64,000 bases of DNA, taken from Flavobacterium lacustre (lineage in GTDB: Bacteria > Bacteroidota > Bacteroidia > Flavobacteriales > Flavobacteriaceae). The notes beneath the pieces are model-generated. The model was not told where the DNA came from. It did not search any database and saw only the letters and a program-made list of their open reading frames with translations. Position 1 is the first letter of the stretch. Every line of letters begins with the position of its first letter. Shown here piece by piece: positions 1 through 64,000 of this stretch. The position numbers and the translations under genes are program-made. Where the stretch lies: positions 1,240,001 to 1,304,000 of the forward strand of contig NZ_CP114882.2 of the NCBI RefSeq assembly GCF_027474525.2, in the 5' to 3' direction.

Positions 1-454
1 ATATATTTTTACCCAAAAATCCTGCAGCCTTAGCTTCGGCAATGGCTCTTTCTAATATTTTGTAAACCCACATGTATTCTCCACGAATGTAGATATACGA
101 ACGATTGGCACCCAATGCGTAACTGGAAGTAATCATTCCTTCAATCAATAAATGAGGAATAAATTCCATCAAATAACGATCTTTGAATGTTCCCGGCTCA
201 GACTCATCGGCATTACAAACCAAATGTCTTGGTTTTCCTGATTTTTTATCAATAAAACTCCATTTCATTCCGGCAGGGAAACCAGCTCCACCACGACCAC
301 GTAATCCTGAAGTTTTCACTTCTTCAACAACTTCGTCCGGAGTTAGGGTTTTTAATGCTTTTTCTACAGAAGCATAACCGCCGTTTGCGCGATAAACTTC
401 GTAGGTTTTGATTCCTGGGATATTGATTTTATCTAATAATATTTTTTGTGACAT
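1..454 (-). CDS. nuoF: NADH-quinone oxidoreductase subunit F (partial, cut by window start)
   Basis: This is the N-terminal part (about 151 codons) of the FMN- and NADH-binding subunit of respiratory complex I, which passes electrons from NADH into the peripheral arm. Translation of the minus strand from the ATG at 454 starts [10 protein letters not shown] and contains the glycine-rich GRGGAGFP segment and NADESEPGT, both hallmarks of the NuoF nucleotide/FMN fold. The C-terminal 4Fe-4S cysteines lie outside the window. The start is one base after the nuoE stop, so translation is probably coupled. The remaining nuo genes (G onward) would be expected beyond the left edge. Confidence 0.95.
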
Positions 455-455
455 C

Positions 456-986
456 TTATTTATCGTGTAATATTATTGTATTGTTTTTGCAATCGTCGAT
501 TAACTGATCGATTTTTTGTTCGTTTAAGTGTTCTTTGTAAAAATCACCCAATTGCATCATTGGAGCATATCCACAAGCACCTAAACATTCAACACCAACA
601 ACGGTAAAGTTTCCGTCTTCGGTTGTTTCGCCTAGATTTATACCTAGTTTTTCACAAGTATAGTCCATCAAGTTTTCGGCTCCATTCAAACAACAAGGAG
701 ACGTTTGACAGAATTCGAACATGTATTTTCCTATTGGTTTTTGGTTAAACATGGTGTAAAAAGAAACTACTTCATAAACCTCAATTGGTTTAATCTGTAT
801 AATTTCGGCAACCTTGTTCATTAATTCAATACTCAACCAATTTTCATGTGCATCCTGAACTTCATGTAAAACAGGCAACAAAGCTGATTTTCTTTTATCT
901 TCAGGATAATGACTAATTAATTCATTGATGCGATTCATCAATGTTTCAGTCATGTTTATTTCTTGTTTGTGATAGGTACGTTCCAT
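456..986 (-). CDS. nuoE: NADH-quinone oxidoreductase subunit E (24 kDa, 2Fe-2S)
   Basis: 176-residue complex I subunit carrying the N1a-type 2Fe-2S cluster next to NuoF. A thioredoxin-like fold is expected, and the cluster ligands are visible as CQTSPCC (Cys93 and Cys98 or Cys99) and CLGACG (Cys134, Cys138). The helical N-terminal domain has the usual [17 protein letters not shown] region. It lies 3 bases after nuoD and 1 base before nuoF in the same operon. A start at Met12 (MTETLMNRI) is possible, but the first ATG sits right behind the nuoD stop and is preferred. The family assignment is secure. Confidence 0.95.
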
Positions 987-989
987 AAT

Positions 990-2228
990 TTATGCGTCTA
1001 ATTCTCCGGCAATAACATTTAAACTTGATAAAATAACAATTGCATCCGAAAGCAAAGCTCCTTTAATCATTTCAGGATATGCCTGATAATAAATGAAACA
1101 AGGTCTTCTAAAGTGCAATCTGTAAGGCGTACGACTTCCGTCAGTTACTAAATAAAAACCGAGTTCTCCGTTTCCTCCTTCTACAGGATGGTATATTTCT
1201 GCCACCGGAACAGGAACTTCTCCCATTACAATCTTGAAGTGATAAATTAAAGATTCCATGTTGTGATACACATCTTCTTTTGGAGGCAAGTAATATTCAG
1301 GAACATCTGCATGATATTCATTTCCTTCCGGCATTTTGGCCAAAGCTTGTTTGATGATGCTTAAACTTTCCCACACTTCTGCATTACGAACACAGAAACG
1401 ATCATAAGTATCTCCAGATTTTCCAACAGGAACAATAAAGTCAAAATCTTCGTATGAACTGTAAGGTTGTGCCACACGAACATCATAATCTACACCAGCA
1501 GCACGAAGGTTTGGACCTGTGAAACCGTAAGCCATAGCTTGTTCAGCCGAAATAGCTCCTACATTAACGGTTCGGTCAATAAAAATTCTGTTTCTTTCAA
1601 AAAGGTTTTCAAACTCTTTCCAAGCAACTGGAAATTCTTCTAAAAACACATCTAATTTGCGGAAAGCTTCTGGTGACCAATCTCTTTCGAAACCACCAAT
1701 TCTTCCCATATTTGTAGTTAAACGAGCGCCACAAATTTCTTCATAAATCTCGTAAACTTTTTCTCTGAATTGAAAAACATATAAAAAGCCAGTATACGCT
1801 CCAGTATCAACTCCAAGGATAGAGTTACAGATTAAGTGGTCTGTAATTCTTGCCAATTCCATTACAATAACTCTTAAATATTGAGCTCTTTTTGGAACTT
1901 CAACACCTAATAATTTTTCTAATGTCATCCACCATCCCATATTATTAATAGGAGAGGAGCAATAGTTCATTCGGTCTGTAAGTGGCGTAATTTGATAAAA
2001 AGGGCGATTTTCGGCAATTTTTTCGAAAGCTCTGTGGATGTAACCAATAGTTGGCTCTGCTTCGAGAATTTTCTCTCCGTCCATTAACAAGATATTTTGA
2101 AAAATACCATGTGTGGCTGGGTGAGTTGGACCTAAATTCAAAATCGAAAGCTCGCTTCCGTCTTCGTTGTGTCTCTCTTTGATTATTTTAGCATAGCGAT
2201 GCTCTGGTGGTAATAATAGTTCTGACAT
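990..2228 (-). CDS. nuoD: NADH-quinone oxidoreductase subunit D (49 kDa)
   Basis: 412-residue subunit related to the large subunit of NiFe hydrogenases. With NuoB it forms the quinone-binding pocket of complex I. Recognisable segments are NLGPTHPATHG near the N terminus, IGYIHRAFEK, the DRMNYCS region and GRIGGFERD. The C-terminal half has the usual DGSRTPYRLHFRRPCF sequence. Length and motifs match a separate NuoD, not the fused NuoCD of enterobacteria, in line with the distinct nuoC upstream. It is translated 32 bases after nuoC. Confidence 0.97.
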   Translation of the reverse strand: MSELLLPPEHRYAKIIKERHNEDGSELSILNLGPTHPATHGIFQNILLMDGEKILEAEPTIGYIHRAFEKIAENRPFYQITPLTDRMNYCSSPINNMGWWMTLEKLLGVEVPKRAQYLRVIVMELARITDHLICNSILGVDTGAYTGFLYVFQFREKVYEIYEEICGARLTTNMGRIGGFERDWSPEAFRKLDVFLEEFPVAWKEFENLFERNRIFIDRTVNVGAISAEQAMAYGFTGPNLRAAGVDYDVRVAQPYSSYEDFDFIVPVGKSGDTYDRFCVRNAEVWESLSIIKQALAKMPEGNEYHADVPEYYLPPKEDVYHNMESLIYHFKIVMGEVPVPVAEIYHPVEGGNGELGFYLVTDGSRTPYRLHFRRPCFIYYQAYPEMIKGALLSDAIVILSSLNVIAGELDA

Positions 2229-2260
2229 TTATTGAATGTGAAAAATTATATATTGTGTTT

Positions 2261-2782
2261 TTAGCAATTTGATGGTGTTCTTCCAAAGAAACGGTCATCT
2301 TTATCCGTTCTTCCGCTGTCTTCCATCGGGAATTCTTTTCGCATCGGAAAAGAAACCATTTCATCCATATTCAAAATTCGTTTTAACTGTGGATGACCTA
2401 TGAAATTGATTCCGTAAAAATCATATGTTTCTCTTTCCATCCAGTTTGAACTCAAGAAAATATTAGATATCGTTTTTATTTCTGGTTTTTCACCATTAAT
2501 AAAGGCTTTTATTTTGATACGTTTGTTTTCATACCAATTATGCAAATGATACACCACTGCAAATTGTCTTTCTTCTTCATTATCGGGATAGTGTACACCA
2601 CATAAATCAGTTAAAAAATGGAAACGTAATGTTGGATCATTTTTCAAAAAAAGAATAACAGCCGTAATTTTATCGGCATCTGCTTCAAATGAAAAAATAT
2701 CTTTTTCCTGATTGAATTGAAAAACTGCTGAACCAAAGGTTTCAACTAATTTATCTTGAATTTCTATTGTTTCTAAAGCCAT
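2261..2782 (-). CDS. nuoC: NADH-quinone oxidoreductase subunit C (30 kDa)
   Basis: 173-residue peripheral-arm subunit of complex I, which supports the NuoB/NuoD interface. The family signature is visible in ERETYDFYGINFIGHPQLKR followed by the MRKEFPMED segment (residues about 115-155). The C terminus DDRFFGRTPSNC is short. It lies 4 bases after nuoB. It has no cofactor ligands, as expected for NuoC. Confidence 0.95.
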   Translation of the reverse strand: MALETIEIQDKLVETFGSAVFQFNQEKDIFSFEADADKITAVILFLKNDPTLRFHFLTDLCGVHYPDNEEERQFAVVYHLHNWYENKRIKIKAFINGEKPEIKTISNIFLSSNWMERETYDFYGINFIGHPQLKRILNMDEMVSFPMRKEFPMEDSGRTDKDDRFFGRTPSNC

Positions 2783-2786
2783 CTTG

Positions 2787-3335
2787 TTATTTGATATTAT
2801 AAGAAGCTAATAATTCTTGATACTCTGGAGAACTTCTTCTTCTCACGGATTCGTTTTTTACTAATTCTTGCAATTTCATTACACCGTCTACAATTTGTTC
2901 TGGTCTTGGAGGGCATCCTGGAACATAAACATCTACGGGAATTACTTTGTCAATCCCTTGTAAAACAGAATACGTATCGAAAATTCCGCCTGATGAAGCG
3001 CAAGCACCAACAGCAATTACCCAACGTGGTTCAGACATTTGCTCGTAAACTTGGCGTAAAATAGGAGCCATTTTTTTTGAAATAGTTCCCATAACCATTA
3101 GCATATCCGCTTGACGAGGAGAAAAACTCACACGCTCGGAACCAAATCGCGCTAAATCGTAATGAGATGCCATTGTAGCCATAAATTCAATTCCGCAACA
3201 AGATGTAGCAAAAGGTAAAGGCCAAAGCGAATTGGCACGTGCCAAACCTACAACATCATTTAGTTTTGTGGCAAAGAAACCTTCACCAACAACACCTTCA
3301 GGAGGGGCAACCATGTTTATATTTGAATCACTCAT
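2787..3335 (-). CDS. nuoB: NADH-quinone oxidoreductase subunit B (20 kDa, cluster N2)
   Basis: 182-residue subunit that holds the 4Fe-4S cluster N2, the last electron carrier before quinone. The ligands are visible as the tandem Cys46-Cys47 in ATSCCGIEFM, Cys112 in VGACASSGG and Cys141 in YVPGCPPRPE. The arginine-rich FGSERVSFSPRQADML region that contacts NuoD is intact. It lies between nuoA and nuoC in the standard order, 63 bases after the nuoA stop. Confidence 0.97.
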   Translation of the reverse strand: MSDSNINMVAPPEGVVGEGFFATKLNDVVGLARANSLWPLPFATSCCGIEFMATMASHYDLARFGSERVSFSPRQADMLMVMGTISKKMAPILRQVYEQMSEPRWVIAVGACASSGGIFDTYSVLQGIDKVIPVDVYVPGCPPRPEQIVDGVMKLQELVKNESVRRRSSPEYQELLASYNIK

Positions 3336-3398
3336 TTTTTATTGTTTTGAATTATAAAATTTGAATTTTAAATAAAATTCAGCATTTAAAATAAATTT

Positions 3399-3764
3399 TT
3401 ATTCCCACTCTAAGGCTTTCTTTTTGATGATGTAGAAAAAGCCCACCAAAAGTAAAAGCATAAAAATAACCATTTTTACCATTCCTTCCATTCCTAACTC
3501 CTTGAAGTTGATCGCCCAAGGGTAAAGAAAAATTACCTCAACGTCAAATAAAACGAACAAAATGGCAACCAAAAAGTATTTTACAGAAAACGGGATACGA
3601 GCATTTCCAACGGATTCGATACCGCATTCGAAATTTTTATCTTTGCTTTCAGAGTTTCTTTTTGGACCTAATTTCCCAGATACAAATATGGTTCCTGCAA
3701 CAAATCCTACTGCTAAGATTAATTGCATAATGATTGGAATGTAATTTAATTGATCGGATTGCAT
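3399..3764 (-). CDS. nuoA: NADH-quinone oxidoreductase subunit A (membrane)
   Basis: 121-residue integral membrane subunit of complex I at the junction of membrane and peripheral arms. Three hydrophobic segments are visible (about residues 8-28, 64-84 and 93-113). The conserved loop KNFECGIESVG lies between the first and second, and FLVAILFVLFDVEVIFLYPW carries the acidic pair of helix 2. It is the first gene of the operon. A good Bacteroidota promoter match lies 33-63 bases upstream. Confidence 0.96.
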   Translation of the reverse strand: MQSDQLNYIPIIMQLILAVGFVAGTIFVSGKLGPKRNSESKDKNFECGIESVGNARIPFSVKYFLVAILFVLFDVEVIFLYPWAINFKELGMEGMVKMVIFMLLLLVGFFYIIKKKALEWE

Positions 3765-3796
3765 ACTAATTTTTTATGTTGCGTAAAAATAAGACA

Positions 3797-3827
3797 CAAA
3801 GATAGCTTTCATGTATTTAAAACACAA
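3797..3827 (-). promoter_or_regulatory. Predicted promoter of the nuo operon
   Basis: Read on the minus strand there is a TTG (3827-3825), a 20-base spacer and TATCTTTG (3804-3797). This matches the Bacteroidota housekeeping consensus TTG-N17-23-TAnnTTTG. It sits just upstream of nuoA, the first nuo gene, and is one of the best full matches seen in the window. Confidence 0.7.
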
Positions 3828-3939
3828 GTTTAAAGGACTATTTAGTCTTTCGAAAAATACAAATACCCCTTTATTTTTATTGATTACAAATAAGAATTAT
3901 TGTTTTTGTTTTTTAGATCTAAAAATTTCGTTAAAGCAC

Positions 3940-3973
3940 AAAAAAAACGTCCCGAAGTACATCGAGACGTTTT
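3940..3973 (-). terminator. Intrinsic terminator after the cold-shock gene
   Basis: Arms AAAACGTC (3944-3951) and GACGTTTT (3966-3973) can pair, with three further inner pairs after one mismatch. On the minus strand the hairpin is followed by a run of eight T (3947-3940). It lies 36 bases past the stop of the cold-shock gene and separates it from the nuo promoter. Confidence 0.7.
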
Positions 3974-4009
3974 AGCCATTCGTAGGCTTAAAAATATGTA
4001 TTTTTAAGC

Positions 4010-4204
4010 TTAGATAACTGCTACTTTCGCAGCAACTTTTCCTTTTCTTCCTTCTTCTTCTTCATAGCTAACTCTGTCACCTTCGCGCAATTCTTCCGCG
4101 TTGATTCCTGATGCATGAACAAAAATGTCTTTTCCTGTTTCTTCGTCTGTAATGAATCCGTAACCTTTAGATTCATTGAAAAATTTAACTGTACCTGTAC
4201 GCAT
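4010..4204 (-). CDS. Cold-shock domain protein (CspA family)
   Basis: 64-residue single-domain nucleic-acid-binding protein, an RNA chaperone by family. The five-stranded OB-fold is indicated by the RNA-binding motifs KGYGFIT (RNP1, about residues 13-19) and DIFVHAS (RNP2, about 26-32). The start MRTGTVKFFNESKGYGFI is typical and the length is standard. It is a single gene with its own terminator and a candidate -7 element 30 bases upstream. A longer reading frame on the same strand but another frame is only a shadow. Confidence 0.95.
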   Translation of the reverse strand: MRTGTVKFFNESKGYGFITDEETGKDIFVHASGINAEELREGDRVSYEEEEGRKGKVAAKVAVI

Positions 4205-4233
4205 TGTAATAGTAATAATAATTTATAATGGAG

Positions 4234-4241
4234 CAAATGTA
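4234..4241 (-). promoter_or_regulatory. Candidate -7 element of the cold-shock gene
   Basis: TACATTTG on the minus strand (4241-4234) fits TAnnTTTG. No clear TTG is present at the expected upstream distance, only TTCG. The leader to the ATG would be short, about 25-30 bases. Confidence 0.45.
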
Positions 4242-4330
4242 ATATTTAATATAATACGAAAGACGTTCTTGTATTTTTATTTTGTAAAAATATTGATATT
4301 CAACGTTTTCCAGTAAATAAAATCGATGAA

Positions 4331-6082
4331 CTACTTTAGGTCTAATTTTATATGCAGCTCTTTTAGTTGTGAGTCATCAATTATTGATGGCGCATCTATC
4401 ATTACATCTCTGCCTGAATTGTTTTTTGGGAAAGCAATAAAATCTCGAATTGTTTCTTGTCCACCTAAAATAGCAACCAGTCTGTCTAGTCCAAAAGCTA
4501 ATCCTCCGTGTGGTGGAGCACCAAATTGGAAAGCATCCATAAGGAACCCAAATTGTGCTTTAGCTTCTTCTTCGGTAAAACCTAAATATTTGAACATTAA
4601 CTGTTGTGTCGCTTTATCATGAATACGAATAGAACCGCCGCCTATTTCATTTCCATTCAGAACCATATCATAAGCATTGGCACGAACTTTTCCCGGATTG
4701 GTTTCTAATAAGTGCATGTCTTCCGGTTTTGGAGAAGTAAATGGATGGTGCATCGCGTGGTAACGACCGCTTTCTTCGTCAAATTCTAATAAAGGAAAAT
4801 CAACTACCCAGAGTGGTGCAAATTCGGCTGGGTTTCTCAATCCTAATCGAGTGGCTAATTCCATACGCAAAGCACTTAATTGTCCACGGGTTTTATCGGC
4901 AGGTCCTGAAAGTACAAAAATCATATCTCCAGGTTTTGCGCCGGTGATTTTTGCCCATTGGGACAAATCGTCTTGGTCGTAGAATTTATCTACGGATGAT
5001 TTATAGGTTCCATCGTCATTGCATTTTACATAAACCATTCCGCTGGCGCCTACTTGTGGACGCTTTACCCAGTCAATCAATCCGTCAATTTCTTTACGAG
5101 TGTAGTTTCCAGCTCCGGGAACAGCAATTCCAACCACTAATTCTGCAGCATTAAATACTGGAAATTCTTTGTGCTGTGCGACTTCGTTTAATTCGCCAAA
5201 TTCCATTCCGAAACGAATATCCGGTTTGTCATTTCCATAGGTTTTCATCGCATAATCGTAGGTGATGCGAGGAAATTTATCTACTTCAATTCCTTTTATT
5301 TCTTTTAGTAAATGTCTGGTTAGTCCTTCAAAAACATTCAAAATATCTTCTTGTTCCACAAAAGCCATTTCGCAGTCAATTTGTGTAAACTCCGGTTGTC
5401 TGTCGGCACGTAAATCTTCGTCACGGAAACATTTTACAATTTGAAAATATTTATCCATTCCGCCCACCATCAATAATTGTTTGAAGGTTTGTGGCGATTG
5501 TGGTAATGCATAGAATTGTCCTTCATTCATTCTACTTGGAACAACAAAATCTCTGGCTCCTTCTGGAGTTGATTTGATTAAATAAGGCGTTTCTACTTCG
5601 CAAAAATCCAAGTCCGAAAGGTATTTTCTAACTTCCATGGCTACTTTGTGACGAAAAAGTAAACTGTTTTTTACCGGATTTCTTCGAATGTCCAAGTAAC
5701 GGTATTTCATTCGGATATCTTCACCACCATCTGTTTCATCTTCAATCGTAAAAGGAGGAGTCAAAGCGGCATTCAAAATAGTCAGTTCAGTGACTAAAAT
5801 TTCGATTTCACCAGTCGGGATATTTTTATTTTTGGCTTCACGCTCTATAACGGTTCCTTTTACCTGAATTACAAATTCACGACCTAAGGTTTTAGCGGCT
5901 TCAAAAACTGATTTTTCGGAACGACTTTCGTCAAAAATTAATTGGGTTATTCCATAACGATCACGCAAATCGACCCAATTCATAAAACCTTTATCTCTGG
6001 ATTTCTGAACCCAGCCTGCAAGTGTAACTTCTGTATTGATATGTGAGGCGTTTAGTTCACCACAATTATGACTTCTGTACAT
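4331..6082 (-). CDS. aspS: Aspartate--tRNA ligase
   Basis: 583-residue class II aminoacyl-tRNA synthetase that charges tRNA-Asp (or tRNA-Asp/Asn). The N-terminal OB-fold anticodon-binding domain (about 1-105) is followed by the catalytic core with [20 protein letters not shown], the motif 2 region [18 protein letters not shown] and motif 3 [11 protein letters not shown] near the C terminus. The bacterial GAD insertion domain is present in the middle (about 280-410). Length is normal for bacterial AspRS. It is divergent from the thioredoxin-fold gene on the other side and is probably monocistronic. Confidence 0.98.
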
Positions 6083-6100
6083 GATTTAAATTTTAGACTG

Positions 6101-6108
6101 CAAAAGTA
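6101..6108 (-). promoter_or_regulatory. Candidate -7 element of aspS
   Basis: TACTTTTG on the minus strand (6108-6101), about 20 bases before the aspS ATG, matches TAnnTTTG. An upstream TTG at consensus distance is not convincing. Confidence 0.45.
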
Positions 6109-6204
6109 AACACAAAAATCAAATTAATTCAGAAAACTATACAGGAGATAGAATTTAAAATGAAAAGTTATGTTAATGTTTAAAATCTTCATAAGTAATT
6201 TCTT

Positions 6205-6212
6205 TAGATTTG
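6205..6212 (+). promoter_or_regulatory. Candidate -7 element (TAGATTTG) of the thioredoxin-fold gene
   Basis: TAGATTTG at 6205-6212 fits TAnnTTTG, 28 bases before the ATG. No TTG is found at the expected -33 spacing. The same octamer precedes the two large T9SS protein genes of the window. Confidence 0.45.
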
Positions 6213-6240
6213 GGATGCTATAAATTAAAACCCATTAATT

Positions 6241-7254
6241 ATGAAGAAATTATTTTTTACCGCACTCGTATTAATCAGCACGTTGAGTGGTATGGCTCAG
6301 AAAAACAAGTATATGACTTTTCGTGGCGAGATAGCCAATAACAACAGTGATGCAATTTTCATTACTGACAGCAAAAATAAATTGATTAAAAAAATTCAGA
6401 TTAGTAGTGAAGGTGTTTTTAAAGACACGTTGAATGTTGTCCCGGGAAGATATAGTTTATCGGATGGTAATGAATTTACAATAGTGTATTTGAAAAATGG
6501 ATTTGATTTGACCTTAAAAATGGACACTAAAATGTTCGATGAGTCGATAACTTATACCGGAAAAGGAGCTTTGGAGAATAATTTTTTAGCCAAGAATTCC
6601 TTATTTGAAGAACAAACCGATATGGGTAGTTTGCTTGCTGCAACGGAAGTTGATTTTTTGAATGGACTTGACAAGAAAAAAGCAGATGATTTAAAACGCT
6701 TAGAAAACACAAAATTAGATCCTGTTTTTATTGACCTTCAAAAGAAAAGTATTGATGATAATTATAACGGAATCGTTCGTTATTACAAAATGAATTATGA
6801 AGCGAATTTAGCCAAAAGCAAATTGGTGAATACCATGTCGCCTTCTTTTAATTATGATAATTATGCCGGAGGCAAAACAAAATTAGAGGATTTTAAAGGG
6901 AAGTATGTTTACATTGATGTTTGGGCAACTTGGTGCGGTCCTTGTCGTGCTGAAATTCCTTTTTTGAAAAAAACAGAAGAAAAGTACAAAGGCAAAAATA
7001 TTTCATTTGTAAGTATCTCTGTTGATGTGCAAAAAGATGTAGAGAAATGGAAAGCTTTAATCAAAGATAAAGAATTGGGTGGTGTACAACTTTTTGCAGA
7101 TAATGATTGGAATTCTCAATTCATAAAAGACTATGGAATTAACAGTATTCCGAGGTTTATTTTGATAGATCCAACCGGAAAAATTGTAAGTGCTGATGCT
7201 GCAAGACCTTCTTCTGCGGAATTACAAGTGCAATTGGACGCACTTTTGAATTAA
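6241..7254 (+). CDS. Exported TlpA/ResA-like thioredoxin-fold protein with N-terminal DUF4369-type domain
   Basis: 337-residue predicted thiol-disulfide oxidoreductase. A signal peptide (about residues 1-19, ending GMAQ) sends it to the periplasm or cell surface. Residues about 25-130 resemble the beta-rich DUF4369 domain common in front of such proteins in Bacteroidota. The C-terminal half (about 205-337) is a TlpA-like thioredoxin fold with the redox motif WCGPC (Trp231, Cys232, Cys235) and the cis-proline region SIPRFILID. Likely substrates are disulfides of exported proteins or apocytochromes, which the sequence cannot settle. It is a single gene followed by an intrinsic terminator. Confidence 0.88.
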   Translation: MKKLFFTALVLISTLSGMAQKNKYMTFRGEIANNNSDAIFITDSKNKLIKKIQISSEGVFKDTLNVVPGRYSLSDGNEFTIVYLKNGFDLTLKMDTKMFDESITYTGKGALENNFLAKNSLFEEQTDMGSLLAATEVDFLNGLDKKKADDLKRLENTKLDPVFIDLQKKSIDDNYNGIVRYYKMNYEANLAKSKLVNTMSPSFNYDNYAGGKTKLEDFKGKYVYIDVWATWCGPCRAEIPFLKKTEEKYKGKNISFVSISVDVQKDVEKWKALIKDKELGGVQLFADNDWNSQFIKDYGINSIPRFILIDPTGKIVSADAARPSSAELQVQLDALLN

Positions 7255-7275
7255 TCATCAATTTTCAAAAATATC

Positions 7276-7306
7276 AAAGTCAGTGCGTAAACACTGGCTT
7301 TTTTTT
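7276..7306 (+). terminator. Intrinsic terminator after the thioredoxin-fold gene
   Basis: AAAGTCAGTG pairs with CACTGGCTTT (one G-T wobble) around a six-base loop. It is followed by a T run to 7306, 22 bases past the stop. Confidence 0.75.
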
Positions 7307-7390
7307 ATACTTTTTAATTTTCCAATGTTAAGTTTTTGTCTAATGTTACTAAATTGTTATGTAAATGTATTTTAAATGTAAAATATTATT

Positions 7391-7398
7391 TAATTTTG
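7391..7398 (+). promoter_or_regulatory. Candidate -7 element of the small repeat-protein gene
   Basis: TAATTTTG matches TAnnTTTG, 36 bases before the ATG at 7434. No TTG at the expected upstream distance. Confidence 0.4.
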
Positions 7399-7433
7399 AA
7401 TAACAAATCTATAAAACATTAAAAACTAACGAT

Positions 7434-7781
7434 ATGAAAAAGTATTTAATTTTAGCAGCTATTTTATTCACAGGAGTAATTTCTGCTCAAGAAGCAAAAC
7501 CAGTATTAGAGCCTTTTGGAAAACAAGTGAAAGCAACTTACTTTTTTGAAAATGGACAAGTACAACAAGAAGGTTTTTTTGAAAATGGAAAATTAGAAGG
7601 ATTTTGGGTTTCCTATAATGAGGATGGAAGCAAAAAATCTTCTGGATTTTATGCTGATGGAATCAAAACCGGAAAATGGTTTTTCTGGAATGAAAAGAAT
7701 TTAAGCGAAGTAGATTATTCTAATAATGCTATCGCTATGGTTAAAAATTGGAAACAAGAAGCGATTGCAATCAGCAATTAA
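7434..7781 (+). CDS. Small exported MORN-like repeat protein (YwqK-type)
   Basis: 115-residue protein with a signal peptide (MKKYLILAAILFTGVISAQ). It is followed by three to four short repeats of the form YFENGQVQQEGFFENGKLEGFW and YADGIKTGKWFFWNEKN, which are MORN-type beta-hairpins. The family is often labelled as a YwqK antitoxin, but no toxin partner is present and export argues against that role. It is probably a periplasmic or surface structural protein of unknown function. It is a single gene, convergent with the efflux operon, from which a strong bidirectional terminator separates it. Confidence 0.8.
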   Translation: MKKYLILAAILFTGVISAQEAKPVLEPFGKQVKATYFFENGQVQQEGFFENGKLEGFWVSYNEDGSKKSSGFYADGIKTGKWFFWNEKNLSEVDYSNNAIAMVKNWKQEAIAISN

Positions 7782-7803
7782 TATAGTTTTCATTTTATAA
7801 AAT

Positions 7804-7840
7804 AAAAAAGCCCACTACAATAATTGTAGTGGGCTTTTTT
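7804..7840. terminator. Bidirectional intrinsic terminator
   Basis: Perfect inverted repeat: arms of 17 bases (7804-7820 and 7824-7840) around the loop TAA. The GC-rich core GCCCACTACAA is flanked by A6 and T6, so it can end transcription from both sides. It sits between the convergent repeat-protein gene and the RND pump gene. Confidence 0.92.
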
Positions 7841-7852
7841 AATAAGTAAGAA

Positions 7853-10800
7853 TTACATTGTTTCTTGTTCTAGTTTACTTTGTTTACGGTCTCTTAACCA
7901 ATATTTGGTTCTCTTAACCAGATAGAACATTACAGGAACCATTACTAAAGTCAGAACGGTAGCATAAGTTAATCCAAAGATAATAGTCCAAGCTAACGGC
8001 CCCCAGAACATTACGTTATCTCCTCCAATGAAAATATGTGGATTAAAGTCTGTAATCAATGAGAAGAAGTCAAAGTTTAATCCAATTGCTAATGGAATTA
8101 ATCCTAAAACTGCTGTTAGCGCTGTTAGTAATACAGGGCGTAAACGTGATTTCCCAGATTCGATAATTACTTCTTTTATTTCTTCAAGAGTTAAATCATC
8201 ATGGCTTTCTAAGTGTTTTTCAGCAACCTTTTTGTCTAATAAAAGGACAAAGAAATCCATCAATACAATTCCGTTTTTCACTACAATCCCCGCAAGAGAT
8301 ATAATTCCCATCATGGTCATTAAGATTACGAAATCCATTCCGGCGATGACATATCCGTAGAAAACACCACTAAAACTCAAAATTACCGTGAATAAAATTA
8401 CCATCGTTTTTGAAACCGAATTAAACTGTAAAACAATAATAATTGTAATTCCAGCAATGGCTAAAAACAAAGCATACAATAAGAAACTTTGGTTTTTACC
8501 TTGTTCTTCTTGAACACCTGAGAAAGAGTAACTAATGTCTTTTGGTAATTGATAGCTTTTTAAATCCGATTGGATTTGTTTAGTTATCTCATCACCATTA
8601 TACCCAGTTAATACATTTGAATAAATAGTCATTATTCGTTTGTGATTCTTTCTTTTAATCTGGTTGTAAGTTGTTGTTTTTTCTGTTTTGGATATTGCCG
8701 AAACAGGAATTTGAACAATTTGACCATTATTTTGATTTCTGAAAGTCAACGATTGATTGAAAAGAATGTTTTCGTTTTTTCGTTGATCATCCTGCATGCG
8801 CATCACAATATTATAATCATCATCCCCTTCTTTATAAGTAGAGATTTCCTGACCATAAACAGAACGACGTAAAGTAAAACCTAATTGCCCTGTTGAAACG
8901 CCCATACTTCCTGCATTAACACGGTCAACACTTACTTCTAACTCTGGACTTTGTTTATTTACATCAATGCTTAATTTTTCAATTCCAGGAATGTTTTTTG
9001 AATCAATGAATTTAATCATATCATCAGCTTGTGTAAGCATTTTATCGTAATCAGTTCCAGTTAACTGAATACTAATTGGGTAACCTGCTGGAGGACCATT
9101 AGCATCTTTTTCAACTGTAACGGTAGCTCCCGCAATTCCAGTTACTTTCCCTCGGATTTCTTCTAAAATATCAGCAGTATTTATACCTTGTCTGAATTTG
9201 AATTCAGAGAAATTAACAGTTACTTTTCCTTTATATGGCGTTTCAGAAGCAGAACCCGCATCTACATTTGGATTTCCTGCGCCAACACCTACTTGAGAAA
9301 CAATAGATTCTGCTAAGAAATTTTCATTTGTTTTAGGATCTACATATTTCTGTAAAATGGAGATAACTTGTTTTTCTACGAATAAGGTAGCTTTATTAGT
9401 TTTCTCAATTGAAGTTCCTTGTGGGTATTCAATATAAGCAATAGCTTGATTTGGAATATTGTCAGGGAAAAACAATACTTTTCTCGGGAAAATTCCCAAT
9501 AAAATAAAGGAGAAAAACAACATTCCAATAATTCCTGCTAAAGCCAACCATGCTTTTCTGCCTGTAAGTATTTTTGCCAAAAAGTTCTTGTACTTGTCTT
9601 CCATTCTTGGAAAAAAGTCATGTTGAAAATCTTGAGTCCATTGGTATAATTTAATTTTATACAACCACATTAATACCAAGGAGATTATTGCCAAATGCCC
9701 AATTGCTTTTGCAAATTTTATATCGTAAACATTTCCAACAAGAACAAAAACTACGGCTACTATTGTAAAAATAATAGAATATAATTTAGCTGATTTTTTA
9801 GAAACATTTTTGTCGTCAATAGCCATATAACCACCCGTCATTGCAGCATTTACAATCATTGCAACGAATAAAGAAGCGGATAAGGTAAACGTCAATGTGA
9901 TTGGGAAATATTTCATGAATTTACCCATTGTTCCCGGCCATAACAAGAATGGTAAAAATGCCATCAAAGTAGTTGCCGTTGATGAGATTACAGGCCAAGC
10001 GATTTCGCCAATACCAACTTTGGAAGCGGTAACTCTGTCCATTCCTTTTTTCATGTTGGCAAATACGTTATCAACTACCACGATACCGTCATCAACTAAC
10101 ATACCTAATCCCATTACTAATCCGAAAAGAACCATCGTATTTAACGTCAATCCAAAAGCTGAAAGAATACTAAATGCCATTAACATAGAAAGCGGAATTG
10201 CAGCTCCTACAAATAAAGAGTTACGTAAACCCATTGTAAACATTAATACAATCATTACCAATACAATACCAAAGATAATGTGGTTTGATAATTCACTTAC
10301 TTGGTGTTCAACTCTTGAGGATTGATCGTTAGAAAGTGTTAGTTTTAAGTTAGAAGGTAAATAAGATTTTTTAGCGTCTTCTAATTTTTCTTTTACTTGC
10401 TCAATAGCAGAAATCATGTTTTGATTAGAACGTTTTTTCACGTTTAGCATCACAACTTCATTTCCTTTTTCGCGAGCATAAGTTGTTTTTTCTTTCTCCT
10501 TAAACGAAATTTTAGCAATGTCTTTTAAGTAAACTGCTCCACCAAAAGATTTTACAATGATGTTCTCTAATTCTTTCGGGTCTTTAATTTCACCGATGAT
10601 TCTAATGTTGTTCCTGGAACCTTGAGAAACTAGATTTCCTCCAGAAAGGGTCATATTTTCGTTTTTGACAGCCATTTGAATTTCATCAAAAGTCACTTGT
10701 GCTGCTGTCATTTTGAAGATGTCAACTGCAATTTCAACTTCTTTATCATCTACTCCAAGAATGTCAACTTTCTTAACCTCTGTAATTTCTTCAATATCAT

Positions 10801-11323
10801 CTTGAAGTAATTCGCCATACTTTTTAAGCTGTTGCGTAGTGTAATTCCCTTGTAAGTTGATATTCAAAATTGGCACTTCTTCCGAAATGTTTAATTCGAA
10901 TACATTTGGTTCTACCTTACTTCCGTTGTCCATATTTGGCCAATCTGTATCCGCTTTGGCATTGTCAACTTTATCTTTAATTCTAGTTTTAGCTTCTTCG
11001 ATAGAAACATCATCTGAAAACTCAGCGATAATCATTCCATAATCTTGAAATGAACTTGAAGTTACTTTGTCAACTCCACTGATGTTTTTGATTTCTTTTT
11101 CTAAAGGTTTGATGACTAATTTTTCTACATCTTCGGCTGAATTTCCTGGGAAAACAGATGAAATGTAAACTTTGTTTTCGATGATTTCTGGAAAATCTTC
11201 ACGCGGCATTGTTACATAAGCGATAACACCTGTAATAACAATTAATAAGGTCAAGATGTAAACGGTAACTCGGTTATCAACAGCCCAGCTGGATATTCCG
11301 AATTCTTTATTTTGGTGACTCAT
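7853..11323 (-). CDS. RND efflux pump, inner-membrane permease (AcrB/HAE1-like)
   Basis: 1156-residue proton-driven transporter of the resistance-nodulation-division superfamily, the energised part of a tripartite pump from inner membrane or periplasm to the outside. One TM helix near residues 15-40 precedes a large periplasmic domain. A block of helices follows (about 345-545) with GLVMGLGMLVDDGIVVVDNV, the TM4 Asp pair needed for proton relay. A second periplasmic domain and a second helical block (about 895-1145) with GIVVKNGIVLMDF complete the duplicated architecture. It is the last gene of the tetR-tolC-MFP-pump operon, 30 bases after the fusion protein. Substrates cannot be read from sequence. 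Confidence 0.95.
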   Translation of the reverse strand: MSHQNKEFGISSWAVDNRVTVYILTLLIVITGVIAYVTMPREDFPEIIENKVYISSVFPGNSAEDVEKLVIKPLEKEIKNISGVDKVTSSSFQDYGMIIAEFSDDVSIEEAKTRIKDKVDNAKADTDWPNMDNGSKVEPNVFELNISEEVPILNINLQGNYTTQQLKKYGELLQDDIEEITEVKKVDILGVDDKEVEIAVDIFKMTAAQVTFDEIQMAVKNENMTLSGGNLVSQGSRNNIRIIGEIKDPKELENIIVKSFGGAVYLKDIAKISFKEKEKTTYAREKGNEVVMLNVKKRSNQNMISAIEQVKEKLEDAKKSYLPSNLKLTLSNDQSSRVEHQVSELSNHIIFGIVLVMIVLMFTMGLRNSLFVGAAIPLSMLMAFSILSAFGLTLNTMVLFGLVMGLGMLVDDGIVVVDNVFANMKKGMDRVTASKVGIGEIAWPVISSTATTLMAFLPFLLWPGTMGKFMKYFPITLTFTLSASLFVAMIVNAAMTGGYMAIDDKNVSKKSAKLYSIIFTIVAVVFVLVGNVYDIKFAKAIGHLAIISLVLMWLYKIKLYQWTQDFQHDFFPRMEDKYKNFLAKILTGRKAWLALAGIIGMLFFSFILLGIFPRKVLFFPDNIPNQAIAYIEYPQGTSIEKTNKATLFVEKQVISILQKYVDPKTNENFLAESIVSQVGVGAGNPNVDAGSASETPYKGKVTVNFSEFKFRQGINTADILEEIRGKVTGIAGATVTVEKDANGPPAGYPISIQLTGTDYDKMLTQADDMIKFIDSKNIPGIEKLSIDVNKQSPELEVSVDRVNAGSMGVSTGQLGFTLRRSVYGQEISTYKEGDDDYNIVMRMQDDQRKNENILFNQSLTFRNQNNGQIVQIPVSAISKTEKTTTYNQIKRKNHKRIMTIYSNVLTGYNGDEITKQIQSDLKSYQLPKDISYSFSGVQEEQGKNQSFLLYALFLAIAGITIIIVLQFNSVSKTMVILFTVILSFSGVFYGYVIAGMDFVILMTMMGIISLAGIVVKNGIVLMDFFVLLLDKKVAEKHLESHDDLTLEEIKEVIIESGKSRLRPVLLTALTAVLGLIPLAIGLNFDFFSLITDFNPHIFIGGDNVMFWGPLAWTIIFGLTYATVLTLVMVPVMFYLVKRTKYWLRDRKQSKLEQETM

Positions 11324-11353
11324 ATATTTTATTTTATTGAGGTTGTGTCCTAA

Positions 11354-12496
11354 TTAGAAATTTAATTTCATTCCGTCTGAAATAGTGTTTACACCTTCCG
11401 TAACTACGATATCATTTGCAGATAATCCGCTTAAAATTTCAGTTGCGTTATTAGAAGATTGTCCTACAGTAACGATAACTTTTTTAGCAACTCCCGAAGT
11501 AGCGGTAGCGTTTGTAACGATGTAGACAAAGTTGTTTTTCTCGCCATCTTCTTGAACTACATTTGTAGGAACTACAATTGCGTTTTTAGAAGTATAATCT
11601 ACAATTTTAAGTTTTGCTACTTGGTTTGGTCTTAACAAGTTTTCTTTGTTAGGTACTGAAACTTCAATGCTGAACGTTCTGTTGTTTGGATTGATGTTAT
11701 TAGCTACTTGTCTAATTCTACCAGTGTAGGTTTTGTTTAATGAAGTTAAATACACATCAACATTTGTTCCTGTATTTAGTTTTCCAATGTAGGTTTCTGG
11801 TACTGATGTTGAAACATACATATTATTTAGATTTACAATTCGCATTAATCCTTGACCAGGTCCAACTACTTGTCCTCTTTCGATTAAAGTTTCGTCAATT
11901 ACACCTGAAAAAGGAGCTATTACTCTAGTTTTTGCTAATTGAGCATTAATTTGAGAAACTGCTTTTTGTTGGCTTATCATATTTGTTTGTGCTTGAAGAT
12001 ATTGAATTTCTGAACCAATTTTTTGATCCCACAAACGTTTTTGTCTTTCAAATGTAGTTTTTGCTAATGCTAATTGTGATTGAACTTGTGCTAATTGTTG
12101 GCTCAAACCACCATCATCAATTATTCCTAATACCTGACCCTTGCTAACTCTTTGTCCAGCAGTTACATTTAATGAAGTTAGTATTCCTGAGAATTGAGGA
12201 TAAATAATAAGATTCTCTTTTGTTTGTACATTTCCTTGAACTTCAAGATAGTGACTAAAAACAGTGTCTTTTACAGTAACTACAGAAACTAAAGCTTCTT
12301 CAACTTTAGCTGTTTCTAAAGTTGCTAAAGCTGCATCAATTTGTGTTATTTGAGCTTGAAGTTCCGCTCTTTTTGCTTTGATTGAAGTAAGATTTTTTGA
12401 AGCTAATAAAGTTTCAATATTAGTATTAGTTTCTTTATCTGAACACGAGATTAAGAAAACAGATAGTGCGGTGAATAATAGTATTTTTTTGGTCAT
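11354..12496 (-). CDS. RND efflux periplasmic adaptor (membrane fusion protein)
   Basis: Adaptor that joins the inner-membrane pump to the outer-membrane channel. With the ATG at 12496 the protein is 380 residues and starts MTKKILLFTALSVFLISCSD, a lipoprotein signal with lipobox LISC. It then has a coiled-coil hairpin split around a lipoyl/barrel-sandwich domain (VTAGQRVSKGQVLGIID and ARVIAPFSGVID-type segments) and beta-barrel and membrane-proximal domains. An upstream in-frame ATG at 12562 overlaps the tolC stop by one base and would add 22 residues before the signal sequence. That overlap suggests coupling, but the longer product would place the lipobox unusually far in. I prefer 12496. 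Confidence 0.92.
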   Translation of the reverse strand: MTKKILLFTALSVFLISCSDKETNTNIETLLASKNLTSIKAKRAELQAQITQIDAALATLETAKVEEALVSVVTVKDTVFSHYLEVQGNVQTKENLIIYPQFSGILTSLNVTAGQRVSKGQVLGIIDDGGLSQQLAQVQSQLALAKTTFERQKRLWDQKIGSEIQYLQAQTNMISQQKAVSQINAQLAKTRVIAPFSGVIDETLIERGQVVGPGQGLMRIVNLNNMYVSTSVPETYIGKLNTGTNVDVYLTSLNKTYTGRIRQVANNINPNNRTFSIEVSVPNKENLLRPNQVAKLKIVDYTSKNAIVVPTNVVQEDGEKNNFVYIVTNATATSGVAKKVIVTVGQSSNNATEILSGLSANDIVVTEGVNTISDGMKLNF

Positions 12497-12561
12497 ATTT
12501 ATAGTATTGATTTTTTGGAATTTTTGCGTTGATTTCATAAGTATATCTTTTATGTTGCTCA

Positions 12562-13929
12562 TTATATTTTGTTTATTACTTTTTCTAAGCTGGCTTTTTT
12601 ATTGATAATTTCAACCATCGTTTGTAAGTATTTTTGTTGTGCGGCATACAGTTGACGTTGCGCATCATTGAAATCAAAACTAGAAGATAATCCTTCTGTA
12701 AATTTTATTTGCTGTTTTTTCTCAATGCGTTCAGCTAGGTTCAAATTAGTTTTTGCTGTTTCGTACTCTTCAATGCTGAATTCATATTCACTTTTTGCAT
12801 TGGCATACTGCAATTTCAATCTTTGCTCTGTTTCTGTTAATTGTGTTTTTGCTTTTTCTAAAGCTATTTTAGCTTGTTGTGTTCTGGCAGTTCTAGCTAA
12901 ACTGCTGAATATTGGAACGTTTAAGCTTATTCCAAGATTAGAATAGTTAAGCCATTTTTGGTTTTGAGTAAAAAACTGGAATTGATTTCCGAATGCATTG
13001 TATCCAAAATTTACATTAGCCGATAATGTAGGTAGCGCTTTGCTTTTTTCTAATTTCAGTTCTAACTCTTTTTGTTGTTGAAAGTTTTGAGCCATTTGGT
13101 AATTAATGTTATTTCCAACAATAAAGCCAGTTTGTGAAAAAGCCATATCTAGATTACTAATAGTCAAATTGTCTAACTTATCTGTTAGTTTTAAATCAGC
13201 GTCAATATCAATCCCTAAAGCTATTTTTAGCATTTTATACGAAACGTCTAACAATCTTTTGTTATAGTTTATATTGCTGTTAATTGAAGTAAGAGTGATT
13301 TGAAGTTGTTCTACATTCTCTTCTTCAATTAATCCATTTTTAAATGTTTCTTTAGTATCAAACAGTGTTTTTTCTAAAGTTGCCTTATTTTTCTCAAGAA
13401 TAATAATTCCTTCTTCGGCTAATAAAACATTTCCATAGGCATTGATAATCATTTCTTTAGTGTCAATGTCTGTTTTTAGTTTCGCATTTTCGTAATATTT
13501 TAAATACGTTTTTGAAGCTTGTAAAGCAACAATATAAGAACCGTCAAATAACAATTGACTCAAGGTTGCTCTAGCGGTCATATTGTGTCTAGTTCCAAAA
13601 GCTACTTCCAAAAATTCTCCTTTGTTCCCTCCAAAAAATTCGGCTGGAATTAAGGATTTTTGCAGTTCAATATTGTTTTGATAATCTAAACTACTGTTTA
13701 TCTGTGGTAATCCCATCGCAGTAGTTTCCCATTTTTTCTTTTTGGCAGATTCTATATCACGACCCGCATTAATAGTACTGTAGTTATTAATCAAAGCGTG
13801 TGTTATAGCTTGTTCTAAACTAAAACTATAGGTTTTTGTTGTTTGATTCTCTACATTAGTGTTATTCGATTCTTGTGATTTTGCTGTTATTACAAAAGCT
13901 AAGAAGGTGATTAATAGTATTTTTTTCAT
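12562..13929 (-). CDS. TolC-family outer-membrane efflux protein
   Basis: 455-residue outer-membrane channel component of the tripartite pump. A signal peptide (residues 1-18, ending TAKS) precedes two internal repeats of the OEP family made of long amphipathic helices with heptad-like patterns (about 140-250 and 345-440). Short barrel strands lie between them. It lies 10 bases after the TetR gene, and its stop codon overlaps an in-frame ATG of the adaptor gene by one base. It pairs functionally with the adaptor and RND pump downstream. Confidence 0.94.
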   Translation of the reverse strand: MKKILLITFLAFVITAKSQESNNTNVENQTTKTYSFSLEQAITHALINNYSTINAGRDIESAKKKKWETTAMGLPQINSSLDYQNNIELQKSLIPAEFFGGNKGEFLEVAFGTRHNMTARATLSQLLFDGSYIVALQASKTYLKYYENAKLKTDIDTKEMIINAYGNVLLAEEGIIILEKNKATLEKTLFDTKETFKNGLIEEENVEQLQITLTSINSNINYNKRLLDVSYKMLKIALGIDIDADLKLTDKLDNLTISNLDMAFSQTGFIVGNNINYQMAQNFQQQKELELKLEKSKALPTLSANVNFGYNAFGNQFQFFTQNQKWLNYSNLGISLNVPIFSSLARTARTQQAKIALEKAKTQLTETEQRLKLQYANAKSEYEFSIEEYETAKTNLNLAERIEKKQQIKFTEGLSSSFDFNDAQRQLYAAQQKYLQTMVEIINKKASLEKVINKI

Positions 13930-13939
13930 TGATCAATGT

Positions 13940-14536
13940 TTATATATTAAAGTGTTGTATTTGTTTTTCTAATTCGACAACTCCGTTTGGCGTTGCCATT
14001 GCTCTGGTATGGTATTCTAATGCTTCAAATTCCAGTCTGTTTGCTTCTTTTTCGGAGCTCGTGTTGCCATTTATACTAAAAATTAGGGTGTAGTAAAACT
14101 GAACATAAGTATCAACATCAAGGTCTTTTCGATATAATTCTTGTTGAATCCCTTTCTCAATATTTTTTTTGAAAACGGTATTGCATTCGTTAACTTCTCT
14201 TGACATTACGGTATCGTAAATTTCAGGATAATGTTTTTTTAATTGATAAACAGGAGATGTATCTCCAGATTTGAACATTTCTTTAAACATTTTTCTGATT
14301 TCAAAATTTTCTTCAATTGCATTATGATTTCTCGCTACAATTGTATCAATACTTTGATGTACCGCTTTGTGTACCGCTTCGGTGCTTTCGGCTATCAGTA
14401 TTTCTTTATTACAGAAATACTTGTAAATTGTTTTTTTAGAAATGCACATTTCACACGCAATGTCGTCCATGGTAACGCTCTTAAAACCTAGTTTTAAGAA
14501 AAGGTCGGTTGCTTTTGATATGATTTTATTTTTCAT
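13940..14536 (-). CDS. TetR/AcrR-family transcriptional regulator
   Basis: 198-residue regulator with the N-terminal TetR helix-turn-helix (about residues 5-50; VTMDDIACEMCISKKTIYKY). The variable all-helical C-terminal ligand-binding domain contains Cys and His residues. It is the first gene of the efflux operon and probably represses its own promoter, with a pump substrate as inducer. The intergenic region upstream (14537-14631) has no clear long palindrome that I could call an operator. The ligand is unknown. Confidence 0.93.
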   Translation of the reverse strand: MKNKIISKATDLFLKLGFKSVTMDDIACEMCISKKTIYKYFCNKEILIAESTEAVHKAVHQSIDTIVARNHNAIEENFEIRKMFKEMFKSGDTSPVYQLKKHYPEIYDTVMSREVNECNTVFKKNIEKGIQQELYRKDLDVDTYVQFYYTLIFSINGNTSSEKEANRLEFEALEYHTRAMATPNGVVELEKQIQHFNI

Positions 14537-14631
14537 TTTATTTTTTTCCTTAATGTGTTTCGATTTTTAATAAACTTCGTTACAAATACAAAGGGTTTGG
14601 TGTCAAAATAGATTTTTTCTTTTTTTAATGA

Positions 14632-15153
14632 TTAAGCAGTAAATTCTAAATTCGCAATAAGCTTTATGTCTTGTCCGCCAGCTATTCCTCCGGATTGAGT
14701 AAAAGAATTGGATGAAAGTCCAAAATCTTTGCGATTGATGTCTCCAGTTATTTCAAAAGCCGCTTTTCGGTCTCCGTTATACGCATTGAAACCAATGAAT
14801 TCAGCGTCAAGTTCTACTACTTTTGTTATGTTTTTGATGGTTAAATTTCCTTTTAAAAAATTGATATTCTTATTTACTTTTTGGAACGACGTTGATTTAA
14901 AACTGATAATTGGATATTCGTTGATGTCTAAAAAATCATTTAATCTTAAATGCGTATCTATATGTTCCAGTTTTGTTTCCTTATTATTTACATTTAATGA
15001 AAATTCTATTGATGCATCTTCAATTTCATTGTTCCTAATATCTACATGTCCCTTAAATTTATTAATTGTTCCGGCTAAGTAGGCGATTATTGAATGTCTC
15101 ATTTTAATCAAAACATCCGATTGGCTTGAATCAATTTTCCATGTAGTTTTCAT
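14632..15153 (-). CDS. YceI-family protein
   Basis: 173 residues from the ATG at 15153 (MKTTWKIDSSQSDVLIKMRH). The fold is a lipocalin-like beta-barrel that in homologues binds isoprenoid quinone-like lipids. Diagnostic segments are WKIDSSQSDV at the start, LKGNLTIKNITKVVELDAEF in the middle and the final NRKDFGLSSNS with GQDIKLIANLEF. No signal peptide is visible, so it is probably cytoplasmic. A longer in-frame start exists at 15282, but a well-formed promoter lies inside that extension, so the shorter start is chosen. It lies next to a polyprenyl synthetase gene, on the opposite strand. Confidence 0.88.
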   Translation of the reverse strand: MKTTWKIDSSQSDVLIKMRHSIIAYLAGTINKFKGHVDIRNNEIEDASIEFSLNVNNKETKLEHIDTHLRLNDFLDINEYPIISFKSTSFQKVNKNINFLKGNLTIKNITKVVELDAEFIGFNAYNGDRKAAFEITGDINRKDFGLSSNSFTQSGGIAGGQDIKLIANLEFTA

Positions 15154-15229
15154 AATAATTAGGGCTTTGTTTGGGTTCTGGGTTCTTTTTTGAAAGAAAA
15201 GAGACCGTTTTGATTCTTTTAATTCGGTG

Positions 15230-15259
15230 CAAATATAAATAGGAAACTTTGAATACCAA
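15230..15259 (-). promoter_or_regulatory. Predicted promoter of the yceI-like gene
   Basis: On the minus strand TTG (15259-15257), a 19-base spacer and TATATTTG (15237-15230) match the Bacteroidota consensus fully. It lies 77 bases before the chosen ATG and within the longer alternative frame, which decides the start. Confidence 0.7.
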
Positions 15260-15354
15260 AATAGTTTCCAATGTTTTTTCAATTATTTCATGTTGGCATG
15301 ACACTAACTTTAAATTAGAGCTATTTTTAAAACTTATAATTCATAATGGAATCG

Positions 15355-15362
15355 TATATTTG
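15355..15362 (+). promoter_or_regulatory. Candidate -7 element of the polyprenyl synthetase gene
   Basis: TATATTTG fits TAnnTTTG, 27 bases before the ATG at 15390. It lies inside a longer in-frame extension (from 15249), which supports the shorter start. A -33 TTG is not evident. Confidence 0.45.
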
Positions 15363-15389
15363 GCCTTTTCCAAATTTGAATTCTATTTT

Positions 15390-16364
15390 ATGCATTCTAT
15401 TTACCAGTATCAGCAATTTATTTCGGATTATTTACAATCGCAATACACCATCAAGGAGCCTAAGAACTTGTATGAACCCATACATTATATTTTAGACCTT
15501 GGAGGCAAAAGAATGCGTCCTGTTCTGACTTTAATGAGTGCGGAAGTTTTTGATGCCGATTATAAAAAGGCTTTGCCGGCTGCTTTGGCGGTAGAAGTTT
15601 TTCATAATTTTTCGTTGGTTCATGATGATATTATGGATGCTGCGCCTTTGCGAAGAGGTAACGAAACTGTTCATGAAAAATGGAATATCAATACTGCTAT
15701 TCTTTCGGGAGATGCGATGTTGATTTTGGCGTATCAATATTTTGAGCAATACGAACCGACAGTTTTCAGGGATTTGGCAAAATTATTTGGTAAAACAGCA
15801 TTAGAAGTTTGTGAAGGACAACAATGGGATGTAGATTTTGAAACCCGAAAAGACGTTACCATTCCGGAATATCTCAAAATGATCGAATATAAAACCGCTG
15901 TTCTAGTTGCTGCGGCAATGAAAATGGGCGCAATTGTAGCAGAAACATCATGTGAAAATGCCAATTTAATTTATGATTTCGGATTGAATTTAGGATTAGC
16001 ATTTCAGTTGCAAGATGATTATTTAGATGCTTTTGGAGATCCTGAAACCTTTGGAAAACAAGTTGGAGGAGATATTATTGAAAACAAAAAAACCTATTTA
16101 TACCTTAAAGCTGTTGAGTTTGCCAGCCCGCAAGAAAGAGAAAAATTATTGTATTTATTCTCTAATCATCCGGACGACAGCACCAATAAAATACAAGAAG
16201 TTAAGGAGATTTTCAATGCAACCGGAGCTTCAAAAGCTACACAGCAAGCGATTCAGGATTACACTTTGAAAGCATTTGAAACCTTACAGAAAATCAATAT
16301 TGATAACGAGAAAAAAGACAAATTACAGTCTTTTGGCGAGAACTTGATGGGAAGAAAAGTCTAG
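15390..16364 (+). CDS. Polyprenyl diphosphate synthase (trans-isoprenyl synthetase)
   Basis: 324-residue enzyme that condenses isopentenyl diphosphate onto an allylic diphosphate. Both aspartate-rich motifs are present: DDIMD at 79-83, followed by RRG, and DDYLD at 209-213. GGKRMRP (38-44) binds diphosphate. The residue five before the first motif is Phe74, a feature that in characterised enzymes limits the chain to about C20. The product may therefore be geranylgeranyl diphosphate, but this is an inference. The start at 15390 was chosen because a promoter-like element lies in the upstream extension. It is followed at 4 bases by a membrane-protein gene. Confidence 0.93.
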   Translation: MHSIYQYQQFISDYLQSQYTIKEPKNLYEPIHYILDLGGKRMRPVLTLMSAEVFDADYKKALPAALAVEVFHNFSLVHDDIMDAAPLRRGNETVHEKWNINTAILSGDAMLILAYQYFEQYEPTVFRDLAKLFGKTALEVCEGQQWDVDFETRKDVTIPEYLKMIEYKTAVLVAAAMKMGAIVAETSCENANLIYDFGLNLGLAFQLQDDYLDAFGDPETFGKQVGGDIIENKKTYLYLKAVEFASPQEREKLLYLFSNHPDDSTNKIQEVKEIFNATGASKATQQAIQDYTLKAFETLQKINIDNEKKDKLQSFGENLMGRKV

Positions 16365-16368
16365 TCCC

Positions 16369-17133
16369 ATGTTAGTTTTTAATAAGCCGGATTCTTTTGG
16401 GTATTCCATAAACAACTACTTTTTTACTGGCGAAAATCAGCCTGCGCAAAAGCGGATGTTTTATGCGCTGTTCTTTACTATTTTTACTATTATTGCGCTT
16501 GGAATTGATTCTGTTTTTTTTACAAAACACTATTTTGATGCCAGACAAATAACTAATCTTTTGGCGATAGTTTATTTCTCACTCTTTTTCTTTGCTTCGA
16601 ATTCGCATCTGAGGAAATTGATGTTTGTCATGGTTTTCCTTTCGTATATCGGAGAATTGATTTTTTGCAAATGGTTAGCAATGTATGCGTATCGCTCGAA
16701 TGATATTCCGTTATATGTGCCTTTTGGCCATGCAATTGTATACGCTTCGGGCTATGTTTTTTCTGAAAGTTCTTGGGCGATTAAAAATGAAAAAGGTTTA
16801 AGGACGTTTTTTGCAGTTTTTTTTATAGCCCTTTTTTTGTCCGTTGGTGTATTTCTCAAAGATATTTTTTCGATGCTGTTTGGCGTTTTGTTTTTTTTAC
16901 TTTTAAAAAGAAAACGTTGGCAAAACTTGTATTATTTCATTGCACTATGTGTTATTTTTATAGAATTAGTGGGCACTTTTTTTGGGTGCTGGAAATGGGT
17001 TCCTAAGATATTTGGCACAATTTCTGCGGTAAATCCGCCAATGGGAGCCGTGTTTTTCTATGCAGGAGGTGATGTCCTTTTGGCTAAAATAGTTGCTGTT
17101 TGGGAAAATAAAAAATTAAAAACGATACTGTAA
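16369..17133 (+). CDS. Multi-spanning membrane protein of unknown function
   Basis: 254 residues, not recognised. Hydrophobicity suggests seven or so membrane segments (roughly 30-50, 60-75, 80-97, 112-130, 145-180, 185-205, 218-240). Noticeable conserved-looking stretches are IPLYVPFGHAIVYASGY, with a membrane-embedded His, and ELVGTFFGCWKWVP followed by NPPMGAVFFYAGGD near the C terminus. Small and aromatic residues in such motifs could suggest an enzyme acting on lipid. It is 4 bases after the polyprenyl synthetase and 3 bases before the next gene, so a role connected with isoprenoids is possible but unproven. Confidence 0.7.
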   Translation: MLVFNKPDSFGYSINNYFFTGENQPAQKRMFYALFFTIFTIIALGIDSVFFTKHYFDARQITNLLAIVYFSLFFFASNSHLRKLMFVMVFLSYIGELIFCKWLAMYAYRSNDIPLYVPFGHAIVYASGYVFSESSWAIKNEKGLRTFFAVFFIALFLSVGVFLKDIFSMLFGVLFFLLLKRKRWQNLYYFIALCVIFIELVGTFFGCWKWVPKIFGTISAVNPPMGAVFFYAGGDVLLAKIVAVWENKKLKTIL

Positions 17134-17136
17134 TTT

Positions 17137-17493
17137 ATGAATTTTATCACGCCAAAATCGACAGACTTATTGCTTTCTGAAGCCGAAACGGAAAATTTAT
17201 ACCTTAAATTAATTGAACAAATTAATAAGGATTTTAATTTGGCAAACGAAGGAATTGATCTTCCTTTAAGTCTTTTGCCCAATGAAATTAAGTTGCAACT
17301 GCATGAAAAAATATACAGGCTGATTCAATATAAATTTGCCGAATACCTCAATTTGCTTTACATTATTGATGTTTCCGAAGAGGAAATAAAAAAGCTGGAC
17401 GGTTCAGATCTGGTAATTTTAGCTGAACAAGTCGTTTTTTTGATTCTAAAAAGAGAATGGCAAAAGGTTTGGTTTCGCAATAAATACAAATAA
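17137..17493 (+). CDS. Hypothetical protein, helical
   Basis: 118-residue soluble protein, not recognised. It is predicted to be mostly alpha-helical, with acidic and leucine-rich stretches (LLLSEAETENLYLKLIEQIN; EEEIKKLDGSDLVILAEQVV) and a basic C terminus (KREWQKVWFRNKYK). No signal or membrane segment. It is third in a tight operon after the polyprenyl synthetase and membrane protein (3-base gap). Its stop is only 3 bases from the stop of the convergent barrel gene, so the transcripts must overlap. Confidence 0.65.
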   Translation: MNFITPKSTDLLLSEAETENLYLKLIEQINKDFNLANEGIDLPLSLLPNEIKLQLHEKIYRLIQYKFAEYLNLLYIIDVSEEEIKKLDGSDLVILAEQVVFLILKREWQKVWFRNKYK

Positions 17494-17496
17494 AAT

Positions 17497-18036
17497 TTAA
17501 AAATAAACCCGAACAAATGGCATAAAAGCGTCGCTGTAAATGCTTTTGTTGTCATCGTGCAGTACGTCATAACGGGCGCCAATAGTAACGTTTCCGGATC
17601 GATATCCTGCGCCAAGATGCAAGGCAGTATTCCAGAAATTATCAGATTCTAAATAGATGTAGTCTGTATTTATTCGTAATTGTTCTAACTCTGCTGAAAG
17701 TTGAATTTGCGGAATCGGATTTATTAAACCGATTAAGCTGCCGCCATACGTATAGGATTTGTAATAGTTTTTTGAAGAAATGTACCCGCCTTGAAGACTC
17801 ATACCAAGGGCAAAAGTTTCATTAAAATTATAAATCGCACTCGGTGATAAAGCAATATCAGTATATCCGGAACCAAAACTTAACCCGATACCACCACCAA
17901 ATTGTACTTTTTCCCAAAAATCATCAGAAGAAGTCGAGCGATAAGAATTTTGTTGTGCCCATAATGATGTGAAAAAAAATAAGCTTGCGAAAATTAAAAA
18001 AGGTTTCGAAACGGCTAAAAAATGATTTTTTTTCAT
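17497..18036 (-). CDS. Small outer-membrane beta-barrel protein
   Basis: 179-residue exported protein with a signal peptide (about 1-27, ending SLWAQ). Alternating hydrophobic strands with glycine-rich turns follow (GGGIGLSFGSGYTDIALSPSAIYNF). The C-terminal residue is Phe (FMPFVRVYF), a usual end for outer-membrane barrels. About eight strands fit. Relatives in flavobacteria sometimes carry the unsupported name alpha-ketoglutarate decarboxylase, apparently because the gene sits beside sucA. No enzyme motif is visible. It is divergent from sucA. Confidence 0.75.
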   Translation of the reverse strand: MKKNHFLAVSKPFLIFASLFFFTSLWAQQNSYRSTSSDDFWEKVQFGGGIGLSFGSGYTDIALSPSAIYNFNETFALGMSLQGGYISSKNYYKSYTYGGSLIGLINPIPQIQLSAELEQLRINTDYIYLESDNFWNTALHLGAGYRSGNVTIGARYDVLHDDNKSIYSDAFMPFVRVYF

Positions 18037-18109
18037 GATTATGGGATTAATTTAACAAATATTAACGTAAAAGTAAGTAAAAAACTGAATTAAATATATT
18101 CCTTTATTG

Positions 18110-18117
18110 TACTTTTG
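18110..18117 (+). promoter_or_regulatory. Candidate -7 element of sucA
   Basis: TACTTTTG fits TAnnTTTG, 38 bases before the sucA ATG. The upstream half is weak (CTG at 22 bases). Moderate support only. Confidence 0.45.
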
Positions 18118-18155
18118 TCCATCGATTTAACAAAAAAAGTACATTCACAACTATT

Positions 18156-20930
18156 ATGGATAGGTTTTCATTTTTAAACGCAGCACACACCGAATTTTTT
18201 GCACAATTATACGATCAATATTTAGAAAATCCAGACAGCGTTGAGCCAAGCTGGAGAAGTTTTTTTCAAGGTTTTGACTTTGGAATGGCAACTTATAATG
18301 ACGAAAATCCAGTAACTTACATTGCAAATGTAGCGTCTGGAAATGTTGAAAGCACCCTTGTGTCAGAAAAACTTCAAAAAGAATTTAATGTTTTGAAATT
18401 AATTGATGGCTACAGATCTCGTGGGCATTTGTTTACTAAAACCAATCCGGTTAGAGAACGAAGAAGTTCGACTCCAACTTTAGATATTGAAAATTTTGGA
18501 CTTTCGAAATCCGATTTAAACACGGTTTTTGATGCTGCAAAAGTGATTAAAATCGCGCCTTGTTCGCTACAAAAGATTATCACTCATTTAGAAACTATTT
18601 ATTGCCAACACATCGGGGTGGAGTATATGTATATTCGTAAACCTGAAGTGATTGATTGGATTCAAAATAAATTGGGTGTTAATGACAATCAGCCTAATTT
18701 TTCGGTTGACGAAAAGAAAGCTATTTTAAATAAATTAAATCAAGCCGTTTCTTTCGAGAATTTCTTGCATACAAAATACGTAGGTCAAAAACGTTTTTCA
18801 CTTGAAGGGGGAGAATCTATTATTCCTGCGCTTGACGCTTTAATTGAAAAAGCTGCAGAAAAAGGAGTAGAACAGTTTGTGATGGGTATGGCTCACCGTG
18901 GACGTTTGAATGTTTTGGCCAATATATTTGGTAAATCTACACAAGATATCTTCGGAGAATTTGATGGTAAAGATTACGATCAGGAATATTTTGATGGTGA
19001 TGTAAAATACCATTTAGGGCTTACAGCCGATAAAAAAACAAGCACTGGAAAAAGCATTAATATCAATTTAGCGCCAAATCCTTCTCATCTTGAAACAGTG
19101 GGAGCTGTAATTGAAGGGATTACCAGAGCAAAACAAGATAAATATTTCCCGGATGATTTTTCTAAAGTATTACCAATTGCCGTTCACGGTGATGCTGCAA
19201 TTGCAGGTCAGGGTATTCTTTATGAAATTGTACAAATGGCGCAACTTGACGGCTACAAAACCGGAGGTACGATTCATATCGTAATCAATAACCAAGTTGG
19301 TTTTACAACAAATTATTTAGACGCTCGTTCTTCTAAGTATTGTACAGATGTTGCCAAAGTAACCTTATCGCCCGTTTTACACGTAAATGCAGATGATGCA
19401 GAAGCAGTTGTTCACGCCATGTCATTTGCATTAGATTTCAGAATGCAATTTGGATGTGATGTATTTATAGATTTATTAGGATATAGAAAATACGGACATA
19501 ACGAAGGTGATGAACCTCGTTTTACACAGCCTGTTTTATACAAAATCATTGCAAAACATCAAAATCCAAGAGATATTTATGCGGCTAAACTATTAGCAGA
19601 AGGAGTAATTGGAGATACTTTTGTTAAGGATTTAGAAACAGCCTATAAACAAGATTTAGATGACAATCTTCAAGCATCACGTAAAAAAGATTTGACGATA
19701 ATTACTCCGTTTATGAAAAATGAATGGAGCGGATTTGAACAAGTTACCGATACGCAAATGCTGCAAAAAGTAGATACTACTTTTTCTAAAGATGGACTTA
19801 CGGCAATTGCAAATGTGATTTGTAATCTACCGGAAGACAAGAAATTTATCAGTAAAATTCAGAAACTAATCAACGACAGAAAAACAATGTTTTTCGAAAC
19901 CAATAAGTTGGATTGGGCTATGGCCGAACATTTGGCATATGGTTCACTTTTAACCGAAGGATACGATGTACGTATATCTGGGCAGGATGTGGAACGTGGA
20001 ACTTTTTCTCACCGTCATGCGGTTGTTAAGGTAGAAGATTCAGAGGAAGAAGTTACTCTGTTGAATAATTTAGAAGGGAAAAACGGAAAATTCAATATTT
20101 TCAATTCGCTTTTATCAGAATATGGAGTTTTAGGTTTTGATTATGGATATGCTTTAGCGAATCCAAAAACACTAACAATTTGGGAAGCACAGTTTGGAGA
20201 TTTCAGTAATGGAGCCCAAATTATGATTGACCAATATATTTCTTGTGGAGAAGACAAATGGAATAATCAAAACGGTATTGTTTTATTATTGCCTCACGGA
20301 TATGAAGGGCAGGGAGCGGAACACTCTTCGGCAAGAATGGAACGTTATTTACAACTTTGCGCCAGACATAATATGTATGTTGCAGATTGTACAACGCCAG
20401 CCAACTTTTTTCACTTGTTGAGAAGACAAATGAAAACTACTTTCCGTAAGCCACTTATTGTGTTTACACCAAAGAGTTTATTGCGTGATCCAAGAGTAGT
20501 TTCTTCTGTTGAAGAATTTGCAACAGGTAGTTTCCAAGAAACATTCGATGATGAAACAGTGAATAAAGCCGAGGTGAAAACACTGGTTTTCTGTACCGGA
20601 AAATTCTATTATGACATCACTGCCGAAAGAGAAAATAACGGTCGTAAAGATGTGGCAGTTGTTAGAATTGAACAATTATTCCCATTACCGGTAGAACAAT
20701 TAAAAGCGATTATCGCTAAATATCCAAATGCTGATGATTATGTTTGGGCACAAGAAGAACCAAAAAACATGGGAGCTTACAGTTACATGTTGATGAATTT
20801 TGATTTGGTGAAATGGAGATTAGCTTCGTTAAAAGCATATTCCGCACCGGCAGCAGGAAGTTATACTCGTGCAAAACGTCGTCAGGCAGATGCTATCAGA
20901 ATGGTTTTTGATAAAAATTTATTTAGATAG
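18156..20930 (+). CDS. sucA: 2-oxoglutarate dehydrogenase E1 component
   Basis: 924-residue thiamine-diphosphate enzyme of the TCA cycle. It decarboxylates 2-oxoglutarate and passes the succinyl group to the lipoyl domain of SucB. The N-terminal E2-binding segment is typical (FLNAAHTEFFAQLYDQYLENP, then PSWRSFFQGF). The core has MGMAHRGRLNVL, GDAAIAGQGILYE (ThDP/Mg binding) and YRKYGHNEGDEPRFTQP. The C-terminal transketolase-like domain contains FEAQFGDF-like and LPHGYEGQGAEHSSAR sequences. The length is normal. The next gene starts 6 bases on and sucB follows after it. Confidence 0.98.
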   Translation: MDRFSFLNAAHTEFFAQLYDQYLENPDSVEPSWRSFFQGFDFGMATYNDENPVTYIANVASGNVESTLVSEKLQKEFNVLKLIDGYRSRGHLFTKTNPVRERRSSTPTLDIENFGLSKSDLNTVFDAAKVIKIAPCSLQKIITHLETIYCQHIGVEYMYIRKPEVIDWIQNKLGVNDNQPNFSVDEKKAILNKLNQAVSFENFLHTKYVGQKRFSLEGGESIIPALDALIEKAAEKGVEQFVMGMAHRGRLNVLANIFGKSTQDIFGEFDGKDYDQEYFDGDVKYHLGLTADKKTSTGKSININLAPNPSHLETVGAVIEGITRAKQDKYFPDDFSKVLPIAVHGDAAIAGQGILYEIVQMAQLDGYKTGGTIHIVINNQVGFTTNYLDARSSKYCTDVAKVTLSPVLHVNADDAEAVVHAMSFALDFRMQFGCDVFIDLLGYRKYGHNEGDEPRFTQPVLYKIIAKHQNPRDIYAAKLLAEGVIGDTFVKDLETAYKQDLDDNLQASRKKDLTIITPFMKNEWSGFEQVTDTQMLQKVDTTFSKDGLTAIANVICNLPEDKKFISKIQKLINDRKTMFFETNKLDWAMAEHLAYGSLLTEGYDVRISGQDVERGTFSHRHAVVKVEDSEEEVTLLNNLEGKNGKFNIFNSLLSEYGVLGFDYGYALANPKTLTIWEAQFGDFSNGAQIMIDQYISCGEDKWNNQNGIVLLLPHGYEGQGAEHSSARMERYLQLCARHNMYVADCTTPANFFHLLRRQMKTTFRKPLIVFTPKSLLRDPRVVSSVEEFATGSFQETFDDETVNKAEVKTLVFCTGKFYYDITAERENNGRKDVAVVRIEQLFPLPVEQLKAIIAKYPNADDYVWAQEEPKNMGAYSYMLMNFDLVKWRLASLKAYSAPAAGSYTRAKRRQADAIRMVFDKNLFR

Positions 20931-20936
20931 ATTTAT

Positions 20937-21524
20937 ATGAAAAAAGTACTTTTAATAGTCGTAGTTTTATTTGCAACAGCAATGTATTCGCAAGATCTTA
21001 AGAAGCCTAGTGAAGGAAAATCATTAGTTTATTTTGTAAGATCATCTTCGGTTGGTTTTTTAATCAATTTTAAATATTTTGATGGAGAACAATATTTAGG
21101 AAAATTCAATTACGGTAAGTACTTAGTATATGAATGTGAGCCTGGGAAACATTTGTTTTGGTCAAAATCTGAAAATTCAGATTATCTTGAAGCGGAACTT
21201 GAAGCTGGAAAAGTTTATATAATTGATTCTGAACCTCAAATGGGAGCCATTAAAGCGGCAGTTAAATTAGTGCCTTTTGACAATAATCAGAATAATTATA
21301 AGAACATCAAAAAGTACGAAAAGAAAAAAGAAAGTATATTAGAGTCCATTTCAAAGTCAAAAGAATATACAATTACTACTGAGGAATTAGACGAATCCAA
21401 AAAAGATTTAGAGGATTTGGTAAAACGCTCTATAGAAAAATACACCAAACGAAAAACTAAAGGAGATGTCTTTACTATGATGCCAGCAAATGGTAATTAC
21501 AGTTCAGATTCGGAAGGTAAATAA
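20937..21524 (+). CDS. Exported DUF2846-like protein
   Basis: 195 residues with a signal peptide (MKKVLLIVVVLFATAMYSQ). Residues about 25-110 resemble the DUF2846 beta-sandwich: GKSLVYFVR, YFDGEQYLGKF, then a CEPGKHLFW turn. A lysine/glutamate-rich helical tail follows (about 120-175). Function unknown; related proteins are small periplasmic or lipid-anchored proteins. It starts 6 bases after sucA and is followed by sucB 67 bases later, so it is probably transcribed with both although it has no evident link to the TCA cycle. Confidence 0.7.
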   Translation: MKKVLLIVVVLFATAMYSQDLKKPSEGKSLVYFVRSSSVGFLINFKYFDGEQYLGKFNYGKYLVYECEPGKHLFWSKSENSDYLEAELEAGKVYIIDSEPQMGAIKAAVKLVPFDNNQNNYKNIKKYEKKKESILESISKSKEYTITTEELDESKKDLEDLVKRSIEKYTKRKTKGDVFTMMPANGNYSSDSEGK

Positions 21525-21591
21525 GGAATTTGTTTTTACAGTAAATCAAAGGGTATAATAAATTAAAATTCATAATTTAAAAGAATAGAAG

Positions 21592-22818
21592 ATGATTTTA
21601 GAAATGAAAGTCCCATCACCAGGGGAATCTATAAAAGAAGTTGAAATTGCAACTTGGTTAGTAAAAGACGGAGATTATGTAGAAAAAGACCAAGCTATTG
21701 CTGAAGTTGATTCGGATAAAGCAACATTAGAACTTCCGGCAGAAGCTAGTGGAATTATCACATTAAAAGCAGAAGAAGGTGACGCAGTTGCTGTAGGTGC
21801 AGTTGTTTGTTTAATTGATACCAGTGCTGCAAAACCATCAGGTTCAGCTCCAGCCGTTGAAGCTGCTCCAATAGTAGAAGCTCCAAAAGCTGAGGTTAAA
21901 GTTGAGGCTCCAAAAGCTGCTCCAGTAGCAACATCATATGCTTCCGGAACTCCTTCGCCAGCTGCCCGAAAAATATTAGACGAAAAAAATATCGCTCCAG
22001 CATCAATTCAAGGAACTGGAAAAGATGGAAGAATCACTAAAGATGATGCTGTAAATGCAGTGCCGTCAATGGGAACTCCAACTGGAGGATCTCGTGGTTC
22101 TGAACGCACTAAATTATCAATGTTGCGTCGTAAAGTAGCAGAAAGATTAGTTGCAGCGAAAAATGATACCGCTATGTTAACTACTTTCAATGAAGTAAAC
22201 ATGACGCCAATCAATACTTTGCGTAATGAGTACAAAGATGCATTCAAAGCAAAGCATGGTGGAATTGGTTTGGGATACATGTCATTCTTTACAAAAGCAG
22301 TTACAAGAGCGTTGCAATTGTATCCGGATGTAAATTCTATGATGGACGGTGATTATAAAATAGGGTACGATTTCTGCGATATTTCAATTGCAGTTTCTGG
22401 ACCAAAAGGACTTATGGTTCCTGTAGTTCGCAATGCTGAAAACTTGACTTTCCGTGGAATTGAAGCGGATATTAAACGTTTGGCTATTAAAGCACGTGAC
22501 GGACAAATTACGGTTGATGATATGACCGGAGGAACGTTCACAATTACTAACGGTGGTGTTTTTGGAAGTATGTTGAGTACGCCAATTATCAATCCTCCAC
22601 AATCAGGAATCCTTGGAATGCACAACATTATTGAGCGCCCTATCGCTGTTAACGGTAAAGTAGAAATTCACCCAATGATGTATGTGGCACTTTCTTATGA
22701 CCACAGAATTATTGATGGTCGTGAGTCTGTTGGTTTCTTAGTGGCCGTAAAAGAAGCTTTAGAGAATCCAGTTGCATTATTATGTGATAACAATCCTAAA
22801 AAAGCATTTGAATTGTAA
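21592..22818 (+). CDS. sucB: Dihydrolipoyllysine succinyltransferase (2-oxoglutarate dehydrogenase E2)
   Basis: 408-residue core enzyme of the oxoglutarate dehydrogenase complex. Residues 1-78 form the lipoyl domain with the modified lysine in DSDKAT (Lys43). An Ala/Pro/Val-rich linker follows (about 80-112). The peripheral-subunit-binding domain is about 118-155 ([23 protein letters not shown]). The catalytic domain ends with [11 protein letters not shown], containing the catalytic His and Asp. E1 is encoded by sucA two genes upstream. The shared E3 (lpd) is not in the window. A terminator follows directly. Confidence 0.97.
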
Positions 22819-22839
22819 TTCAATAAACACATAAATAGC

Positions 22840-22875
22840 AAATCCGTTTAGAGCTTTTTCTAAACGGATTTTTTG
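22840..22875 (+). terminator. Intrinsic terminator after sucB
   Basis: 12-base arms (22840-22851 and 22860-22871, AAATCCGTTTAG and complement) with an 8-base loop, followed by TTTT. It lies 21 bases past the sucB stop. Confidence 0.88.
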
Positions 22876-22904
22876 TTTATTTGTCTTTCCAACCAATACT
22901 ATTT

Positions 22905-24140
22905 ATGGCGTCAAATAAAAAGCAAGCTGCTATCGGCTTTATCTTCATCACAATGTTAATTGATATAACTGGTTGGGGAATTATCATTCCGGTTATTCCA
23001 AAATTGATTAAAGAATTAATTCATGGCGATGTTAGTGATGCAGCAAAATATGGAGGTTGGTTAACATTTGCTTATGCAATAACTCAATTTATGTTTGCTC
23101 CTTTAATTGGTAATTTGAGCGATAAATTTGGGCGAAGACCCATAATATTAATTTCGCTTTTTGCCTTTTCATTGGATTATATATTGTTGGCATTTGCCCC
23201 AACGATTACATGGTTATTTATAGGAAGAGTAATTGCAGGATTAACTGGTGCGAGTATTTCAACCGCTTCAGCGTATATAGCTGATGTGAGTACGCCAGAG
23301 AATAGAGCCAAAAACTTCGGAATGATTGGTGTGGCTTTTGGTCTAGGATTTATAATTGGACCCGTAATAGGAGGTGTTTTGGGGCATTACGGATCTAGGA
23401 TTCCGTTTTATGCTGCGGCAGTTTTGTGCTTGCTGAATTTCTTATACGGTTATTTTATTTTGCCCGAATCATTATCAAAAGAAAATAGAAGACCTGTTAA
23501 TTTAAAAAGAGCTAATCCAATTGGTGTTTTTTTTAATTTAAAGAAATACCCCTCATTATATGGATTATTGTTTGCTCTGTTTTTAATTTATGTCGCTGGA
23601 CATGCGGTAGAAAGTAACTGGAGTTATTTTACAATGTACAAATTTAGTTGGGACGAAAAAATGGTCGGAATTTCGCTGGGCGTTGTTGGAGTTTTAGTAA
23701 GTCTGGTTCAGGGAGGATTGATACGATGGACTAGTCGAAAACTAGGAAATGAAAAAAGTATTTATATTGGAATGGTATTATATACTATTGGAATGTTTTT
23801 ATTTGCTTTTGCTTCAGAAAGTTGGATGATGTTTCTCTTTTTGATTCCGTATTGTCTTGCAGGAATCGCTGGTCCAGCATTGAGAGCTATAATTTCAAAT
23901 CATGTTTTGCCATCAGAACAAGGGGAAATTCAAGGAACAATAGCGAGTTTAACGAGTGCCGCAACTATTATTGGACCACCAGTAATGTCGAGTCTTTTCT
24001 ATTATTTTACGCATAAAGGTTCGCCATTTGAATTTGCTGGAATGCCATTTATTCTCGGAGGTTTGTTGATGATGATTAGTGGTATTGTTGCTTATTTTTC
24101 GTTAAAAAAGTATGGTGCTTCAAATACAAACATTGATTAA
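22905..24140 (+). CDS. MFS transporter, TetA-like
   Basis: 411-residue major facilitator with about 12 membrane helices. The MFS motif A is visible as GNLSDKFGRRPIIL between helices 2 and 3. The antiporter-type motif C region appears as GLGFIIGPVIGGVLG in helix 5. The sequence resembles the tetracycline-resistance (TCR/TetA) branch, but substrate specificity cannot be inferred and many such proteins do not confer tetracycline resistance. The ATG at 22905 was chosen over an in-frame TTG at 22881, which lies almost in the terminator of sucB. Confidence 0.88.
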   Translation: MASNKKQAAIGFIFITMLIDITGWGIIIPVIPKLIKELIHGDVSDAAKYGGWLTFAYAITQFMFAPLIGNLSDKFGRRPIILISLFAFSLDYILLAFAPTITWLFIGRVIAGLTGASISTASAYIADVSTPENRAKNFGMIGVAFGLGFIIGPVIGGVLGHYGSRIPFYAAAVLCLLNFLYGYFILPESLSKENRRPVNLKRANPIGVFFNLKKYPSLYGLLFALFLIYVAGHAVESNWSYFTMYKFSWDEKMVGISLGVVGVLVSLVQGGLIRWTSRKLGNEKSIYIGMVLYTIGMFLFAFASESWMMFLFLIPYCLAGIAGPALRAIISNHVLPSEQGEIQGTIASLTSAATIIGPPVMSSLFYYFTHKGSPFEFAGMPFILGGLLMMISGIVAYFSLKKYGASNTNID

Positions 24141-24174
24141 AATAATCAATATTCTTTTGTCTTTCATTAAGAAC

Positions 24175-24330
24175 ATGGATTACGATAAGTTTGTGAGGTT
24201 TGATATAGATATTTCATTTGTGGTTTCTGGACCAATGGGATTAATGGTTTTATAGTTCGTAATACAGAGAATTTACTTTCTGTGATATTGAATTGGATAT
24301 TAAACGTTTGCAATTATTATTAGTTGTTGC
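24175..24330 (+). pseudogene. Decayed fragment resembling the sucB catalytic domain
   Basis: The DNA from about 24199 to 24310 aligns by eye with sucB 22372-22490. Shared stretches include GTTTCTGGACCAA, AGTTCG and GGATATTAAACGTTTG, with many substitutions and two single-base deletions. In frame 1 it reads FDIDISFVVSGPMGLMVL and then hits TAG at 24253. The sucB counterpart is [20 protein letters not shown]. It is therefore a non-functional relic of a partial E2 gene copy (either a duplicate of sucB or another E2 acyltransferase), left behind the MFS gene about 1.3 kb from sucB. Confidence 0.7.
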
Positions 24331-24624
24331 TTTGTAAAAGTGGTAAATGTTTAATTATTTGTCAATATTTTTACATTTTACATTTTTATTTCTTAAAAAA
24401 TAAAATTTTATACACTTTATATATGCTGTACTAATGATGATACCTATACATCACCACAACATTTTTTAATAGTCATACCGGTTTATTATATTTGAATAGT
24501 TTAAAAAAGCCTATTAAATTTCGTAAAGTCAGTGTTTTAGTATGGTTTTTAACATTTTTAATTTTTGATAACTTCGTATAGTTTTTACATACTTCTTATT
24601 TAATTAACGAATTAAATACATTCA
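24331..24624. other. AT-rich intergenic stretch without a gene
   Basis: Between the sucB-like relic and the promoter of the 1146-residue protein I see no plausible coding frame, RNA gene or strong hairpin. The stretch is very AT-rich. Confidence 0.5.
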
Positions 24625-24632
24625 TAGATTTG
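24625..24632 (+). promoter_or_regulatory. Candidate -7 element (TAGATTTG) of the T9SS repeat-protein gene
   Basis: TAGATTTG fits TAnnTTTG, 25 bases before the ATG at 24658. The same octamer, followed by GG, precedes the gene at 6241. No consensus -33 TTG. Confidence 0.45.
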
Positions 24633-24657
24633 GGTTCTAACTAAAAACTCAATTATT

Positions 24658-27600
24658 ATGAAGAAAATTACTTTTATTGCATTAGTTGTATTTTCCTTGA
24701 TTGGAAATGCTTTTAATGCCATATCACAAAACACAGTAACCGTTAGCGGAAGTTCTGCTTGGATTGGATATGCCAATGTGTTTGGCTTAGACGGAACATC
24801 CTACGAGTTTGGTAGCGGATGGGGACTCGCTGATGTTAAGTCGGTAGTCAATATCGGTACAAATTCAGTAACCCTCTATCCTAATTTTAATACCTATGCA
24901 AATGCAGTAACTCCTACCGATATTGCTTATTGGCGAAACGGCTCTATTGGTAACAAAATATTTGAAGGGAACACATTTGTTGAAAATGCTGCTTTAGCAG
25001 GACAAGTACTTACTTTTTCGGGAAATGTTGTGAGTAATACTTTGGCTTCAGGATATACGGCTGTAGCTTTTATCAAGGGATTAAATCCTGCTACAGGATA
25101 CAGTGCAGATGTTAATGTTTCGGTGCCTTTAGTGAGTGGTCAAGCTTTTACAGTTACAACAACTACTGCAATTCCTGCAGGATTAATTGTTCAATACGGA
25201 TTCACAATAAAAGGATTAAATGGAAATCCAGCTAATGAAGTTGCTTTAGGTAATGTAGTAGTTGGCCCTAGTACAAGTGGTTCAACTCCATTAACTCAAA
25301 TGAGTCTTCCGGTTACTTTTGACGAAACAACTGTAGATTATGGTTTAATAGGATTTGGAGGAGCAGAAGCTTCTACTGTAGTTGAAGATCCAACTTTATC
25401 TTCTAATAAAGTGGTAAAAGTGATTAAGTCTGCAGGCGCTCAAACTTGGGCGGGTTCAACTGTTACTGCAGCAGCTGAATTAGGTTTTTCACCTAAAATT
25501 CCATTTACGTTAACCGATACAAAAATGAATATTCGTGTTTGGTCTCCAAATGCGGGAATTCAAGTGCGTTTAAAAGTGGAAGATCATACCGATAAAAATA
25601 TTACTTGTGAAACAGAAGCTACGGTAACAACAGCAAGCGGATGGCAGACTTTAGAATTTAATTTTGCGAATCAAGCTACAGGAACACCAGCTTTAGATGT
25701 TACAAAAAACTTTGATAAAGCTTCTATTTTCTTCAATTTTGGAGTTTCAGGAGCTACAGCAGGAGAGAAAACATACTATTTTGATGATGTGAAATTTGGA
25801 GCTGCTCCATCTGCACCAGTTGAATTAACTCAAATGAGTCTTCCGGTTACCTTTGACGAGACAACTGTAGATTATGGTTTAATAGGATTTGGAGGAGCAG
25901 AAGCTTCTACTGTAGTTGTAGACCCAACTTTATCTTCTAATAAAGTGGTAAAAGTGATTAAGTCTGCAGGCGCTCAAACTTGGGCGGGTTCAACTGTTAC
26001 TGCAGCAGCTGAATTAGGTTTTTCACCTAAAATTCCATTTACGTTAACCGATACAAAAATGAATATTCGTGTTTGGTCTCCAAATGCTGGAATTCAAGTG
26101 CGTTTAAAAGTGGAAGATCATACCGATAAAAATATTACTTGTGAAACAGAAGCTACGGTAACAACAGCAAGCGGATGGCAGACTTTAGAATTTAATTTTG
26201 CGAATCAAGCTACAGGAACACCAGCTTTAGATGTTACAAAAAACTTTGATAAAGCTTCTATTTTCTTCAATTTTGGAGTTACAGGAGCTACAGCAGGAGA
26301 AAAAACATACTATTTTGATGATGTGAAATTTGGAGCTGCTCCATCTGCACCAGTTGAATTAACTCAAATGAGTCTTCCGGTTACTTTTGACGAAACAACT
26401 GTAGATTATGGTTTAATAGGATTTGGAGGAGCAGAAGCTTCTACTGTAGTTGAAGATCCAACTTTATCTTCTAATAAAGTGGTAAAAGTGATTAAGTCTG
26501 CAGGCGCTCAAACTTGGGCGGGTACTACAGTTACTGCAGCAGCTGAATTAGGTTTTTCACCTAAAATTCCATTTACGTTAACCGATACAAAAATGAATGT
26601 TCGTGTTTGGTCTCCAAATGCTGGAATTCAAGTGCGTTTAAAAGTGGAAGATCATACCGATAAAAATATTACTTGTGAAACAGAAGCTACGGTAACAACA
26701 GCAAGCGGATGGCAGACTTTAGAATTTAATTTTGCGAATCAAGCTACAGGAACAGCCGCTTTAGATGTTACAAAAAACTTTGATAAAGCTTCTATTTTCT
26801 TCAATTTTGGAGTTACAGGAGCTACAGCTGGAGAGAAAACATATTATTTTGATGATGTGAAATTCGGTGCTGCGCCAGTAGAAACAGGCGGTTTGGCACT
26901 TCCTATAGATTTTGAATCATCAACTATTACTTATGCATTCACTGATTTTGACGGTGGTACAGCTACAAAAATTGCAAACCCACAAAGCTCAGGAATCAAT
27001 ACTAGTGCTACTGTTGGACAAATGGTTAAAGGAGACGGAGCTACTTGGGCAGGAAGTTATATTACGATGCCTTCGGCAATTGATTTCTCTACTAAAAAAA
27101 TATTCAAAGTAAAAGTATGGTCTCCGGTAGCAGGTAAAAAACTACTGTTGAAGTTTGAAGGAGCTGGTGCTGCTTTTGAAAAATTATCGACTGCTGTTAC
27201 TGCTGCCAATACATGGGAAGAATTAACTTTTGACTTTACAGGTTTAACGGTTAATAATTTGAATAATAAAATCGTCTTGATGTTTGATTTTGGAACTGTA
27301 GGTGATGGGTCAGCAAATTCAACGTATTTATTTGATGATATAACACAATCTGCTGCAAGTGGACCTGTTTCGGATCCTGTTACTTTACCTTTAACTTTCG
27401 AATCCTCTTCAGTTAATTATAGTTTTATTGATTTTGATGGTGGTGCAGTTACAAAAATTGCCAATCCTCAAAGCAGTGGATCCAATACCAGTGCTACTGT
27501 TGCACAAATGGTAAAAGGAGCCGGAGCAGCATGGGCTGGTAGTAAAATCATAATGGCATCTCCTATTGATTTTTCTGTAAATAAAATATTTAAAGTGAAA

Positions 27601-28098
27601 GTTTGGTCTCCTGTTGCTGGTAAAAAATTATTGTTGAAGTTTGAAGGTGCAGGTGCCGCTTTTGAATTAGAATCAGCTCCAATAGCAACAGCAAACACTT
27701 GGCAGGAATTAACGTTTGATTATACATCTGTAGCTGGAGTGAATAATTTGAATAATCAAATCGTCTTCATATTCGATTTAGGAACAGTAGGAGACGGAAG
27801 CGCAAATTCAACGTATTTATTTGATGATGTTGTTCAAACGAATACTTTATCAGTTGCTAAATTTGAACGTACTTCTGTTAAGATGTATCCAAATCCAGTT
27901 AAAAGCACATTGACAATTGATGCTAACAGCACTATTGAAAAAGTAGCAGTTTATAATCTTTTAGGTCAGGAAGTTTTAGTAAGAAATCCAAAAAGCAATT
28001 CTACAACGTTACAAACGGGTGAACTTCAAAAAGGAGTGTATATCGTTAGAACAAATGTTGACGGAAATGTGACGACTTCTAAAATTATTAAGGATTAA
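24658..28098 (+). CDS. T9SS-exported multidomain protein with carbohydrate-binding-like repeats
   Basis: 1146 residues. A signal peptide (1-24) is followed by a beta-rich N-terminal domain (about 25-205). Three almost identical 178-residue repeats follow (about 212-389, 390-567, 568-742). Then come two more distant repeats of about 160 residues (746-909 and 910-1067) and a T9SS type A sorting domain (about 1074-1146, VKMYPNPVKSTLTID ... GVYIVRT ... SKIIKD). The repeats look like beta-sandwich modules (FDETTVDYGLIGFGG, RVWSPNAGIQVRLKVED, TYYFDDVKFG) of the kind attached to glycoside hydrolases, but no catalytic domain is present. It is probably a surface or secreted binding protein for a polysaccharide, by inference. 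A terminator follows. Confidence 0.85.
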   Translation: MKKITFIALVVFSLIGNAFNAISQNTVTVSGSSAWIGYANVFGLDGTSYEFGSGWGLADVKSVVNIGTNSVTLYPNFNTYANAVTPTDIAYWRNGSIGNKIFEGNTFVENAALAGQVLTFSGNVVSNTLASGYTAVAFIKGLNPATGYSADVNVSVPLVSGQAFTVTTTTAIPAGLIVQYGFTIKGLNGNPANEVALGNVVVGPSTSGSTPLTQMSLPVTFDETTVDYGLIGFGGAEASTVVEDPTLSSNKVVKVIKSAGAQTWAGSTVTAAAELGFSPKIPFTLTDTKMNIRVWSPNAGIQVRLKVEDHTDKNITCETEATVTTASGWQTLEFNFANQATGTPALDVTKNFDKASIFFNFGVSGATAGEKTYYFDDVKFGAAPSAPVELTQMSLPVTFDETTVDYGLIGFGGAEASTVVVDPTLSSNKVVKVIKSAGAQTWAGSTVTAAAELGFSPKIPFTLTDTKMNIRVWSPNAGIQVRLKVEDHTDKNITCETEATVTTASGWQTLEFNFANQATGTPALDVTKNFDKASIFFNFGVTGATAGEKTYYFDDVKFGAAPSAPVELTQMSLPVTFDETTVDYGLIGFGGAEASTVVEDPTLSSNKVVKVIKSAGAQTWAGTTVTAAAELGFSPKIPFTLTDTKMNVRVWSPNAGIQVRLKVEDHTDKNITCETEATVTTASGWQTLEFNFANQATGTAALDVTKNFDKASIFFNFGVTGATAGEKTYYFDDVKFGAAPVETGGLALPIDFESSTITYAFTDFDGGTATKIANPQSSGINTSATVGQMVKGDGATWAGSYITMPSAIDFSTKKIFKVKVWSPVAGKKLLLKFEGAGAAFEKLSTAVTAANTWEELTFDFTGLTVNNLNNKIVLMFDFGTVGDGSANSTYLFDDITQSAASGPVSDPVTLPLTFESSSVNYSFIDFDGGAVTKIANPQSSGSNTSATVAQMVKGAGAAWAGSKIIMASPIDFSVNKIFKVKVWSPVAGKKLLLKFEGAGAAFELESAPIATANTWQELTFDYTSVAGVNNLNNQIVFIFDLGTVGDGSANSTYLFDDVVQTNTLSVAKFERTSVKMYPNPVKSTLTIDANSTIEKVAVYNLLGQEVLVRNPKSNSTTLQTGELQKGVYIVRTNVDGNVTTSKIIKD
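25291..26892 (+). repeat. Three tandem 534-bp near-identical repeats inside the T9SS protein gene
   Basis: Copies begin at 25291, 25825 and 26359 (period exactly 534 bp, 178 codons). By eye, copies 1 and 2 differ at only a few positions, for example GAAGAT against GTAGAC near the start and TCA against ACA in the GVSGAT/GVTGAT codon. The third copy diverges slightly more at its 3' end. Such identity at DNA level indicates recent amplification or gene conversion. Confidence 0.95.
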
Positions 28099-28121
28099 AT
28101 TTGTTTAAGTTAGTGTAGTGT

Positions 28122-28157
28122 AAAAAGAGCTTCGGATATTTCGAAGCTCTTTTTTTA
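28122..28157. terminator. Intrinsic terminator between convergent genes
   Basis: Arms AAAAAGAGCTTCG (28122-28134) and its complement (28142-28154) with a 7-base loop, then more T to 28157. A and T runs flank both sides, so it can serve the T9SS gene and the convergent retropepsin-like gene. Confidence 0.9.
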
Positions 28158-28177
28158 TAGGCTGTTGCCAAAAGGGT

Positions 28178-28618
28178 TTATTTCAGTAAATACAAATAGT
28201 GGTTGTAATAATCTACAATGGCTTTCCCTTTCATCAAGATATCAGCGCCTATTATTCCGTGAACCGGTTTTGCTTTATGTTGTGTCAATGCTTCATTTAC
28301 ATGTGATAAGTCGAAAATAACGAGCTCAAAATCAGAATCTTTCCAAGAGCCTAATTGCAATTGATTTTTGAAAGCAATTTGGGTAAACATACCATTGGCG
28401 CCAGCACCGGAAGCTTTAGTTTTAGATTTTTTAGCTTCCAATAAAAAGAAATCGACACTTTCAAAACCCACACAACTGCTGGAAGCTCCTGTATCTAAAA
28501 TAAAATTTCCTGTGACACCGTTGATTTTTGCTTTTATCAAAAGATGTTGCGTTTTGGTAATCTTAAATTTTATTTTCTTGTATTTTTCTTTTTTAAGAAT
28601 ATCTTGAAGGTCTTTCAT
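28178..28618 (-). CDS. Retropepsin-like aspartic protease domain protein
   Basis: 146-residue protein with one pepsin-type active-site motif, LDTGASSS (about residues 41-48), and a later hydrophobic-Gly element GIIGADIL (about 122-129). This is the layout of single-domain clan AA proteases, which act as dimers. No signal peptide is visible, so it may be cytoplasmic. Substrate unknown. It is a single gene, with a candidate -7 element upstream and a shared terminator downstream. Confidence 0.85.
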   Translation of the reverse strand: MKDLQDILKKEKYKKIKFKITKTQHLLIKAKINGVTGNFILDTGASSSCVGFESVDFFLLEAKKSKTKASGAGANGMFTQIAFKNQLQLGSWKDSDFELVIFDLSHVNEALTQHKAKPVHGIIGADILMKGKAIVDYYNHYLYLLK

Positions 28619-28652
28619 GTTTAATTTGGCAAAGATTCACACTATTTTTTTA

Positions 28653-28660
28653 CAAAGATA
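28653..28660 (-). promoter_or_regulatory. Candidate -7 element of the retropepsin-like gene
   Basis: TATCTTTG on the minus strand, 34 bases before the ATG, is identical to the nuo operon -7 element. No good -33 TTG is found. Confidence 0.45.
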
Positions 28661-28703
28661 GTCGAAGGATTTCGGGTATATTAAACTTTATGAAACCATT
28701 TTT

Positions 28704-28730
28704 TTGACAAGTTTTATTCCAGTAAATTTG
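28704..28730 (+). promoter_or_regulatory. Predicted promoter of the tatD-like gene
   Basis: TTG at 28704-28706, a 16-base spacer and TAAATTTG at 28723-28730. The spacer is slightly shorter than usual. The element lies about 18 bases before the TTG start codon, giving a very short leader. Confidence 0.5.
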
Positions 28731-28748
28731 TACGCTTAAACTTTAGAC

Positions 28749-29528
28749 TTGGAAACAAAAACAATAATCACAGATACCCACACGCATTTATATTCAGAAG
28801 AATTTGATCAGGACCGAAACGAAATGATTCAACGTGCAATTGATGCCGGTGTTTCGCGGTTTTTTATTCCGGCGATCGATTCCAGTTGTACAGCATCTAT
28901 GTATGATTTAGAACGCAATCATCCCGAAAATGTATTCTTAATGATGGGTTTGCATCCAACGTATGTGAAGGATAATTATCTCGAAGAATTGCAACATGTG
29001 GAACAGGAATTAGCCAAAAGAAAATTCTATGCGGTAGGTGAAATTGGAATCGATTTGTATTGGGATAAAACCCATTTAAAAGAACAACAAATCGCTTTCA
29101 AAAGACAAATACAATTAGCCAAACACTACAAATTGCCTATTGTGATTCATTGCCGGGAAGCTTTTGATGAAATTTTTGAAATTTTAGAAGAAGAAAAATC
29201 ACCGGAATTATTTGGTATTTTTCATTGTTTCTCAGGAACATATGAGCAGGCTTTACAAGCAATTTCGTATAACATGAAACTGGGAATAGGGGGAGTTGTT
29301 ACGTTCAAAAACGGAAAAATTGATCAGTTTTTGAGCCAAATCAATTTGAAACATATTGTTCTTGAAACCGATTCGCCATATTTAGCGCCAATTCCTTTTA
29401 GAGGCAAAAGAAATGAAAGCAGTTATTTAGTAAATGTTGTTGCCAAGCTGTCACAAATTTATAGTGTTTCCGAAAACGAAATTGCAGCAATAACAACCGA
29501 AAATTCGAAAGATATATTCGGGATTTAA
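28749..29528 (+). CDS. TatD-family metal-dependent DNase/hydrolase
   Basis: 259-residue TIM-barrel hydrolase. Metal ligands of the TatD family are visible: DTHTHL (residues 8-13), GEIGIDLY (about 97-104), the HCREAF His, HCFSGT and ETDSPYLAP near the C terminus. In homologues it acts as a 3'-5' exonuclease or in DNA repair and turnover. The start must be non-ATG: an in-frame TAA lies at 28737-28739, and the first ATG downstream falls after the DTHTHL metal site. The TTG at 28749 is the sensible start. Confidence 0.93.
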   Translation: METKTIITDTHTHLYSEEFDQDRNEMIQRAIDAGVSRFFIPAIDSSCTASMYDLERNHPENVFLMMGLHPTYVKDNYLEELQHVEQELAKRKFYAVGEIGIDLYWDKTHLKEQQIAFKRQIQLAKHYKLPIVIHCREAFDEIFEILEEEKSPELFGIFHCFSGTYEQALQAISYNMKLGIGGVVTFKNGKIDQFLSQINLKHIVLETDSPYLAPIPFRGKRNESSYLVNVVAKLSQIYSVSENEIAAITTENSKDIFGI

Positions 29529-29593
29529 AGCAGAATTCACGGTATTTTAATATTTTTTTTGTTCTTTTGTCGTTACTAAAATTGAAAACCAAA

Positions 29594-30730
29594 ATGCAGA
29601 AATTTGACGCTATTCGTCCATTTTACGATTCAGAAGTAAACGAGGCACTTCAAAACGTGATCCATCATCCTATGATGAAGGCATTGATGAATTTTTCTTT
29701 CCCTGAGGTTGAAGATGAGGTTTGGAAAGAACAACTCAAAAAAACGCACTCTATCCGCGATTTTCAATGTAATTTTATTTACCAATCCGTTCAAAAAATA
29801 CTTGAAAAAAGTTCTGAAGGCTTGACGACTTCCGGCTTTGAACATTTAGAAAAAAACACCTCTTATTTGTTTATTTCAAATCACAGAGATATTCTTTTGG
29901 ATACCACATTATTAAATGCAGCTTTGTTTGAGCATGGATTTGTAATGACAGCTTCGGCGATTGGCGATAATTTAGTCAAAAAAACGTTTTTGAGCATATT
30001 GGCTAAATTAAACCGAAACTTTTTGGTATTAAGAGGCTTGACGCCAAGGGAGATGTTGCAAAGTTCTAAATTATTATCCGAGTATATTAGGCAGTTATTG
30101 TTGCACGAAAACCGCTCTGTTTGGATCGCACAACGAGAAGGAAGAACTAAAGACGGGAACGACGCGACAAATCCTGGGGTTTTAAAAATGCTTGGAATGG
30201 CATCGGATGAAACCAATCTGATGAATTATTTTAAGAAAATTAAAATTGTACCCGTTTCCATTTCATACGAATACGATCCGACGGATGTTTTGAAAATGCC
30301 TCAATTGATGGCAGAAGCCAATAATGAAATTTACATCAAAGAAAAAAATGAAGATTTCATGACTATTCTGAGTGGAGTGATGGGGCAAAAGAAACGAATT
30401 CACATTCATGTAGGTAAAGTTTTAGATTCGGAAATTGATACCATTGCAGCAGAAAATGATAATGGAAATAAGCAAATACAAGCTTTGGCACAAGTTATAG
30501 ATGATGCAATATTGACTAATTACAAGCTTTGGCCAACGAATTATATTGCTTACGATATTGTAAACAAGACTAACGCCTATTCTCATTTATATACTGAAAA
30601 CGAAAAATCACTTTTTGAACGCAGATTAGAGATGCGAATTGATCACGACAATCCAATTGCTTTAGAAGGATTTTTGGCGATGTATGCCAATCCTGTCGTG
30701 AATAAATTAAAATATACTCATGCCAATTAA
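29594..30730 (+). CDS. 1-acyl-glycerol-3-phosphate acyltransferase-like protein (PlsC family)
   Basis: 378 residues from the ATG at 29594; a TTG 27 bases earlier is less likely. The PlsC-type acyltransferase motifs are present in modified form: NHRDILLDT (for NHxxxxD) and AQREGRTKDGND (for the EGTR block). Homologues esterify glycerophospholipids or related acceptors at the membrane. The C-terminal third (YKLWPTNYIAYD onward) is specific to this subfamily. The stop overlaps the start of the asparaginase gene by 11 bases. Confidence 0.87.
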   Translation: MQKFDAIRPFYDSEVNEALQNVIHHPMMKALMNFSFPEVEDEVWKEQLKKTHSIRDFQCNFIYQSVQKILEKSSEGLTTSGFEHLEKNTSYLFISNHRDILLDTTLLNAALFEHGFVMTASAIGDNLVKKTFLSILAKLNRNFLVLRGLTPREMLQSSKLLSEYIRQLLLHENRSVWIAQREGRTKDGNDATNPGVLKMLGMASDETNLMNYFKKIKIVPVSISYEYDPTDVLKMPQLMAEANNEIYIKEKNEDFMTILSGVMGQKKRIHIHVGKVLDSEIDTIAAENDNGNKQIQALAQVIDDAILTNYKLWPTNYIAYDIVNKTNAYSHLYTENEKSLFERRLEMRIDHDNPIALEGFLAMYANPVVNKLKYTHAN

Positions 30731-31748
30731 GGCAAAAATCCTTTTGATTTATACCGGTGGAACCATTGGTATGAAAAAAGATTTTGAAACCGGTGCGCTT
30801 AAGGCTTTCAATTTTAGTAAATTATTGCAAAGAATTCCGGAGTTAAAACTCTTGGATTGCGAAATTGAAACAATTTCTTTTGAAAAGCCAATCGATTCAT
30901 CGAACATGAATCCCGAAAAATGGGCGGATATTGCGACTATCATCGAGGATAATTATAATTCTTATGATGGATTTGTGGTGCTTCATGGTTCGGATACCAT
31001 GTCTTATTCAGCATCAGCATTGAGTTTTATGCTCGAAAATTTATCGAAACCGGTAATATTCACCGGCTCTCAATTGCCTATTGGCGATTTGCGGACAGAT
31101 GCCAAAGAAAATTTAATTACTGCGATTCAAATTGCTTCTTTGCGAGAAAACGGGAATCCGGTTATCAGTGAAGTCTGTCTCTATTTTGAATATAAATTGT
31201 ATAGAGGCAATAGAACTACAAAGACAAATGCAGAGCATTTCAGAGCCTTTATTTCTCCGAATTATCCACATTTAATTGAGTCCGGCGTACATTTAAAAAT
31301 GAACAAAGACTTATTCCTGCCTTTAAAAAAGGATTTGAAACTCAAAGTACATAAAACCTTAGATACCAATGTTGTTATTGTTAAAATGTTTCCCGGAATG
31401 AGCGAAACCGTTTTGGCGGCCATACTCAATATTTCTAATCTGAAAGGAATAGTTTTAGAAACTTACGGAGCAGGAAATGCGCCTACTGAGGACTGGTTTA
31501 TTCGTCTTTTGACCCAAGCAATTCAAAACGGAATTCAAGTCGTAAATGTCACGCAATGTTCCGCAGGAAGTGTGAACATGGGACAATATGAAACGAGTTC
31601 GGCAATGAAAAAAATTGGAGTGATTTCGGGAAAAGATATTACGACTGAAGCAGCAATTACAAAATTGATGTATTTGTTAGGGCATACTATTGTTCAAAAC
31701 GACTTCAAAACAGTATTTGAAACTCCTTTGCGTGGAGAAATAGGATAA
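30720..31748 (+). CDS. ansA: L-asparaginase, type I
   Basis: 342-residue amidohydrolase that converts asparagine to aspartate and ammonia. The two active-site threonine motifs are clear: IYTGGTIGM near residues 10-18 and LHGSDTMSYSA about 88-98. A conserved lysine appears in RTDAKENL. No signal peptide is present, in agreement with the cytoplasmic type I enzyme. It overlaps the acyltransferase gene by 11 bases, so the two are translationally coupled although their roles look unrelated. Confidence 0.94.
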   Translation: MPIKAKILLIYTGGTIGMKKDFETGALKAFNFSKLLQRIPELKLLDCEIETISFEKPIDSSNMNPEKWADIATIIEDNYNSYDGFVVLHGSDTMSYSASALSFMLENLSKPVIFTGSQLPIGDLRTDAKENLITAIQIASLRENGNPVISEVCLYFEYKLYRGNRTTKTNAEHFRAFISPNYPHLIESGVHLKMNKDLFLPLKKDLKLKVHKTLDTNVVIVKMFPGMSETVLAAILNISNLKGIVLETYGAGNAPTEDWFIRLLTQAIQNGIQVVNVTQCSAGSVNMGQYETSSAMKKIGVISGKDITTEAAITKLMYLLGHTIVQNDFKTVFETPLRGEIG

Positions 31749-31804
31749 TAATTGGATTTTACTTTTCTAACTCGTTTTTTTTTAAGTTATTTGCAAACCA
31801 AAAT

Positions 31805-31889
31805 AGAGAGGTGGCCGAGTGGCTGAAGGCGCACGCTTGGAAAGCGTGTATATGGCAACATATCGAGGGTTCGAATCCCTTCCTCTCTG
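31805..31889 (+). tRNA. tRNA-Ser (anticodon GGA)
   Basis: 85 bases without encoded CCA. Acceptor stem AGAGAGG pairs with CCTCTCT. The anticodon stem CACGC/GCGTG encloses TTGGAAA, giving anticodon GGA (serine codons UCC/UCU). A long variable arm (TATATGGCAACATAT) marks it as a class II tRNA. The T arm is GAGGG-TTCGAAT-CCCTT. Its 3' end is a probable integration site for the element whose integrase lies 250 bases downstream. Confidence 0.97.
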
Positions 31890-31912
31890 CTGAATCTCAT
31901 TCAAAACACTTC

Positions 31913-31948
31913 AAAACCCCTAAACGCGTATGTTTTTAGGGGTTTTTT
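31913..31948 (+). terminator. Intrinsic terminator after tRNA-Ser
   Basis: AAAACCCCTAAA (31913-31924) pairs with TTTAGGGGTTTT (31935-31946) around a 10-base loop and is followed by further T. It ends the tRNA transcript 24 bases past the gene. Confidence 0.85.
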
Positions 31949-31990
31949 AATAAATACTCCTTCAGAACATTCATTAATTCGCAACCCTTA

Positions 31991-32039
31991 GGGGTACAAT
32001 TCGGGGCACATTATTTAAGTTGATATTTGTGCCCCGAAT
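31991..32039. promoter_or_regulatory. Repeated GGGGYACA motifs and 12-bp inverted repeat before the integrase
   Basis: GGGGTACA (31991-31998) and GGGGCACA (32003-32010) are direct repeats at 12-base spacing. TGTGCCCC (32028-32035) is an inverted third copy. The last two lie in a perfect 12-base inverted repeat (31999-32010 and 32028-32039, 17-base spacer). The position between tRNA and integrase fits arm-type integrase sites or an operator for the integrase gene. Confidence 0.6.
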
Positions 32040-32139
32040 AGTATGGAAACCCTAGTAAAATAAGGCAGTTCAGGAAATGAACATCTTGTTGTACTTTGAT
32101 ATTTTAATTAAATTATACTATCAAAAAGGTTACCACAAA

Positions 32140-33384
32140 ATGAAAACAACAATCTCAATTCTCTTTTACTTAAAGAGAGCCAAAGTAAATCCAAAAGGGT
32201 TAGTTCCCATTTTTCAAAGAATCACTGTTAATGGGAAACGAATTGACAAAAGTACAGGTAAATATATTGATCCACTTAAATGGTCAGTTGAGGGAGCTAA
32301 AATGAAAGGGACTTCGGAAGAAGCAAGAACAGTAAATAGTCACCTAGATATTTTAAAAGCTAAAGTTTTAGATGCTGAAAAGGAATTGCAGCGATATGGT
32401 GAAAATGTAGTTGCAGAAAATATCAAAAACAAAATCAATGGTATTGAAGAAAGAGAAAGAATGTTGCTTCAAATATTTCAAGAGCATAATGATAAAATGG
32501 AAGTTTTAGTTGGTCAGGAATATGCTGCAGGAACATTAGAACGCTACAAGACCTCATTAAGTCATACTAAGGATTTTATCAAATGGAAATATAGTCTTCA
32601 GGATATTAATATTCTTAAAATTGACCATGTATTTGTTACCGAATATGATTTTTATTTAAGAAGTGTTCGTAAATGTGCTAACAATACGACAGTAAAGTAT
32701 ATTAAAAATTTCATGAAAGTTATTAGGATATGTTTGTCCAATGGGTGGATTGATAAAGACCCGTTTATCAACTACAAAGCAAAGACTAAGGAAGTAGATC
32801 GATTTTTCCTAACAGAAGAACAGATTCACGCTATCGAAAATAAAGAACTGCACACAACAAGATTGAATCAAGTGAGAGATATTTTCTTGTTTAGTTGTTA
32901 CACGGGATTGGCTTATGTCGATGTAAAGAATCTGACTAATGAAAATATCAGTTTAGGGATTGATGGTGTAAAATGGATATTTACCAACAGGCAAAAAACA
33001 AAAATCCAGTCGAATATTCCGTTGTTACCATTAGCAGAAGAAATGATAAAAAAATATGCAAATAATCCTAAATGTATCAATGAAGGGAAATTAATGCCAG
33101 TGTTAAGTAATCAGAGAATGAACAGTTATTTAAAGGAAATAGCCGATTTATGTGGTATCGAGAAAGAACTCACGTTTCATATCGCCAGACATACTTTTGC
33201 AACTACCATTTTATTGAGTAATGGCGTCGCCATGGAGAGTGTAAGCAAAATGCTTGGCCATACTAACATAAAAACAACGCAGCACTATGCAAAGATTTTG
33301 AACAAGAAAGTGAGTGAGGATATGATGTCTTTAAGAACCAAATTAAGCCAAAAGGAGGCTGAAAAAAACCGTGAAATCTCATAA
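32140..33384 (+). CDS. Site-specific tyrosine recombinase (CTnDOT-type integrase)
   Basis: 414 residues from the ATG at 32140, preferred over an in-frame start at 32077 because MKTTISILFYLKRAK is the usual N terminus of this family. An arm-binding-type N-terminal domain (about 1-105), a SAM-like core-binding domain (about 110-215) and the catalytic domain (about 220-400) follow. Catalytic residues visible are HIAR (His347, Arg350), His374 in LGHTN and the nucleophile Tyr383 in QHYAKI. The usual first arginine, expected after CYTGL, is Ala258; Arg246 lies 12 residues before it. It probably integrates and excises the island at tRNA-Ser. Confidence 0.95.
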   Translation: MKTTISILFYLKRAKVNPKGLVPIFQRITVNGKRIDKSTGKYIDPLKWSVEGAKMKGTSEEARTVNSHLDILKAKVLDAEKELQRYGENVVAENIKNKINGIEERERMLLQIFQEHNDKMEVLVGQEYAAGTLERYKTSLSHTKDFIKWKYSLQDINILKIDHVFVTEYDFYLRSVRKCANNTTVKYIKNFMKVIRICLSNGWIDKDPFINYKAKTKEVDRFFLTEEQIHAIENKELHTTRLNQVRDIFLFSCYTGLAYVDVKNLTNENISLGIDGVKWIFTNRQKTKIQSNIPLLPLAEEMIKKYANNPKCINEGKLMPVLSNQRMNSYLKEIADLCGIEKELTFHIARHTFATTILLSNGVAMESVSKMLGHTNIKTTQHYAKILNKKVSEDMMSLRTKLSQKEAEKNREIS

Positions 33385-33487
33385 TCCCTCTATTTGAGAA
33401 TAAAGTAGCTTTTTTTGTATTAAAAATAGAGTTTAAAATCATAATATTTATATTTTTGTAGGAAATAACCAAATATATAGCCCCCGA

Positions 33488-34324
33488 ATGATTTCATTTC
33501 AAAACTTATTTCAGGAAGAGTTCTTACAAAAAGCCAACCAATTGCATAATCACAGAAAAGACAGAATCAACAATTCTAAAGAATTTATATTATGGGCAGA
33601 ACCAAAAATTAAAGAATTGCATTTATGGTTAAAGATGCATGACTTTAAAGATGATCAGGAAGAAATATGTTTTTTTAAAGAGATTAAACCGGATATATTT
33701 TCAAAATTAATTTTCCAAAAAGAGGTTTTACGAATTGAAACCAATACTCCAACCGGAAAGCAGCATAGTCGAAAATTTTATGAAGAGGAGTTAAAAAAAC
33801 TTTCCCAATATCCTCAAAAAGACATTAAATTTTACCACTACTACCGTTCGAATTCCAAAGAATTTGACCGTTTATATTTCACCAGGAAAACTAAAAAAAA
33901 CATATTAGAAACAGAATGTTTTCAAATCAATTCTGATACAAGACTCTCTACATGTTACGATTACAAGGTCGCCAAAATTATAGCAAATGATAATTTGGTT
34001 ACATACATAGAAAGCCAAATAAACAGGTTAAAAATGAAAAATAAAGAATCCCAAGAGCCTTATATATCAAAGTTACAATGGTCAGGAACTAAAACAGATT
34101 TGGCTGAATTAGTTTATGTCCTACATGCAGGAAAAATAATTGATAATGGCAAAACGGATATAAAAGAAATTGCTACACAATTAGGCAGAACTTTCAATAT
34201 AGATCTCAACGAAACCATTTACAGAAGTTATATTGATATTAAAAACAGAAAGAATTCCAAAACAAAATTCATTGATACGCTATCCGAAAATTTCAACAAA
34301 AAGATTTTTGAGGAAGAATATTAA
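33488..34324 (+). CDS. RteC-family protein
   Basis: 278 residues that I assign to the RteC family from overall sequence style: the N-terminal half rich in charged helices, then a basic FYHYYRSNSKEFDRLYFTRK segment, and a C-terminal KLQWSGTKTDLAELVYVLHAGKIIDNG stretch that is a winged-helix-like DNA-binding part. In CTnDOT, RteC activates the excision genes. Here it follows the integrase by about 100 bases and would be expected to act on the genes just downstream. No RteA/RteB two-component system is seen. Confidence 0.85.
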   Translation: MISFQNLFQEEFLQKANQLHNHRKDRINNSKEFILWAEPKIKELHLWLKMHDFKDDQEEICFFKEIKPDIFSKLIFQKEVLRIETNTPTGKQHSRKFYEEELKKLSQYPQKDIKFYHYYRSNSKEFDRLYFTRKTKKNILETECFQINSDTRLSTCYDYKVAKIIANDNLVTYIESQINRLKMKNKESQEPYISKLQWSGTKTDLAELVYVLHAGKIIDNGKTDIKEIATQLGRTFNIDLNETIYRSYIDIKNRKNSKTKFIDTLSENFNKKIFEEEY

Positions 34325-34380
34325 AAACGCGTAATTCCAATTACAAACAAATGCCACCCGTTTTTTAACAAAAAACACAA

Positions 34381-34540
34381 AATTCCCAGCTGGGAACGTA
34401 TTGGTAAAACGCCAATTTCGGACCAAAAAAGGACAAATCCTTGGAATGCAAAAAATGGGTTTTTTACAAAACCATTTTTTTTTGCCCAAAAACAAAGGGT
34501 TTACACGGTTTTGATAGAAAAATAATTCCCAGCTGGGAAC
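34381..34540. repeat. Two copies of a 17-bp sequence with a 14-bp palindrome, flanking a hairpin
   Basis: AATTCCCAGCTGGGAAC occurs at 34381-34397 and again at 34524-34540. Its core TTCCCAGCTGGGAA is a perfect palindrome. Between the copies lie GGAC-containing short repeats and an AT-rich hairpin (AAAAAATGG at 34450-34458 with CCATTTTTT at 34472-34480). The region is noncoding, just before the small HTH gene. Possible roles are operator, replication origin or transfer origin. Confidence 0.8.
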
Positions 34541-34605
34541 ACCTTGGAAGTTTATTCCAATCATTTGATATTATTTTGTCCATGTAATCAAAACAAAATA
34601 AAACA

Positions 34606-34908
34606 ATGAAAGTAAATCCCAAAAAACTGTTTCCGGAAGTAGATAATATTGAACTACTCAGCCACCAACCCATCACCAAAAGAGACCTGCTTAACTTTAG
34701 TAATTTGATCCTGGATGAAATCAAAGAAATGGTAGGCGCACAAGACAAACCGGCACAATGGCTCAAATCTTCCGAAGTACGAAAACTACTCAAAATCTCC
34801 CCAGGCACATTGCAAAATCTACGCATCAATGGCACCCTAAACTTCACCCGTATTGGCAGCATCATTTACTACAAATACGAAGACATTCTAAAAGTACTCA
34901 CCCCCTAA
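34606..34908 (+). CDS. Small helix-turn-helix DNA-binding protein (excisionase-like)
   Basis: 100-residue protein. Residues about 48-98 form a MerR/excisionase-type winged helix-turn-helix (WLKSSEVRKLLKISPGTLQNLRINGTLNFTRIGSIIYY, here shortened in reading to the pattern SSEVRKLL-S-TLQNLR-G-L---IG). The N-terminal half is acidic and helical. Such proteins in Bacteroidota elements act as excision factors or regulators. Its position after RteC and directly behind the duplicated palindrome suggests that it binds there or controls excision, by inference. The alternative frame inside it is a shadow. Confidence 0.85.
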   Translation: MKVNPKKLFPEVDNIELLSHQPITKRDLLNFSNLILDEIKEMVGAQDKPAQWLKSSEVRKLLKISPGTLQNLRINGTLNFTRIGSIIYYKYEDILKVLTP

Positions 34909-35002
34909 ATCAAATAATGTCATCTCTAGCGCAGCCGAGAGATACCATTAACATTTCACAACTCACGCTTCACCATTCACGACTCACTTTTCACTAAAAA
35001 AA

Positions 35003-35854
35003 ATGAACTACATCAAACACCTTACTGGTTTTTTCGAAAAAGTCTCAACTGATTTTGAACTAAACCCAACACACATAAGTCTGTACATGGCAATTTTTCA
35101 GTTCTGGAACCTCAACCGTTTTCAGAATCCAATAAGCATTACCCGGGATGAAGTCATGCGAATCAGTAAAATTTGTTCTAAGGCAACATATCACAAATGC
35201 ATGAGAGAAATGCACAACAAAGGATACTTAAAATATGAGCCTTCATACAACCCTTTTCGGGGAAGTATGGTGCATTTAATTAACTATTCAGAAGACTTAA
35301 AACCACCTCAAAAAAAAGACCGAAAAAAGACAATAAACAAACAAGTTATTGAACAAGTAGGCATGCAGGCTAATAATCAGGCTAATGAACAAGCGGTAAA
35401 CAAGCATCAAACTAGTAATGGGACAGGCACTGAACAAGCGCTGGTATCTTCTATAAACAATATAAACATTACAAACAAATCAAACATTTTAAACTTGGAG
35501 CAAGCACAAAATTTAAAAACTAAAAATGAAGAATTTTTCGAAGAAAAAGAAAAAAAGAAAAAAAAGTTGCGCGAAAAAAAAGAACCTTTTTTGAAGGAAA
35601 AAATCCCTCCCGAATGGCAAGAAGTCACAACATTTTTCAAAGAGAAAAATGCAACCGAAATCGAAGCCGAAAAATTCTTCAACCATTTTCAAAGTAACGG
35701 TTGGCTCGTGGGAGGAAAATCCAAAATGAAAGACTGGAAAGCAGCAGCAAGAAACTGGATCATGAACCAGAACAAATTCCAGCCAAAATCAAACCTACCC
35801 CAGCCGAACCATTTACAAATTTCAAATAATAAAAATTATGCCGAACCATTGTAA
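35003..35854 (+). CDS. Replication-like helix-turn-helix protein
   Basis: 283 residues. The N-terminal domain (about 1-95) looks like a winged helix: LNPTHISLYMAIFQFWN, ITRDEVMRISKICSKATYHK, MHNKGYLKYEPSYNPFRGS. A low-complexity, Gln/Asn- and Lys-rich linker follows (about 100-195). The C-terminal part (about 200-265) has PPEWQEVTTFFKEKNA and GKSKMKDWKAAARNWI, a segment seen in DnaD-like and phage replication proteins. I infer a replication or helicase-loading role. The stop overlaps the next gene by 17 bases, and that gene encodes an ATPase, which supports joint action. Confidence 0.7.
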   Translation: MNYIKHLTGFFEKVSTDFELNPTHISLYMAIFQFWNLNRFQNPISITRDEVMRISKICSKATYHKCMREMHNKGYLKYEPSYNPFRGSMVHLINYSEDLKPPQKKDRKKTINKQVIEQVGMQANNQANEQAVNKHQTSNGTGTEQALVSSINNINITNKSNILNLEQAQNLKTKNEEFFEEKEKKKKKLREKKEPFLKEKIPPEWQEVTTFFKEKNATEIEAEKFFNHFQSNGWLVGGKSKMKDWKAAARNWIMNQNKFQPKSNLPQPNHLQISNNKNYAEPL

Positions 35855-36497
35855 ATTAATCACCGATACTTTCGAAATTCAAAACAATCAGAAAATCTAT
35901 GATTTCAACAAATGCCTAGAATTTATCGAATACCAGGGAACAGCACATTATGGATCATCCTTTCAAATAAATATCCTGGACATCCCAATAATTTATAAAT
36001 TGATAATCTACATGATCAAAGACAATAAAGCGGCTTTAAAAGAACAAATTGACCTCAGCAAAGGTATTTTGTTATCAGGCCCAATTGGATGCGGAAAAAC
36101 CTCTATAATGAGCCTTATTAAGCCTTTTACAAGTCCTTTGTCAGAGTATAAAATAAAAACCTGTCGAGAACTATCGTTTGAATTTGCTAAAAAGGGGTTT
36201 GAAACCATCAACTATTATACGCTAAAGCAAGCAAATCAATCCAAATTAACGGGCTATTGCTTTGATGATTTAGGTGCCGAACAACAAATCAAACACTTCG
36301 GTAACGATTGTAATGTAATGGCTGAGGTATTGTTGGGTCGGTACGAGCAGTTTGTAGAAAATAAATGTATCACGCACATCACCTCTAATCTTTCAGCCTC
36401 CGAAATCGAAAGGATTTACGGTAACCGGATTCGTTCTAGGATGAGGTCAATGTTCAATCTTGTTGCCTTTGATAAGGAGGCAAAGGATAAACGTTAA
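35838..36497 (+). CDS. DnaC/IstB-like AAA+ ATPase
   Basis: 219 residues with a P-loop GPIGCGKT (81-88) and a Walker B block YCFDDLG (140-146). A sensor-1-like THITSNLS and an arginine-rich box near the C terminus (GNRIRSRMRSMFN) also fit. This is the layout of helicase loaders (DnaC) and transposition helpers (IstB). With no transposase nearby and a replication-like partner overlapping it by 17 bases, loading of the replicative helicase onto an excised element is the more attractive reading. That role is an inference. Confidence 0.82.
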   Translation: MPNHCKLITDTFEIQNNQKIYDFNKCLEFIEYQGTAHYGSSFQINILDIPIIYKLIIYMIKDNKAALKEQIDLSKGILLSGPIGCGKTSIMSLIKPFTSPLSEYKIKTCRELSFEFAKKGFETINYYTLKQANQSKLTGYCFDDLGAEQQIKHFGNDCNVMAEVLLGRYEQFVENKCITHITSNLSASEIERIYGNRIRSRMRSMFNLVAFDKEAKDKR

Positions 36498-36693
36498 AAG
36501 CAATTTTTCTAATTGTACACCCATTAAATAAAGGACCAAAGTTTAGCTTTAATCACTATGCAGTCAAACTATAGTTTAACAAAAAAACTAATATTCTACT
36601 ATTTTATATCGAAGAAGCAAAAAAATAAAAAAAACAGAATGAAATTTTTTAACAAGTACTTAAATCTGTCCACTTACTTTATGCCGAGATTTA

Positions 36694-37380
36694 CTATTTA
36701 CTTTTGTCCAAAGCAAAAGACAAACCAAAAATACCACAAACCATATGACCGTTTGAGTTATTACTCACTGCTGAGTGCTTACCGTTCCAAGTTAAATTTT
36801 GTCCATAGTTACTAAATGAGCTAAAGTCGAAAAACAAAGATGTTTTTTTTGAAATCATTATCATTGGCGTGATACCTAGAACAATTCCACCATAATTATC
36901 TCCGTTACTAACTTTTGGATTGTAATTTGAAGAGATTGGTTGCAAAATAGCAAGATGTAAGCCAGCATGAAACAGTAAGTTAAATCTAGAAAAATCTTTT
37001 TTCGATTTAATAAGACCATTGACGTTAAATACTCCTTGTACAGAAGTCCTAAATTGAGCTACTTCAAAAGGATTACTGCGATCGACTTTGTTATTTGAGA
37101 ATCGGTCAAAGGCAAGATCCATCTTTAGACCCATAATTTTAGAAAAATCATACCTAGCTCCAACAGTATAAGCATTTAATTTAAAATCATTAAACAATTG
37201 ATTATTAGTATTAGTAAAATAACCATCTGTATAAGGTCGGGTACCATAGCTAATTCCTGTTCCTATTTCAATTGACCATTTATTTGTGTGGGCTTTTACG
37301 AGTGTTGAATCTATTTTGTCTTGAGAAAAAACAGTATTTAGTACAAATAATAATAAGATAATAAGTTTGTTATTTTTCAT
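36694..37380 (-). CDS. Outer-membrane beta-barrel protein
   Basis: 228 residues from the ATG at 37380 (MKNNKLIILLLFVLNTVFSQ, a signal peptide). A longer start at 37413 overlaps a candidate -7 element and is rejected. The mature part has alternating amphipathic strands (WSIEIGTGISYGTRPY, KLNAYTVGARYDF, SRFNLLFHAGLHLAI, GGIVLGITPMIMI) consistent with an 8- to 10-strand OmpW/OmpA-like barrel. The end is GIFGLSFALDKSK. Function unknown. It may be cargo of the element or the first chromosomal gene beyond it; the sequence does not decide. Confidence 0.75.
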   Translation of the reverse strand: MKNNKLIILLLFVLNTVFSQDKIDSTLVKAHTNKWSIEIGTGISYGTRPYTDGYFTNTNNQLFNDFKLNAYTVGARYDFSKIMGLKMDLAFDRFSNNKVDRSNPFEVAQFRTSVQGVFNVNGLIKSKKDFSRFNLLFHAGLHLAILQPISSNYNPKVSNGDNYGGIVLGITPMIMISKKTSLFFDFSSFSNYGQNLTWNGKHSAVSNNSNGHMVCGIFGLSFALDKSK

Positions 37381-37410
37381 AAAAAAAAGATATCGATTGA
37401 AACTATTTCG

Positions 37411-37418
37411 CAAATGTA
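37411..37418 (-). promoter_or_regulatory. Candidate -7 element of the barrel-protein gene
   Basis: TACATTTG on the minus strand, 31 bases before the ATG at 37380, matches TAnnTTTG. No -33 TTG is clear. Confidence 0.45.
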
Positions 37419-37689
37419 TTTAATTAATTTCTTAATAAAAAAAGTACACCGTACATATAACAATTTCAAAACATTCTGAAAAATTTCGGTTAGTTTTTTA
37501 CGTTTTTTCAAGAATTTTAAATTAATAATAAGCTTTTTTTTAAATTTAAATATCTTTAAATCAATTAGTTATTGTGTTTTTTCGTTGGTCTGATTACTAT
37601 GAAATTATAAATCATAAATTGTTAATTTTTAGTTAACCTTCATTCTGGGTTTTTGCATTTATTTTGCGATTATAATTAAAAATTCAAAC
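37419..37689. other. AT-rich divergent intergenic region
   Basis: This separates the barrel gene (minus) from the TonB-dependent receptor gene (plus). A near-match TATTTTG lies about 30 bases before the receptor ATG. I see no tRNA, long inverted repeat or copy of the tRNA-Ser 3' end here. Confidence 0.4.
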
Positions 37690-40608
37690 ATGAAGTTTTT
37701 TTACACCCTAATTATTTCAATGATTTCCTATTGTTTTTTTGGACAGAATGGTACTATAAGTGGATCGGTTTTAGATGATTCTAATGGAAGAACTTTACCG
37801 GGAGTGAGTGTTGTTATCAAAGATTTAAAATTAAGTGCTTCTACAGACTCTGAAGGAAAATTTATTTTTAGAAATGTTACTCCTGGAAATTATGATGTTG
37901 AACTTTCTTATATAGGATATAAGTTAAAAATTATTTCGGAGGTAATTATTTCGGCGAATGAAATTACTTATTTAAATACAACTATTACAGAAAGTAAAAA
38001 CGAACTTAACGAGGTTGTTATTACTAAAACAAGAGCTAAAACAGAATCCGTAAAATCACTATTGGTGATGCAGAAAAATAGTGTTAGTGTATCAGATGGT
38101 ATTTCTGCAGAAACTATTAAAAGAACACCAGACAAAACTACTTCGGATGTTTTGAAGAGGATAAGTGGAGCCAGTATACAAGATAACAAATTTGTTATTA
38201 TTAGAGGTCTTAATGATAGATATAATGCGGCATTCTTGAACGGTGCTCCTTTACCAAGTTCAGAACCAGACAGAAAAGCATTTTCTTTTGATGTATTTCC
38301 TTCTAATATGTTGGATAATTTAATTATTACTAAAACGGCATCTCCAGATTTGCCGGGAGATTTTGCTGGTGGAGTTATTCAAATTAATACAAAAGCAGTA
38401 CCTGATAAAAATTTTCAAAGTCTTTCTATAGGAACGGGTTACAATACTATAACTACTTTTAAAGATAAAAAAAATTATGAAGGCGGTAAAACAGATTGGT
38501 TAGGAATTGATGACGGTACAAGAGCTATGGCATCAACGATTCCTAGTATGGAGGATTTTAATGCTTTAACTCCCCAAGAAAAAGCAAGAGTAGCTCAAAC
38601 TTTTGAGACAGATTGGAAGATTAATGATGAAAAGTTTTTGCCTAATTTGAATTTTCAATACACGATAGGGCATCATTTTGATTTTGATGAAAAAGTATTA
38701 GGAATGTTATTTTCGATTTCTAATAATCAAACCTTTAATTATACGCAAACCACTAGGAATGATTGGGATAATCCAGACCCAAATGTTCCTTCTGTATTGA
38801 CTGCAAAATTTTCTGATGAAAATTACTCTCAGCAAATGTTAACATCAACATTAGCAAATTTTTCATTTAAGTTTAATGATAATCATGCTGTAACTTTTAA
38901 AAATATTTTTAGTATCAATTCAACCGATTTGGTTGTAGATAGATATGGACAAAAAGATGTCAATGATACAAGGTACTTAAGTGCTAACGTTAGGTGGTTC
39001 ACTAGCAATAAAATTTATTCAGGACAATTAAATGGAGAGCATTATTTTTCTAAACCTAAAATTAAATTGAATTGGACTGGATTTTATAGCAATATAAATA
39101 GATCTATTCCAAACTTAAGAAGAAATATTTACTCTATTACAGACCCAAGCAGTTCTGTTTCTAGTGAAACAATTCCTGTTGCGGAGATTGCTAATGGTAA
39201 TGGAGGTGCGGATTATGGTGGAGGAATGTTTTTTTCTGAAAATAAAGAATCTATTTCTGGAAGTAAATTTGATCTAGCAAAGAAATTTAATATTGGGGAA
39301 GAATTGATAAATGAAATAAAAATAGGAGGTTTTTATCAAAGGAGAGATAGAGATTTTTTTGCTCGTCAATTGCAATATAATACCTATACATTAGGAGGTA
39401 ATTTTAATTATTCTTTATTAGAACTTCCTGATGCCACTATTTTTAATCAAGCTAACATGGGCGTTATTTCTCCGTCCGGAGTAACACCTGTCGTAAACGG
39501 ATTTACATTATATGATGCTTCAAAGTATACAGATGCTTATCAAGCTGGTTCCGATTTGAGTGCCGCATATTTGATGCTAGATAATAGATATAAGAGTTTT
39601 CGATTGGTCTGGGGAGTTAGGGTAGAGGATTATAATCAGACTCTATATTTTAAAGATAACAATGGTAATGCTACTAATGCAAATAACAAGCAAAAAGATT
39701 TTTTACCTTCTGCTAATTTGATTTACTCTATTGATAAAAAACAAAATCTTAGATTAAGCTATTCTAAAACATTGAACCGACCAGAATTTAGGGAATTGGC
39801 TCCGTTTGGTTTTTATGATTTTACGAGTCAATTTTTTACTCAGGGTGATTCTTTGAGAATTGCAAAAATACAAAATATAGATTTTAGATATGAACTGTAT
39901 CCGGGAAAAGGACAAGTACTTTCATTCTCCTACTTCAATAAAAAATTTAAAAATCCAATAGAAATTATTCAAGGTGTAAACAATAAAACTATTACGTATA
40001 AAAATGCATCAAGTGCTAAAAATAGCGGAATAGAGCTTGAATTTAGGTTTTTATTGAGTTCAATTTTTAAATCTGAAAACACAACTGTTTTCGATGATAT
40101 TACTATGTTCTCGAATGTTGCAATCATAAAATCAGAAGCAGATGTTTCTAATATTGCTTCTGGAAACACAGAAAAATCAAGACCCTTACAAGGACAATCG
40201 CCCTACATTTTTAATGCGGGACTACAATATTTAAATGTAGAAAATGGCTGGGCTTTATCTACAAATATCAATAGAGCGGGAAATAGGATTGCTTATGCAT
40301 CCAGTGAAATAAAACCAGCAATATGGGAAAAAGGAAGAACATTTTTAGACGTTCAAATTGCAAAATCGTTTTTGAAAAACAAATTAGAATTAAAGTTTAA
40401 CATACAAAATATATTAGCTCAGGATTTGATTTTTTATCAAAATAATTATAGAAACAGTGTTGATTATGGTTCGCTCGAAACATTAGCTAATCAAGTCTTT
40501 ACAGGAGATTATCATTATGAGGATGGTTATAATGCTGCAGATGATGATGTTATTTGGAAAACTATATTTGGAAGAAGTTTTTCATTATCGGCTACTTACA
40601 ATTTTTAA
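37690..40608 (+). CDS. TonB-dependent receptor
   Basis: 972-residue outer-membrane active transporter. A signal peptide (1-19) precedes a carboxypeptidase-regulatory-like beta-sandwich (about 22-105, GTISGSVLDDSNGRTLPGVSV). The plug domain follows (about 130-235, SDVLKRISGASIQ, VIIRGLNDRYNAAFLNG, DLPGDFAGGVIQI). A 22-stranded barrel ends in FGRSFSLSATYNF with terminal Phe. It is not a SusC in the strict sense: no susD is adjacent. The GH1-like gene starts 15 bases after the stop and a T9SS surface protein follows, so it may import a compound that those proteins help to bind. The ligand is unknown. Confidence 0.92.
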   Translation: MKFFYTLIISMISYCFFGQNGTISGSVLDDSNGRTLPGVSVVIKDLKLSASTDSEGKFIFRNVTPGNYDVELSYIGYKLKIISEVIISANEITYLNTTITESKNELNEVVITKTRAKTESVKSLLVMQKNSVSVSDGISAETIKRTPDKTTSDVLKRISGASIQDNKFVIIRGLNDRYNAAFLNGAPLPSSEPDRKAFSFDVFPSNMLDNLIITKTASPDLPGDFAGGVIQINTKAVPDKNFQSLSIGTGYNTITTFKDKKNYEGGKTDWLGIDDGTRAMASTIPSMEDFNALTPQEKARVAQTFETDWKINDEKFLPNLNFQYTIGHHFDFDEKVLGMLFSISNNQTFNYTQTTRNDWDNPDPNVPSVLTAKFSDENYSQQMLTSTLANFSFKFNDNHAVTFKNIFSINSTDLVVDRYGQKDVNDTRYLSANVRWFTSNKIYSGQLNGEHYFSKPKIKLNWTGFYSNINRSIPNLRRNIYSITDPSSSVSSETIPVAEIANGNGGADYGGGMFFSENKESISGSKFDLAKKFNIGEELINEIKIGGFYQRRDRDFFARQLQYNTYTLGGNFNYSLLELPDATIFNQANMGVISPSGVTPVVNGFTLYDASKYTDAYQAGSDLSAAYLMLDNRYKSFRLVWGVRVEDYNQTLYFKDNNGNATNANNKQKDFLPSANLIYSIDKKQNLRLSYSKTLNRPEFRELAPFGFYDFTSQFFTQGDSLRIAKIQNIDFRYELYPGKGQVLSFSYFNKKFKNPIEIIQGVNNKTITYKNASSAKNSGIELEFRFLLSSIFKSENTTVFDDITMFSNVAIIKSEADVSNIASGNTEKSRPLQGQSPYIFNAGLQYLNVENGWALSTNINRAGNRIAYASSEIKPAIWEKGRTFLDVQIAKSFLKNKLELKFNIQNILAQDLIFYQNNYRNSVDYGSLETLANQVFTGDYHYEDGYNAADDDVIWKTIFGRSFSLSATYNF

Positions 40609-40623
40609 TTGTTCATGAATTAA

Positions 40624-41856
40624 ATGATTTTGAATAATTTAAATAAGGATGCATTACTTCGTACCTATGATTTTGGCGACAATTTTCTTTGGGGTATGTC
40701 ATCCAGTGAACATTTATCACCTAAAAGTAGAGATGAAACTTTTTTTTTAAATTCGAAACATCAATTTTCAACCATTGATGTTTCTTTTTTTAAGACGGAA
40801 TTAGATAAATACAAACAAGATATTGATTTAATAAAACAATTAGGTATTCCTAATTTTAAGTTTTCTCTATCTTGGTCCAAAATACTTCCCGATGGAACAG
40901 GTAAAATAAGTACTGAGGCTATTAATTTTTATCATGATGTACTCGATATTTGTATAGAGAATAAAATAGAACCTTTTGTAACGCTGTATGATTCTTGTTT
41001 ACCCTCAGTATTAGAGGAAAAAGGTGGATGGTCTAATCGTGAAATCTTATCTTGGTTTGAGAACTATGTTGCTATTTGTGTTAATTCGTTCAAAGAAAAA
41101 GTTTCCTATTGGATTGTTTTAAACGATCCATCCTTTTTTACCGGAGCTGGTCATTTTTTAGGAATTGATTCTTTAGGAAAGAAAGGGGCTAATAAATTTT
41201 TACCCGCTTTACATCATGCCGTACTTTGTCAATCTATTGGTTTTAGGATAATAAAACAAATAAAAATCAATGCTCAAGTGGGGACTTTTTTTTCATGTCA
41301 TTATATTATTTCAAATACATATAATGATAAAGACATAAAAGCTACTGAGCGAATAGATGCATTGTTGAATAGAACTTTTATTGAGCCTTTATTAGGGTTA
41401 GGATATCCAACACAAGTCTTACCTTTTTTGAAAAATGTTTCTAAATATAGTAGCATTGGTGATGATGATTTGATTAAAGTAGATTTTGATTTTATAGGGT
41501 TGCAAAATTGTACAAGAGAAATAGCATCCCACGATTCATTAGTTCCTTATTTGAATGCTAAACTTATAAAAAATGATAAAATTAGAGTTAAAAAAACACA
41601 TTTAAATTATCATATTTACCATGAGCTAATTTACCTTATTATTAAAAAATATAGTAAATATGAGTGTGTAAAAAAAATATTTATAGTTGAAAATATTGCG
41701 CACCCCCTAGAAGAAATTGATTTTGATATTACTATTGGTTTACAAAAAGCAAATGGGATACAGTCTTTTTTAAGTCAAATGTTAAATGCAAAACAAAGTG
41801 GAGGCAAAGTCAACGGTTATTTTGTTTCAATGCTAAAAGAATTTAAACCTGATTAG
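40624..41856 (+). CDS. Glycoside hydrolase family 1-like protein with degraded active site
   Basis: 410 residues with clear GH1 (beta/alpha)8-barrel similarity: FLWG at 21-24, FSLSWSKILPDG at 80-91, TLYDSCLPSVLEEKGGWSNRE at 120-140 and FIVENIAHP at 353-361. Most catalytic-site residues differ from active GH1 enzymes. The acid/base motif NEP is NDP (Asp168). TLYHWDLP has become TLYDSCLP. The N-terminal Gln of the sugar-binding site is replaced. YRFS is FKFS. The protein ends soon after VNGYFVSML, without the usual FEW loop. Only the nucleophile position (Glu356) is kept. No signal peptide is seen. It is probably a non-catalytic binding or regulatory protein, or an enzyme with changed chemistry. 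It lies 15 bases behind the TonB receptor. Confidence 0.8.
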   Translation: MILNNLNKDALLRTYDFGDNFLWGMSSSEHLSPKSRDETFFLNSKHQFSTIDVSFFKTELDKYKQDIDLIKQLGIPNFKFSLSWSKILPDGTGKISTEAINFYHDVLDICIENKIEPFVTLYDSCLPSVLEEKGGWSNREILSWFENYVAICVNSFKEKVSYWIVLNDPSFFTGAGHFLGIDSLGKKGANKFLPALHHAVLCQSIGFRIIKQIKINAQVGTFFSCHYIISNTYNDKDIKATERIDALLNRTFIEPLLGLGYPTQVLPFLKNVSKYSSIGDDDLIKVDFDFIGLQNCTREIASHDSLVPYLNAKLIKNDKIRVKKTHLNYHIYHELIYLIIKKYSKYECVKKIFIVENIAHPLEEIDFDITIGLQKANGIQSFLSQMLNAKQSGGKVNGYFVSMLKEFKPD

Positions 41857-42385
41857 CATAAGTCCATTTATTCTTTTAGAAGCGATTGATTATATTTCGT
41901 TCCTTAAATCGCCTATGGGTTAATTACTACTTGATTTGCATTGAATTGCGAAATAAAACTTCCAATAACCTAAACTTTTACGGCAAAGAACCTAAAATTT
42001 TACGCTACTGTACTTAAAATATTAGGTCTTTGTTGTATTTTTTTACGTATTTGTACTTATTTAAAAATTTAAAATAATAAAAATTGTTGGTTGAGCATTA
42101 CTATTTTAAATCTTTGATGCGCCAATAAGTATTAGGTTAAAATTTTAAAAAAAGGGATACAGGTCATATCGTGTTGAAAATTTGAAATTAAGCGTATTGA
42201 TGTTGTCAAGCAAAATAATAGTTGTGTCTCGTTTTTAGTAGTTTAGCGTGTGGACTAGTATTCTATTTTACGATTTTTTAGATAAATATATAGAGATTTA
42301 ATTTTGGTTTTAAATAAGTTCTTAACGATTTGTTAAATTTAGTAACAATCAATTTGCTTAAATGTTTTATTTATTTAATTTTTAG
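41857..42385. other. Long AT-rich intergenic region with short repeats
   Basis: 588 bases separate the GH1-like gene from the next large gene. Apart from the direct repeats at 41967-42026 and the promoter at its end, I see no gene, tRNA or strong terminator in it. The 3' ends of the upstream operon must lie here. Confidence 0.5.
41967..42026 (+). repeat. Direct repeat pair with an inverted partial third copy
   Basis: AACCTAAACTTTTACG (41967-41982) and AACCTAAAATTTTACG (41989-42004) differ at one base and are 22 bases apart, about two helical turns. GTACTTAAAATATTAGGT (42009-42026) read in reverse resembles the same motif. The arrangement suggests a regulator binding site. Confidence 0.55.
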
Positions 42386-42419
42386 TTGGCATTCAGTTTT
42401 GTACTTAAATATAGATTTG
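42386..42419 (+). promoter_or_regulatory. Predicted promoter of the 1647-residue T9SS protein gene
   Basis: TTG at 42386-42388, a 23-base spacer and TAGATTTG at 42412-42419 match the Bacteroidota consensus at its upper spacing limit. The -7 element lies 26 bases before the ATG. Confidence 0.55.
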
Positions 42420-42444
42420 TCCTGTTTAACAAAAAACAGAAAAA

Positions 42445-45400
42445 ATGAAAAAAAACTATTTAATCGCAATTTTGTTCCTTATCGTGAATATGGTAAGTGC
42501 TCAAATTGAACAAACTTCGTACAGAGGTGCTTTTGCTCCAGCCCCCACAGCAATGTGGACAGATAGTTGGACAAATTATGATCCGCAGAATACCGTTTAT
42601 GGGGCTGCAACAGTAACTGTTAGTGCTGATATAACGGCTAACACCACATGGACCACTGGTAAAGTCTATTCTTTGTCAGGTCTTATTAATGTTAGAAACA
42701 ATGCTGTTTTAACGATTCAACCAGGTGTTATCGTTAGAGGTGCCGGTGCGGGTGCTGCTTTAGTTATTACTAAGGGAGCTAAAATTAATGCTGTTGGTAC
42801 TGCTGCTAGTCCGATTGTATTTACTTCAAATAATGCACCTGGCTCTAGAAGTAAAGGGGATTGGGGAGGAATTATCCTTTTAGGTAAAGGGGCTTTCAAC
42901 TTAAATAACGGTGTAAATAATATCGAAGGTCTTACGGCTTCTGTTTATACAGAATACGGTGGAGGTTTGACTCCGGATAATGCGGATAGTTCGGGTACTT
43001 TAAAATATGTTCGTATCGAATTTGGTGGATATGTGTATGCTCCAAACAGTGAAATCAATGGTTTGACTATGGGTGCTGTTGGTAGTGGTACTACCATAGA
43101 CTACGTTCAAGTGTCTTTTGCTAACGATGATGCTTTTGAGTGGTTTGGTGGATCAGTAAATTGTAAACACTTGGTTTCTTACAGAAACTTGGATGACGAT
43201 TTTGATACTGATAATGGATATAGTGGATCAGTTCAATATGCTTTGGCTATTAGAGATCCACAGATTGCTGATGCTCCTGCAGTTTCAACTTCAGAAGGTT
43301 TTGAATCTGATAACAATGCTGCTGGTTCTACTGTGACTCCTGCTACAAGTGCTATTTTTACTAACTGTACTTTAATAGGGCCATCCTACCGTGTTACTTT
43401 AACTAATGGTGGAACTTTAGCTTCTGGTTACAAGAAAACTGCTCGTATCAGAAGAGCTTCTCAATTGAAAATTTTCAACTCTTTGTTTATGGACTTTCAA
43501 GAAGGTCTTCACATTGATGGTGTAGCTGCTGAAAATAATGCAGTTGCTGGAACATTGAAATTCAAAAACAACATTCAAGCCGGGATATTGACTAAATCTA
43601 TACAAGTAACATCTCCGGGTACAATTACAGCAGGTGTTAATCCTGCGTTTAACATGACTAACTGGTATACTGCTAATGGTAATTCAACTGTTGCTTCAAA
43701 CTCAGGTTTGTTGACAGCTGCTTATGATTCTGACGCTACTACTTATACAGGACTAGATTATAGACCAGCATCAGGATCAATTGTTGAGACAGGTTCTGAT
43801 TTTACTGATAGTGCTTTTGCAGGAAAATTAGTAGCTACTCCGGTATTAGCAGAAGCTATTGAATTTACTTCTTACAGAGGTGCTTTTGCTCCAGCTCCTA
43901 CAGCAATGTGGACAAACAACTGGACAAACTATGATCCACAAAATACGGTTTACTCTTCAACAGGAATTACTGTAAGTGGAGATATCACTGCAAACACTAC
44001 TTGGACTACAGGTAACACTTACCTTTTACAAGGTTTAACTTATGTTAAAAACGGTGCTACTTTAACAATTCAACCAGGGGTTACTATTAGAGGTGCTGGT
44101 GCTGGTTCAGCTTTAATCATCACTAAAGGATCTAAAATCAATGCTGTTGGTACTGCTACAAGTCCAATTGTATTTACTTCAAACAACGCAGCAGGTTCAA
44201 GACAAAAAGGAGACTGGGGAGGAATTATCCTTTTGGGTAAAGGTTCTTTTAACTTGAATAATGGTATAAATAATGTTGAAGGGATTACTGCTTCTGCAGA
44301 TACAGAATATGGTGGAGGTTTAACTCCAGATGATACTGACAACTCAGGAACATTGAAATATGTTAGAATTGAATTTGGTGGATATGTTTATGCTCCAAAC
44401 AGTGAAATCAATGGTTTGACTATGGGTGCTGTAGGTAGTGGAACTACTATCGATTATGTTCAAGTATCTTTCGCTAACGATGATGCTTTCGAATGGTTTG
44501 GTGGTGCAGTAAACTGTAAACACTTAGTTTCTTACAGAAACTTAGATGACGATTTTGATACAGACAACGGATATAGCGGTAAAGTTCAATATGCTTTAGC
44601 TATTAGAGATCCACAAATTTCAGATAACCCAACTGTTTCTACTTCAGAAGGTTTTGAGTCTGATAACAATGCTACAGGTACTGCTGCTACTCCATATACA
44701 AGTGCTATTTTTACCAACTGTACTTTGATAGGACCATCTTACAGAGTTTCTTTACCTAATGGTGGAACTTTAGCTACTGGTTTCAAAAGAGGTGCTAGAA
44801 TTAGAAGAGCTTCTAAATTGAGTATCTATAACTCAATCTTTATGGATTTCCAAGAAGGTCTTCATATTGATGGTTTGGCTACTGAGACTAATGCTTTGAA
44901 TGATGAATTGAAATTCAAAAACAACATTTTAGCTGGTATTGTTACTACTGCAAAAACTTTACAAGTAAATGCTTCTGGTAATAACGCTTCATTTAATATC
45001 GCAACTTGGTATGCTGCTAATGGAAACACTACTCAAGCTGCAAGCGCAGGTTTGTTGACATTGCCTTACAATACTTCTGATGCTACTGTTTACACAGGAT
45101 TAGATTATAGACCAGCAACTGGTTCTCCAGCACTTTCAAATTCAAACTTTACTGGTTTGGTTGCTAAAGTAGCTCCAATTGTTGTGACTCCACTTAACAT
45201 CTGTAAAGGAACTACTGCTACTGCTTTAACTGCTACTTTAAATGGTGGTGTGTCTTTGAAATGGTATTCTACTGCAACTATTGCTACAGTTTTAACTGCT
45301 GCTCCAGTACCTGCTACTACAACAGCACCTTCTACAAAATCTTATTTTGTATCACAAGTGTATGCTGATGGAACAGAAGGACCAAGAGCTGAAATTGTTG

Positions 45401-47388
45401 TTAATATAAATCCTATATTGGCTACTCCAGGTACAATCACTGGTATTGCTGCTCAAGGAGCTTTAGTAGGAACTACAACTACTGCAACTTATTCTATCTC
45501 AGAAGTTGTTGATGCTGTTTCTTATCTTTGGACTGCACCATTAGGAGTTAATATCGTTTCTGGTCAAGGTTCTAATACTATTACAGTTAATTTTAAAAAT
45601 GTTCCTGCTGGTGCTGGTGCTATTGGTAACCTTGCTGTAGCTGCTGTAAATGCTGCAGGTTGTAATAGTCTTGCTAAAACTTTAGCACTTACAAAAGTTT
45701 TACCTGCTGCACCTACTACTGTAAAAATGACTGATGCTTTATTGCCGTTGCCTATTACAGGAATACCTAATGCAGTAACTTCATTTGCTAAATACATGGG
45801 TACATCTACTGTGTTGACACTAACAGCGGCTCCAGTTGCTACTGCAACTTCTTATGTTTGGGAATTGCCTACAGGTGTTACTCTTTTATCGGGAGCTACT
45901 ACAACATCAGGAGTTACCTCTGGTACTTCAAATGTAATCACTATTGATTTCGCTGGTGTAACTAAGGAAAATACTTTTAATTATTCTACAACAGCTACTG
46001 TTCCAGTATCAACCAATGTATTACGAATTGGTGTAAAAGCTAAAAATGGAACAGGTTCTTCTGTAACTGCTAATGCAACTGCTGTTAACCCTACTACCAC
46101 ATCTACAGCTAAATTGTTAACATTAACAGCTGTTTTACCTGCTGCTCCTGCTGCAATAAAAGTAACTAATGATGCAGTTAGTACTACTACAGCGGTAACT
46201 GTTATCAGTAAATTTATTGGTACAAATACGGTATTCACATTGACAGCTACTCCTTCTGTATTAGCTACTTCTTACGCATGGGAATTGCCAACAGGCGTTA
46301 CTCAATTATCTGGCGGTACTTCAAATGTAATTACTGTTAATTTTGCGGATGTTGCTGCTGGTACAACTTCTTTATACTTAGGTGTAAAAGCGGTAAATGG
46401 TATTGGATCTTCTGTAATAAGTACAAATGGTACATTAGTTCCTTCAACTTCATCTACAGCTAAATTGTTGAAATTAACTGCAACTGTTCCTGCCGCTGTA
46501 GCTACAGTTGTGGGACAAATTGCTGGTGTATGTGGTAGCAGTTCTTATGATTACACAATTACTCCTTCTCTTTTAGCTAATTCTTATGTTATTACTGCCC
46601 CAACAGGTTCAGTAGTTACTTCAGCTAACAATGCATCTAATACTTCTAATGTATTAGCAACTTCTGACTTGACATTTACAGTTACTTACCCTTCTGGGTT
46701 TACCGTAACAACTGCTACTGTTACTGCTCAAAAATCTATTGTTATTGCAGCTGTAAACGGAGTAGGTACTAGTCTTACAAATAAAACAGTTGCTTTAACT
46801 ACGGCTATGCCTGCAATAGGGGTTGCTACAGGATCTGCTGGTATTACATCATTTACTAGATGTGCTACTCAAACATTCTCAGTTCCTGCGGTTGTCGGAG
46901 CTACAGATTATGTTTGGACTGTTGTTGATGGTGCGGTAATTGTTTCTGGTCAAGGAACAAACTCTGTTGAAATTGATTTCGCTGCAGTTTCTGCCTTGAA
47001 AACGACTAACAAATTAACAGTTGTTGCTAAAAACACTTGTGGTATTTCTAGTGCTGTTAAATCAATTACTTTATCTAGTACTGCTTGTCCTGCTCCTGCA
47101 AGATTAGCTGCTCCTGAAGTTGTTGCAGTAAGTGCTACAGAGGTTTATCCAAATCCTACATCAGGAAATTTCAATATTGATATAACAGCTTCAAAAGTTG
47201 GTGTTGTTGAAATGGCCATATATTCATTTGAAGGTCAAATGGTAGTAAGCCCTAAAACAGTACAATTGCAAGAAGGACTAAATACAATTAACGAAGATAT
47301 TTCTTCTTTGAAAAATGGTATTTATTTTGTTCAAATTGCAAATTCTACTACTAATGAAGTGATCGTTAAAAAAGTGATCAAACAATAA
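42445..47388 (+). CDS. T9SS-exported surface protein with duplicated beta-helix-like domain and Ig/PKD-like array
   Basis: 1647 residues. A signal peptide (1-19, ending SAQ) precedes two homologous domains of 451-residue period (from about 24 and 475) that share TSYRGAFAPAPTAMW, GSKINAVGTA-type strands, GDWGGIILLGKG, FANDDAFEWFGG and YRNLDDDFDTDNGYSG. Repeated short beta-strands suggest a right-handed beta-helix with acidic, possibly calcium-binding loops. Residues about 920-1560 are Ala/Thr-rich Ig- and PKD-like repeats. A T9SS type A sorting domain closes the protein (about 1567-1647, VYPNPTSGNF ... GIYFVQIAN ... VKKVIKQ). It is probably surface-attached or secreted; ligand unknown. It lies downstream of the TonB receptor and GH1-like genes but has its own promoter. 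Confidence 0.87.
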   Translation: MKKNYLIAILFLIVNMVSAQIEQTSYRGAFAPAPTAMWTDSWTNYDPQNTVYGAATVTVSADITANTTWTTGKVYSLSGLINVRNNAVLTIQPGVIVRGAGAGAALVITKGAKINAVGTAASPIVFTSNNAPGSRSKGDWGGIILLGKGAFNLNNGVNNIEGLTASVYTEYGGGLTPDNADSSGTLKYVRIEFGGYVYAPNSEINGLTMGAVGSGTTIDYVQVSFANDDAFEWFGGSVNCKHLVSYRNLDDDFDTDNGYSGSVQYALAIRDPQIADAPAVSTSEGFESDNNAAGSTVTPATSAIFTNCTLIGPSYRVTLTNGGTLASGYKKTARIRRASQLKIFNSLFMDFQEGLHIDGVAAENNAVAGTLKFKNNIQAGILTKSIQVTSPGTITAGVNPAFNMTNWYTANGNSTVASNSGLLTAAYDSDATTYTGLDYRPASGSIVETGSDFTDSAFAGKLVATPVLAEAIEFTSYRGAFAPAPTAMWTNNWTNYDPQNTVYSSTGITVSGDITANTTWTTGNTYLLQGLTYVKNGATLTIQPGVTIRGAGAGSALIITKGSKINAVGTATSPIVFTSNNAAGSRQKGDWGGIILLGKGSFNLNNGINNVEGITASADTEYGGGLTPDDTDNSGTLKYVRIEFGGYVYAPNSEINGLTMGAVGSGTTIDYVQVSFANDDAFEWFGGAVNCKHLVSYRNLDDDFDTDNGYSGKVQYALAIRDPQISDNPTVSTSEGFESDNNATGTAATPYTSAIFTNCTLIGPSYRVSLPNGGTLATGFKRGARIRRASKLSIYNSIFMDFQEGLHIDGLATETNALNDELKFKNNILAGIVTTAKTLQVNASGNNASFNIATWYAANGNTTQAASAGLLTLPYNTSDATVYTGLDYRPATGSPALSNSNFTGLVAKVAPIVVTPLNICKGTTATALTATLNGGVSLKWYSTATIATVLTAAPVPATTTAPSTKSYFVSQVYADGTEGPRAEIVVNINPILATPGTITGIAAQGALVGTTTTATYSISEVVDAVSYLWTAPLGVNIVSGQGSNTITVNFKNVPAGAGAIGNLAVAAVNAAGCNSLAKTLALTKVLPAAPTTVKMTDALLPLPITGIPNAVTSFAKYMGTSTVLTLTAAPVATATSYVWELPTGVTLLSGATTTSGVTSGTSNVITIDFAGVTKENTFNYSTTATVPVSTNVLRIGVKAKNGTGSSVTANATAVNPTTTSTAKLLTLTAVLPAAPAAIKVTNDAVSTTTAVTVISKFIGTNTVFTLTATPSVLATSYAWELPTGVTQLSGGTSNVITVNFADVAAGTTSLYLGVKAVNGIGSSVISTNGTLVPSTSSTAKLLKLTATVPAAVATVVGQIAGVCGSSSYDYTITPSLLANSYVITAPTGSVVTSANNASNTSNVLATSDLTFTVTYPSGFTVTTATVTAQKSIVIAAVNGVGTSLTNKTVALTTAMPAIGVATGSAGITSFTRCATQTFSVPAVVGATDYVWTVVDGAVIVSGQGTNSVEIDFAAVSALKTTNKLTVVAKNTCGISSAVKSITLSSTACPAPARLAAPEVVAVSATEVYPNPTSGNFNIDITASKVGVVEMAIYSFEGQMVVSPKTVQLQEGLNTINEDISSLKNGIYFVQIANSTTNEVIVKKVIKQ
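42514..45190 (+). repeat. Two tandem 1.35-kb domain repeats in the T9SS protein gene
   Basis: The copies start at 42514 and 43867, a period of 1353 bp (451 codons). Amino-acid identity is high over most of the length, while DNA third positions differ in many places. The duplication is therefore older than that in the 1146-residue protein. Confidence 0.9.
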
Positions 47389-47404
47389 TTCTAGGTTTTA
47401 TTTT

Positions 47405-47433
47405 AAGGCCGTCATTTATGGCGGCCTTTTTAT
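47405..47433 (+). terminator. Intrinsic terminator after the 1647-residue protein gene
   Basis: AAGGCCGTCAT pairs with ATGGCGGCCTT (one G-T wobble; the inner pairs probably open into the loop), followed by a T run. It lies 16 bases past the stop. Confidence 0.85.
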
Positions 47434-47847
47434 TTTATTTTTCGCAATTGTAATTGTGATTCTTTTTAAATTTAAAAGGGTTTAAATACAATATGAAGAA
47501 TGAATAGCAGTATTCTAAATACATATATTGCTCTTGATGTAAAAGCATCTTACGCAAATAGGAAAAGTAGAGATTATATGTTTCTATTTGCTTGAGAAAT
47601 TTTTATTAATTATGTAAATCAGGTTTGGAACACTAAGTTAATTCATTTTTAATTATAAGAAGAAGTGTTCATTTGAATTCTTTTTTTAACAGTTATAAAG
47701 TATAAAATAAAAAAATCTGTCTTGCAAAAGTTGGAAATAAATTAACTCTAAATGAATGAATAGAATTCAAAAAACCGAGCACAAACGAATTGTAGATTTT
47801 ATTCACTCTAGTAACATGAAAATTTTTTTAAATACCATAATTTTTAC
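47434..47847. other. AT-rich intergenic region before the polysaccharide cluster
   Basis: About 410 bases with no plausible coding frame or RNA gene. A promoter for the long downstream operon is expected here, but I could not find a full TTG/TAnnTTTG match that I would defend. Confidence 0.4.
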
Positions 47848-49098
47848 ATGTTGAAAAACAATACTAAAATATATTTGTCTTCACCTCATATGCGGGGCAC
47901 TGAAAAGAAGTATGTTAATGAAGCTTTTGATTCAAATTGGATAGCTCCTTTGGGTAAAAACGTAGATTATTTTGAAAGTGATCTTAAAACATACTTGAAT
48001 AGAAATGTTTTTGTTACTGCCTTATCTTCCGGAACTGCAGCAATTCATTTGGGCTTAATACTCTTAGGTGTCAAAGCAGATGATGAAGTCATCTGTCAAT
48101 CATTAACATTTACCGCCTCAGCTAATCCAATTTTATATTTGCAAGCTACTCCTATATTCGTAGATAGCGAACTAGATACATGGAATCTCTGTCCAATCGC
48201 TTTAGAAGCTGCAATAATTGACAGGATTAAATTAGGCAAAAAACCCAAAGCTATAATAACGGTGCATTTGTATGGGAATCCTTATAAAATTGATGCTGTT
48301 CGAGCAATTGCAGACCGTTTTCAAATACCCATTCTTGAAGATGCTGCCGAAGCTTTAGGAAGTACTTTTAAAGGGCAAAAATGCGGAACTTTTGGTGATT
48401 TAAGTGTTTTATCCTTCAATGGAAATAAAATTATTACCACATCTGGCGGTGGAGCACTTGTTAGTTATTCTGAAAATATTAAGGCAAAAGCAATTTTTTT
48501 AGCAACACAATCTAAAGATAATGCTATTCATTATGAACACTCCGAAATTGGATACAATTACAGATTGAGTAATATATGTGCTTCTATTGGTCGCGGCCAA
48601 ATGGAAGTTCTAGATGAGCATGTATCCTTGCGGAGAGGAATGCATCAATTTTACAAAAAACTATTTCACAATGTTCCAGGTGTTAGTGTTTTTGATGTGC
48701 CAAATAGAGATTATTTTTCAAATCATTGGTTGACTGTAATAACAATTGATCCAGAAGAAAGTTCTGGGGTAGATTGTACTATATTGCGTTTAGCATTTGA
48801 AGCAGAGAATATTGAGTCGAGATTGATTTGGAAACCATTGCATCTTCAACCATTATATGAAAAATTTCCATATTATGGAACTACTATTGCCGAAGGTTTA
48901 TTTGGCAAAGGACTTTGTCTGCCGTCAGGGTCAAACTTAACTCAAAGTGAAAAAATGAGAATCCAAAATGTGATTCAACGTACTTTTAAAATAAAAAAAG
49001 CCTTACCTATTGAAGTTGCAGTTTCACGAAAAAACAGACTGCTAAATTATAATTTGGTAATGAAATTTTTTCTTGAAAATATTTTTAAAACAACATAA
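47848..49098 (+). CDS. DegT/DnrJ/EryC1/StrS-family sugar aminotransferase
   Basis: 416-residue PLP-dependent enzyme that aminates a nucleotide-activated keto-sugar. The family features are present: SSGTAAIHLGL (phosphate binding, about 60-70), EDAAEALGS (cofactor Asp165) and SFNGNKIITTSGGG with the PLP lysine Lys194. The N terminus KIYLSSPHMRGTEKKYVNEAF and the overall style resemble PglE-type enzymes that make UDP-4-amino sugars on the way to bacillosamine-like residues. A PglC-like transferase closes the window, which supports this, but a partner acetyltransferase of the PglD type is not seen. It is the first gene of the cluster, 160 bases before the flippase. Confidence 0.9.
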   Translation: MLKNNTKIYLSSPHMRGTEKKYVNEAFDSNWIAPLGKNVDYFESDLKTYLNRNVFVTALSSGTAAIHLGLILLGVKADDEVICQSLTFTASANPILYLQATPIFVDSELDTWNLCPIALEAAIIDRIKLGKKPKAIITVHLYGNPYKIDAVRAIADRFQIPILEDAAEALGSTFKGQKCGTFGDLSVLSFNGNKIITTSGGGALVSYSENIKAKAIFLATQSKDNAIHYEHSEIGYNYRLSNICASIGRGQMEVLDEHVSLRRGMHQFYKKLFHNVPGVSVFDVPNRDYFSNHWLTVITIDPEESSGVDCTILRLAFEAENIESRLIWKPLHLQPLYEKFPYYGTTIAEGLFGKGLCLPSGSNLTQSEKMRIQNVIQRTFKIKKALPIEVAVSRKNRLLNYNLVMKFFLENIFKTT

Positions 49099-49258
49099 TT
49101 AACTGTAAATTAATTATGTGTTAGTTCATAAAATGGGACTGGCATCAGCGAAGCTTTATATAAAGATTGATGAAAAATTATTTAAAAAGTAATACTAATC
49201 TTTTCAAAAGCACTAAACAGGGGCTTAATTTTTTGCACCACTTTATAAATTAAAATTA

Positions 49259-50713
49259 ATGTCTTTAAAACAACAAATAATTTCTGGATTTTTCTGGACC
49301 TATTTGCAACAATTTAGTTCTCAAATTATTAACTTTTCGATTTCGTTAGTTTTAGCTCGACTTTTACTTCCTGAAGATTTCGGAACTATGGGGTTGATTT
49401 ATATTTTTATAACTATTGGTCATGTTTTAATCGATGGAGGGCTAAGTCTTTCTCTGATTAGAAATTTAGATACAGATGATGAAGATTTCTCAACAGTATT
49501 CTATGCTAATATTGGGGTGAGTGTTTTGGTGTATTCCTTAGTTTTTATTGCAGCGCCATTTATTGCAGATTTTTATAAATTAGAGATTCTAACAAATATC
49601 ATCAGGGTTTTTGCAGTAACCTTTATTATTTCTGCATTTTCATCTGTACAAAGTGCATTTCTTTCCAAAAATATGCAGTTCAAAACTCAGATGATGATTG
49701 CAATTCCATCGATTATTGCAAGTGGTATTGTGGGAATAACATTGGCCTTTTTTAATTTTGGAGTATGGAGTTTGGTTTGGGCAAGTATCACTCAAAACGG
49801 AATTGGAACACTTCAATTATGGTTTTATAATAATTGGAGACCCAAAAGAGTTTTTAACAAAATTAAGTTTTTGAAACACTTACATTTTGGATACAAATTA
49901 ATTATTACTGGAATTTTTGATGCTGTTTTTGTAAATATATACCCGATTTTTATTGGAAAAACATTTAGCATCAAACAAGTAGGTTTTTATACTCAAGCCG
50001 AGGGATTAAAACAATTGCCTGTTTCTAATGTTGGAGGTGCTTTGTCAAAAGTAACTTTGCCCTTGTTTTCAAAAATACAAAACGATTCACAAAAACTAAA
50101 AGAGGCGTATGATAGAATTACACAGCTTGTACTTTTTGTTATTACACCAATTTTGATATTTATGTCTGTTTTAGCAAACCCATTGTTGTTATTTCTGTAT
50201 TCTGCTAAATGGGTCGCTGCTGCACCATATTTAAAAATATTGTGTTTTGCAGGGATTCTACCAACTATAAATGGGTATAACATTAACATATTAAACGCTA
50301 AAGGGAAAAGTAATTACATCCTTAAAATCGAGATTTTGAATAAAATATTTTTAGTCCTAATGATTTTGTTTTTTTATCGCTACGGAATTTACGCATTGGT
50401 TTGGACTAAATTATTAAGTAGTATCTTCTCATATTTGTTAAATTCTTATTATTGCGGCAAAGAATTAAATTATAGTCTTTTTGATCAGATAATGAATATA
50501 ACTCCTGTTTTGTTACTCTCCTTTTTATCTGGTTTTGTTGTTCAAACTATTTATGTTACTTTAAATAGTTCTCAAATTCCTTTGCTTTTAAAGTTGCTAA
50601 TTCCATGTTTTATTGGAATTATATTCTATTGTAGTTTAATTTTTATTTTTAAACGAAAATTAATCGAAGAGTTAAAATGGATTCTTAATACTAAATTCCA
50701 ACATGGAAAATAA
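49259..50713 (+). CDS. Wzx-like lipid-linked polysaccharide flippase
   Basis: 484-residue membrane protein of the MOP (polysaccharide transport) superfamily that is expected to flip undecaprenyl-linked repeat units across the inner membrane. The N terminus SLKQQIISGFFWTYLQQFSSQIINF and the next helix VLARLLLPEDFGTMGL are typical. About 12-14 hydrophobic segments are spread over the length. It overlaps the next glycosyltransferase gene by 11 bases, placing it in the same transcription unit. The particular glycan cannot be inferred. Confidence 0.93.
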   Translation: MSLKQQIISGFFWTYLQQFSSQIINFSISLVLARLLLPEDFGTMGLIYIFITIGHVLIDGGLSLSLIRNLDTDDEDFSTVFYANIGVSVLVYSLVFIAAPFIADFYKLEILTNIIRVFAVTFIISAFSSVQSAFLSKNMQFKTQMMIAIPSIIASGIVGITLAFFNFGVWSLVWASITQNGIGTLQLWFYNNWRPKRVFNKIKFLKHLHFGYKLIITGIFDAVFVNIYPIFIGKTFSIKQVGFYTQAEGLKQLPVSNVGGALSKVTLPLFSKIQNDSQKLKEAYDRITQLVLFVITPILIFMSVLANPLLLFLYSAKWVAAAPYLKILCFAGILPTINGYNINILNAKGKSNYILKIEILNKIFLVLMILFFYRYGIYALVWTKLLSSIFSYLLNSYYCGKELNYSLFDQIMNITPVLLLSFLSGFVVQTIYVTLNSSQIPLLLKLLIPCFIGIIFYCSLIFIFKRKLIEELKWILNTKFQHGK

Positions 50714-51914
50714 TACTAAAATAAAAATATTAGTCTTTGTAAATAACTATTCAAAAGTGATGGAGACTTTTGTTTATAATCATCTGTCAATGGTAGCGGC
50801 AGATGCTCGATTTGAGGTTACGGTTTTGTGTCAAAATCATCCCGATAGCTGTTTTTCAATTGATGGAATTGATGTGGTATTAGAGACTGGTATTTCTTCT
50901 GTTTTGAATCGAGTTAAGCATGTTTTTTTATTGTTTTATAAAAATCCAGTCTTGTTTTTTAAACTGTTTAAATATGGTAGAAATACCCTTAATATGAGTT
51001 TGTTTGTCTTAGCAAATCAATTGAAAAATACCAATTTTGATATTATTCACGCTCATTTTGGGCAGAATGGAAAATTAATTGCGGAACTAATGGATGCTGG
51101 TGTAGTTCAAGGGAAATTAGTGTCACAATTCTATGGGCTGGATATTACTAGTAAAAAATGTGCAAAAAAGGGATATTATGCAACCCTCATAAAAAAGATA
51201 GATGTCATTTTAACTCACACCCAATATTCCTTAAATATATTGGTGAAATTAGGATTTCCGAAAGAAGAAATTATCGCAATTCCGGTGGGTACAGATGGAA
51301 GCCTTTTTACCAGAAAACAACCTGTTAAAGAAACTGGAATTATAAAAATAGTTTTTATAGGTCGATTAATCGAGTTAAAAGGACCTCAGTTTATTCCTGA
51401 TATTACAGAAAAAATGCTTGAATTGGGATTTTCAAATTTTGAATTTTGGATCATCGGAGAAGGAAATTTAAAAAGTGAGATTATCAAAAAATCAAAAGGC
51501 CTTGAAGATAAAATAAAAATAGTAGGTTATAAATCCCCCGAGCAGGTTCGAAATATAGTTGAAGATTGTCATCTATTAATTTATCCTGGAATTGCTGATA
51601 ATGAAGGTAGAGAAGAAACGCAAGGATTAATTATTCAAGAAGCAATGTTTATGCAACTACCTGTAATTGTTAGTAAAATAGGAGGTGTTCCTGAAGCTGT
51701 TATAGATGGAGAAACGGGATTTGTTTGTCAACCAGGAGATATTATCGAGTTTGCAAATAAAACTGTTTTACTTTGTAAAAATGCTGATGTAAGAAAGGCA
51801 ATGGGAGAAAAAGGATATTTTTTGGCACAAAAGAATTATGAAATTTCAAATTCGAATGAGAAAATAAAAACTATTTATTTGGATTTATTTCATCAAAACC
51901 AAACGGTAAAATGA
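50703..51914 (+). CDS. Glycosyltransferase, GT4-type (GT-B fold)
   Basis: 403-residue transferase of the glycan assembly line. The N-terminal Rossmann half has IIHAHFGQNGKLIAELM. The C-terminal half has IVFIGRLIELKGPQFIPDI and the EX7E nucleotide-sugar region EAMFMQLPVIVSKIGGVPEAV. Retaining chemistry is usual in this family. It overlaps the flippase by 11 bases and the following acyltransferase by 4. Donor and acceptor are unknown. Confidence 0.92.
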   Translation: MENNTKIKILVFVNNYSKVMETFVYNHLSMVAADARFEVTVLCQNHPDSCFSIDGIDVVLETGISSVLNRVKHVFLLFYKNPVLFFKLFKYGRNTLNMSLFVLANQLKNTNFDIIHAHFGQNGKLIAELMDAGVVQGKLVSQFYGLDITSKKCAKKGYYATLIKKIDVILTHTQYSLNILVKLGFPKEEIIAIPVGTDGSLFTRKQPVKETGIIKIVFIGRLIELKGPQFIPDITEKMLELGFSNFEFWIIGEGNLKSEIIKKSKGLEDKIKIVGYKSPEQVRNIVEDCHLLIYPGIADNEGREETQGLIIQEAMFMQLPVIVSKIGGVPEAVIDGETGFVCQPGDIIEFANKTVLLCKNADVRKAMGEKGYFLAQKNYEISNSNEKIKTIYLDLFHQNQTVK

Positions 51915-52558
51915 TTTTAAAACTTCAAAAAATATATGTGGCAAATATTCATTTATTTAAGTTTAAAACACTTTGGATAAATGTTAGAACCAAAGGAATT
52001 CGGAACAATATGAGCCGTATTTTACTATTTGGTAACTGTGGTTTTTCGATTCATAAAAAGGCAAAAATTAATTTGAATAATGGACATTTGGCACTCAACA
52101 GATATATTACCAAGAAGGACCCCTTTGTGGGTAATATTGAATTGTACGAATATGCTGAAGTGACGGTACAAAATACCTTTTTCTTTCATAGTGGTTGCGA
52201 TATTATGGTTTTTAAAAATGCAAAACTCAATTTAGGAAGTGGTTATATCAACCGATATGCTAAAATAAGATGTTATAGCACCATTACGATTGGTCATGAT
52301 GTGGCAATTTCCGAAAACGTTACCATTTGGGATAGTGATACACACGCCATTGTTGGTAAAGAAGACCAAATGACACAACCGGTTACAATAGGAAATCAAG
52401 TTTGGATAGGTGCCAATGTCACCATTCTTAAAGGGGTAACTATTGGAGACGGAGCTGTTATAGCTGCTGGAACGGTAGTTACAAAATCGATTCCGGCTCA
52501 TTGTTTAGCAGCGGGAATTCCGGCAAAAGTGATTAAAGAAAATGTGAATTGGAAATAA
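51911..52558 (+). CDS. Hexapeptide-repeat acyltransferase (left-handed beta-helix)
   Basis: 215 residues. The C-terminal two thirds contain hexapeptide repeats forming a left-handed beta-helix (IGNQVWIGANVTILKGVTIGDGAVIAAG). The catalytic-type His lies in DSDTHAIVG, and the closing PAHCLAAGIPAKVIKENV is standard for the WbbJ/Maa class. It probably O- or N-acetylates a sugar of the repeat unit. The first 60 residues are unusual and rich in basic and aromatic residues. It overlaps the preceding gene by 4 bases. Confidence 0.9.
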   Translation: MILKLQKIYVANIHLFKFKTLWINVRTKGIRNNMSRILLFGNCGFSIHKKAKINLNNGHLALNRYITKKDPFVGNIELYEYAEVTVQNTFFFHSGCDIMVFKNAKLNLGSGYINRYAKIRCYSTITIGHDVAISENVTIWDSDTHAIVGKEDQMTQPVTIGNQVWIGANVTILKGVTIGDGAVIAAGTVVTKSIPAHCLAAGIPAKVIKENVNWK

Positions 52559-52578
52559 ATTGAAATAAATAAAAATAG

Positions 52579-53520
52579 ATGTTTTCAGTAGTTATTCCTT
52601 ATTACAACAAATCAAAATACATCCAGCGTTGTTTGGATAGTGTTTTGAATCAAACTTTTCAAGAATTTGAAATTATTTTAGTCAATGATGGCTCAACCGA
52701 TGATGGTTTAGGCTTTATTTCGGGCAATTATTCGAATAAAATAACAGTAATCAATCAAGATAACAATGGGGTTTCTGTAGCTAGAAATACAGGAATTAAA
52801 AACGCAAAATATCCTTTTGTAGCTTTCTTAGATGCCGATGATTGCTGGCATAATCAGTTCCTACAAAAAGTAAAAGAAGTAATAGATTCCGAAAAAGACA
52901 TCAAAATAATTGGCGCACATTACTCTAGAAATAAAGAGTTTCTAGTTACAGATTCTGGTGCTTTGAATTATTTTAAATTTGAAAATTATTTTAAATCGGC
53001 ACTCAAAAACACCTATTTCTCATCCTCTTCTACTATTATTACCGCCGACTTTTTTACAAAAAATGAAGGGTTTAATAGCAATTTAAAAAAAGGAGAAGAT
53101 ATTGATGTTTGGCTGCGAGCAGTTCAGAGTGGAGGCAATGCTTTTTATATCAGAAATACTTTGGTTTATTATTCGGATGAAGATGTTAATCAGGCGACAA
53201 ATACCAAAGGAAGTATCCAAAATACTTTGGTAGGAACTATAAATGATAAGTATCAAAATATATTACAAACTAGCCATGACAAAAACTTTAACCGCTTTGT
53301 GAGTGTTTATGTTTACTTTAATTTAGATCCCTATTATTATGATTCTGAGTCGCATTTTCTAGCTAAAGCAGTGCTTAAAAAGAATGAATATTATTTTTTT
53401 TTATTGCATTTGGTATATTGGTTTCCCTTTGGAATTGGACAAAAAATGATGTGTTCTATTAGTTGTCGTAAATGGATTCGATTGTATATGAAATTTATAA
53501 TTCGATATATACTGAAATAA
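52579..53520 (+). CDS. Glycosyltransferase family 2 (GT-A fold)
   Basis: 313-residue inverting glycosyltransferase. FSVVIPYYNKSKYIQRCLDS at the start, ILVNDGSTDDG (about 33-43) and the metal-binding DADD motif (about 90-93) in AFLDADDCWH define the GT-A domain. Residues beyond 230 hold hydrophobic stretches near the C terminus (FFLLHLVYWFPFGIG), perhaps for membrane association. It lies 20 bases after the acyltransferase and 1 base before the next gene. Sugar specificity unknown. Confidence 0.92.
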   Translation: MFSVVIPYYNKSKYIQRCLDSVLNQTFQEFEIILVNDGSTDDGLGFISGNYSNKITVINQDNNGVSVARNTGIKNAKYPFVAFLDADDCWHNQFLQKVKEVIDSEKDIKIIGAHYSRNKEFLVTDSGALNYFKFENYFKSALKNTYFSSSSTIITADFFTKNEGFNSNLKKGEDIDVWLRAVQSGGNAFYIRNTLVYYSDEDVNQATNTKGSIQNTLVGTINDKYQNILQTSHDKNFNRFVSVYVYFNLDPYYYDSESHFLAKAVLKKNEYYFFLLHLVYWFPFGIGQKMMCSISCRKWIRLYMKFIIRYILK

Positions 53521-53521
53521 T

Positions 53522-54580
53522 ATGAAAATAATACGATTGACAACTTTGTTGGATTTTGGCGGGCAGGAGCGACAATATATTTCATTTGCTGAAACTGATT
53601 TTCAATTACTAAAAAACGAATATATTTTTGCAGCCATTGGACATGGAGGTTATGCAGAACAAAGGATCCGCGAAAAAGGATTTGAAGTCATGATTTTTAA
53701 TCAAAATCCTAAAATTTCTAATTTAAAAAATGTTTGGATGCTCTATAAATGGTTTAAAAAAATGAAACCGGATGTAGTTCATACCGCAGCAGCCGAAGCC
53801 AATTTTCATGGTATTCTGGCTGCAAAATTAGCAGGTGTTAAAATAATAATTGGAGAAGAGATTGGTTTTCCTAATCATTCCCTTAAAGCTAAATTGATTT
53901 TTAAAATTGTTTATAAATTCACGTATAAAGTTATTTGTGTTTCAAAAGCAGTCAAAAATTTTCTGATGACAACTACTGAAATTACATCCGAAAAAGGAGT
54001 TGTGATTTATAATCCGGTGAGTCATGTAATACCAATAATTAAAAAAATACCTAAGGAATTTACAATTGTTACCGTGGGACGTTTTGAAAAAATAAAAAAT
54101 CAAGGACTTTTGATTAAAGCATTTTCGCAACTAGAAAACAGAACTACTAAATTAATTTTGGTCGGTGAAGGATCGCAAAGGAAATATTTAGAGCGCTTAA
54201 TAACTATTTTAAACCTTCAAGGCAGAGTAACTCTTACGGGCTTTGTGCCAAATCCAGAAAAGTATCTGTCGCAATCACATCTTTTTGTGCTTCCATCACT
54301 TTCAGAAGGATTTGGTATTGCAGTAGTGGAAGCAATGCAACAAGAAATGGCATGTTTATGTTCAAATGTTGGTGGAATACCTGAATTTATAACTCATAAT
54401 GAAACCGGTTGGTTGTTTGATCCATATAATGAAAAGGAATTAATAGATCAACTGAATGCTATTATTGCAACTCCTTACATTGAAATTCAAAAGATTGCAC
54501 AACATGCCAAAAAGGCTGTTGAAAATCGTTTTACGATAAAGAAATACGTTGAAAATTTAGAAAATATTTATCAAATGTAA
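53522..54580 (+). CDS. Glycosyltransferase, GT4-type
   Basis: 352-residue GT-B enzyme. The N terminus MKIIRLTTLLDFGGQERQYI has the GG loop. The middle has VTVGRFEKIKNQGLLIKAF, and the nucleotide-sugar region is PSLSEGFGIAVVEAMQQEMACLCSNVGGIPE, which contains the EX7E pair. Its start is 1 base after the GT2 stop and its stop is 2 bases before the next GT4 gene, so it lies in the middle of the operon. Confidence 0.92.
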   Translation: MKIIRLTTLLDFGGQERQYISFAETDFQLLKNEYIFAAIGHGGYAEQRIREKGFEVMIFNQNPKISNLKNVWMLYKWFKKMKPDVVHTAAAEANFHGILAAKLAGVKIIIGEEIGFPNHSLKAKLIFKIVYKFTYKVICVSKAVKNFLMTTTEITSEKGVVIYNPVSHVIPIIKKIPKEFTIVTVGRFEKIKNQGLLIKAFSQLENRTTKLILVGEGSQRKYLERLITILNLQGRVTLTGFVPNPEKYLSQSHLFVLPSLSEGFGIAVVEAMQQEMACLCSNVGGIPEFITHNETGWLFDPYNEKELIDQLNAIIATPYIEIQKIAQHAKKAVENRFTIKKYVENLENIYQM

Positions 54581-54582
54581 TC

Positions 54583-55716
54583 ATGATTAGAATTATAAAC
54601 ATAATCGATACAATGAGTTCAGGAGGGGTTGAACGCAGGCGCTTGTCAATGGCTAAATTATTAGACAAATCTAAATTTGAATTAAAGATCATCTGTACAA
54701 ATGCAGTTGGACCTTTTCCTGAAGAAATCCGAAAACACGGTGTTGAAGTTATCGCTATTGGAGATTTGAATTCTTTTTTAGATTATAAGCAACATCAAAA
54801 AGTCTTGAAAATCATTGAAGAATTTAAACCGCATATTATGCATGGTGCCGTTTTTGAAGGAGTTACCATGGCAGCAATAAATGGTTTTTTGAAGCGTGTT
54901 CCTATAATTATTCTCGAAGAGACTTCTGATCCCCAAAATCGAAGGTGGAAAGGTAATTTATTACTAAAAATTTTATGTTTTACAGCCGATAAAGTGATTG
55001 GCGTGTCCCCTGCTTCTACGGATTATCTTAAAAATAAATTACAGCTGCCTCATCATAAAATTCTTTTGATTACCAATGGTGTCTTGGTTCCGCAAATGGT
55101 TCCGCAAATGATCAAACAAAAATTAAAACAAAAATACAAGATTAGTGCTGATGAAATTGTAATCGGTTCTGTCGGACGAATGTCTTCGGATGCACACAAA
55201 AGATTCTCAGATTTGATAAGAGCTTTTGCTATTCTTGTTAAAAAACAACACAAGATAAAGTTACTTTTAGTAGGTGATGGCCGACAAATTGTTAACTATA
55301 AACAATTAGTTGTAGAACTTCAAATTCAGGACAATGTAATTTTTGCAGGTTATCAAAATGAAATATCCGATTATTATGCCGTTTTTGATGTTTTTTGTCT
55401 GGTTTCTGCTTATGAAGCTTTTGGTTTAGTTTTAGCAGAAGCCATGTTTCATAAATTGCCTGTTGTAGCTACTAGAGTAGGCGGAATGCAACATATTGTT
55501 GATGATAATCATACGGGTTTTTTAGTTGATAAATTTGATGTAAAAGCTATTTCAGAAAAATTACAAATCTTATGTGAGGATGTTAACCTTAGAACATTAT
55601 TTGGAAATAATGGTTTTGAGAAAGCGATGATCAATTACACCGAAGAGCGATATGTAAACGATGTGGAGAACTTGTATCTAGAATTGGTCCGGAAAAAGAA
55701 AATTAATTTAAAATAA
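54583..55716 (+). CDS. Glycosyltransferase, GT4-type
   Basis: 377-residue GT-B enzyme similar in plan to its upstream neighbour. It starts IRIINIIDTMSSGGVERRRL, with the donor-binding segment IGSVGRMSSDAHKRFSDLIRA and the EX7E region SAYEAFGLVLAEAMFHKLPVVATRVGGM. A duplicated PQMVPQM at about residues 168-175 suggests a small internal repeat. It is followed by the first O-acyltransferase gene after 8 bases. Substrate unknown. Confidence 0.92.
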   Translation: MIRIINIIDTMSSGGVERRRLSMAKLLDKSKFELKIICTNAVGPFPEEIRKHGVEVIAIGDLNSFLDYKQHQKVLKIIEEFKPHIMHGAVFEGVTMAAINGFLKRVPIIILEETSDPQNRRWKGNLLLKILCFTADKVIGVSPASTDYLKNKLQLPHHKILLITNGVLVPQMVPQMIKQKLKQKYKISADEIVIGSVGRMSSDAHKRFSDLIRAFAILVKKQHKIKLLLVGDGRQIVNYKQLVVELQIQDNVIFAGYQNEISDYYAVFDVFCLVSAYEAFGLVLAEAMFHKLPVVATRVGGMQHIVDDNHTGFLVDKFDVKAISEKLQILCEDVNLRTLFGNNGFEKAMINYTEERYVNDVENLYLELVRKKKINLK

Positions 55717-55724
55717 TTTAGATT

Positions 55725-56834
55725 TTGGTTCAAGATAGAATTTATTTGCCAGGATTAAATAGGTTGAGAGCTATTGCTGCATTATGTGTGATTCTAGCAC
55801 ATTTATCAGAGCAATTAGTGGAAAAAGGCTTGTTTAAAAGAAATTATTTTGGTCATTTTGGAGGATATTCAGTTACCATTTTCTTTACGTTAAGTGGGTT
55901 TTTAATTACCTATTTACTCCTAAAGGAGATTGAGTTTCAATCCAAAATTGATGTCAAAAAGTTTTACATCAGAAGAATTTTAAGGATTTGGCCTCTCTAT
56001 TTTTTATTTATTTTTTTGATTGCAATAGTCATGAATTTTAAGATGCCAAACACTATTTGGTATTATATTTTTATTTTGCCAAACATTCCTTTTGCAATTC
56101 ATTTGTCAGGAAAAGCATTAACCACCATTCCGTTGTTAATACATTATTGGTCCTTGGGTGTTGAAGAACAGTTTTATGCATTTTGGCCTTGGTTGATAAA
56201 ATTTTCTTCAAAAATTAAAAGAACAATAATCATTTTTTGTGTAGCTTATTTTGGTTTGAAAATTTGTTTGTCCATACTTCATGCACCAATTGTTTGGCAG
56301 TCCATATTACTTCACACTCGATTTTGTTGTTTGGGAATAGGGGGTGTAGGTGCATGTGTTTATTTTGAAAACAATTCAATATTAGCCTTTATAAAAAATC
56401 GAATCGTTGAGTTTTCTGCTTGGCTTTTGGTGATACTTTTTTTAATGAATCAAATTAGAGTTTTCTCAATTGTGAATAATGAAATTATTTCGATTCTTGT
56501 GGTAATCCTCATTATCAATCAAATATACAATCCAAAGACAATAATTTATTTAGAAAACAGGTGTTTTGATTATTTAGGGAAAATTTCTTATGGTCTTTAT
56601 ATATATAATCCATTGATCATATATTTTCTTAATTTTTATTTATTTGATGTTAACTGTAAGAATGTATATATAAAATCGATGCTTATTATTGTTACGACCT
56701 TTAGTCTTGTAATTCTGGTGTCGCACATTTCATATTTTTATTTTGAAAAACATTTTTTAAAAATTAAACACAGATTTGCAACTGTTGAAAGTTGTTCTAG
56801 TAAACTAAATCCACTTGAAATACAAAGAGCATAA
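55725..56834 (+). CDS. Membrane O-acyltransferase, acyltransferase-3 family (first of tandem pair)
   Basis: 369 residues with about ten membrane helices. Acyltransferase-3 features are present: LPGLNRLRAIAAL at the start, the conserved His in VILAHLSEQ, FFTLSGFLITYLLL, RRILRIWPLYF and HYWSLGVEEQFYAFWP. It probably transfers acetyl or another acyl group to a sugar on the periplasmic side. The start is TTG at 55725: an in-frame TAG lies at 55719-55721 and no ATG precedes the conserved IYLPGL, while the paralogue downstream starts with ATG at the matching position. Its stop overlaps the next gene's ATG by one base. Confidence 0.9.
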   Translation: MVQDRIYLPGLNRLRAIAALCVILAHLSEQLVEKGLFKRNYFGHFGGYSVTIFFTLSGFLITYLLLKEIEFQSKIDVKKFYIRRILRIWPLYFLFIFLIAIVMNFKMPNTIWYYIFILPNIPFAIHLSGKALTTIPLLIHYWSLGVEEQFYAFWPWLIKFSSKIKRTIIIFCVAYFGLKICLSILHAPIVWQSILLHTRFCCLGIGGVGACVYFENNSILAFIKNRIVEFSAWLLVILFLMNQIRVFSIVNNEIISILVVILIINQIYNPKTIIYLENRCFDYLGKISYGLYIYNPLIIYFLNFYLFDVNCKNVYIKSMLIIVTTFSLVILVSHISYFYFEKHFLKIKHRFATVESCSSKLNPLEIQRA

Positions 56835-57940
56835 TGAAGGAACGAATTTATTTGCCAGGATTGAATGGGTTGAGAGTCATTGCCGCTATGGCAGTTGTAA
56901 TTACCCATATCAATAACAGGTTGGATTATTTTGGATTGCCTAAAGCACCATTACTTGATTTAGCAAGCTATGGGGTAACTGTTTTTTTTACACTCAGCGG
57001 GTTTTTGATTACGTATTTATTGCTGAAGGAATTTGAGTTAACGGGCACAATAAACATGAAAAAATTCTATATGAGAAGGATTTTGCGTATTTGGCCTCTA
57101 TATTATTTGTATCTGTTTATTGTGATTTTGTTGAATGGTATTGCCAACATCCAATGGCCCATTTTGTTTTATGTTTTGATAGTTCCGAATTTCAAAAATT
57201 CATTTGTAGGGCTAATAAATACTAGTGTTGGCAATAAAATAATGACTTTTATGATTGGCCATTATTGGTCATTGGGCGTAGAAGAACAATTTTATGCTTT
57301 TTGGCCTTGGATAGTTAAAAAGAGTAACAAAATATTCCAGTTTTTAATTTTATTTCCAATTGCGTTCGTTCTACTGAAATTGATTCTCCGGATTTTTCAC
57401 GCGCCGTATAATATCCTTGTTTTTGTAAATTACACTCGTTTTGGATGCCTTGTAATAGGAGGATTGGGAGCATATCTGTATTTTAAAAACAGTCAAAAAC
57501 TGAAAATCATAAATAACCGTTGGATTGAGTTTTTAGCTTGGGTGTTTTTTGTCATTGTAGCCACCAACAAATTTCACATTACTTCCATAATTGATCACGA
57601 GATAATTGCTTTTTTTACTTTAATCATCATTTTTAATCAAATCAATAATCCAGATAAATTAATTTCTTTAGAAAATAAAGTATTTGATTATTTAGGGAAA
57701 ATTTCGTTTGGATTATATGTTTACAACCCTTTGGTAATCTATTTAATGGCACTTATTTTTAATTATTTTGTAATTGAAAATCAAATAATAAAACTATTGT
57801 TAATTTATCTTTTGGTTATTCCAGCCATCATTTTGGTGGCTCATTTATCCTATCATTATTTTGAAAAGCGATTTTTAAAATTAAAAAGCAACTATACCAC
57901 TATTCAAAGTGCAGCCAGTAAATCCGAAAATCTTTTATGA
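56834..57940 (+). CDS. Membrane O-acyltransferase, acyltransferase-3 family (second of tandem pair)
   Basis: 368 residues, clearly a paralogue of the preceding gene: IYLPGLNGLRVIAAM, FFTLSGFLITYLLLKE, MRRILRIWPLYYL and HYWSLGVEEQFYAFWPW are shared almost word for word. The conserved His appears in VVITHINNR. Around ten membrane helices. Tandem paralogues suggest two acylation sites or two acyl groups on the glycan. It overlaps the genes on both sides (1 and 4 bases). Confidence 0.9.
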   Translation: MKERIYLPGLNGLRVIAAMAVVITHINNRLDYFGLPKAPLLDLASYGVTVFFTLSGFLITYLLLKEFELTGTINMKKFYMRRILRIWPLYYLYLFIVILLNGIANIQWPILFYVLIVPNFKNSFVGLINTSVGNKIMTFMIGHYWSLGVEEQFYAFWPWIVKKSNKIFQFLILFPIAFVLLKLILRIFHAPYNILVFVNYTRFGCLVIGGLGAYLYFKNSQKLKIINNRWIEFLAWVFFVIVATNKFHITSIIDHEIIAFFTLIIIFNQINNPDKLISLENKVFDYLGKISFGLYVYNPLVIYLMALIFNYFVIENQIIKLLLIYLLVIPAIILVAHLSYHYFEKRFLKLKSNYTTIQSAASKSENLL

Positions 57941-59127
57941 AAAATGTACTCTTCATAACGTGGGATGGACCGCAAACCAATTATATGGAAGGATTGTTCA
58001 TGCCCATTTTAAGCCAAGTCCAATCACAATCCCAATATGTTTTTCATGTCGTGCAATTTACGTGGGGAACTTCTGAAAGAATGGCAATTACGCAAAAAGC
58101 GGCCCAAGAAATGCAATTGGTTTACACACCAAGAACCATTGTTAGAAAACCCATGACTATTTTAGGCAACCTGCTTACACTTTACAAAGGCATCCTTTTT
58201 TTAAAAAAATACATTAAAAAAAATAATATTGCCATTGTAATGCCGAGAAGTACGATGCCGGCCATAATGGTCAATAGAATAGCAAAACAAAATTTCAAAG
58301 TGGTATTTGATGCTGATGGATTGCCAATAGAAGAGCGGGTTGATTTTTCAGGTTTGTCACGAAATAGCCAACAGTATTTGTTTTTTAAGAAAGAGGAAAA
58401 CGAAATGCTGAAACGAGCTAATGTCGTTTTGACACGCTCGCACGAAGCTGTAAAGATTCATTCCCAAACAATTGGAAATGCTGATTTAGGAAAATTTTCG
58501 GTAGTACTTAACGGAAGAAACATCAATTTTTTTAAACCCAATGTCTCCACAAGAGAAAAAATAAGAAAAGAGTTGTATATATCAAGTCAAACTAAAGTTT
58601 TGGTGTATTGTGGTTCACTAGGCCCTCAGTATGGCTGGAACGAAATGATGGCTATTTTCAGCAACTATCAAGAAAAAAATCCGAATTCCCTATTTTTGAT
58701 TCTAACCGGAAACATGACTTTTGCCCAAGAAAGAATTCCAAACGAAATGAAACAATCCATTATTGTGAAGAACGTTCCTTTTGCCGAAGTTCCCAGTTAT
58801 CTTTCAGTTGCCGATGTGGCCTTTGCGATTAGGAAACCCAAATTGAGTATGTTGGGGGTTGCTCCAATCAAGCTTGGGGAATACCTGTTGATGGGCATAC
58901 CGACTATTGCATCAGTAGGAATTGGCGATACTGAGCAAATTTTGAATAATATTCCGAATTGTTTTTTATATCAGCATCTAAATCCCAATCGTGTTGAAGA
59001 TGCGGTTGTGTTTATCGAAAATTTAGGAGATACTAATTTTGAAGAAAGACGAAAGTATGCCATTCCTTTTTGTTCGATAGAAAAAAGTGCGAATAGTTAT
59101 TGCAACGCTTTAGATAAATTAAAATGA
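57937..59127 (+). CDS. Glycosyltransferase, GT-B type
   Basis: 396 residues. It begins MKNVLFITWDGPQTNYMEGL, an N terminus often seen in GT4-like transferases. It has VVFDADGLPIEERVDFSG in the acceptor half, KVLVYCGSLGPQYGWNEMM at the domain junction and a C-terminal donor region with RKPKLSMLGVAPIKLGEYLLMGIPTIAS. The EX7E pattern is weak, so the subfamily is less certain than for its neighbours. It overlaps both neighbours by 4 bases. Confidence 0.85.
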   Translation: MKNVLFITWDGPQTNYMEGLFMPILSQVQSQSQYVFHVVQFTWGTSERMAITQKAAQEMQLVYTPRTIVRKPMTILGNLLTLYKGILFLKKYIKKNNIAIVMPRSTMPAIMVNRIAKQNFKVVFDADGLPIEERVDFSGLSRNSQQYLFFKKEENEMLKRANVVLTRSHEAVKIHSQTIGNADLGKFSVVLNGRNINFFKPNVSTREKIRKELYISSQTKVLVYCGSLGPQYGWNEMMAIFSNYQEKNPNSLFLILTGNMTFAQERIPNEMKQSIIVKNVPFAEVPSYLSVADVAFAIRKPKLSMLGVAPIKLGEYLLMGIPTIASVGIGDTEQILNNIPNCFLYQHLNPNRVEDAVVFIENLGDTNFEERRKYAIPFCSIEKSANSYCNALDKLK

Positions 59128-60179
59128 AAGTACTTTATTTAACAAAATACAGCCGAAATGGTGCTAGCAGTAGGTTGCGGAGTTACCAATATTTCCCTTT
59201 TTTGGAAGCCAAAGGAATACAGGTTACAGTTAGCCCTTTTTTTGATGAAGAGTATTTAACTAATCTATATTCCGGAAAACGAATAGCAAAACGAAAGCTT
59301 TTTAAATACTATCTAAACCGATTTTTCAAGCTGTTTTCTATTTATAAATACGATAGAATTGTTATCGAAAAAGAACTTTTTCCTTATTTTTTTAGTTGGT
59401 TTGAGAAAATTTTAGGACTATTGAACATAAAATACATTGTTGATTATGACGATGCCATCTTTCATAATTATGATTTAAGCACCAACAAATTAATCTTGTT
59501 TTTATTGAAAAACAAGATTAATAATGTTATGAAACACAGCGGTTGTGTGGTAGCAGGAAATAGTTATTTGGCAGAAAGAGCTAAAGATTCAGGGGCTAAA
59601 AAAATTCTATTACTTCCAACAGTAATAGATGTCGATTTGTATAGAGCCAAAACCAATTATGCAAGCTCCAAGATAGTTATTGGTTGGATTGGTTCTCCAT
59701 CCACTTTCAAATATGTCAAAAGCTGCAAAGCCGTTTTTTCGAAATTATTCCCAAAACATCATATTGAACTGCACATCATAGGTGCCACGGAAGATCTTGG
59801 ATTAGGCACAAATATAAAATACTTGAAATGGACAGAAGAATGCGAAGTTGATTTGATTTCACAATTTGACATAGGAATCATGCCACTCGAAAATACGCCT
59901 TGGGAATTAGGAAAGTGTGCCTATAAATTAATTCAATATATGGGCTGCGGGCTTCCTGTAGTTGCCTCGGCAGTGGGGATGAACAAGTTAGTTGTTGATG
60001 ACGGAATGAATGGTTTTTTGGTACAGGTTGAAGAACAATGGATAGACAAGTTAACTCAATTAATTGAAGACGCTGCATTAAGAGAACAGTTCGGGAAAAG
60101 AGGTAGAGCAAAAGTAGAAGCTCAATTTAGTGTTCAAAAAAATAGTACTGTTTTACTATCTTTTTTAATTGATGAGTAG
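59124..60179 (+). CDS. Glycosyltransferase, GT4-type
   Basis: 351 residues. The start MKVLYLTKYSRNGASSRLRS is followed by an unusually basic stretch (GKRIAKRKLFKYYLNRFFK), perhaps for membrane contact, then YIVDYDDAIFHNYD. The C-terminal half has VIGWIGSPSTFKYVK and MPLENTPWELGKCAYKLIQYMGCGLPVVAS, the region of the donor-binding site. It overlaps the preceding gene by 4 bases and the next by 8. Confidence 0.88.
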   Translation: MKVLYLTKYSRNGASSRLRSYQYFPFLEAKGIQVTVSPFFDEEYLTNLYSGKRIAKRKLFKYYLNRFFKLFSIYKYDRIVIEKELFPYFFSWFEKILGLLNIKYIVDYDDAIFHNYDLSTNKLILFLLKNKINNVMKHSGCVVAGNSYLAERAKDSGAKKILLLPTVIDVDLYRAKTNYASSKIVIGWIGSPSTFKYVKSCKAVFSKLFPKHHIELHIIGATEDLGLGTNIKYLKWTEECEVDLISQFDIGIMPLENTPWELGKCAYKLIQYMGCGLPVVASAVGMNKLVVDDGMNGFLVQVEEQWIDKLTQLIEDAALREQFGKRGRAKVEAQFSVQKNSTVLLSFLIDE

Positions 60180-61218
60180 GCGTTCAAAAAGTAATTACCT
60201 AGATATTTTACAAATATTTAGAGGTTTAGCTGCGGCTATGGTAGTATTGCATCATAGTATTGGTTCATTAAAATATTATCATAAAATAGATTATTCGACA
60301 CTCAATTATGTTGGTTCTATAGGGAAATACGGGGTTGATTTCTTTTTTGTATTGTCCGGATTTATAATAACTTATTCCGCTTATTATAAGTATAATGAGC
60401 CAAATTCCTTTAGTAATTATATCAAGAATAGACTCATACGAATATATGTTCCCTATCTTCCAATAGGTATTTTTATGTTGGTTATTTATACTTTGTTGCC
60501 AAGCTTTTCCAATGGCAATAGAGACATTAGCCTACTTACTTCATTGACCTTAATTCCTCAAGGAAATCCAGCTTTATCAGTAGCTTGGACACTTTCTTTT
60601 GAACTTTGTTTTTATCTTTTGTTTAGTATTTCATTTTATTCCAAAAAGGCTTGGAATTGGTTTGTTTTGGTGTGGTTTTTAGCCATAATTATATTTACGC
60701 ATTCGTCATTATTTTCCTTGCCTTTTTTGGAAAATCCTTATTTTAGAATCCTTTTTTCACCCTATAATATTGAATTTATTTTGGGTTTTGTTCTCGCATT
60801 GTCGGTGATCCGAAAAATAAGAATAAATATAATACTTTTATTTTTGTTGCTTCTTTTGGCTCTTATATCTTTCTTCTATTGTACATTTAACAATTTAAAA
60901 CTATTTCCTTTTGTCGTGAATCTATTGTTTGCCATAGTTGCATTTTTAAGTATTTTTATGGCAACCAGTTTTGGCAATTTCAAAATTAACAAAACATCTG
61001 TGATTATGATGGTGGGCAATGCGACGTATTCTATTTATTTAATTCACAATCCTTTGCAGATGATTTTGATTCGTTTGTATCCAAAAATCACGTCTATAAC
61101 TAGTTTGATGGTTGCTTTGGTGTTGGTATTGATTCTTTCCTGTGTTGTTGGGTATGCATATTATTTTATTTTTGAAAAAAAAGCAATGAACAGCATTAAA
61201 TCTAAATTAATAAAGTAA
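60172..61218 (+). CDS. Membrane O-acyltransferase, acyltransferase-3 family (third copy)
   Basis: 348 residues from the ATG at 60172; a TTG three bases earlier is in frame. Acyltransferase-3 hallmarks are LDILQIFRGLAAAMVVLHHSIG with the conserved His, YGVDFFFVLSGFIITY and ALSVAWTLSFELCFYLLF. About ten membrane helices. It is more distant from the tandem pair at 55.7-57.9 kb and closer to the OafA-type with a FRGLAA motif. It probably acylates the same glycan at another position. It overlaps the previous gene by 8 bases. Confidence 0.9.
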   Translation: MSRRSKSNYLDILQIFRGLAAAMVVLHHSIGSLKYYHKIDYSTLNYVGSIGKYGVDFFFVLSGFIITYSAYYKYNEPNSFSNYIKNRLIRIYVPYLPIGIFMLVIYTLLPSFSNGNRDISLLTSLTLIPQGNPALSVAWTLSFELCFYLLFSISFYSKKAWNWFVLVWFLAIIIFTHSSLFSLPFLENPYFRILFSPYNIEFILGFVLALSVIRKIRINIILLFLLLLLALISFFYCTFNNLKLFPFVVNLLFAIVAFLSIFMATSFGNFKINKTSVIMMVGNATYSIYLIHNPLQMILIRLYPKITSITSLMVALVLVLILSCVVGYAYYFIFEKKAMNSIKSKLIK

Positions 61219-61220
61219 AC

Positions 61221-62366
61221 ATGAATTTTTTTATTACCATTTTAATTTTTGTACTAGGGTATTTATTTATTCAAAGTTTTGCCGAAAAACTTTCTGAGGA
61301 GAATTTGAATACGTTAAAAAAACTATTTCTGTTTCATATTGTATTTGGAGCTTATTTTTGTTTTTTTGTTCAAGGTGATGCAGTAGGATATTGGAAGCAA
61401 GCTAAATTGATGACTTACACGGATTTTATCTATTCGTTAACCCAGGATCAAGGAACATATTTTATACTGGCACTAAATTATTACCCCTCAAATATTTTAG
61501 ATTTATCTTATTTTACTGGGACTATGATATATAGTTTGATTGGTTTTATTGGCTTAACGTATTTTTATGTAATCGCTGTAGAGTTGATTCCTAATAACCC
61601 AAAATTCAAAGGATATTATTTATTTCCGTTACTCTTTTTTCTTCCTAATTTACATTTTTGGAGTTGTGCAGTAGGTAAGGACACCTTATTGTTTTTTTGT
61701 ATTGCTATTTTTACTTATGGATTAATGCAACCTTTCAAGCGGATGCCTATGATCATTTTTGGACTGCTATTAGCTTATTTTATTCGACCACATATGACAT
61801 TATTTATGCTTTTGGGATTTGGGATGGCTTATTTTTCCGGGCAAAATATTTCAGTGTTACGTCGTATTCTATTTTTTGGTTTAATGATAGGAATTGCAAT
61901 TGCAATATTGCCTATGGTAATGCAATTTGCTCGTATTGAAGAAGCTTCTTTAGAAAGTTTTGATAAATTTTCAGAGACCAAAGTTGCTTTATTGAGTAAA
62001 GCGAGTGCGGGTTCAGCGGTTGATATTTCTTCCTATCCGTTCCCTTTGAAAGTTTTTACCTTTTTGTTTAGGCCTTTATTTTTTGATATCAATGGGATTC
62101 CTTCAGTTTTAGCCTCTTTTGAAAATTTACTTTTATTAGTATTATCTTATACAGTTCTTAGAAACAAACCAGTACAAACTTTTAAGAATGCACCATTTGT
62201 CATTCAAGGTATGATTTACTTTTTGATAATCGGAACTTTAGCATTTTCTCAATCTTTAGGGAATGTAGGGATAATGATTCGTATGCGAAATATGTTTTTA
62301 CCAGGCCTGCTTATATTTATTTTTTGGCATTTCTCTTATTGGCATTCGCAAGAATCCGAGCACTGA
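61221..62366 (+). CDS. Candidate Wzy-type polysaccharide polymerase
   Basis: 381-residue polytopic membrane protein, about ten helices, with no close family that I can name. Its place in a Wzx-containing cluster that otherwise lacks a polymerase makes Wzy the natural guess. Fitting details are a large periplasmic loop after the first helices, the NLHFWSCAVGKDTLLFF segment, ARIEEAS/SFDKFSETKVALLSKAS in a central loop and the NVGIMIRMRNMFLPGLLIF end, which carries clustered Arg residues. It starts 2 bases after the acyltransferase. A gap of 184 bases follows, so this may be the last gene of the first transcription unit. Confidence 0.7.
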   Translation: MNFFITILIFVLGYLFIQSFAEKLSEENLNTLKKLFLFHIVFGAYFCFFVQGDAVGYWKQAKLMTYTDFIYSLTQDQGTYFILALNYYPSNILDLSYFTGTMIYSLIGFIGLTYFYVIAVELIPNNPKFKGYYLFPLLFFLPNLHFWSCAVGKDTLLFFCIAIFTYGLMQPFKRMPMIIFGLLLAYFIRPHMTLFMLLGFGMAYFSGQNISVLRRILFFGLMIGIAIAILPMVMQFARIEEASLESFDKFSETKVALLSKASAGSAVDISSYPFPLKVFTFLFRPLFFDINGIPSVLASFENLLLLVLSYTVLRNKPVQTFKNAPFVIQGMIYFLIIGTLAFSQSLGNVGIMIRMRNMFLPGLLIFIFWHFSYWHSQESEH

Positions 62367-62550
62367 TTCCTATTTATTTCTTAACAATTTATACTGTTTT
62401 TATAGCTTAAGTTTCCTTTAATTTAAATTATTGTAAAGGTTTTTACGAGATCTGATTTACTTCAAATTTTGATGTTATTTTTATCAAAATTGATAGAAAT
62501 CATGATTTTATAAAATCAAAATAAAGGAACAAAAGAGGATTTAAATTGGT

Positions 62551-63738
62551 ATGAAAACTGACAAAAAATTAATCCGTATTGCCACAGTACCACTTTCGTT
62601 GGATAAATTGTTGTCGGGCCAATTATATTATATGAATACTTTTTATGAAGTAACGGCTGTTGCTTCAGAAAAAGAGTATTTAAAAAAAATTGGAGTAAAA
62701 GAAAGTGTAAAGACCTTTTCTATTGAAATGTCTCGGAAAATTACCCCAATTCGTGATTTGATTGCAGTGGTACAATTGTTTTTATTTCTCAAAAAAGAAA
62801 GACCATTAATCGTTCATTCTCATACACCAAAAGCGGGAATACTGGCAATGGTAGCATCAAAATGTGCTCGAGTTCCTATACGATTGCATACAGTTGCTGG
62901 ATTGCCTTTAATGGAACAAATAGGATTTAAGCGTAATATTTTAGAAAAAGTAGAGAAACTGACATATTCATGCGCCACTATGGTGTATCCAAATTCAAAA
63001 GGGTTATATGATTTTATAGTAGCAAATAAATTTACAGAACAAAGAAAATTAAAAATGATTGGCAATGGTAGTTCAAACGGAATCGATACAATTCATTTTT
63101 CACCTGGACAGGTTACTCAATTACAAAAGGAAGCTTTAAAGATTAAGTTAGGAATCAAGGCAAATGATTTTGTTTTTGTTTTTGTTGGAAGATTAGTCGG
63201 TGATAAAGGAATTAATGAAGTTGTCGTTGCTTTTAAAAAAATAACACAACTTAATCTGAATGTAAAATTACTTTTGGTTGGGATGCAAGAAAAGGATTTG
63301 GATCCATTGCATAATACTACTGAACAAGAAATTTACACTAATAAAAATATAATCTTTGTAGGCTATCGAGATGATATCAGACCTTATTTAGCTATTAGTA
63401 ATGCCTTAGTTTTTGCTAGTTATCGGGAAGGATTTCCCAATGTTGTTCTACAAGCAGGAGCTATGGGGTTACCCTCAATTGTAACCGATATTAATGGCTG
63501 TAACGAAATTATAATCGATGGAAAAAATGGAATTATTATTCCTGTAAAAAATAGTTTAGCACTAGAAAAAGCTCTTTTTAAAATGGTTATTGATACCGAT
63601 TTTTTTATTTTCCTACAGTCTAATGCCAGACAAATGATAACGTCCCGATATGAACAAAAAAACGTTTGGGAAGCTATTTTGGAGGAATACAACAGAGTAG
63701 AGCATGTAGTTGTAAAATCTAAAATGGAGTATGTATAA
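62551..63738 (+). CDS. Glycosyltransferase, GT4-type (PglA-like)
   Basis: 395 residues. The N-terminal half has VHSHTPKAGILAMVASKCARVP, typical of transferases that add the second sugar to an undecaprenyl-diphosphate-linked residue. The C-terminal half has FVFVGRLVGDKGINEVVVAF and the EX7E region SYREGFPNVVLQAGAMGLPSIVT. It overlaps the sugar-phosphate transferase gene by 8 bases, a pairing that supports action right after the initiating step. It lies 184 bases after the Wzy candidate. The sugar is unknown. Confidence 0.9.
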   Translation: MKTDKKLIRIATVPLSLDKLLSGQLYYMNTFYEVTAVASEKEYLKKIGVKESVKTFSIEMSRKITPIRDLIAVVQLFLFLKKERPLIVHSHTPKAGILAMVASKCARVPIRLHTVAGLPLMEQIGFKRNILEKVEKLTYSCATMVYPNSKGLYDFIVANKFTEQRKLKMIGNGSSNGIDTIHFSPGQVTQLQKEALKIKLGIKANDFVFVFVGRLVGDKGINEVVVAFKKITQLNLNVKLLLVGMQEKDLDPLHNTTEQEIYTNKNIIFVGYRDDIRPYLAISNALVFASYREGFPNVVLQAGAMGLPSIVTDINGCNEIIIDGKNGIIIPVKNSLALEKALFKMVIDTDFFIFLQSNARQMITSRYEQKNVWEAILEEYNRVEHVVVKSKMEYV

Positions 63739-64000
63739 AAATAGTATAAAACCCTTTCTAGATTTTAGCTTAGCTACTTTAACTTTTTTAGTGTTAAGTC
63801 CAGTATTTTGTATCGTTGTCTTGATTTTGTTTTTTGTTAATAACGGAACTGTTTTTTTCTTGCAGAAACGTCCTGGAATTGGTGGTGAATTATTTACCAT
63901 AATCAAGTTCAAAACAATGAGTGATAAAAGAAGCGACTCTGGAGATATACTACCAGATGCCGAAAGGCTTACAATAATTGGCAAATGGATTCGTAAGACC
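63731..64000 (+). CDS. Initiating sugar-phosphate transferase, PglC-like (partial, cut by window end)
   Basis: The first 90 codons of a polyprenol-phosphate sugar-1-phosphate transferase, which loads the first sugar onto undecaprenyl phosphate at the inner membrane. The N-terminal membrane helix (about 10-36) leads into FLQKRPGIGGELFTIIKFKTM, a family hallmark, then DAERLTIIGKWIRKT. Small single-domain type without the extra N-terminal helices of WbaP. The ATG at 63731 overlaps the glycosyltransferase gene by 8 bases. The catalytic DE pair lies beyond the edge. Confidence 0.92.
   Translation, partial: MYKNSIKPFLDFSLATLTFLVLSPVFCIVVLILFFVNNGTVFFLQKRPGIGGELFTIIKFKTMSDKRSDSGDILPDAERLTIIGKWIRKT

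Follow-up and report, generated by a model that had tools for sequence, protein, structure and literature searches.

The closest described relatives of the protein reported here are the GH1 beta-glucosidases, which have a (beta/alpha)8 barrel and a catalytic pair of Glu residues, and the myrosinase-type GH1 proteins, which carry Gln at the acid/base position. T. maritima BglA (1od0) was used as the reference for residue alignment, and the roles of the residues, including the glycone-binding set Gln20, His121, Asn165, Trp398, Glu405 and Trp406, were taken from PMC4322223 and PMC5148593. According to PMC5148593, alanine mutants of the insect GH1 enzyme Sf-beta-gly at three corresponding sites have 0.00012 (Q39), 0.00036 (W143) and 0.000011 (E451) of the wild-type kcat/Km, W452A and T398A have zero activity left, replacement of the acid/base Glu by Asp leaves 0.00044 (a cost of ~2000-fold), and Y331F, R97M and E451Q are milder (0.016, 0.021 and 0.04, respectively). 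GH1 pseudoenzymes are known from animals, i.e. Klotho and beta-Klotho (PMC7828330 and PMC10628560). The open-licence literature, mostly judged by titles and abstracts, yielded no paper on a bacterial pseudoenzyme of the GH1 family or on the gene family described below, and this is no proof of absence.

Here we describe a GH1-like gene in a stretch of 64,000 nucleotides of the Flavobacterium lacustre genome (referred to as the window). Our preferred reading, to which we assign a probability of about 0.62, is that its product is a pseudoglycosidase, a non-catalytic binding or adaptor protein in the cytoplasm, produced along with a TonB-dependent receptor. As such it fits a known kind of protein, and what is new is the host group, the likely place in the cell and the operon. 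Compared with Klotho and beta-Klotho, the window protein is bacterial, single-domain and presumably cytosolic, with a separate origin inside Flavobacterium GH1. In the following, G denotes a genome (G000 is that of the window), L a locus and P a homologue row.

Active site and fold of the GH1-like protein

The open reading frame starts with ATG and has no internal stop. The gene and its diagnostic residues are listed below (window coordinates; fractions refer to the 59 degenerate rows defined in the next section).

40624..41856, + strand: GH1-derived protein of 410 aa that lacks the greater part of the catalytic machinery (ORF listing, Pfam and alignment)
40858..40860, + strand: Lys79, replacing a catalysis-related Arg (Sf-beta-gly Arg97); Arg in 42/59
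40990..40995, + strand: Asp123-Ser124 (in TLYDSCLP), replacing His121-Trp122 in the alignment
41125..41127, + strand: Asp168, replacing the acid/base Glu166 in the alignment; Glu in the nearest relatives
41509..41511, + strand: Cys296, replacing Tyr295; Cys in 50/59
41689..41691, + strand: Glu356, the former nucleophile (BglA Glu351); Glu in 56/59
41827..41856, + strand: Ser402 at the Trp398 position, followed by an early stop that leaves out the Glu405/Trp406 loop and the last helix

The protein matches PF00232 (Glyco_hydro_1) with an E-value of 7.5e-62 and 209.7 bits (curated cut-off 22.6) and is the sole match (E <= 0.001) to this family in its genome. It belongs to the superfamily, while its score on the TIGR03356 equivalog, 240.8 bits, falls below the cut-off of 478.5; a canonical homologue in locus L122 scores 513.9 bits. 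The predicted model is a GH1 (beta/alpha)8 barrel (model 2, which superseded model 1, whose pLDDT was 67.6). Fold, nucleophile Glu and barrel core are common to the window protein and the GH1 beta-glucosidases (BglA; F. aquatile P0131, locus L129); in contrast to these it is without 9 of the 11 functional residues, Asn167 and Glu356 being kept, and without the last helix. Of the catalytic pair Glu356 is kept and Asp168 takes the acid/base position, and Asn165 is the only member of the glycone-binding set that is retained. At the position of Gln20 there is Leu or His, depending on the alignment, and Val355 replaces the Thr that precedes the nucleophile. The first-pass annotation had noted the Asp at the acid/base position, the replaced His-Trp pair, the missing N-terminal Gln and C-terminal FEW loop, and the retained fold and nucleophile; the alignment to BglA bears out these substitutions and the kept nucleophile, and the Pfam match and predicted model agree with the retained fold. 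Since so many changes are combined in one protein, beta-glucosidase activity is very unlikely, judging from the published mutants of one GH1 enzyme (PMC5148593).

The N-terminus does not have a signal-peptide-like start, as judged by eye, which suggests a cytoplasmic location. Inside the gene, an 11-pair stem followed by seven T residues (40755-40784) was also noted; such sites do not clearly exceed chance (2 found, 0.7 +/- 1.0 expected), and the T run is missing in G381.

A degenerate clade within Flavobacterium GH1

Among the best 120 of 1243 homologues, 57 retain 11/11 functional residues, 6 retain 6-9 and 57 retain four or fewer; the last comprise 56 members of one degenerate clade and P0103. 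A second search added rows, giving 59 degenerate rows for scoring, window included (group A, 48; group B, 11), with P0022, P0023, P0026 and P0028 omitted from group A as near copies of P0021. The 44 canonical rows were chosen for an intact motif, so their 11/11 is by construction, and partly degraded rows (P0055, P0062, P0066, P0079, P0094, P0103, P0110 and P0127) as well as some near copies are outside this set.

Gln20, His121, Trp122, Trp398, Glu405 and Trp406 are each retained in 0/59 degenerate rows, and the sugar-site losses of the window protein are thus common to 58 other rows, which is more than chance. The replacements are largely uniform: Asp at the His121 position (58/59), Ser (44/59) or Phe (11/59) for Trp122, Ser for Trp398 (49/59), and no Glu405/Trp406 loop in any of the 59. 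Asn165 is kept in 51/59 and the Thr before the nucleophile in 2/59, and the N293 column is Gln in the canonical rows and in almost all of group A. The acid/base position has Glu in 42, Asp in 6 and Gln in 11 rows, the Gln being that of all 11 group B members; this resembles the myrosinase-type proteins, with the difference that the rest of the group B sugar site is gone. The nearest relatives, P0002 (84% identity) and P0003 (81%), have Glu, and Asp168 is therefore a late change on the line of the window itself, a minority state that nevertheless recurs. A canonical beta-glucosidase that has changed in this strain only, one of the conditions under which the first-pass interpretation would have failed, accounts for residue 168 and for nothing else, given the clade-wide losses in the sugar site, and we regard it as most improbable.

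The retained carboxylates bear on another alternative, an enzyme of new specificity in which Glu356 and the carboxylate at 168 are the catalytic pair for another glycoside or a non-sugar substrate, in a site remodelled around Cys296 and Asp123. A carboxylate at 168 (Glu or Asp, 48/59 rows), the nucleophile in 56/59 and the near fixation of Asp123 and Cys296 are what such an enzyme would have, and as most degenerate rows keep both the acid/base Glu and the nucleophile, some chemistry is possible. However, Gln occupies the acid/base position throughout group B, the Glu405/Trp406 loop is missing from every row and the Thr before the nucleophile from nearly all, that of the window included; moreover, the Glu to Asp change is the one that costs Sf-beta-gly ~2000-fold (PMC5148593). 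Together these make the alternative improbable.

With 18 degenerate rows sampled, they group as a single clade nested within the canonical GH1 proteins of Flavobacterium (100/100), and a second tree, from which 20 near copies were omitted, recovered a 48-row degenerate group with an SH-aLRT of 98. For the degenerate gene of G123 the tree favours a separate origin, not significantly (joining G123 alone to the clade, AU p 0.107). A single clade that also includes P0055, P0103 and P0110 together with the G123 gene was rejected (p 9e-8). Parts of the active site have thus also gone independently in other rows, and such partial losses may mean that the conversion was begun more than once in the group.

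Long open forms are numerous, with dozens of distinct ones down to ~50% identity, and they stop at different points (370-413 aa; contig ends may account for some). The copy in G295 is truncated (379 aa, with stops beyond), that in G409 is a broken remnant of ~280 aa, and G175 has a similar receptor locus (receptor 73% identical) from which the GH1 gene is absent; the function is thus dispensable in some species. Separately, locus L125 of G274 has a GH1 gene (11034-12287) with 11/11 residues that ends right past the FEW loop, with intact partner genes, and is possibly an early degradation step or an assembly fault. No relative was found in viral contigs.

The probable receptor operon and loss of partner genes

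The gene lies between a receptor gene and a gene for a secreted protein, here called HELIX for a beta-helix fold, which is a guess.

36694..37413, - strand: divergent protein (239 aa, no match in Pfam) that is conserved next to the receptor in several genomes
37690..40608, + strand: TonB-dependent receptor with CarboxypepD_reg-like, plug and barrel domains; its stop is 15 bases upstream of the GH1-like start
42386..42419, + strand: promoter-like TTG-N23-TAnnTTTG preceding the HELIX gene, by pattern match alone (the pattern occurs 6 times on the window's + strand)
42445..47388, + strand: secreted repeat protein HELIX with PKD_6, Ig_7 and a T9SS sorting tail, the receptor's neighbour in most receptor loci

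We take TTG-N23-TAnnTTTG to be the Bacteroidota promoter consensus. In an Rfam scan of 31000-50000 a tRNA-Ser was the sole match. The adjacency to a TonB receptor gene noted in the first-pass annotation holds, and relatives with the same substitutions and the same neighbour were found. The receptor-to-GH1-like gap is at most 29 bases in the window, L119, L039, L120, L127 and L058, and these short distances suggest that the two genes are co-transcribed.

Canonical Bacteroidota relatives are often part of a module consisting of an LpxH-like metallophosphoesterase, a glycosyltransferase of the MJ1255/VC2487 type, which scores below the cut-off of that family, and GH1. The three-gene module recurs across Bacteroidota (L122:7768-11033, L124, L042, L048, L060 and others), and its product may be a glycolipid. 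In some Flavobacterium genomes the place between a TonB receptor and HELIX is taken by the module: all of it in L122, L124 and L042, the glycosyltransferase and GH1 in L123, and a canonical GH1 alone in L129. In the degenerate clade the GH1-like gene is the sole remaining module gene at this place in all seven loci with flanks (the six named above and L121, which has an extra DOMON gene). The degenerate G123 gene (L126) occupies an equal place, and in L128 the broken gene of G409 is still found behind the receptor.

Gene context was scored for 97 rows, which are the best query matches and not a random sample (three canonical genomes are present twice and some flanks are short). In 80 of them, all canonical (79 with 11/11 and L090 with 10, its Gln20 being unaligned), no close relative of the receptor is in view; another 8 rows, from 5 genomes, are canonical and adjoin the receptor, and the remaining 9, which also adjoin it, are degenerate or broken. 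In another scoring, of 55 best-matching loci without context, 47 have 11 residues, two distant ones have 10 and 6 are degenerate, all six from genomes mentioned above. We also inspected 20 further receptor loci, none of which has a GH1 gene; HELIX is directly next in 16, past a DOMON gene in 2, upstream in 1, and in 1 the contig ends. This makes the receptor-HELIX pair (37690-47388 in the window) the core, to which the GH1-like gene is accessory, and in Flavobacterium the space between the pair holds nothing, a DOMON gene, the GH1 module or the GH1-like gene. With tblastn, no convincing GH1 remnant was found between receptor and HELIX in nine empty loci and two with DOMON (best E 0.004 over 18 residues).

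A glycosyltransferase with at least 54% identity is present in 16 of the 29 genomes searched, and GH1 is canonical in all 16. Just a 36-38% relative was found in each of G000, G381, G003, G295, G260 and G123, and in the five inspected (all except G003) it adjoins an LpxH-like gene, with no GH1. For the genome of the window this second LpxH-like/glycosyltransferase pair is G000:C1:1901766-1903672 (L185). In L186-L188 such a pair lies near genes that we take to be obg-like and adenylate-kinase-like. G409 has a 48% relative and G020 none. Counter to a strict rule, the canonical-GH1 genomes G012, G327, G267, G121 and G402 are without the glycosyltransferase too. Partner loss accompanies active-site loss and does not force it.

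Selection, function and meaning

Omega was estimated by pairwise GY94 codon fits, in which many dS values were >3, i.e. saturated, and values are quoted for G000-G381, G381-G003, G349-G218, G025-G160, G027-G128 and G117-G294 only; saturated degenerate pairs ranged from 0.012 to 0.073. Between the window and G381 omega was 0.086 (dS 1.15; 2dlnL 182.9 against omega 1), far below 1 in the dN/dS check that had been suggested, and between G381 and G003 0.126. Canonical pairs with usable dS gave 0.049-0.069 and the adjoining receptor 0.050 (G000-G381). NG86 counts were 0.16 for G000-G381 and 0.16-0.27 over four degenerate pairs, compared with 0.05-0.15 in five canonical pairs. The GH1-like gene is thus constrained, but roughly 1.5-2 times more loosely than its canonical relatives, and the combination of a lost catalytic motif with purifying selection is that of a pseudoglycosidase.

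By region, omega for window-G381 was 0.126 in the active-site loops, 0.108 in residues 358-410 and 0.065 in the remainder, each far from 1, and for G381-G003 it reached 0.32 in loop 26-60. Residues 26-60 (0.35) and 358-392 (0.37) are poorly conserved, and the barrel core is highly conserved. In segment 246-275 conservation is higher in group A (0.80) than in the canonical rows (0.73), and residues fixed in the latter are kept at 14/15 positions in group A and at 12/15 across both groups. Conservation is lowest in the active-site loops, which argues against a precise ligand pocket at the old place.

The main rival is a slowly decaying relic, an enzyme that became useless once its partner genes were lost and is retained for now by its position in the receptor operon. 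The locus has lost both the phosphoesterase and the glycosyltransferase, with no close orthologue of the latter in the genome, and the variable ends, the stops in G295, the remnant in G409, the 20 receptor loci without GH1 and the somewhat relaxed selection all argue for decay. Against it stand the low omega, which extends to the shortened C-terminus, the dozens of distinct long open forms and the fixation of specific new residues, and we consider it rather unlikely. That the gene is not decaying had at first been argued from its intact 410-codon frame; the frame stands, while it does not carry the argument, which for this lineage comes from the selection test and does not extend to relatives with truncated, broken or missing copies.

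The pseudoglycosidase reading takes these observations together: nearly all of the active site is lost, yet the gene is preserved by selection beside an uptake receptor, and probably it has a new, non-cutting job. The ancestor would have been a canonical enzyme in the LpxH-like phosphoesterase/glycosyltransferase/GH1 module, perhaps acting on a glycolipid. In one Flavobacterium lineage the module would have been placed between the receptor gene and that of the T9SS protein, the phosphoesterase and glycosyltransferase would then have been lost, and GH1 would have shed its sugar site and C-terminal loop. While the catalytic loops are missing or flexible, what appears to be still constrained is the barrel core, the floor of the pocket (Asp123, Gln294, Asn295, Cys296 and Glu356) and segment 246-300. 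Through these kept parts the protein most likely binds a putative small ligand or a protein partner, candidates being the imported cargo, a glycolipid from the former pathway or a protein, and such binding might tune the receptor operon or the handling of imported cargo. The first-pass annotation had suggested a sensor, a sugar-binding scaffold or an enzyme of new specificity as possible roles. A more specific version makes the protein a cytosolic, non-catalytic component of TonB uptake and a counterpart of Klotho, with the old floor (Asp123, Glu356, Cys296 and Asn295) rebuilt as a site for imported cargo, possibly a metal or an acidic small molecule, and the 246-300 face binding a partner; this we offer as speculative and, in its details, unlikely.

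Several sources label these proteins beta-glucosidase or glycoside hydrolase family 1, and with such enzyme labels on degenerate proteins, sugar metabolism predicted from names is overstated. The family provides a bacterial case of an ordinary enzyme turning into a pseudoenzyme under constraint, whose sisters within one genus range from canonical through partly degraded to broken, and it points to the likely genomic setting of the conversion, i.e. the loss of partner genes and a new place in a receptor operon.
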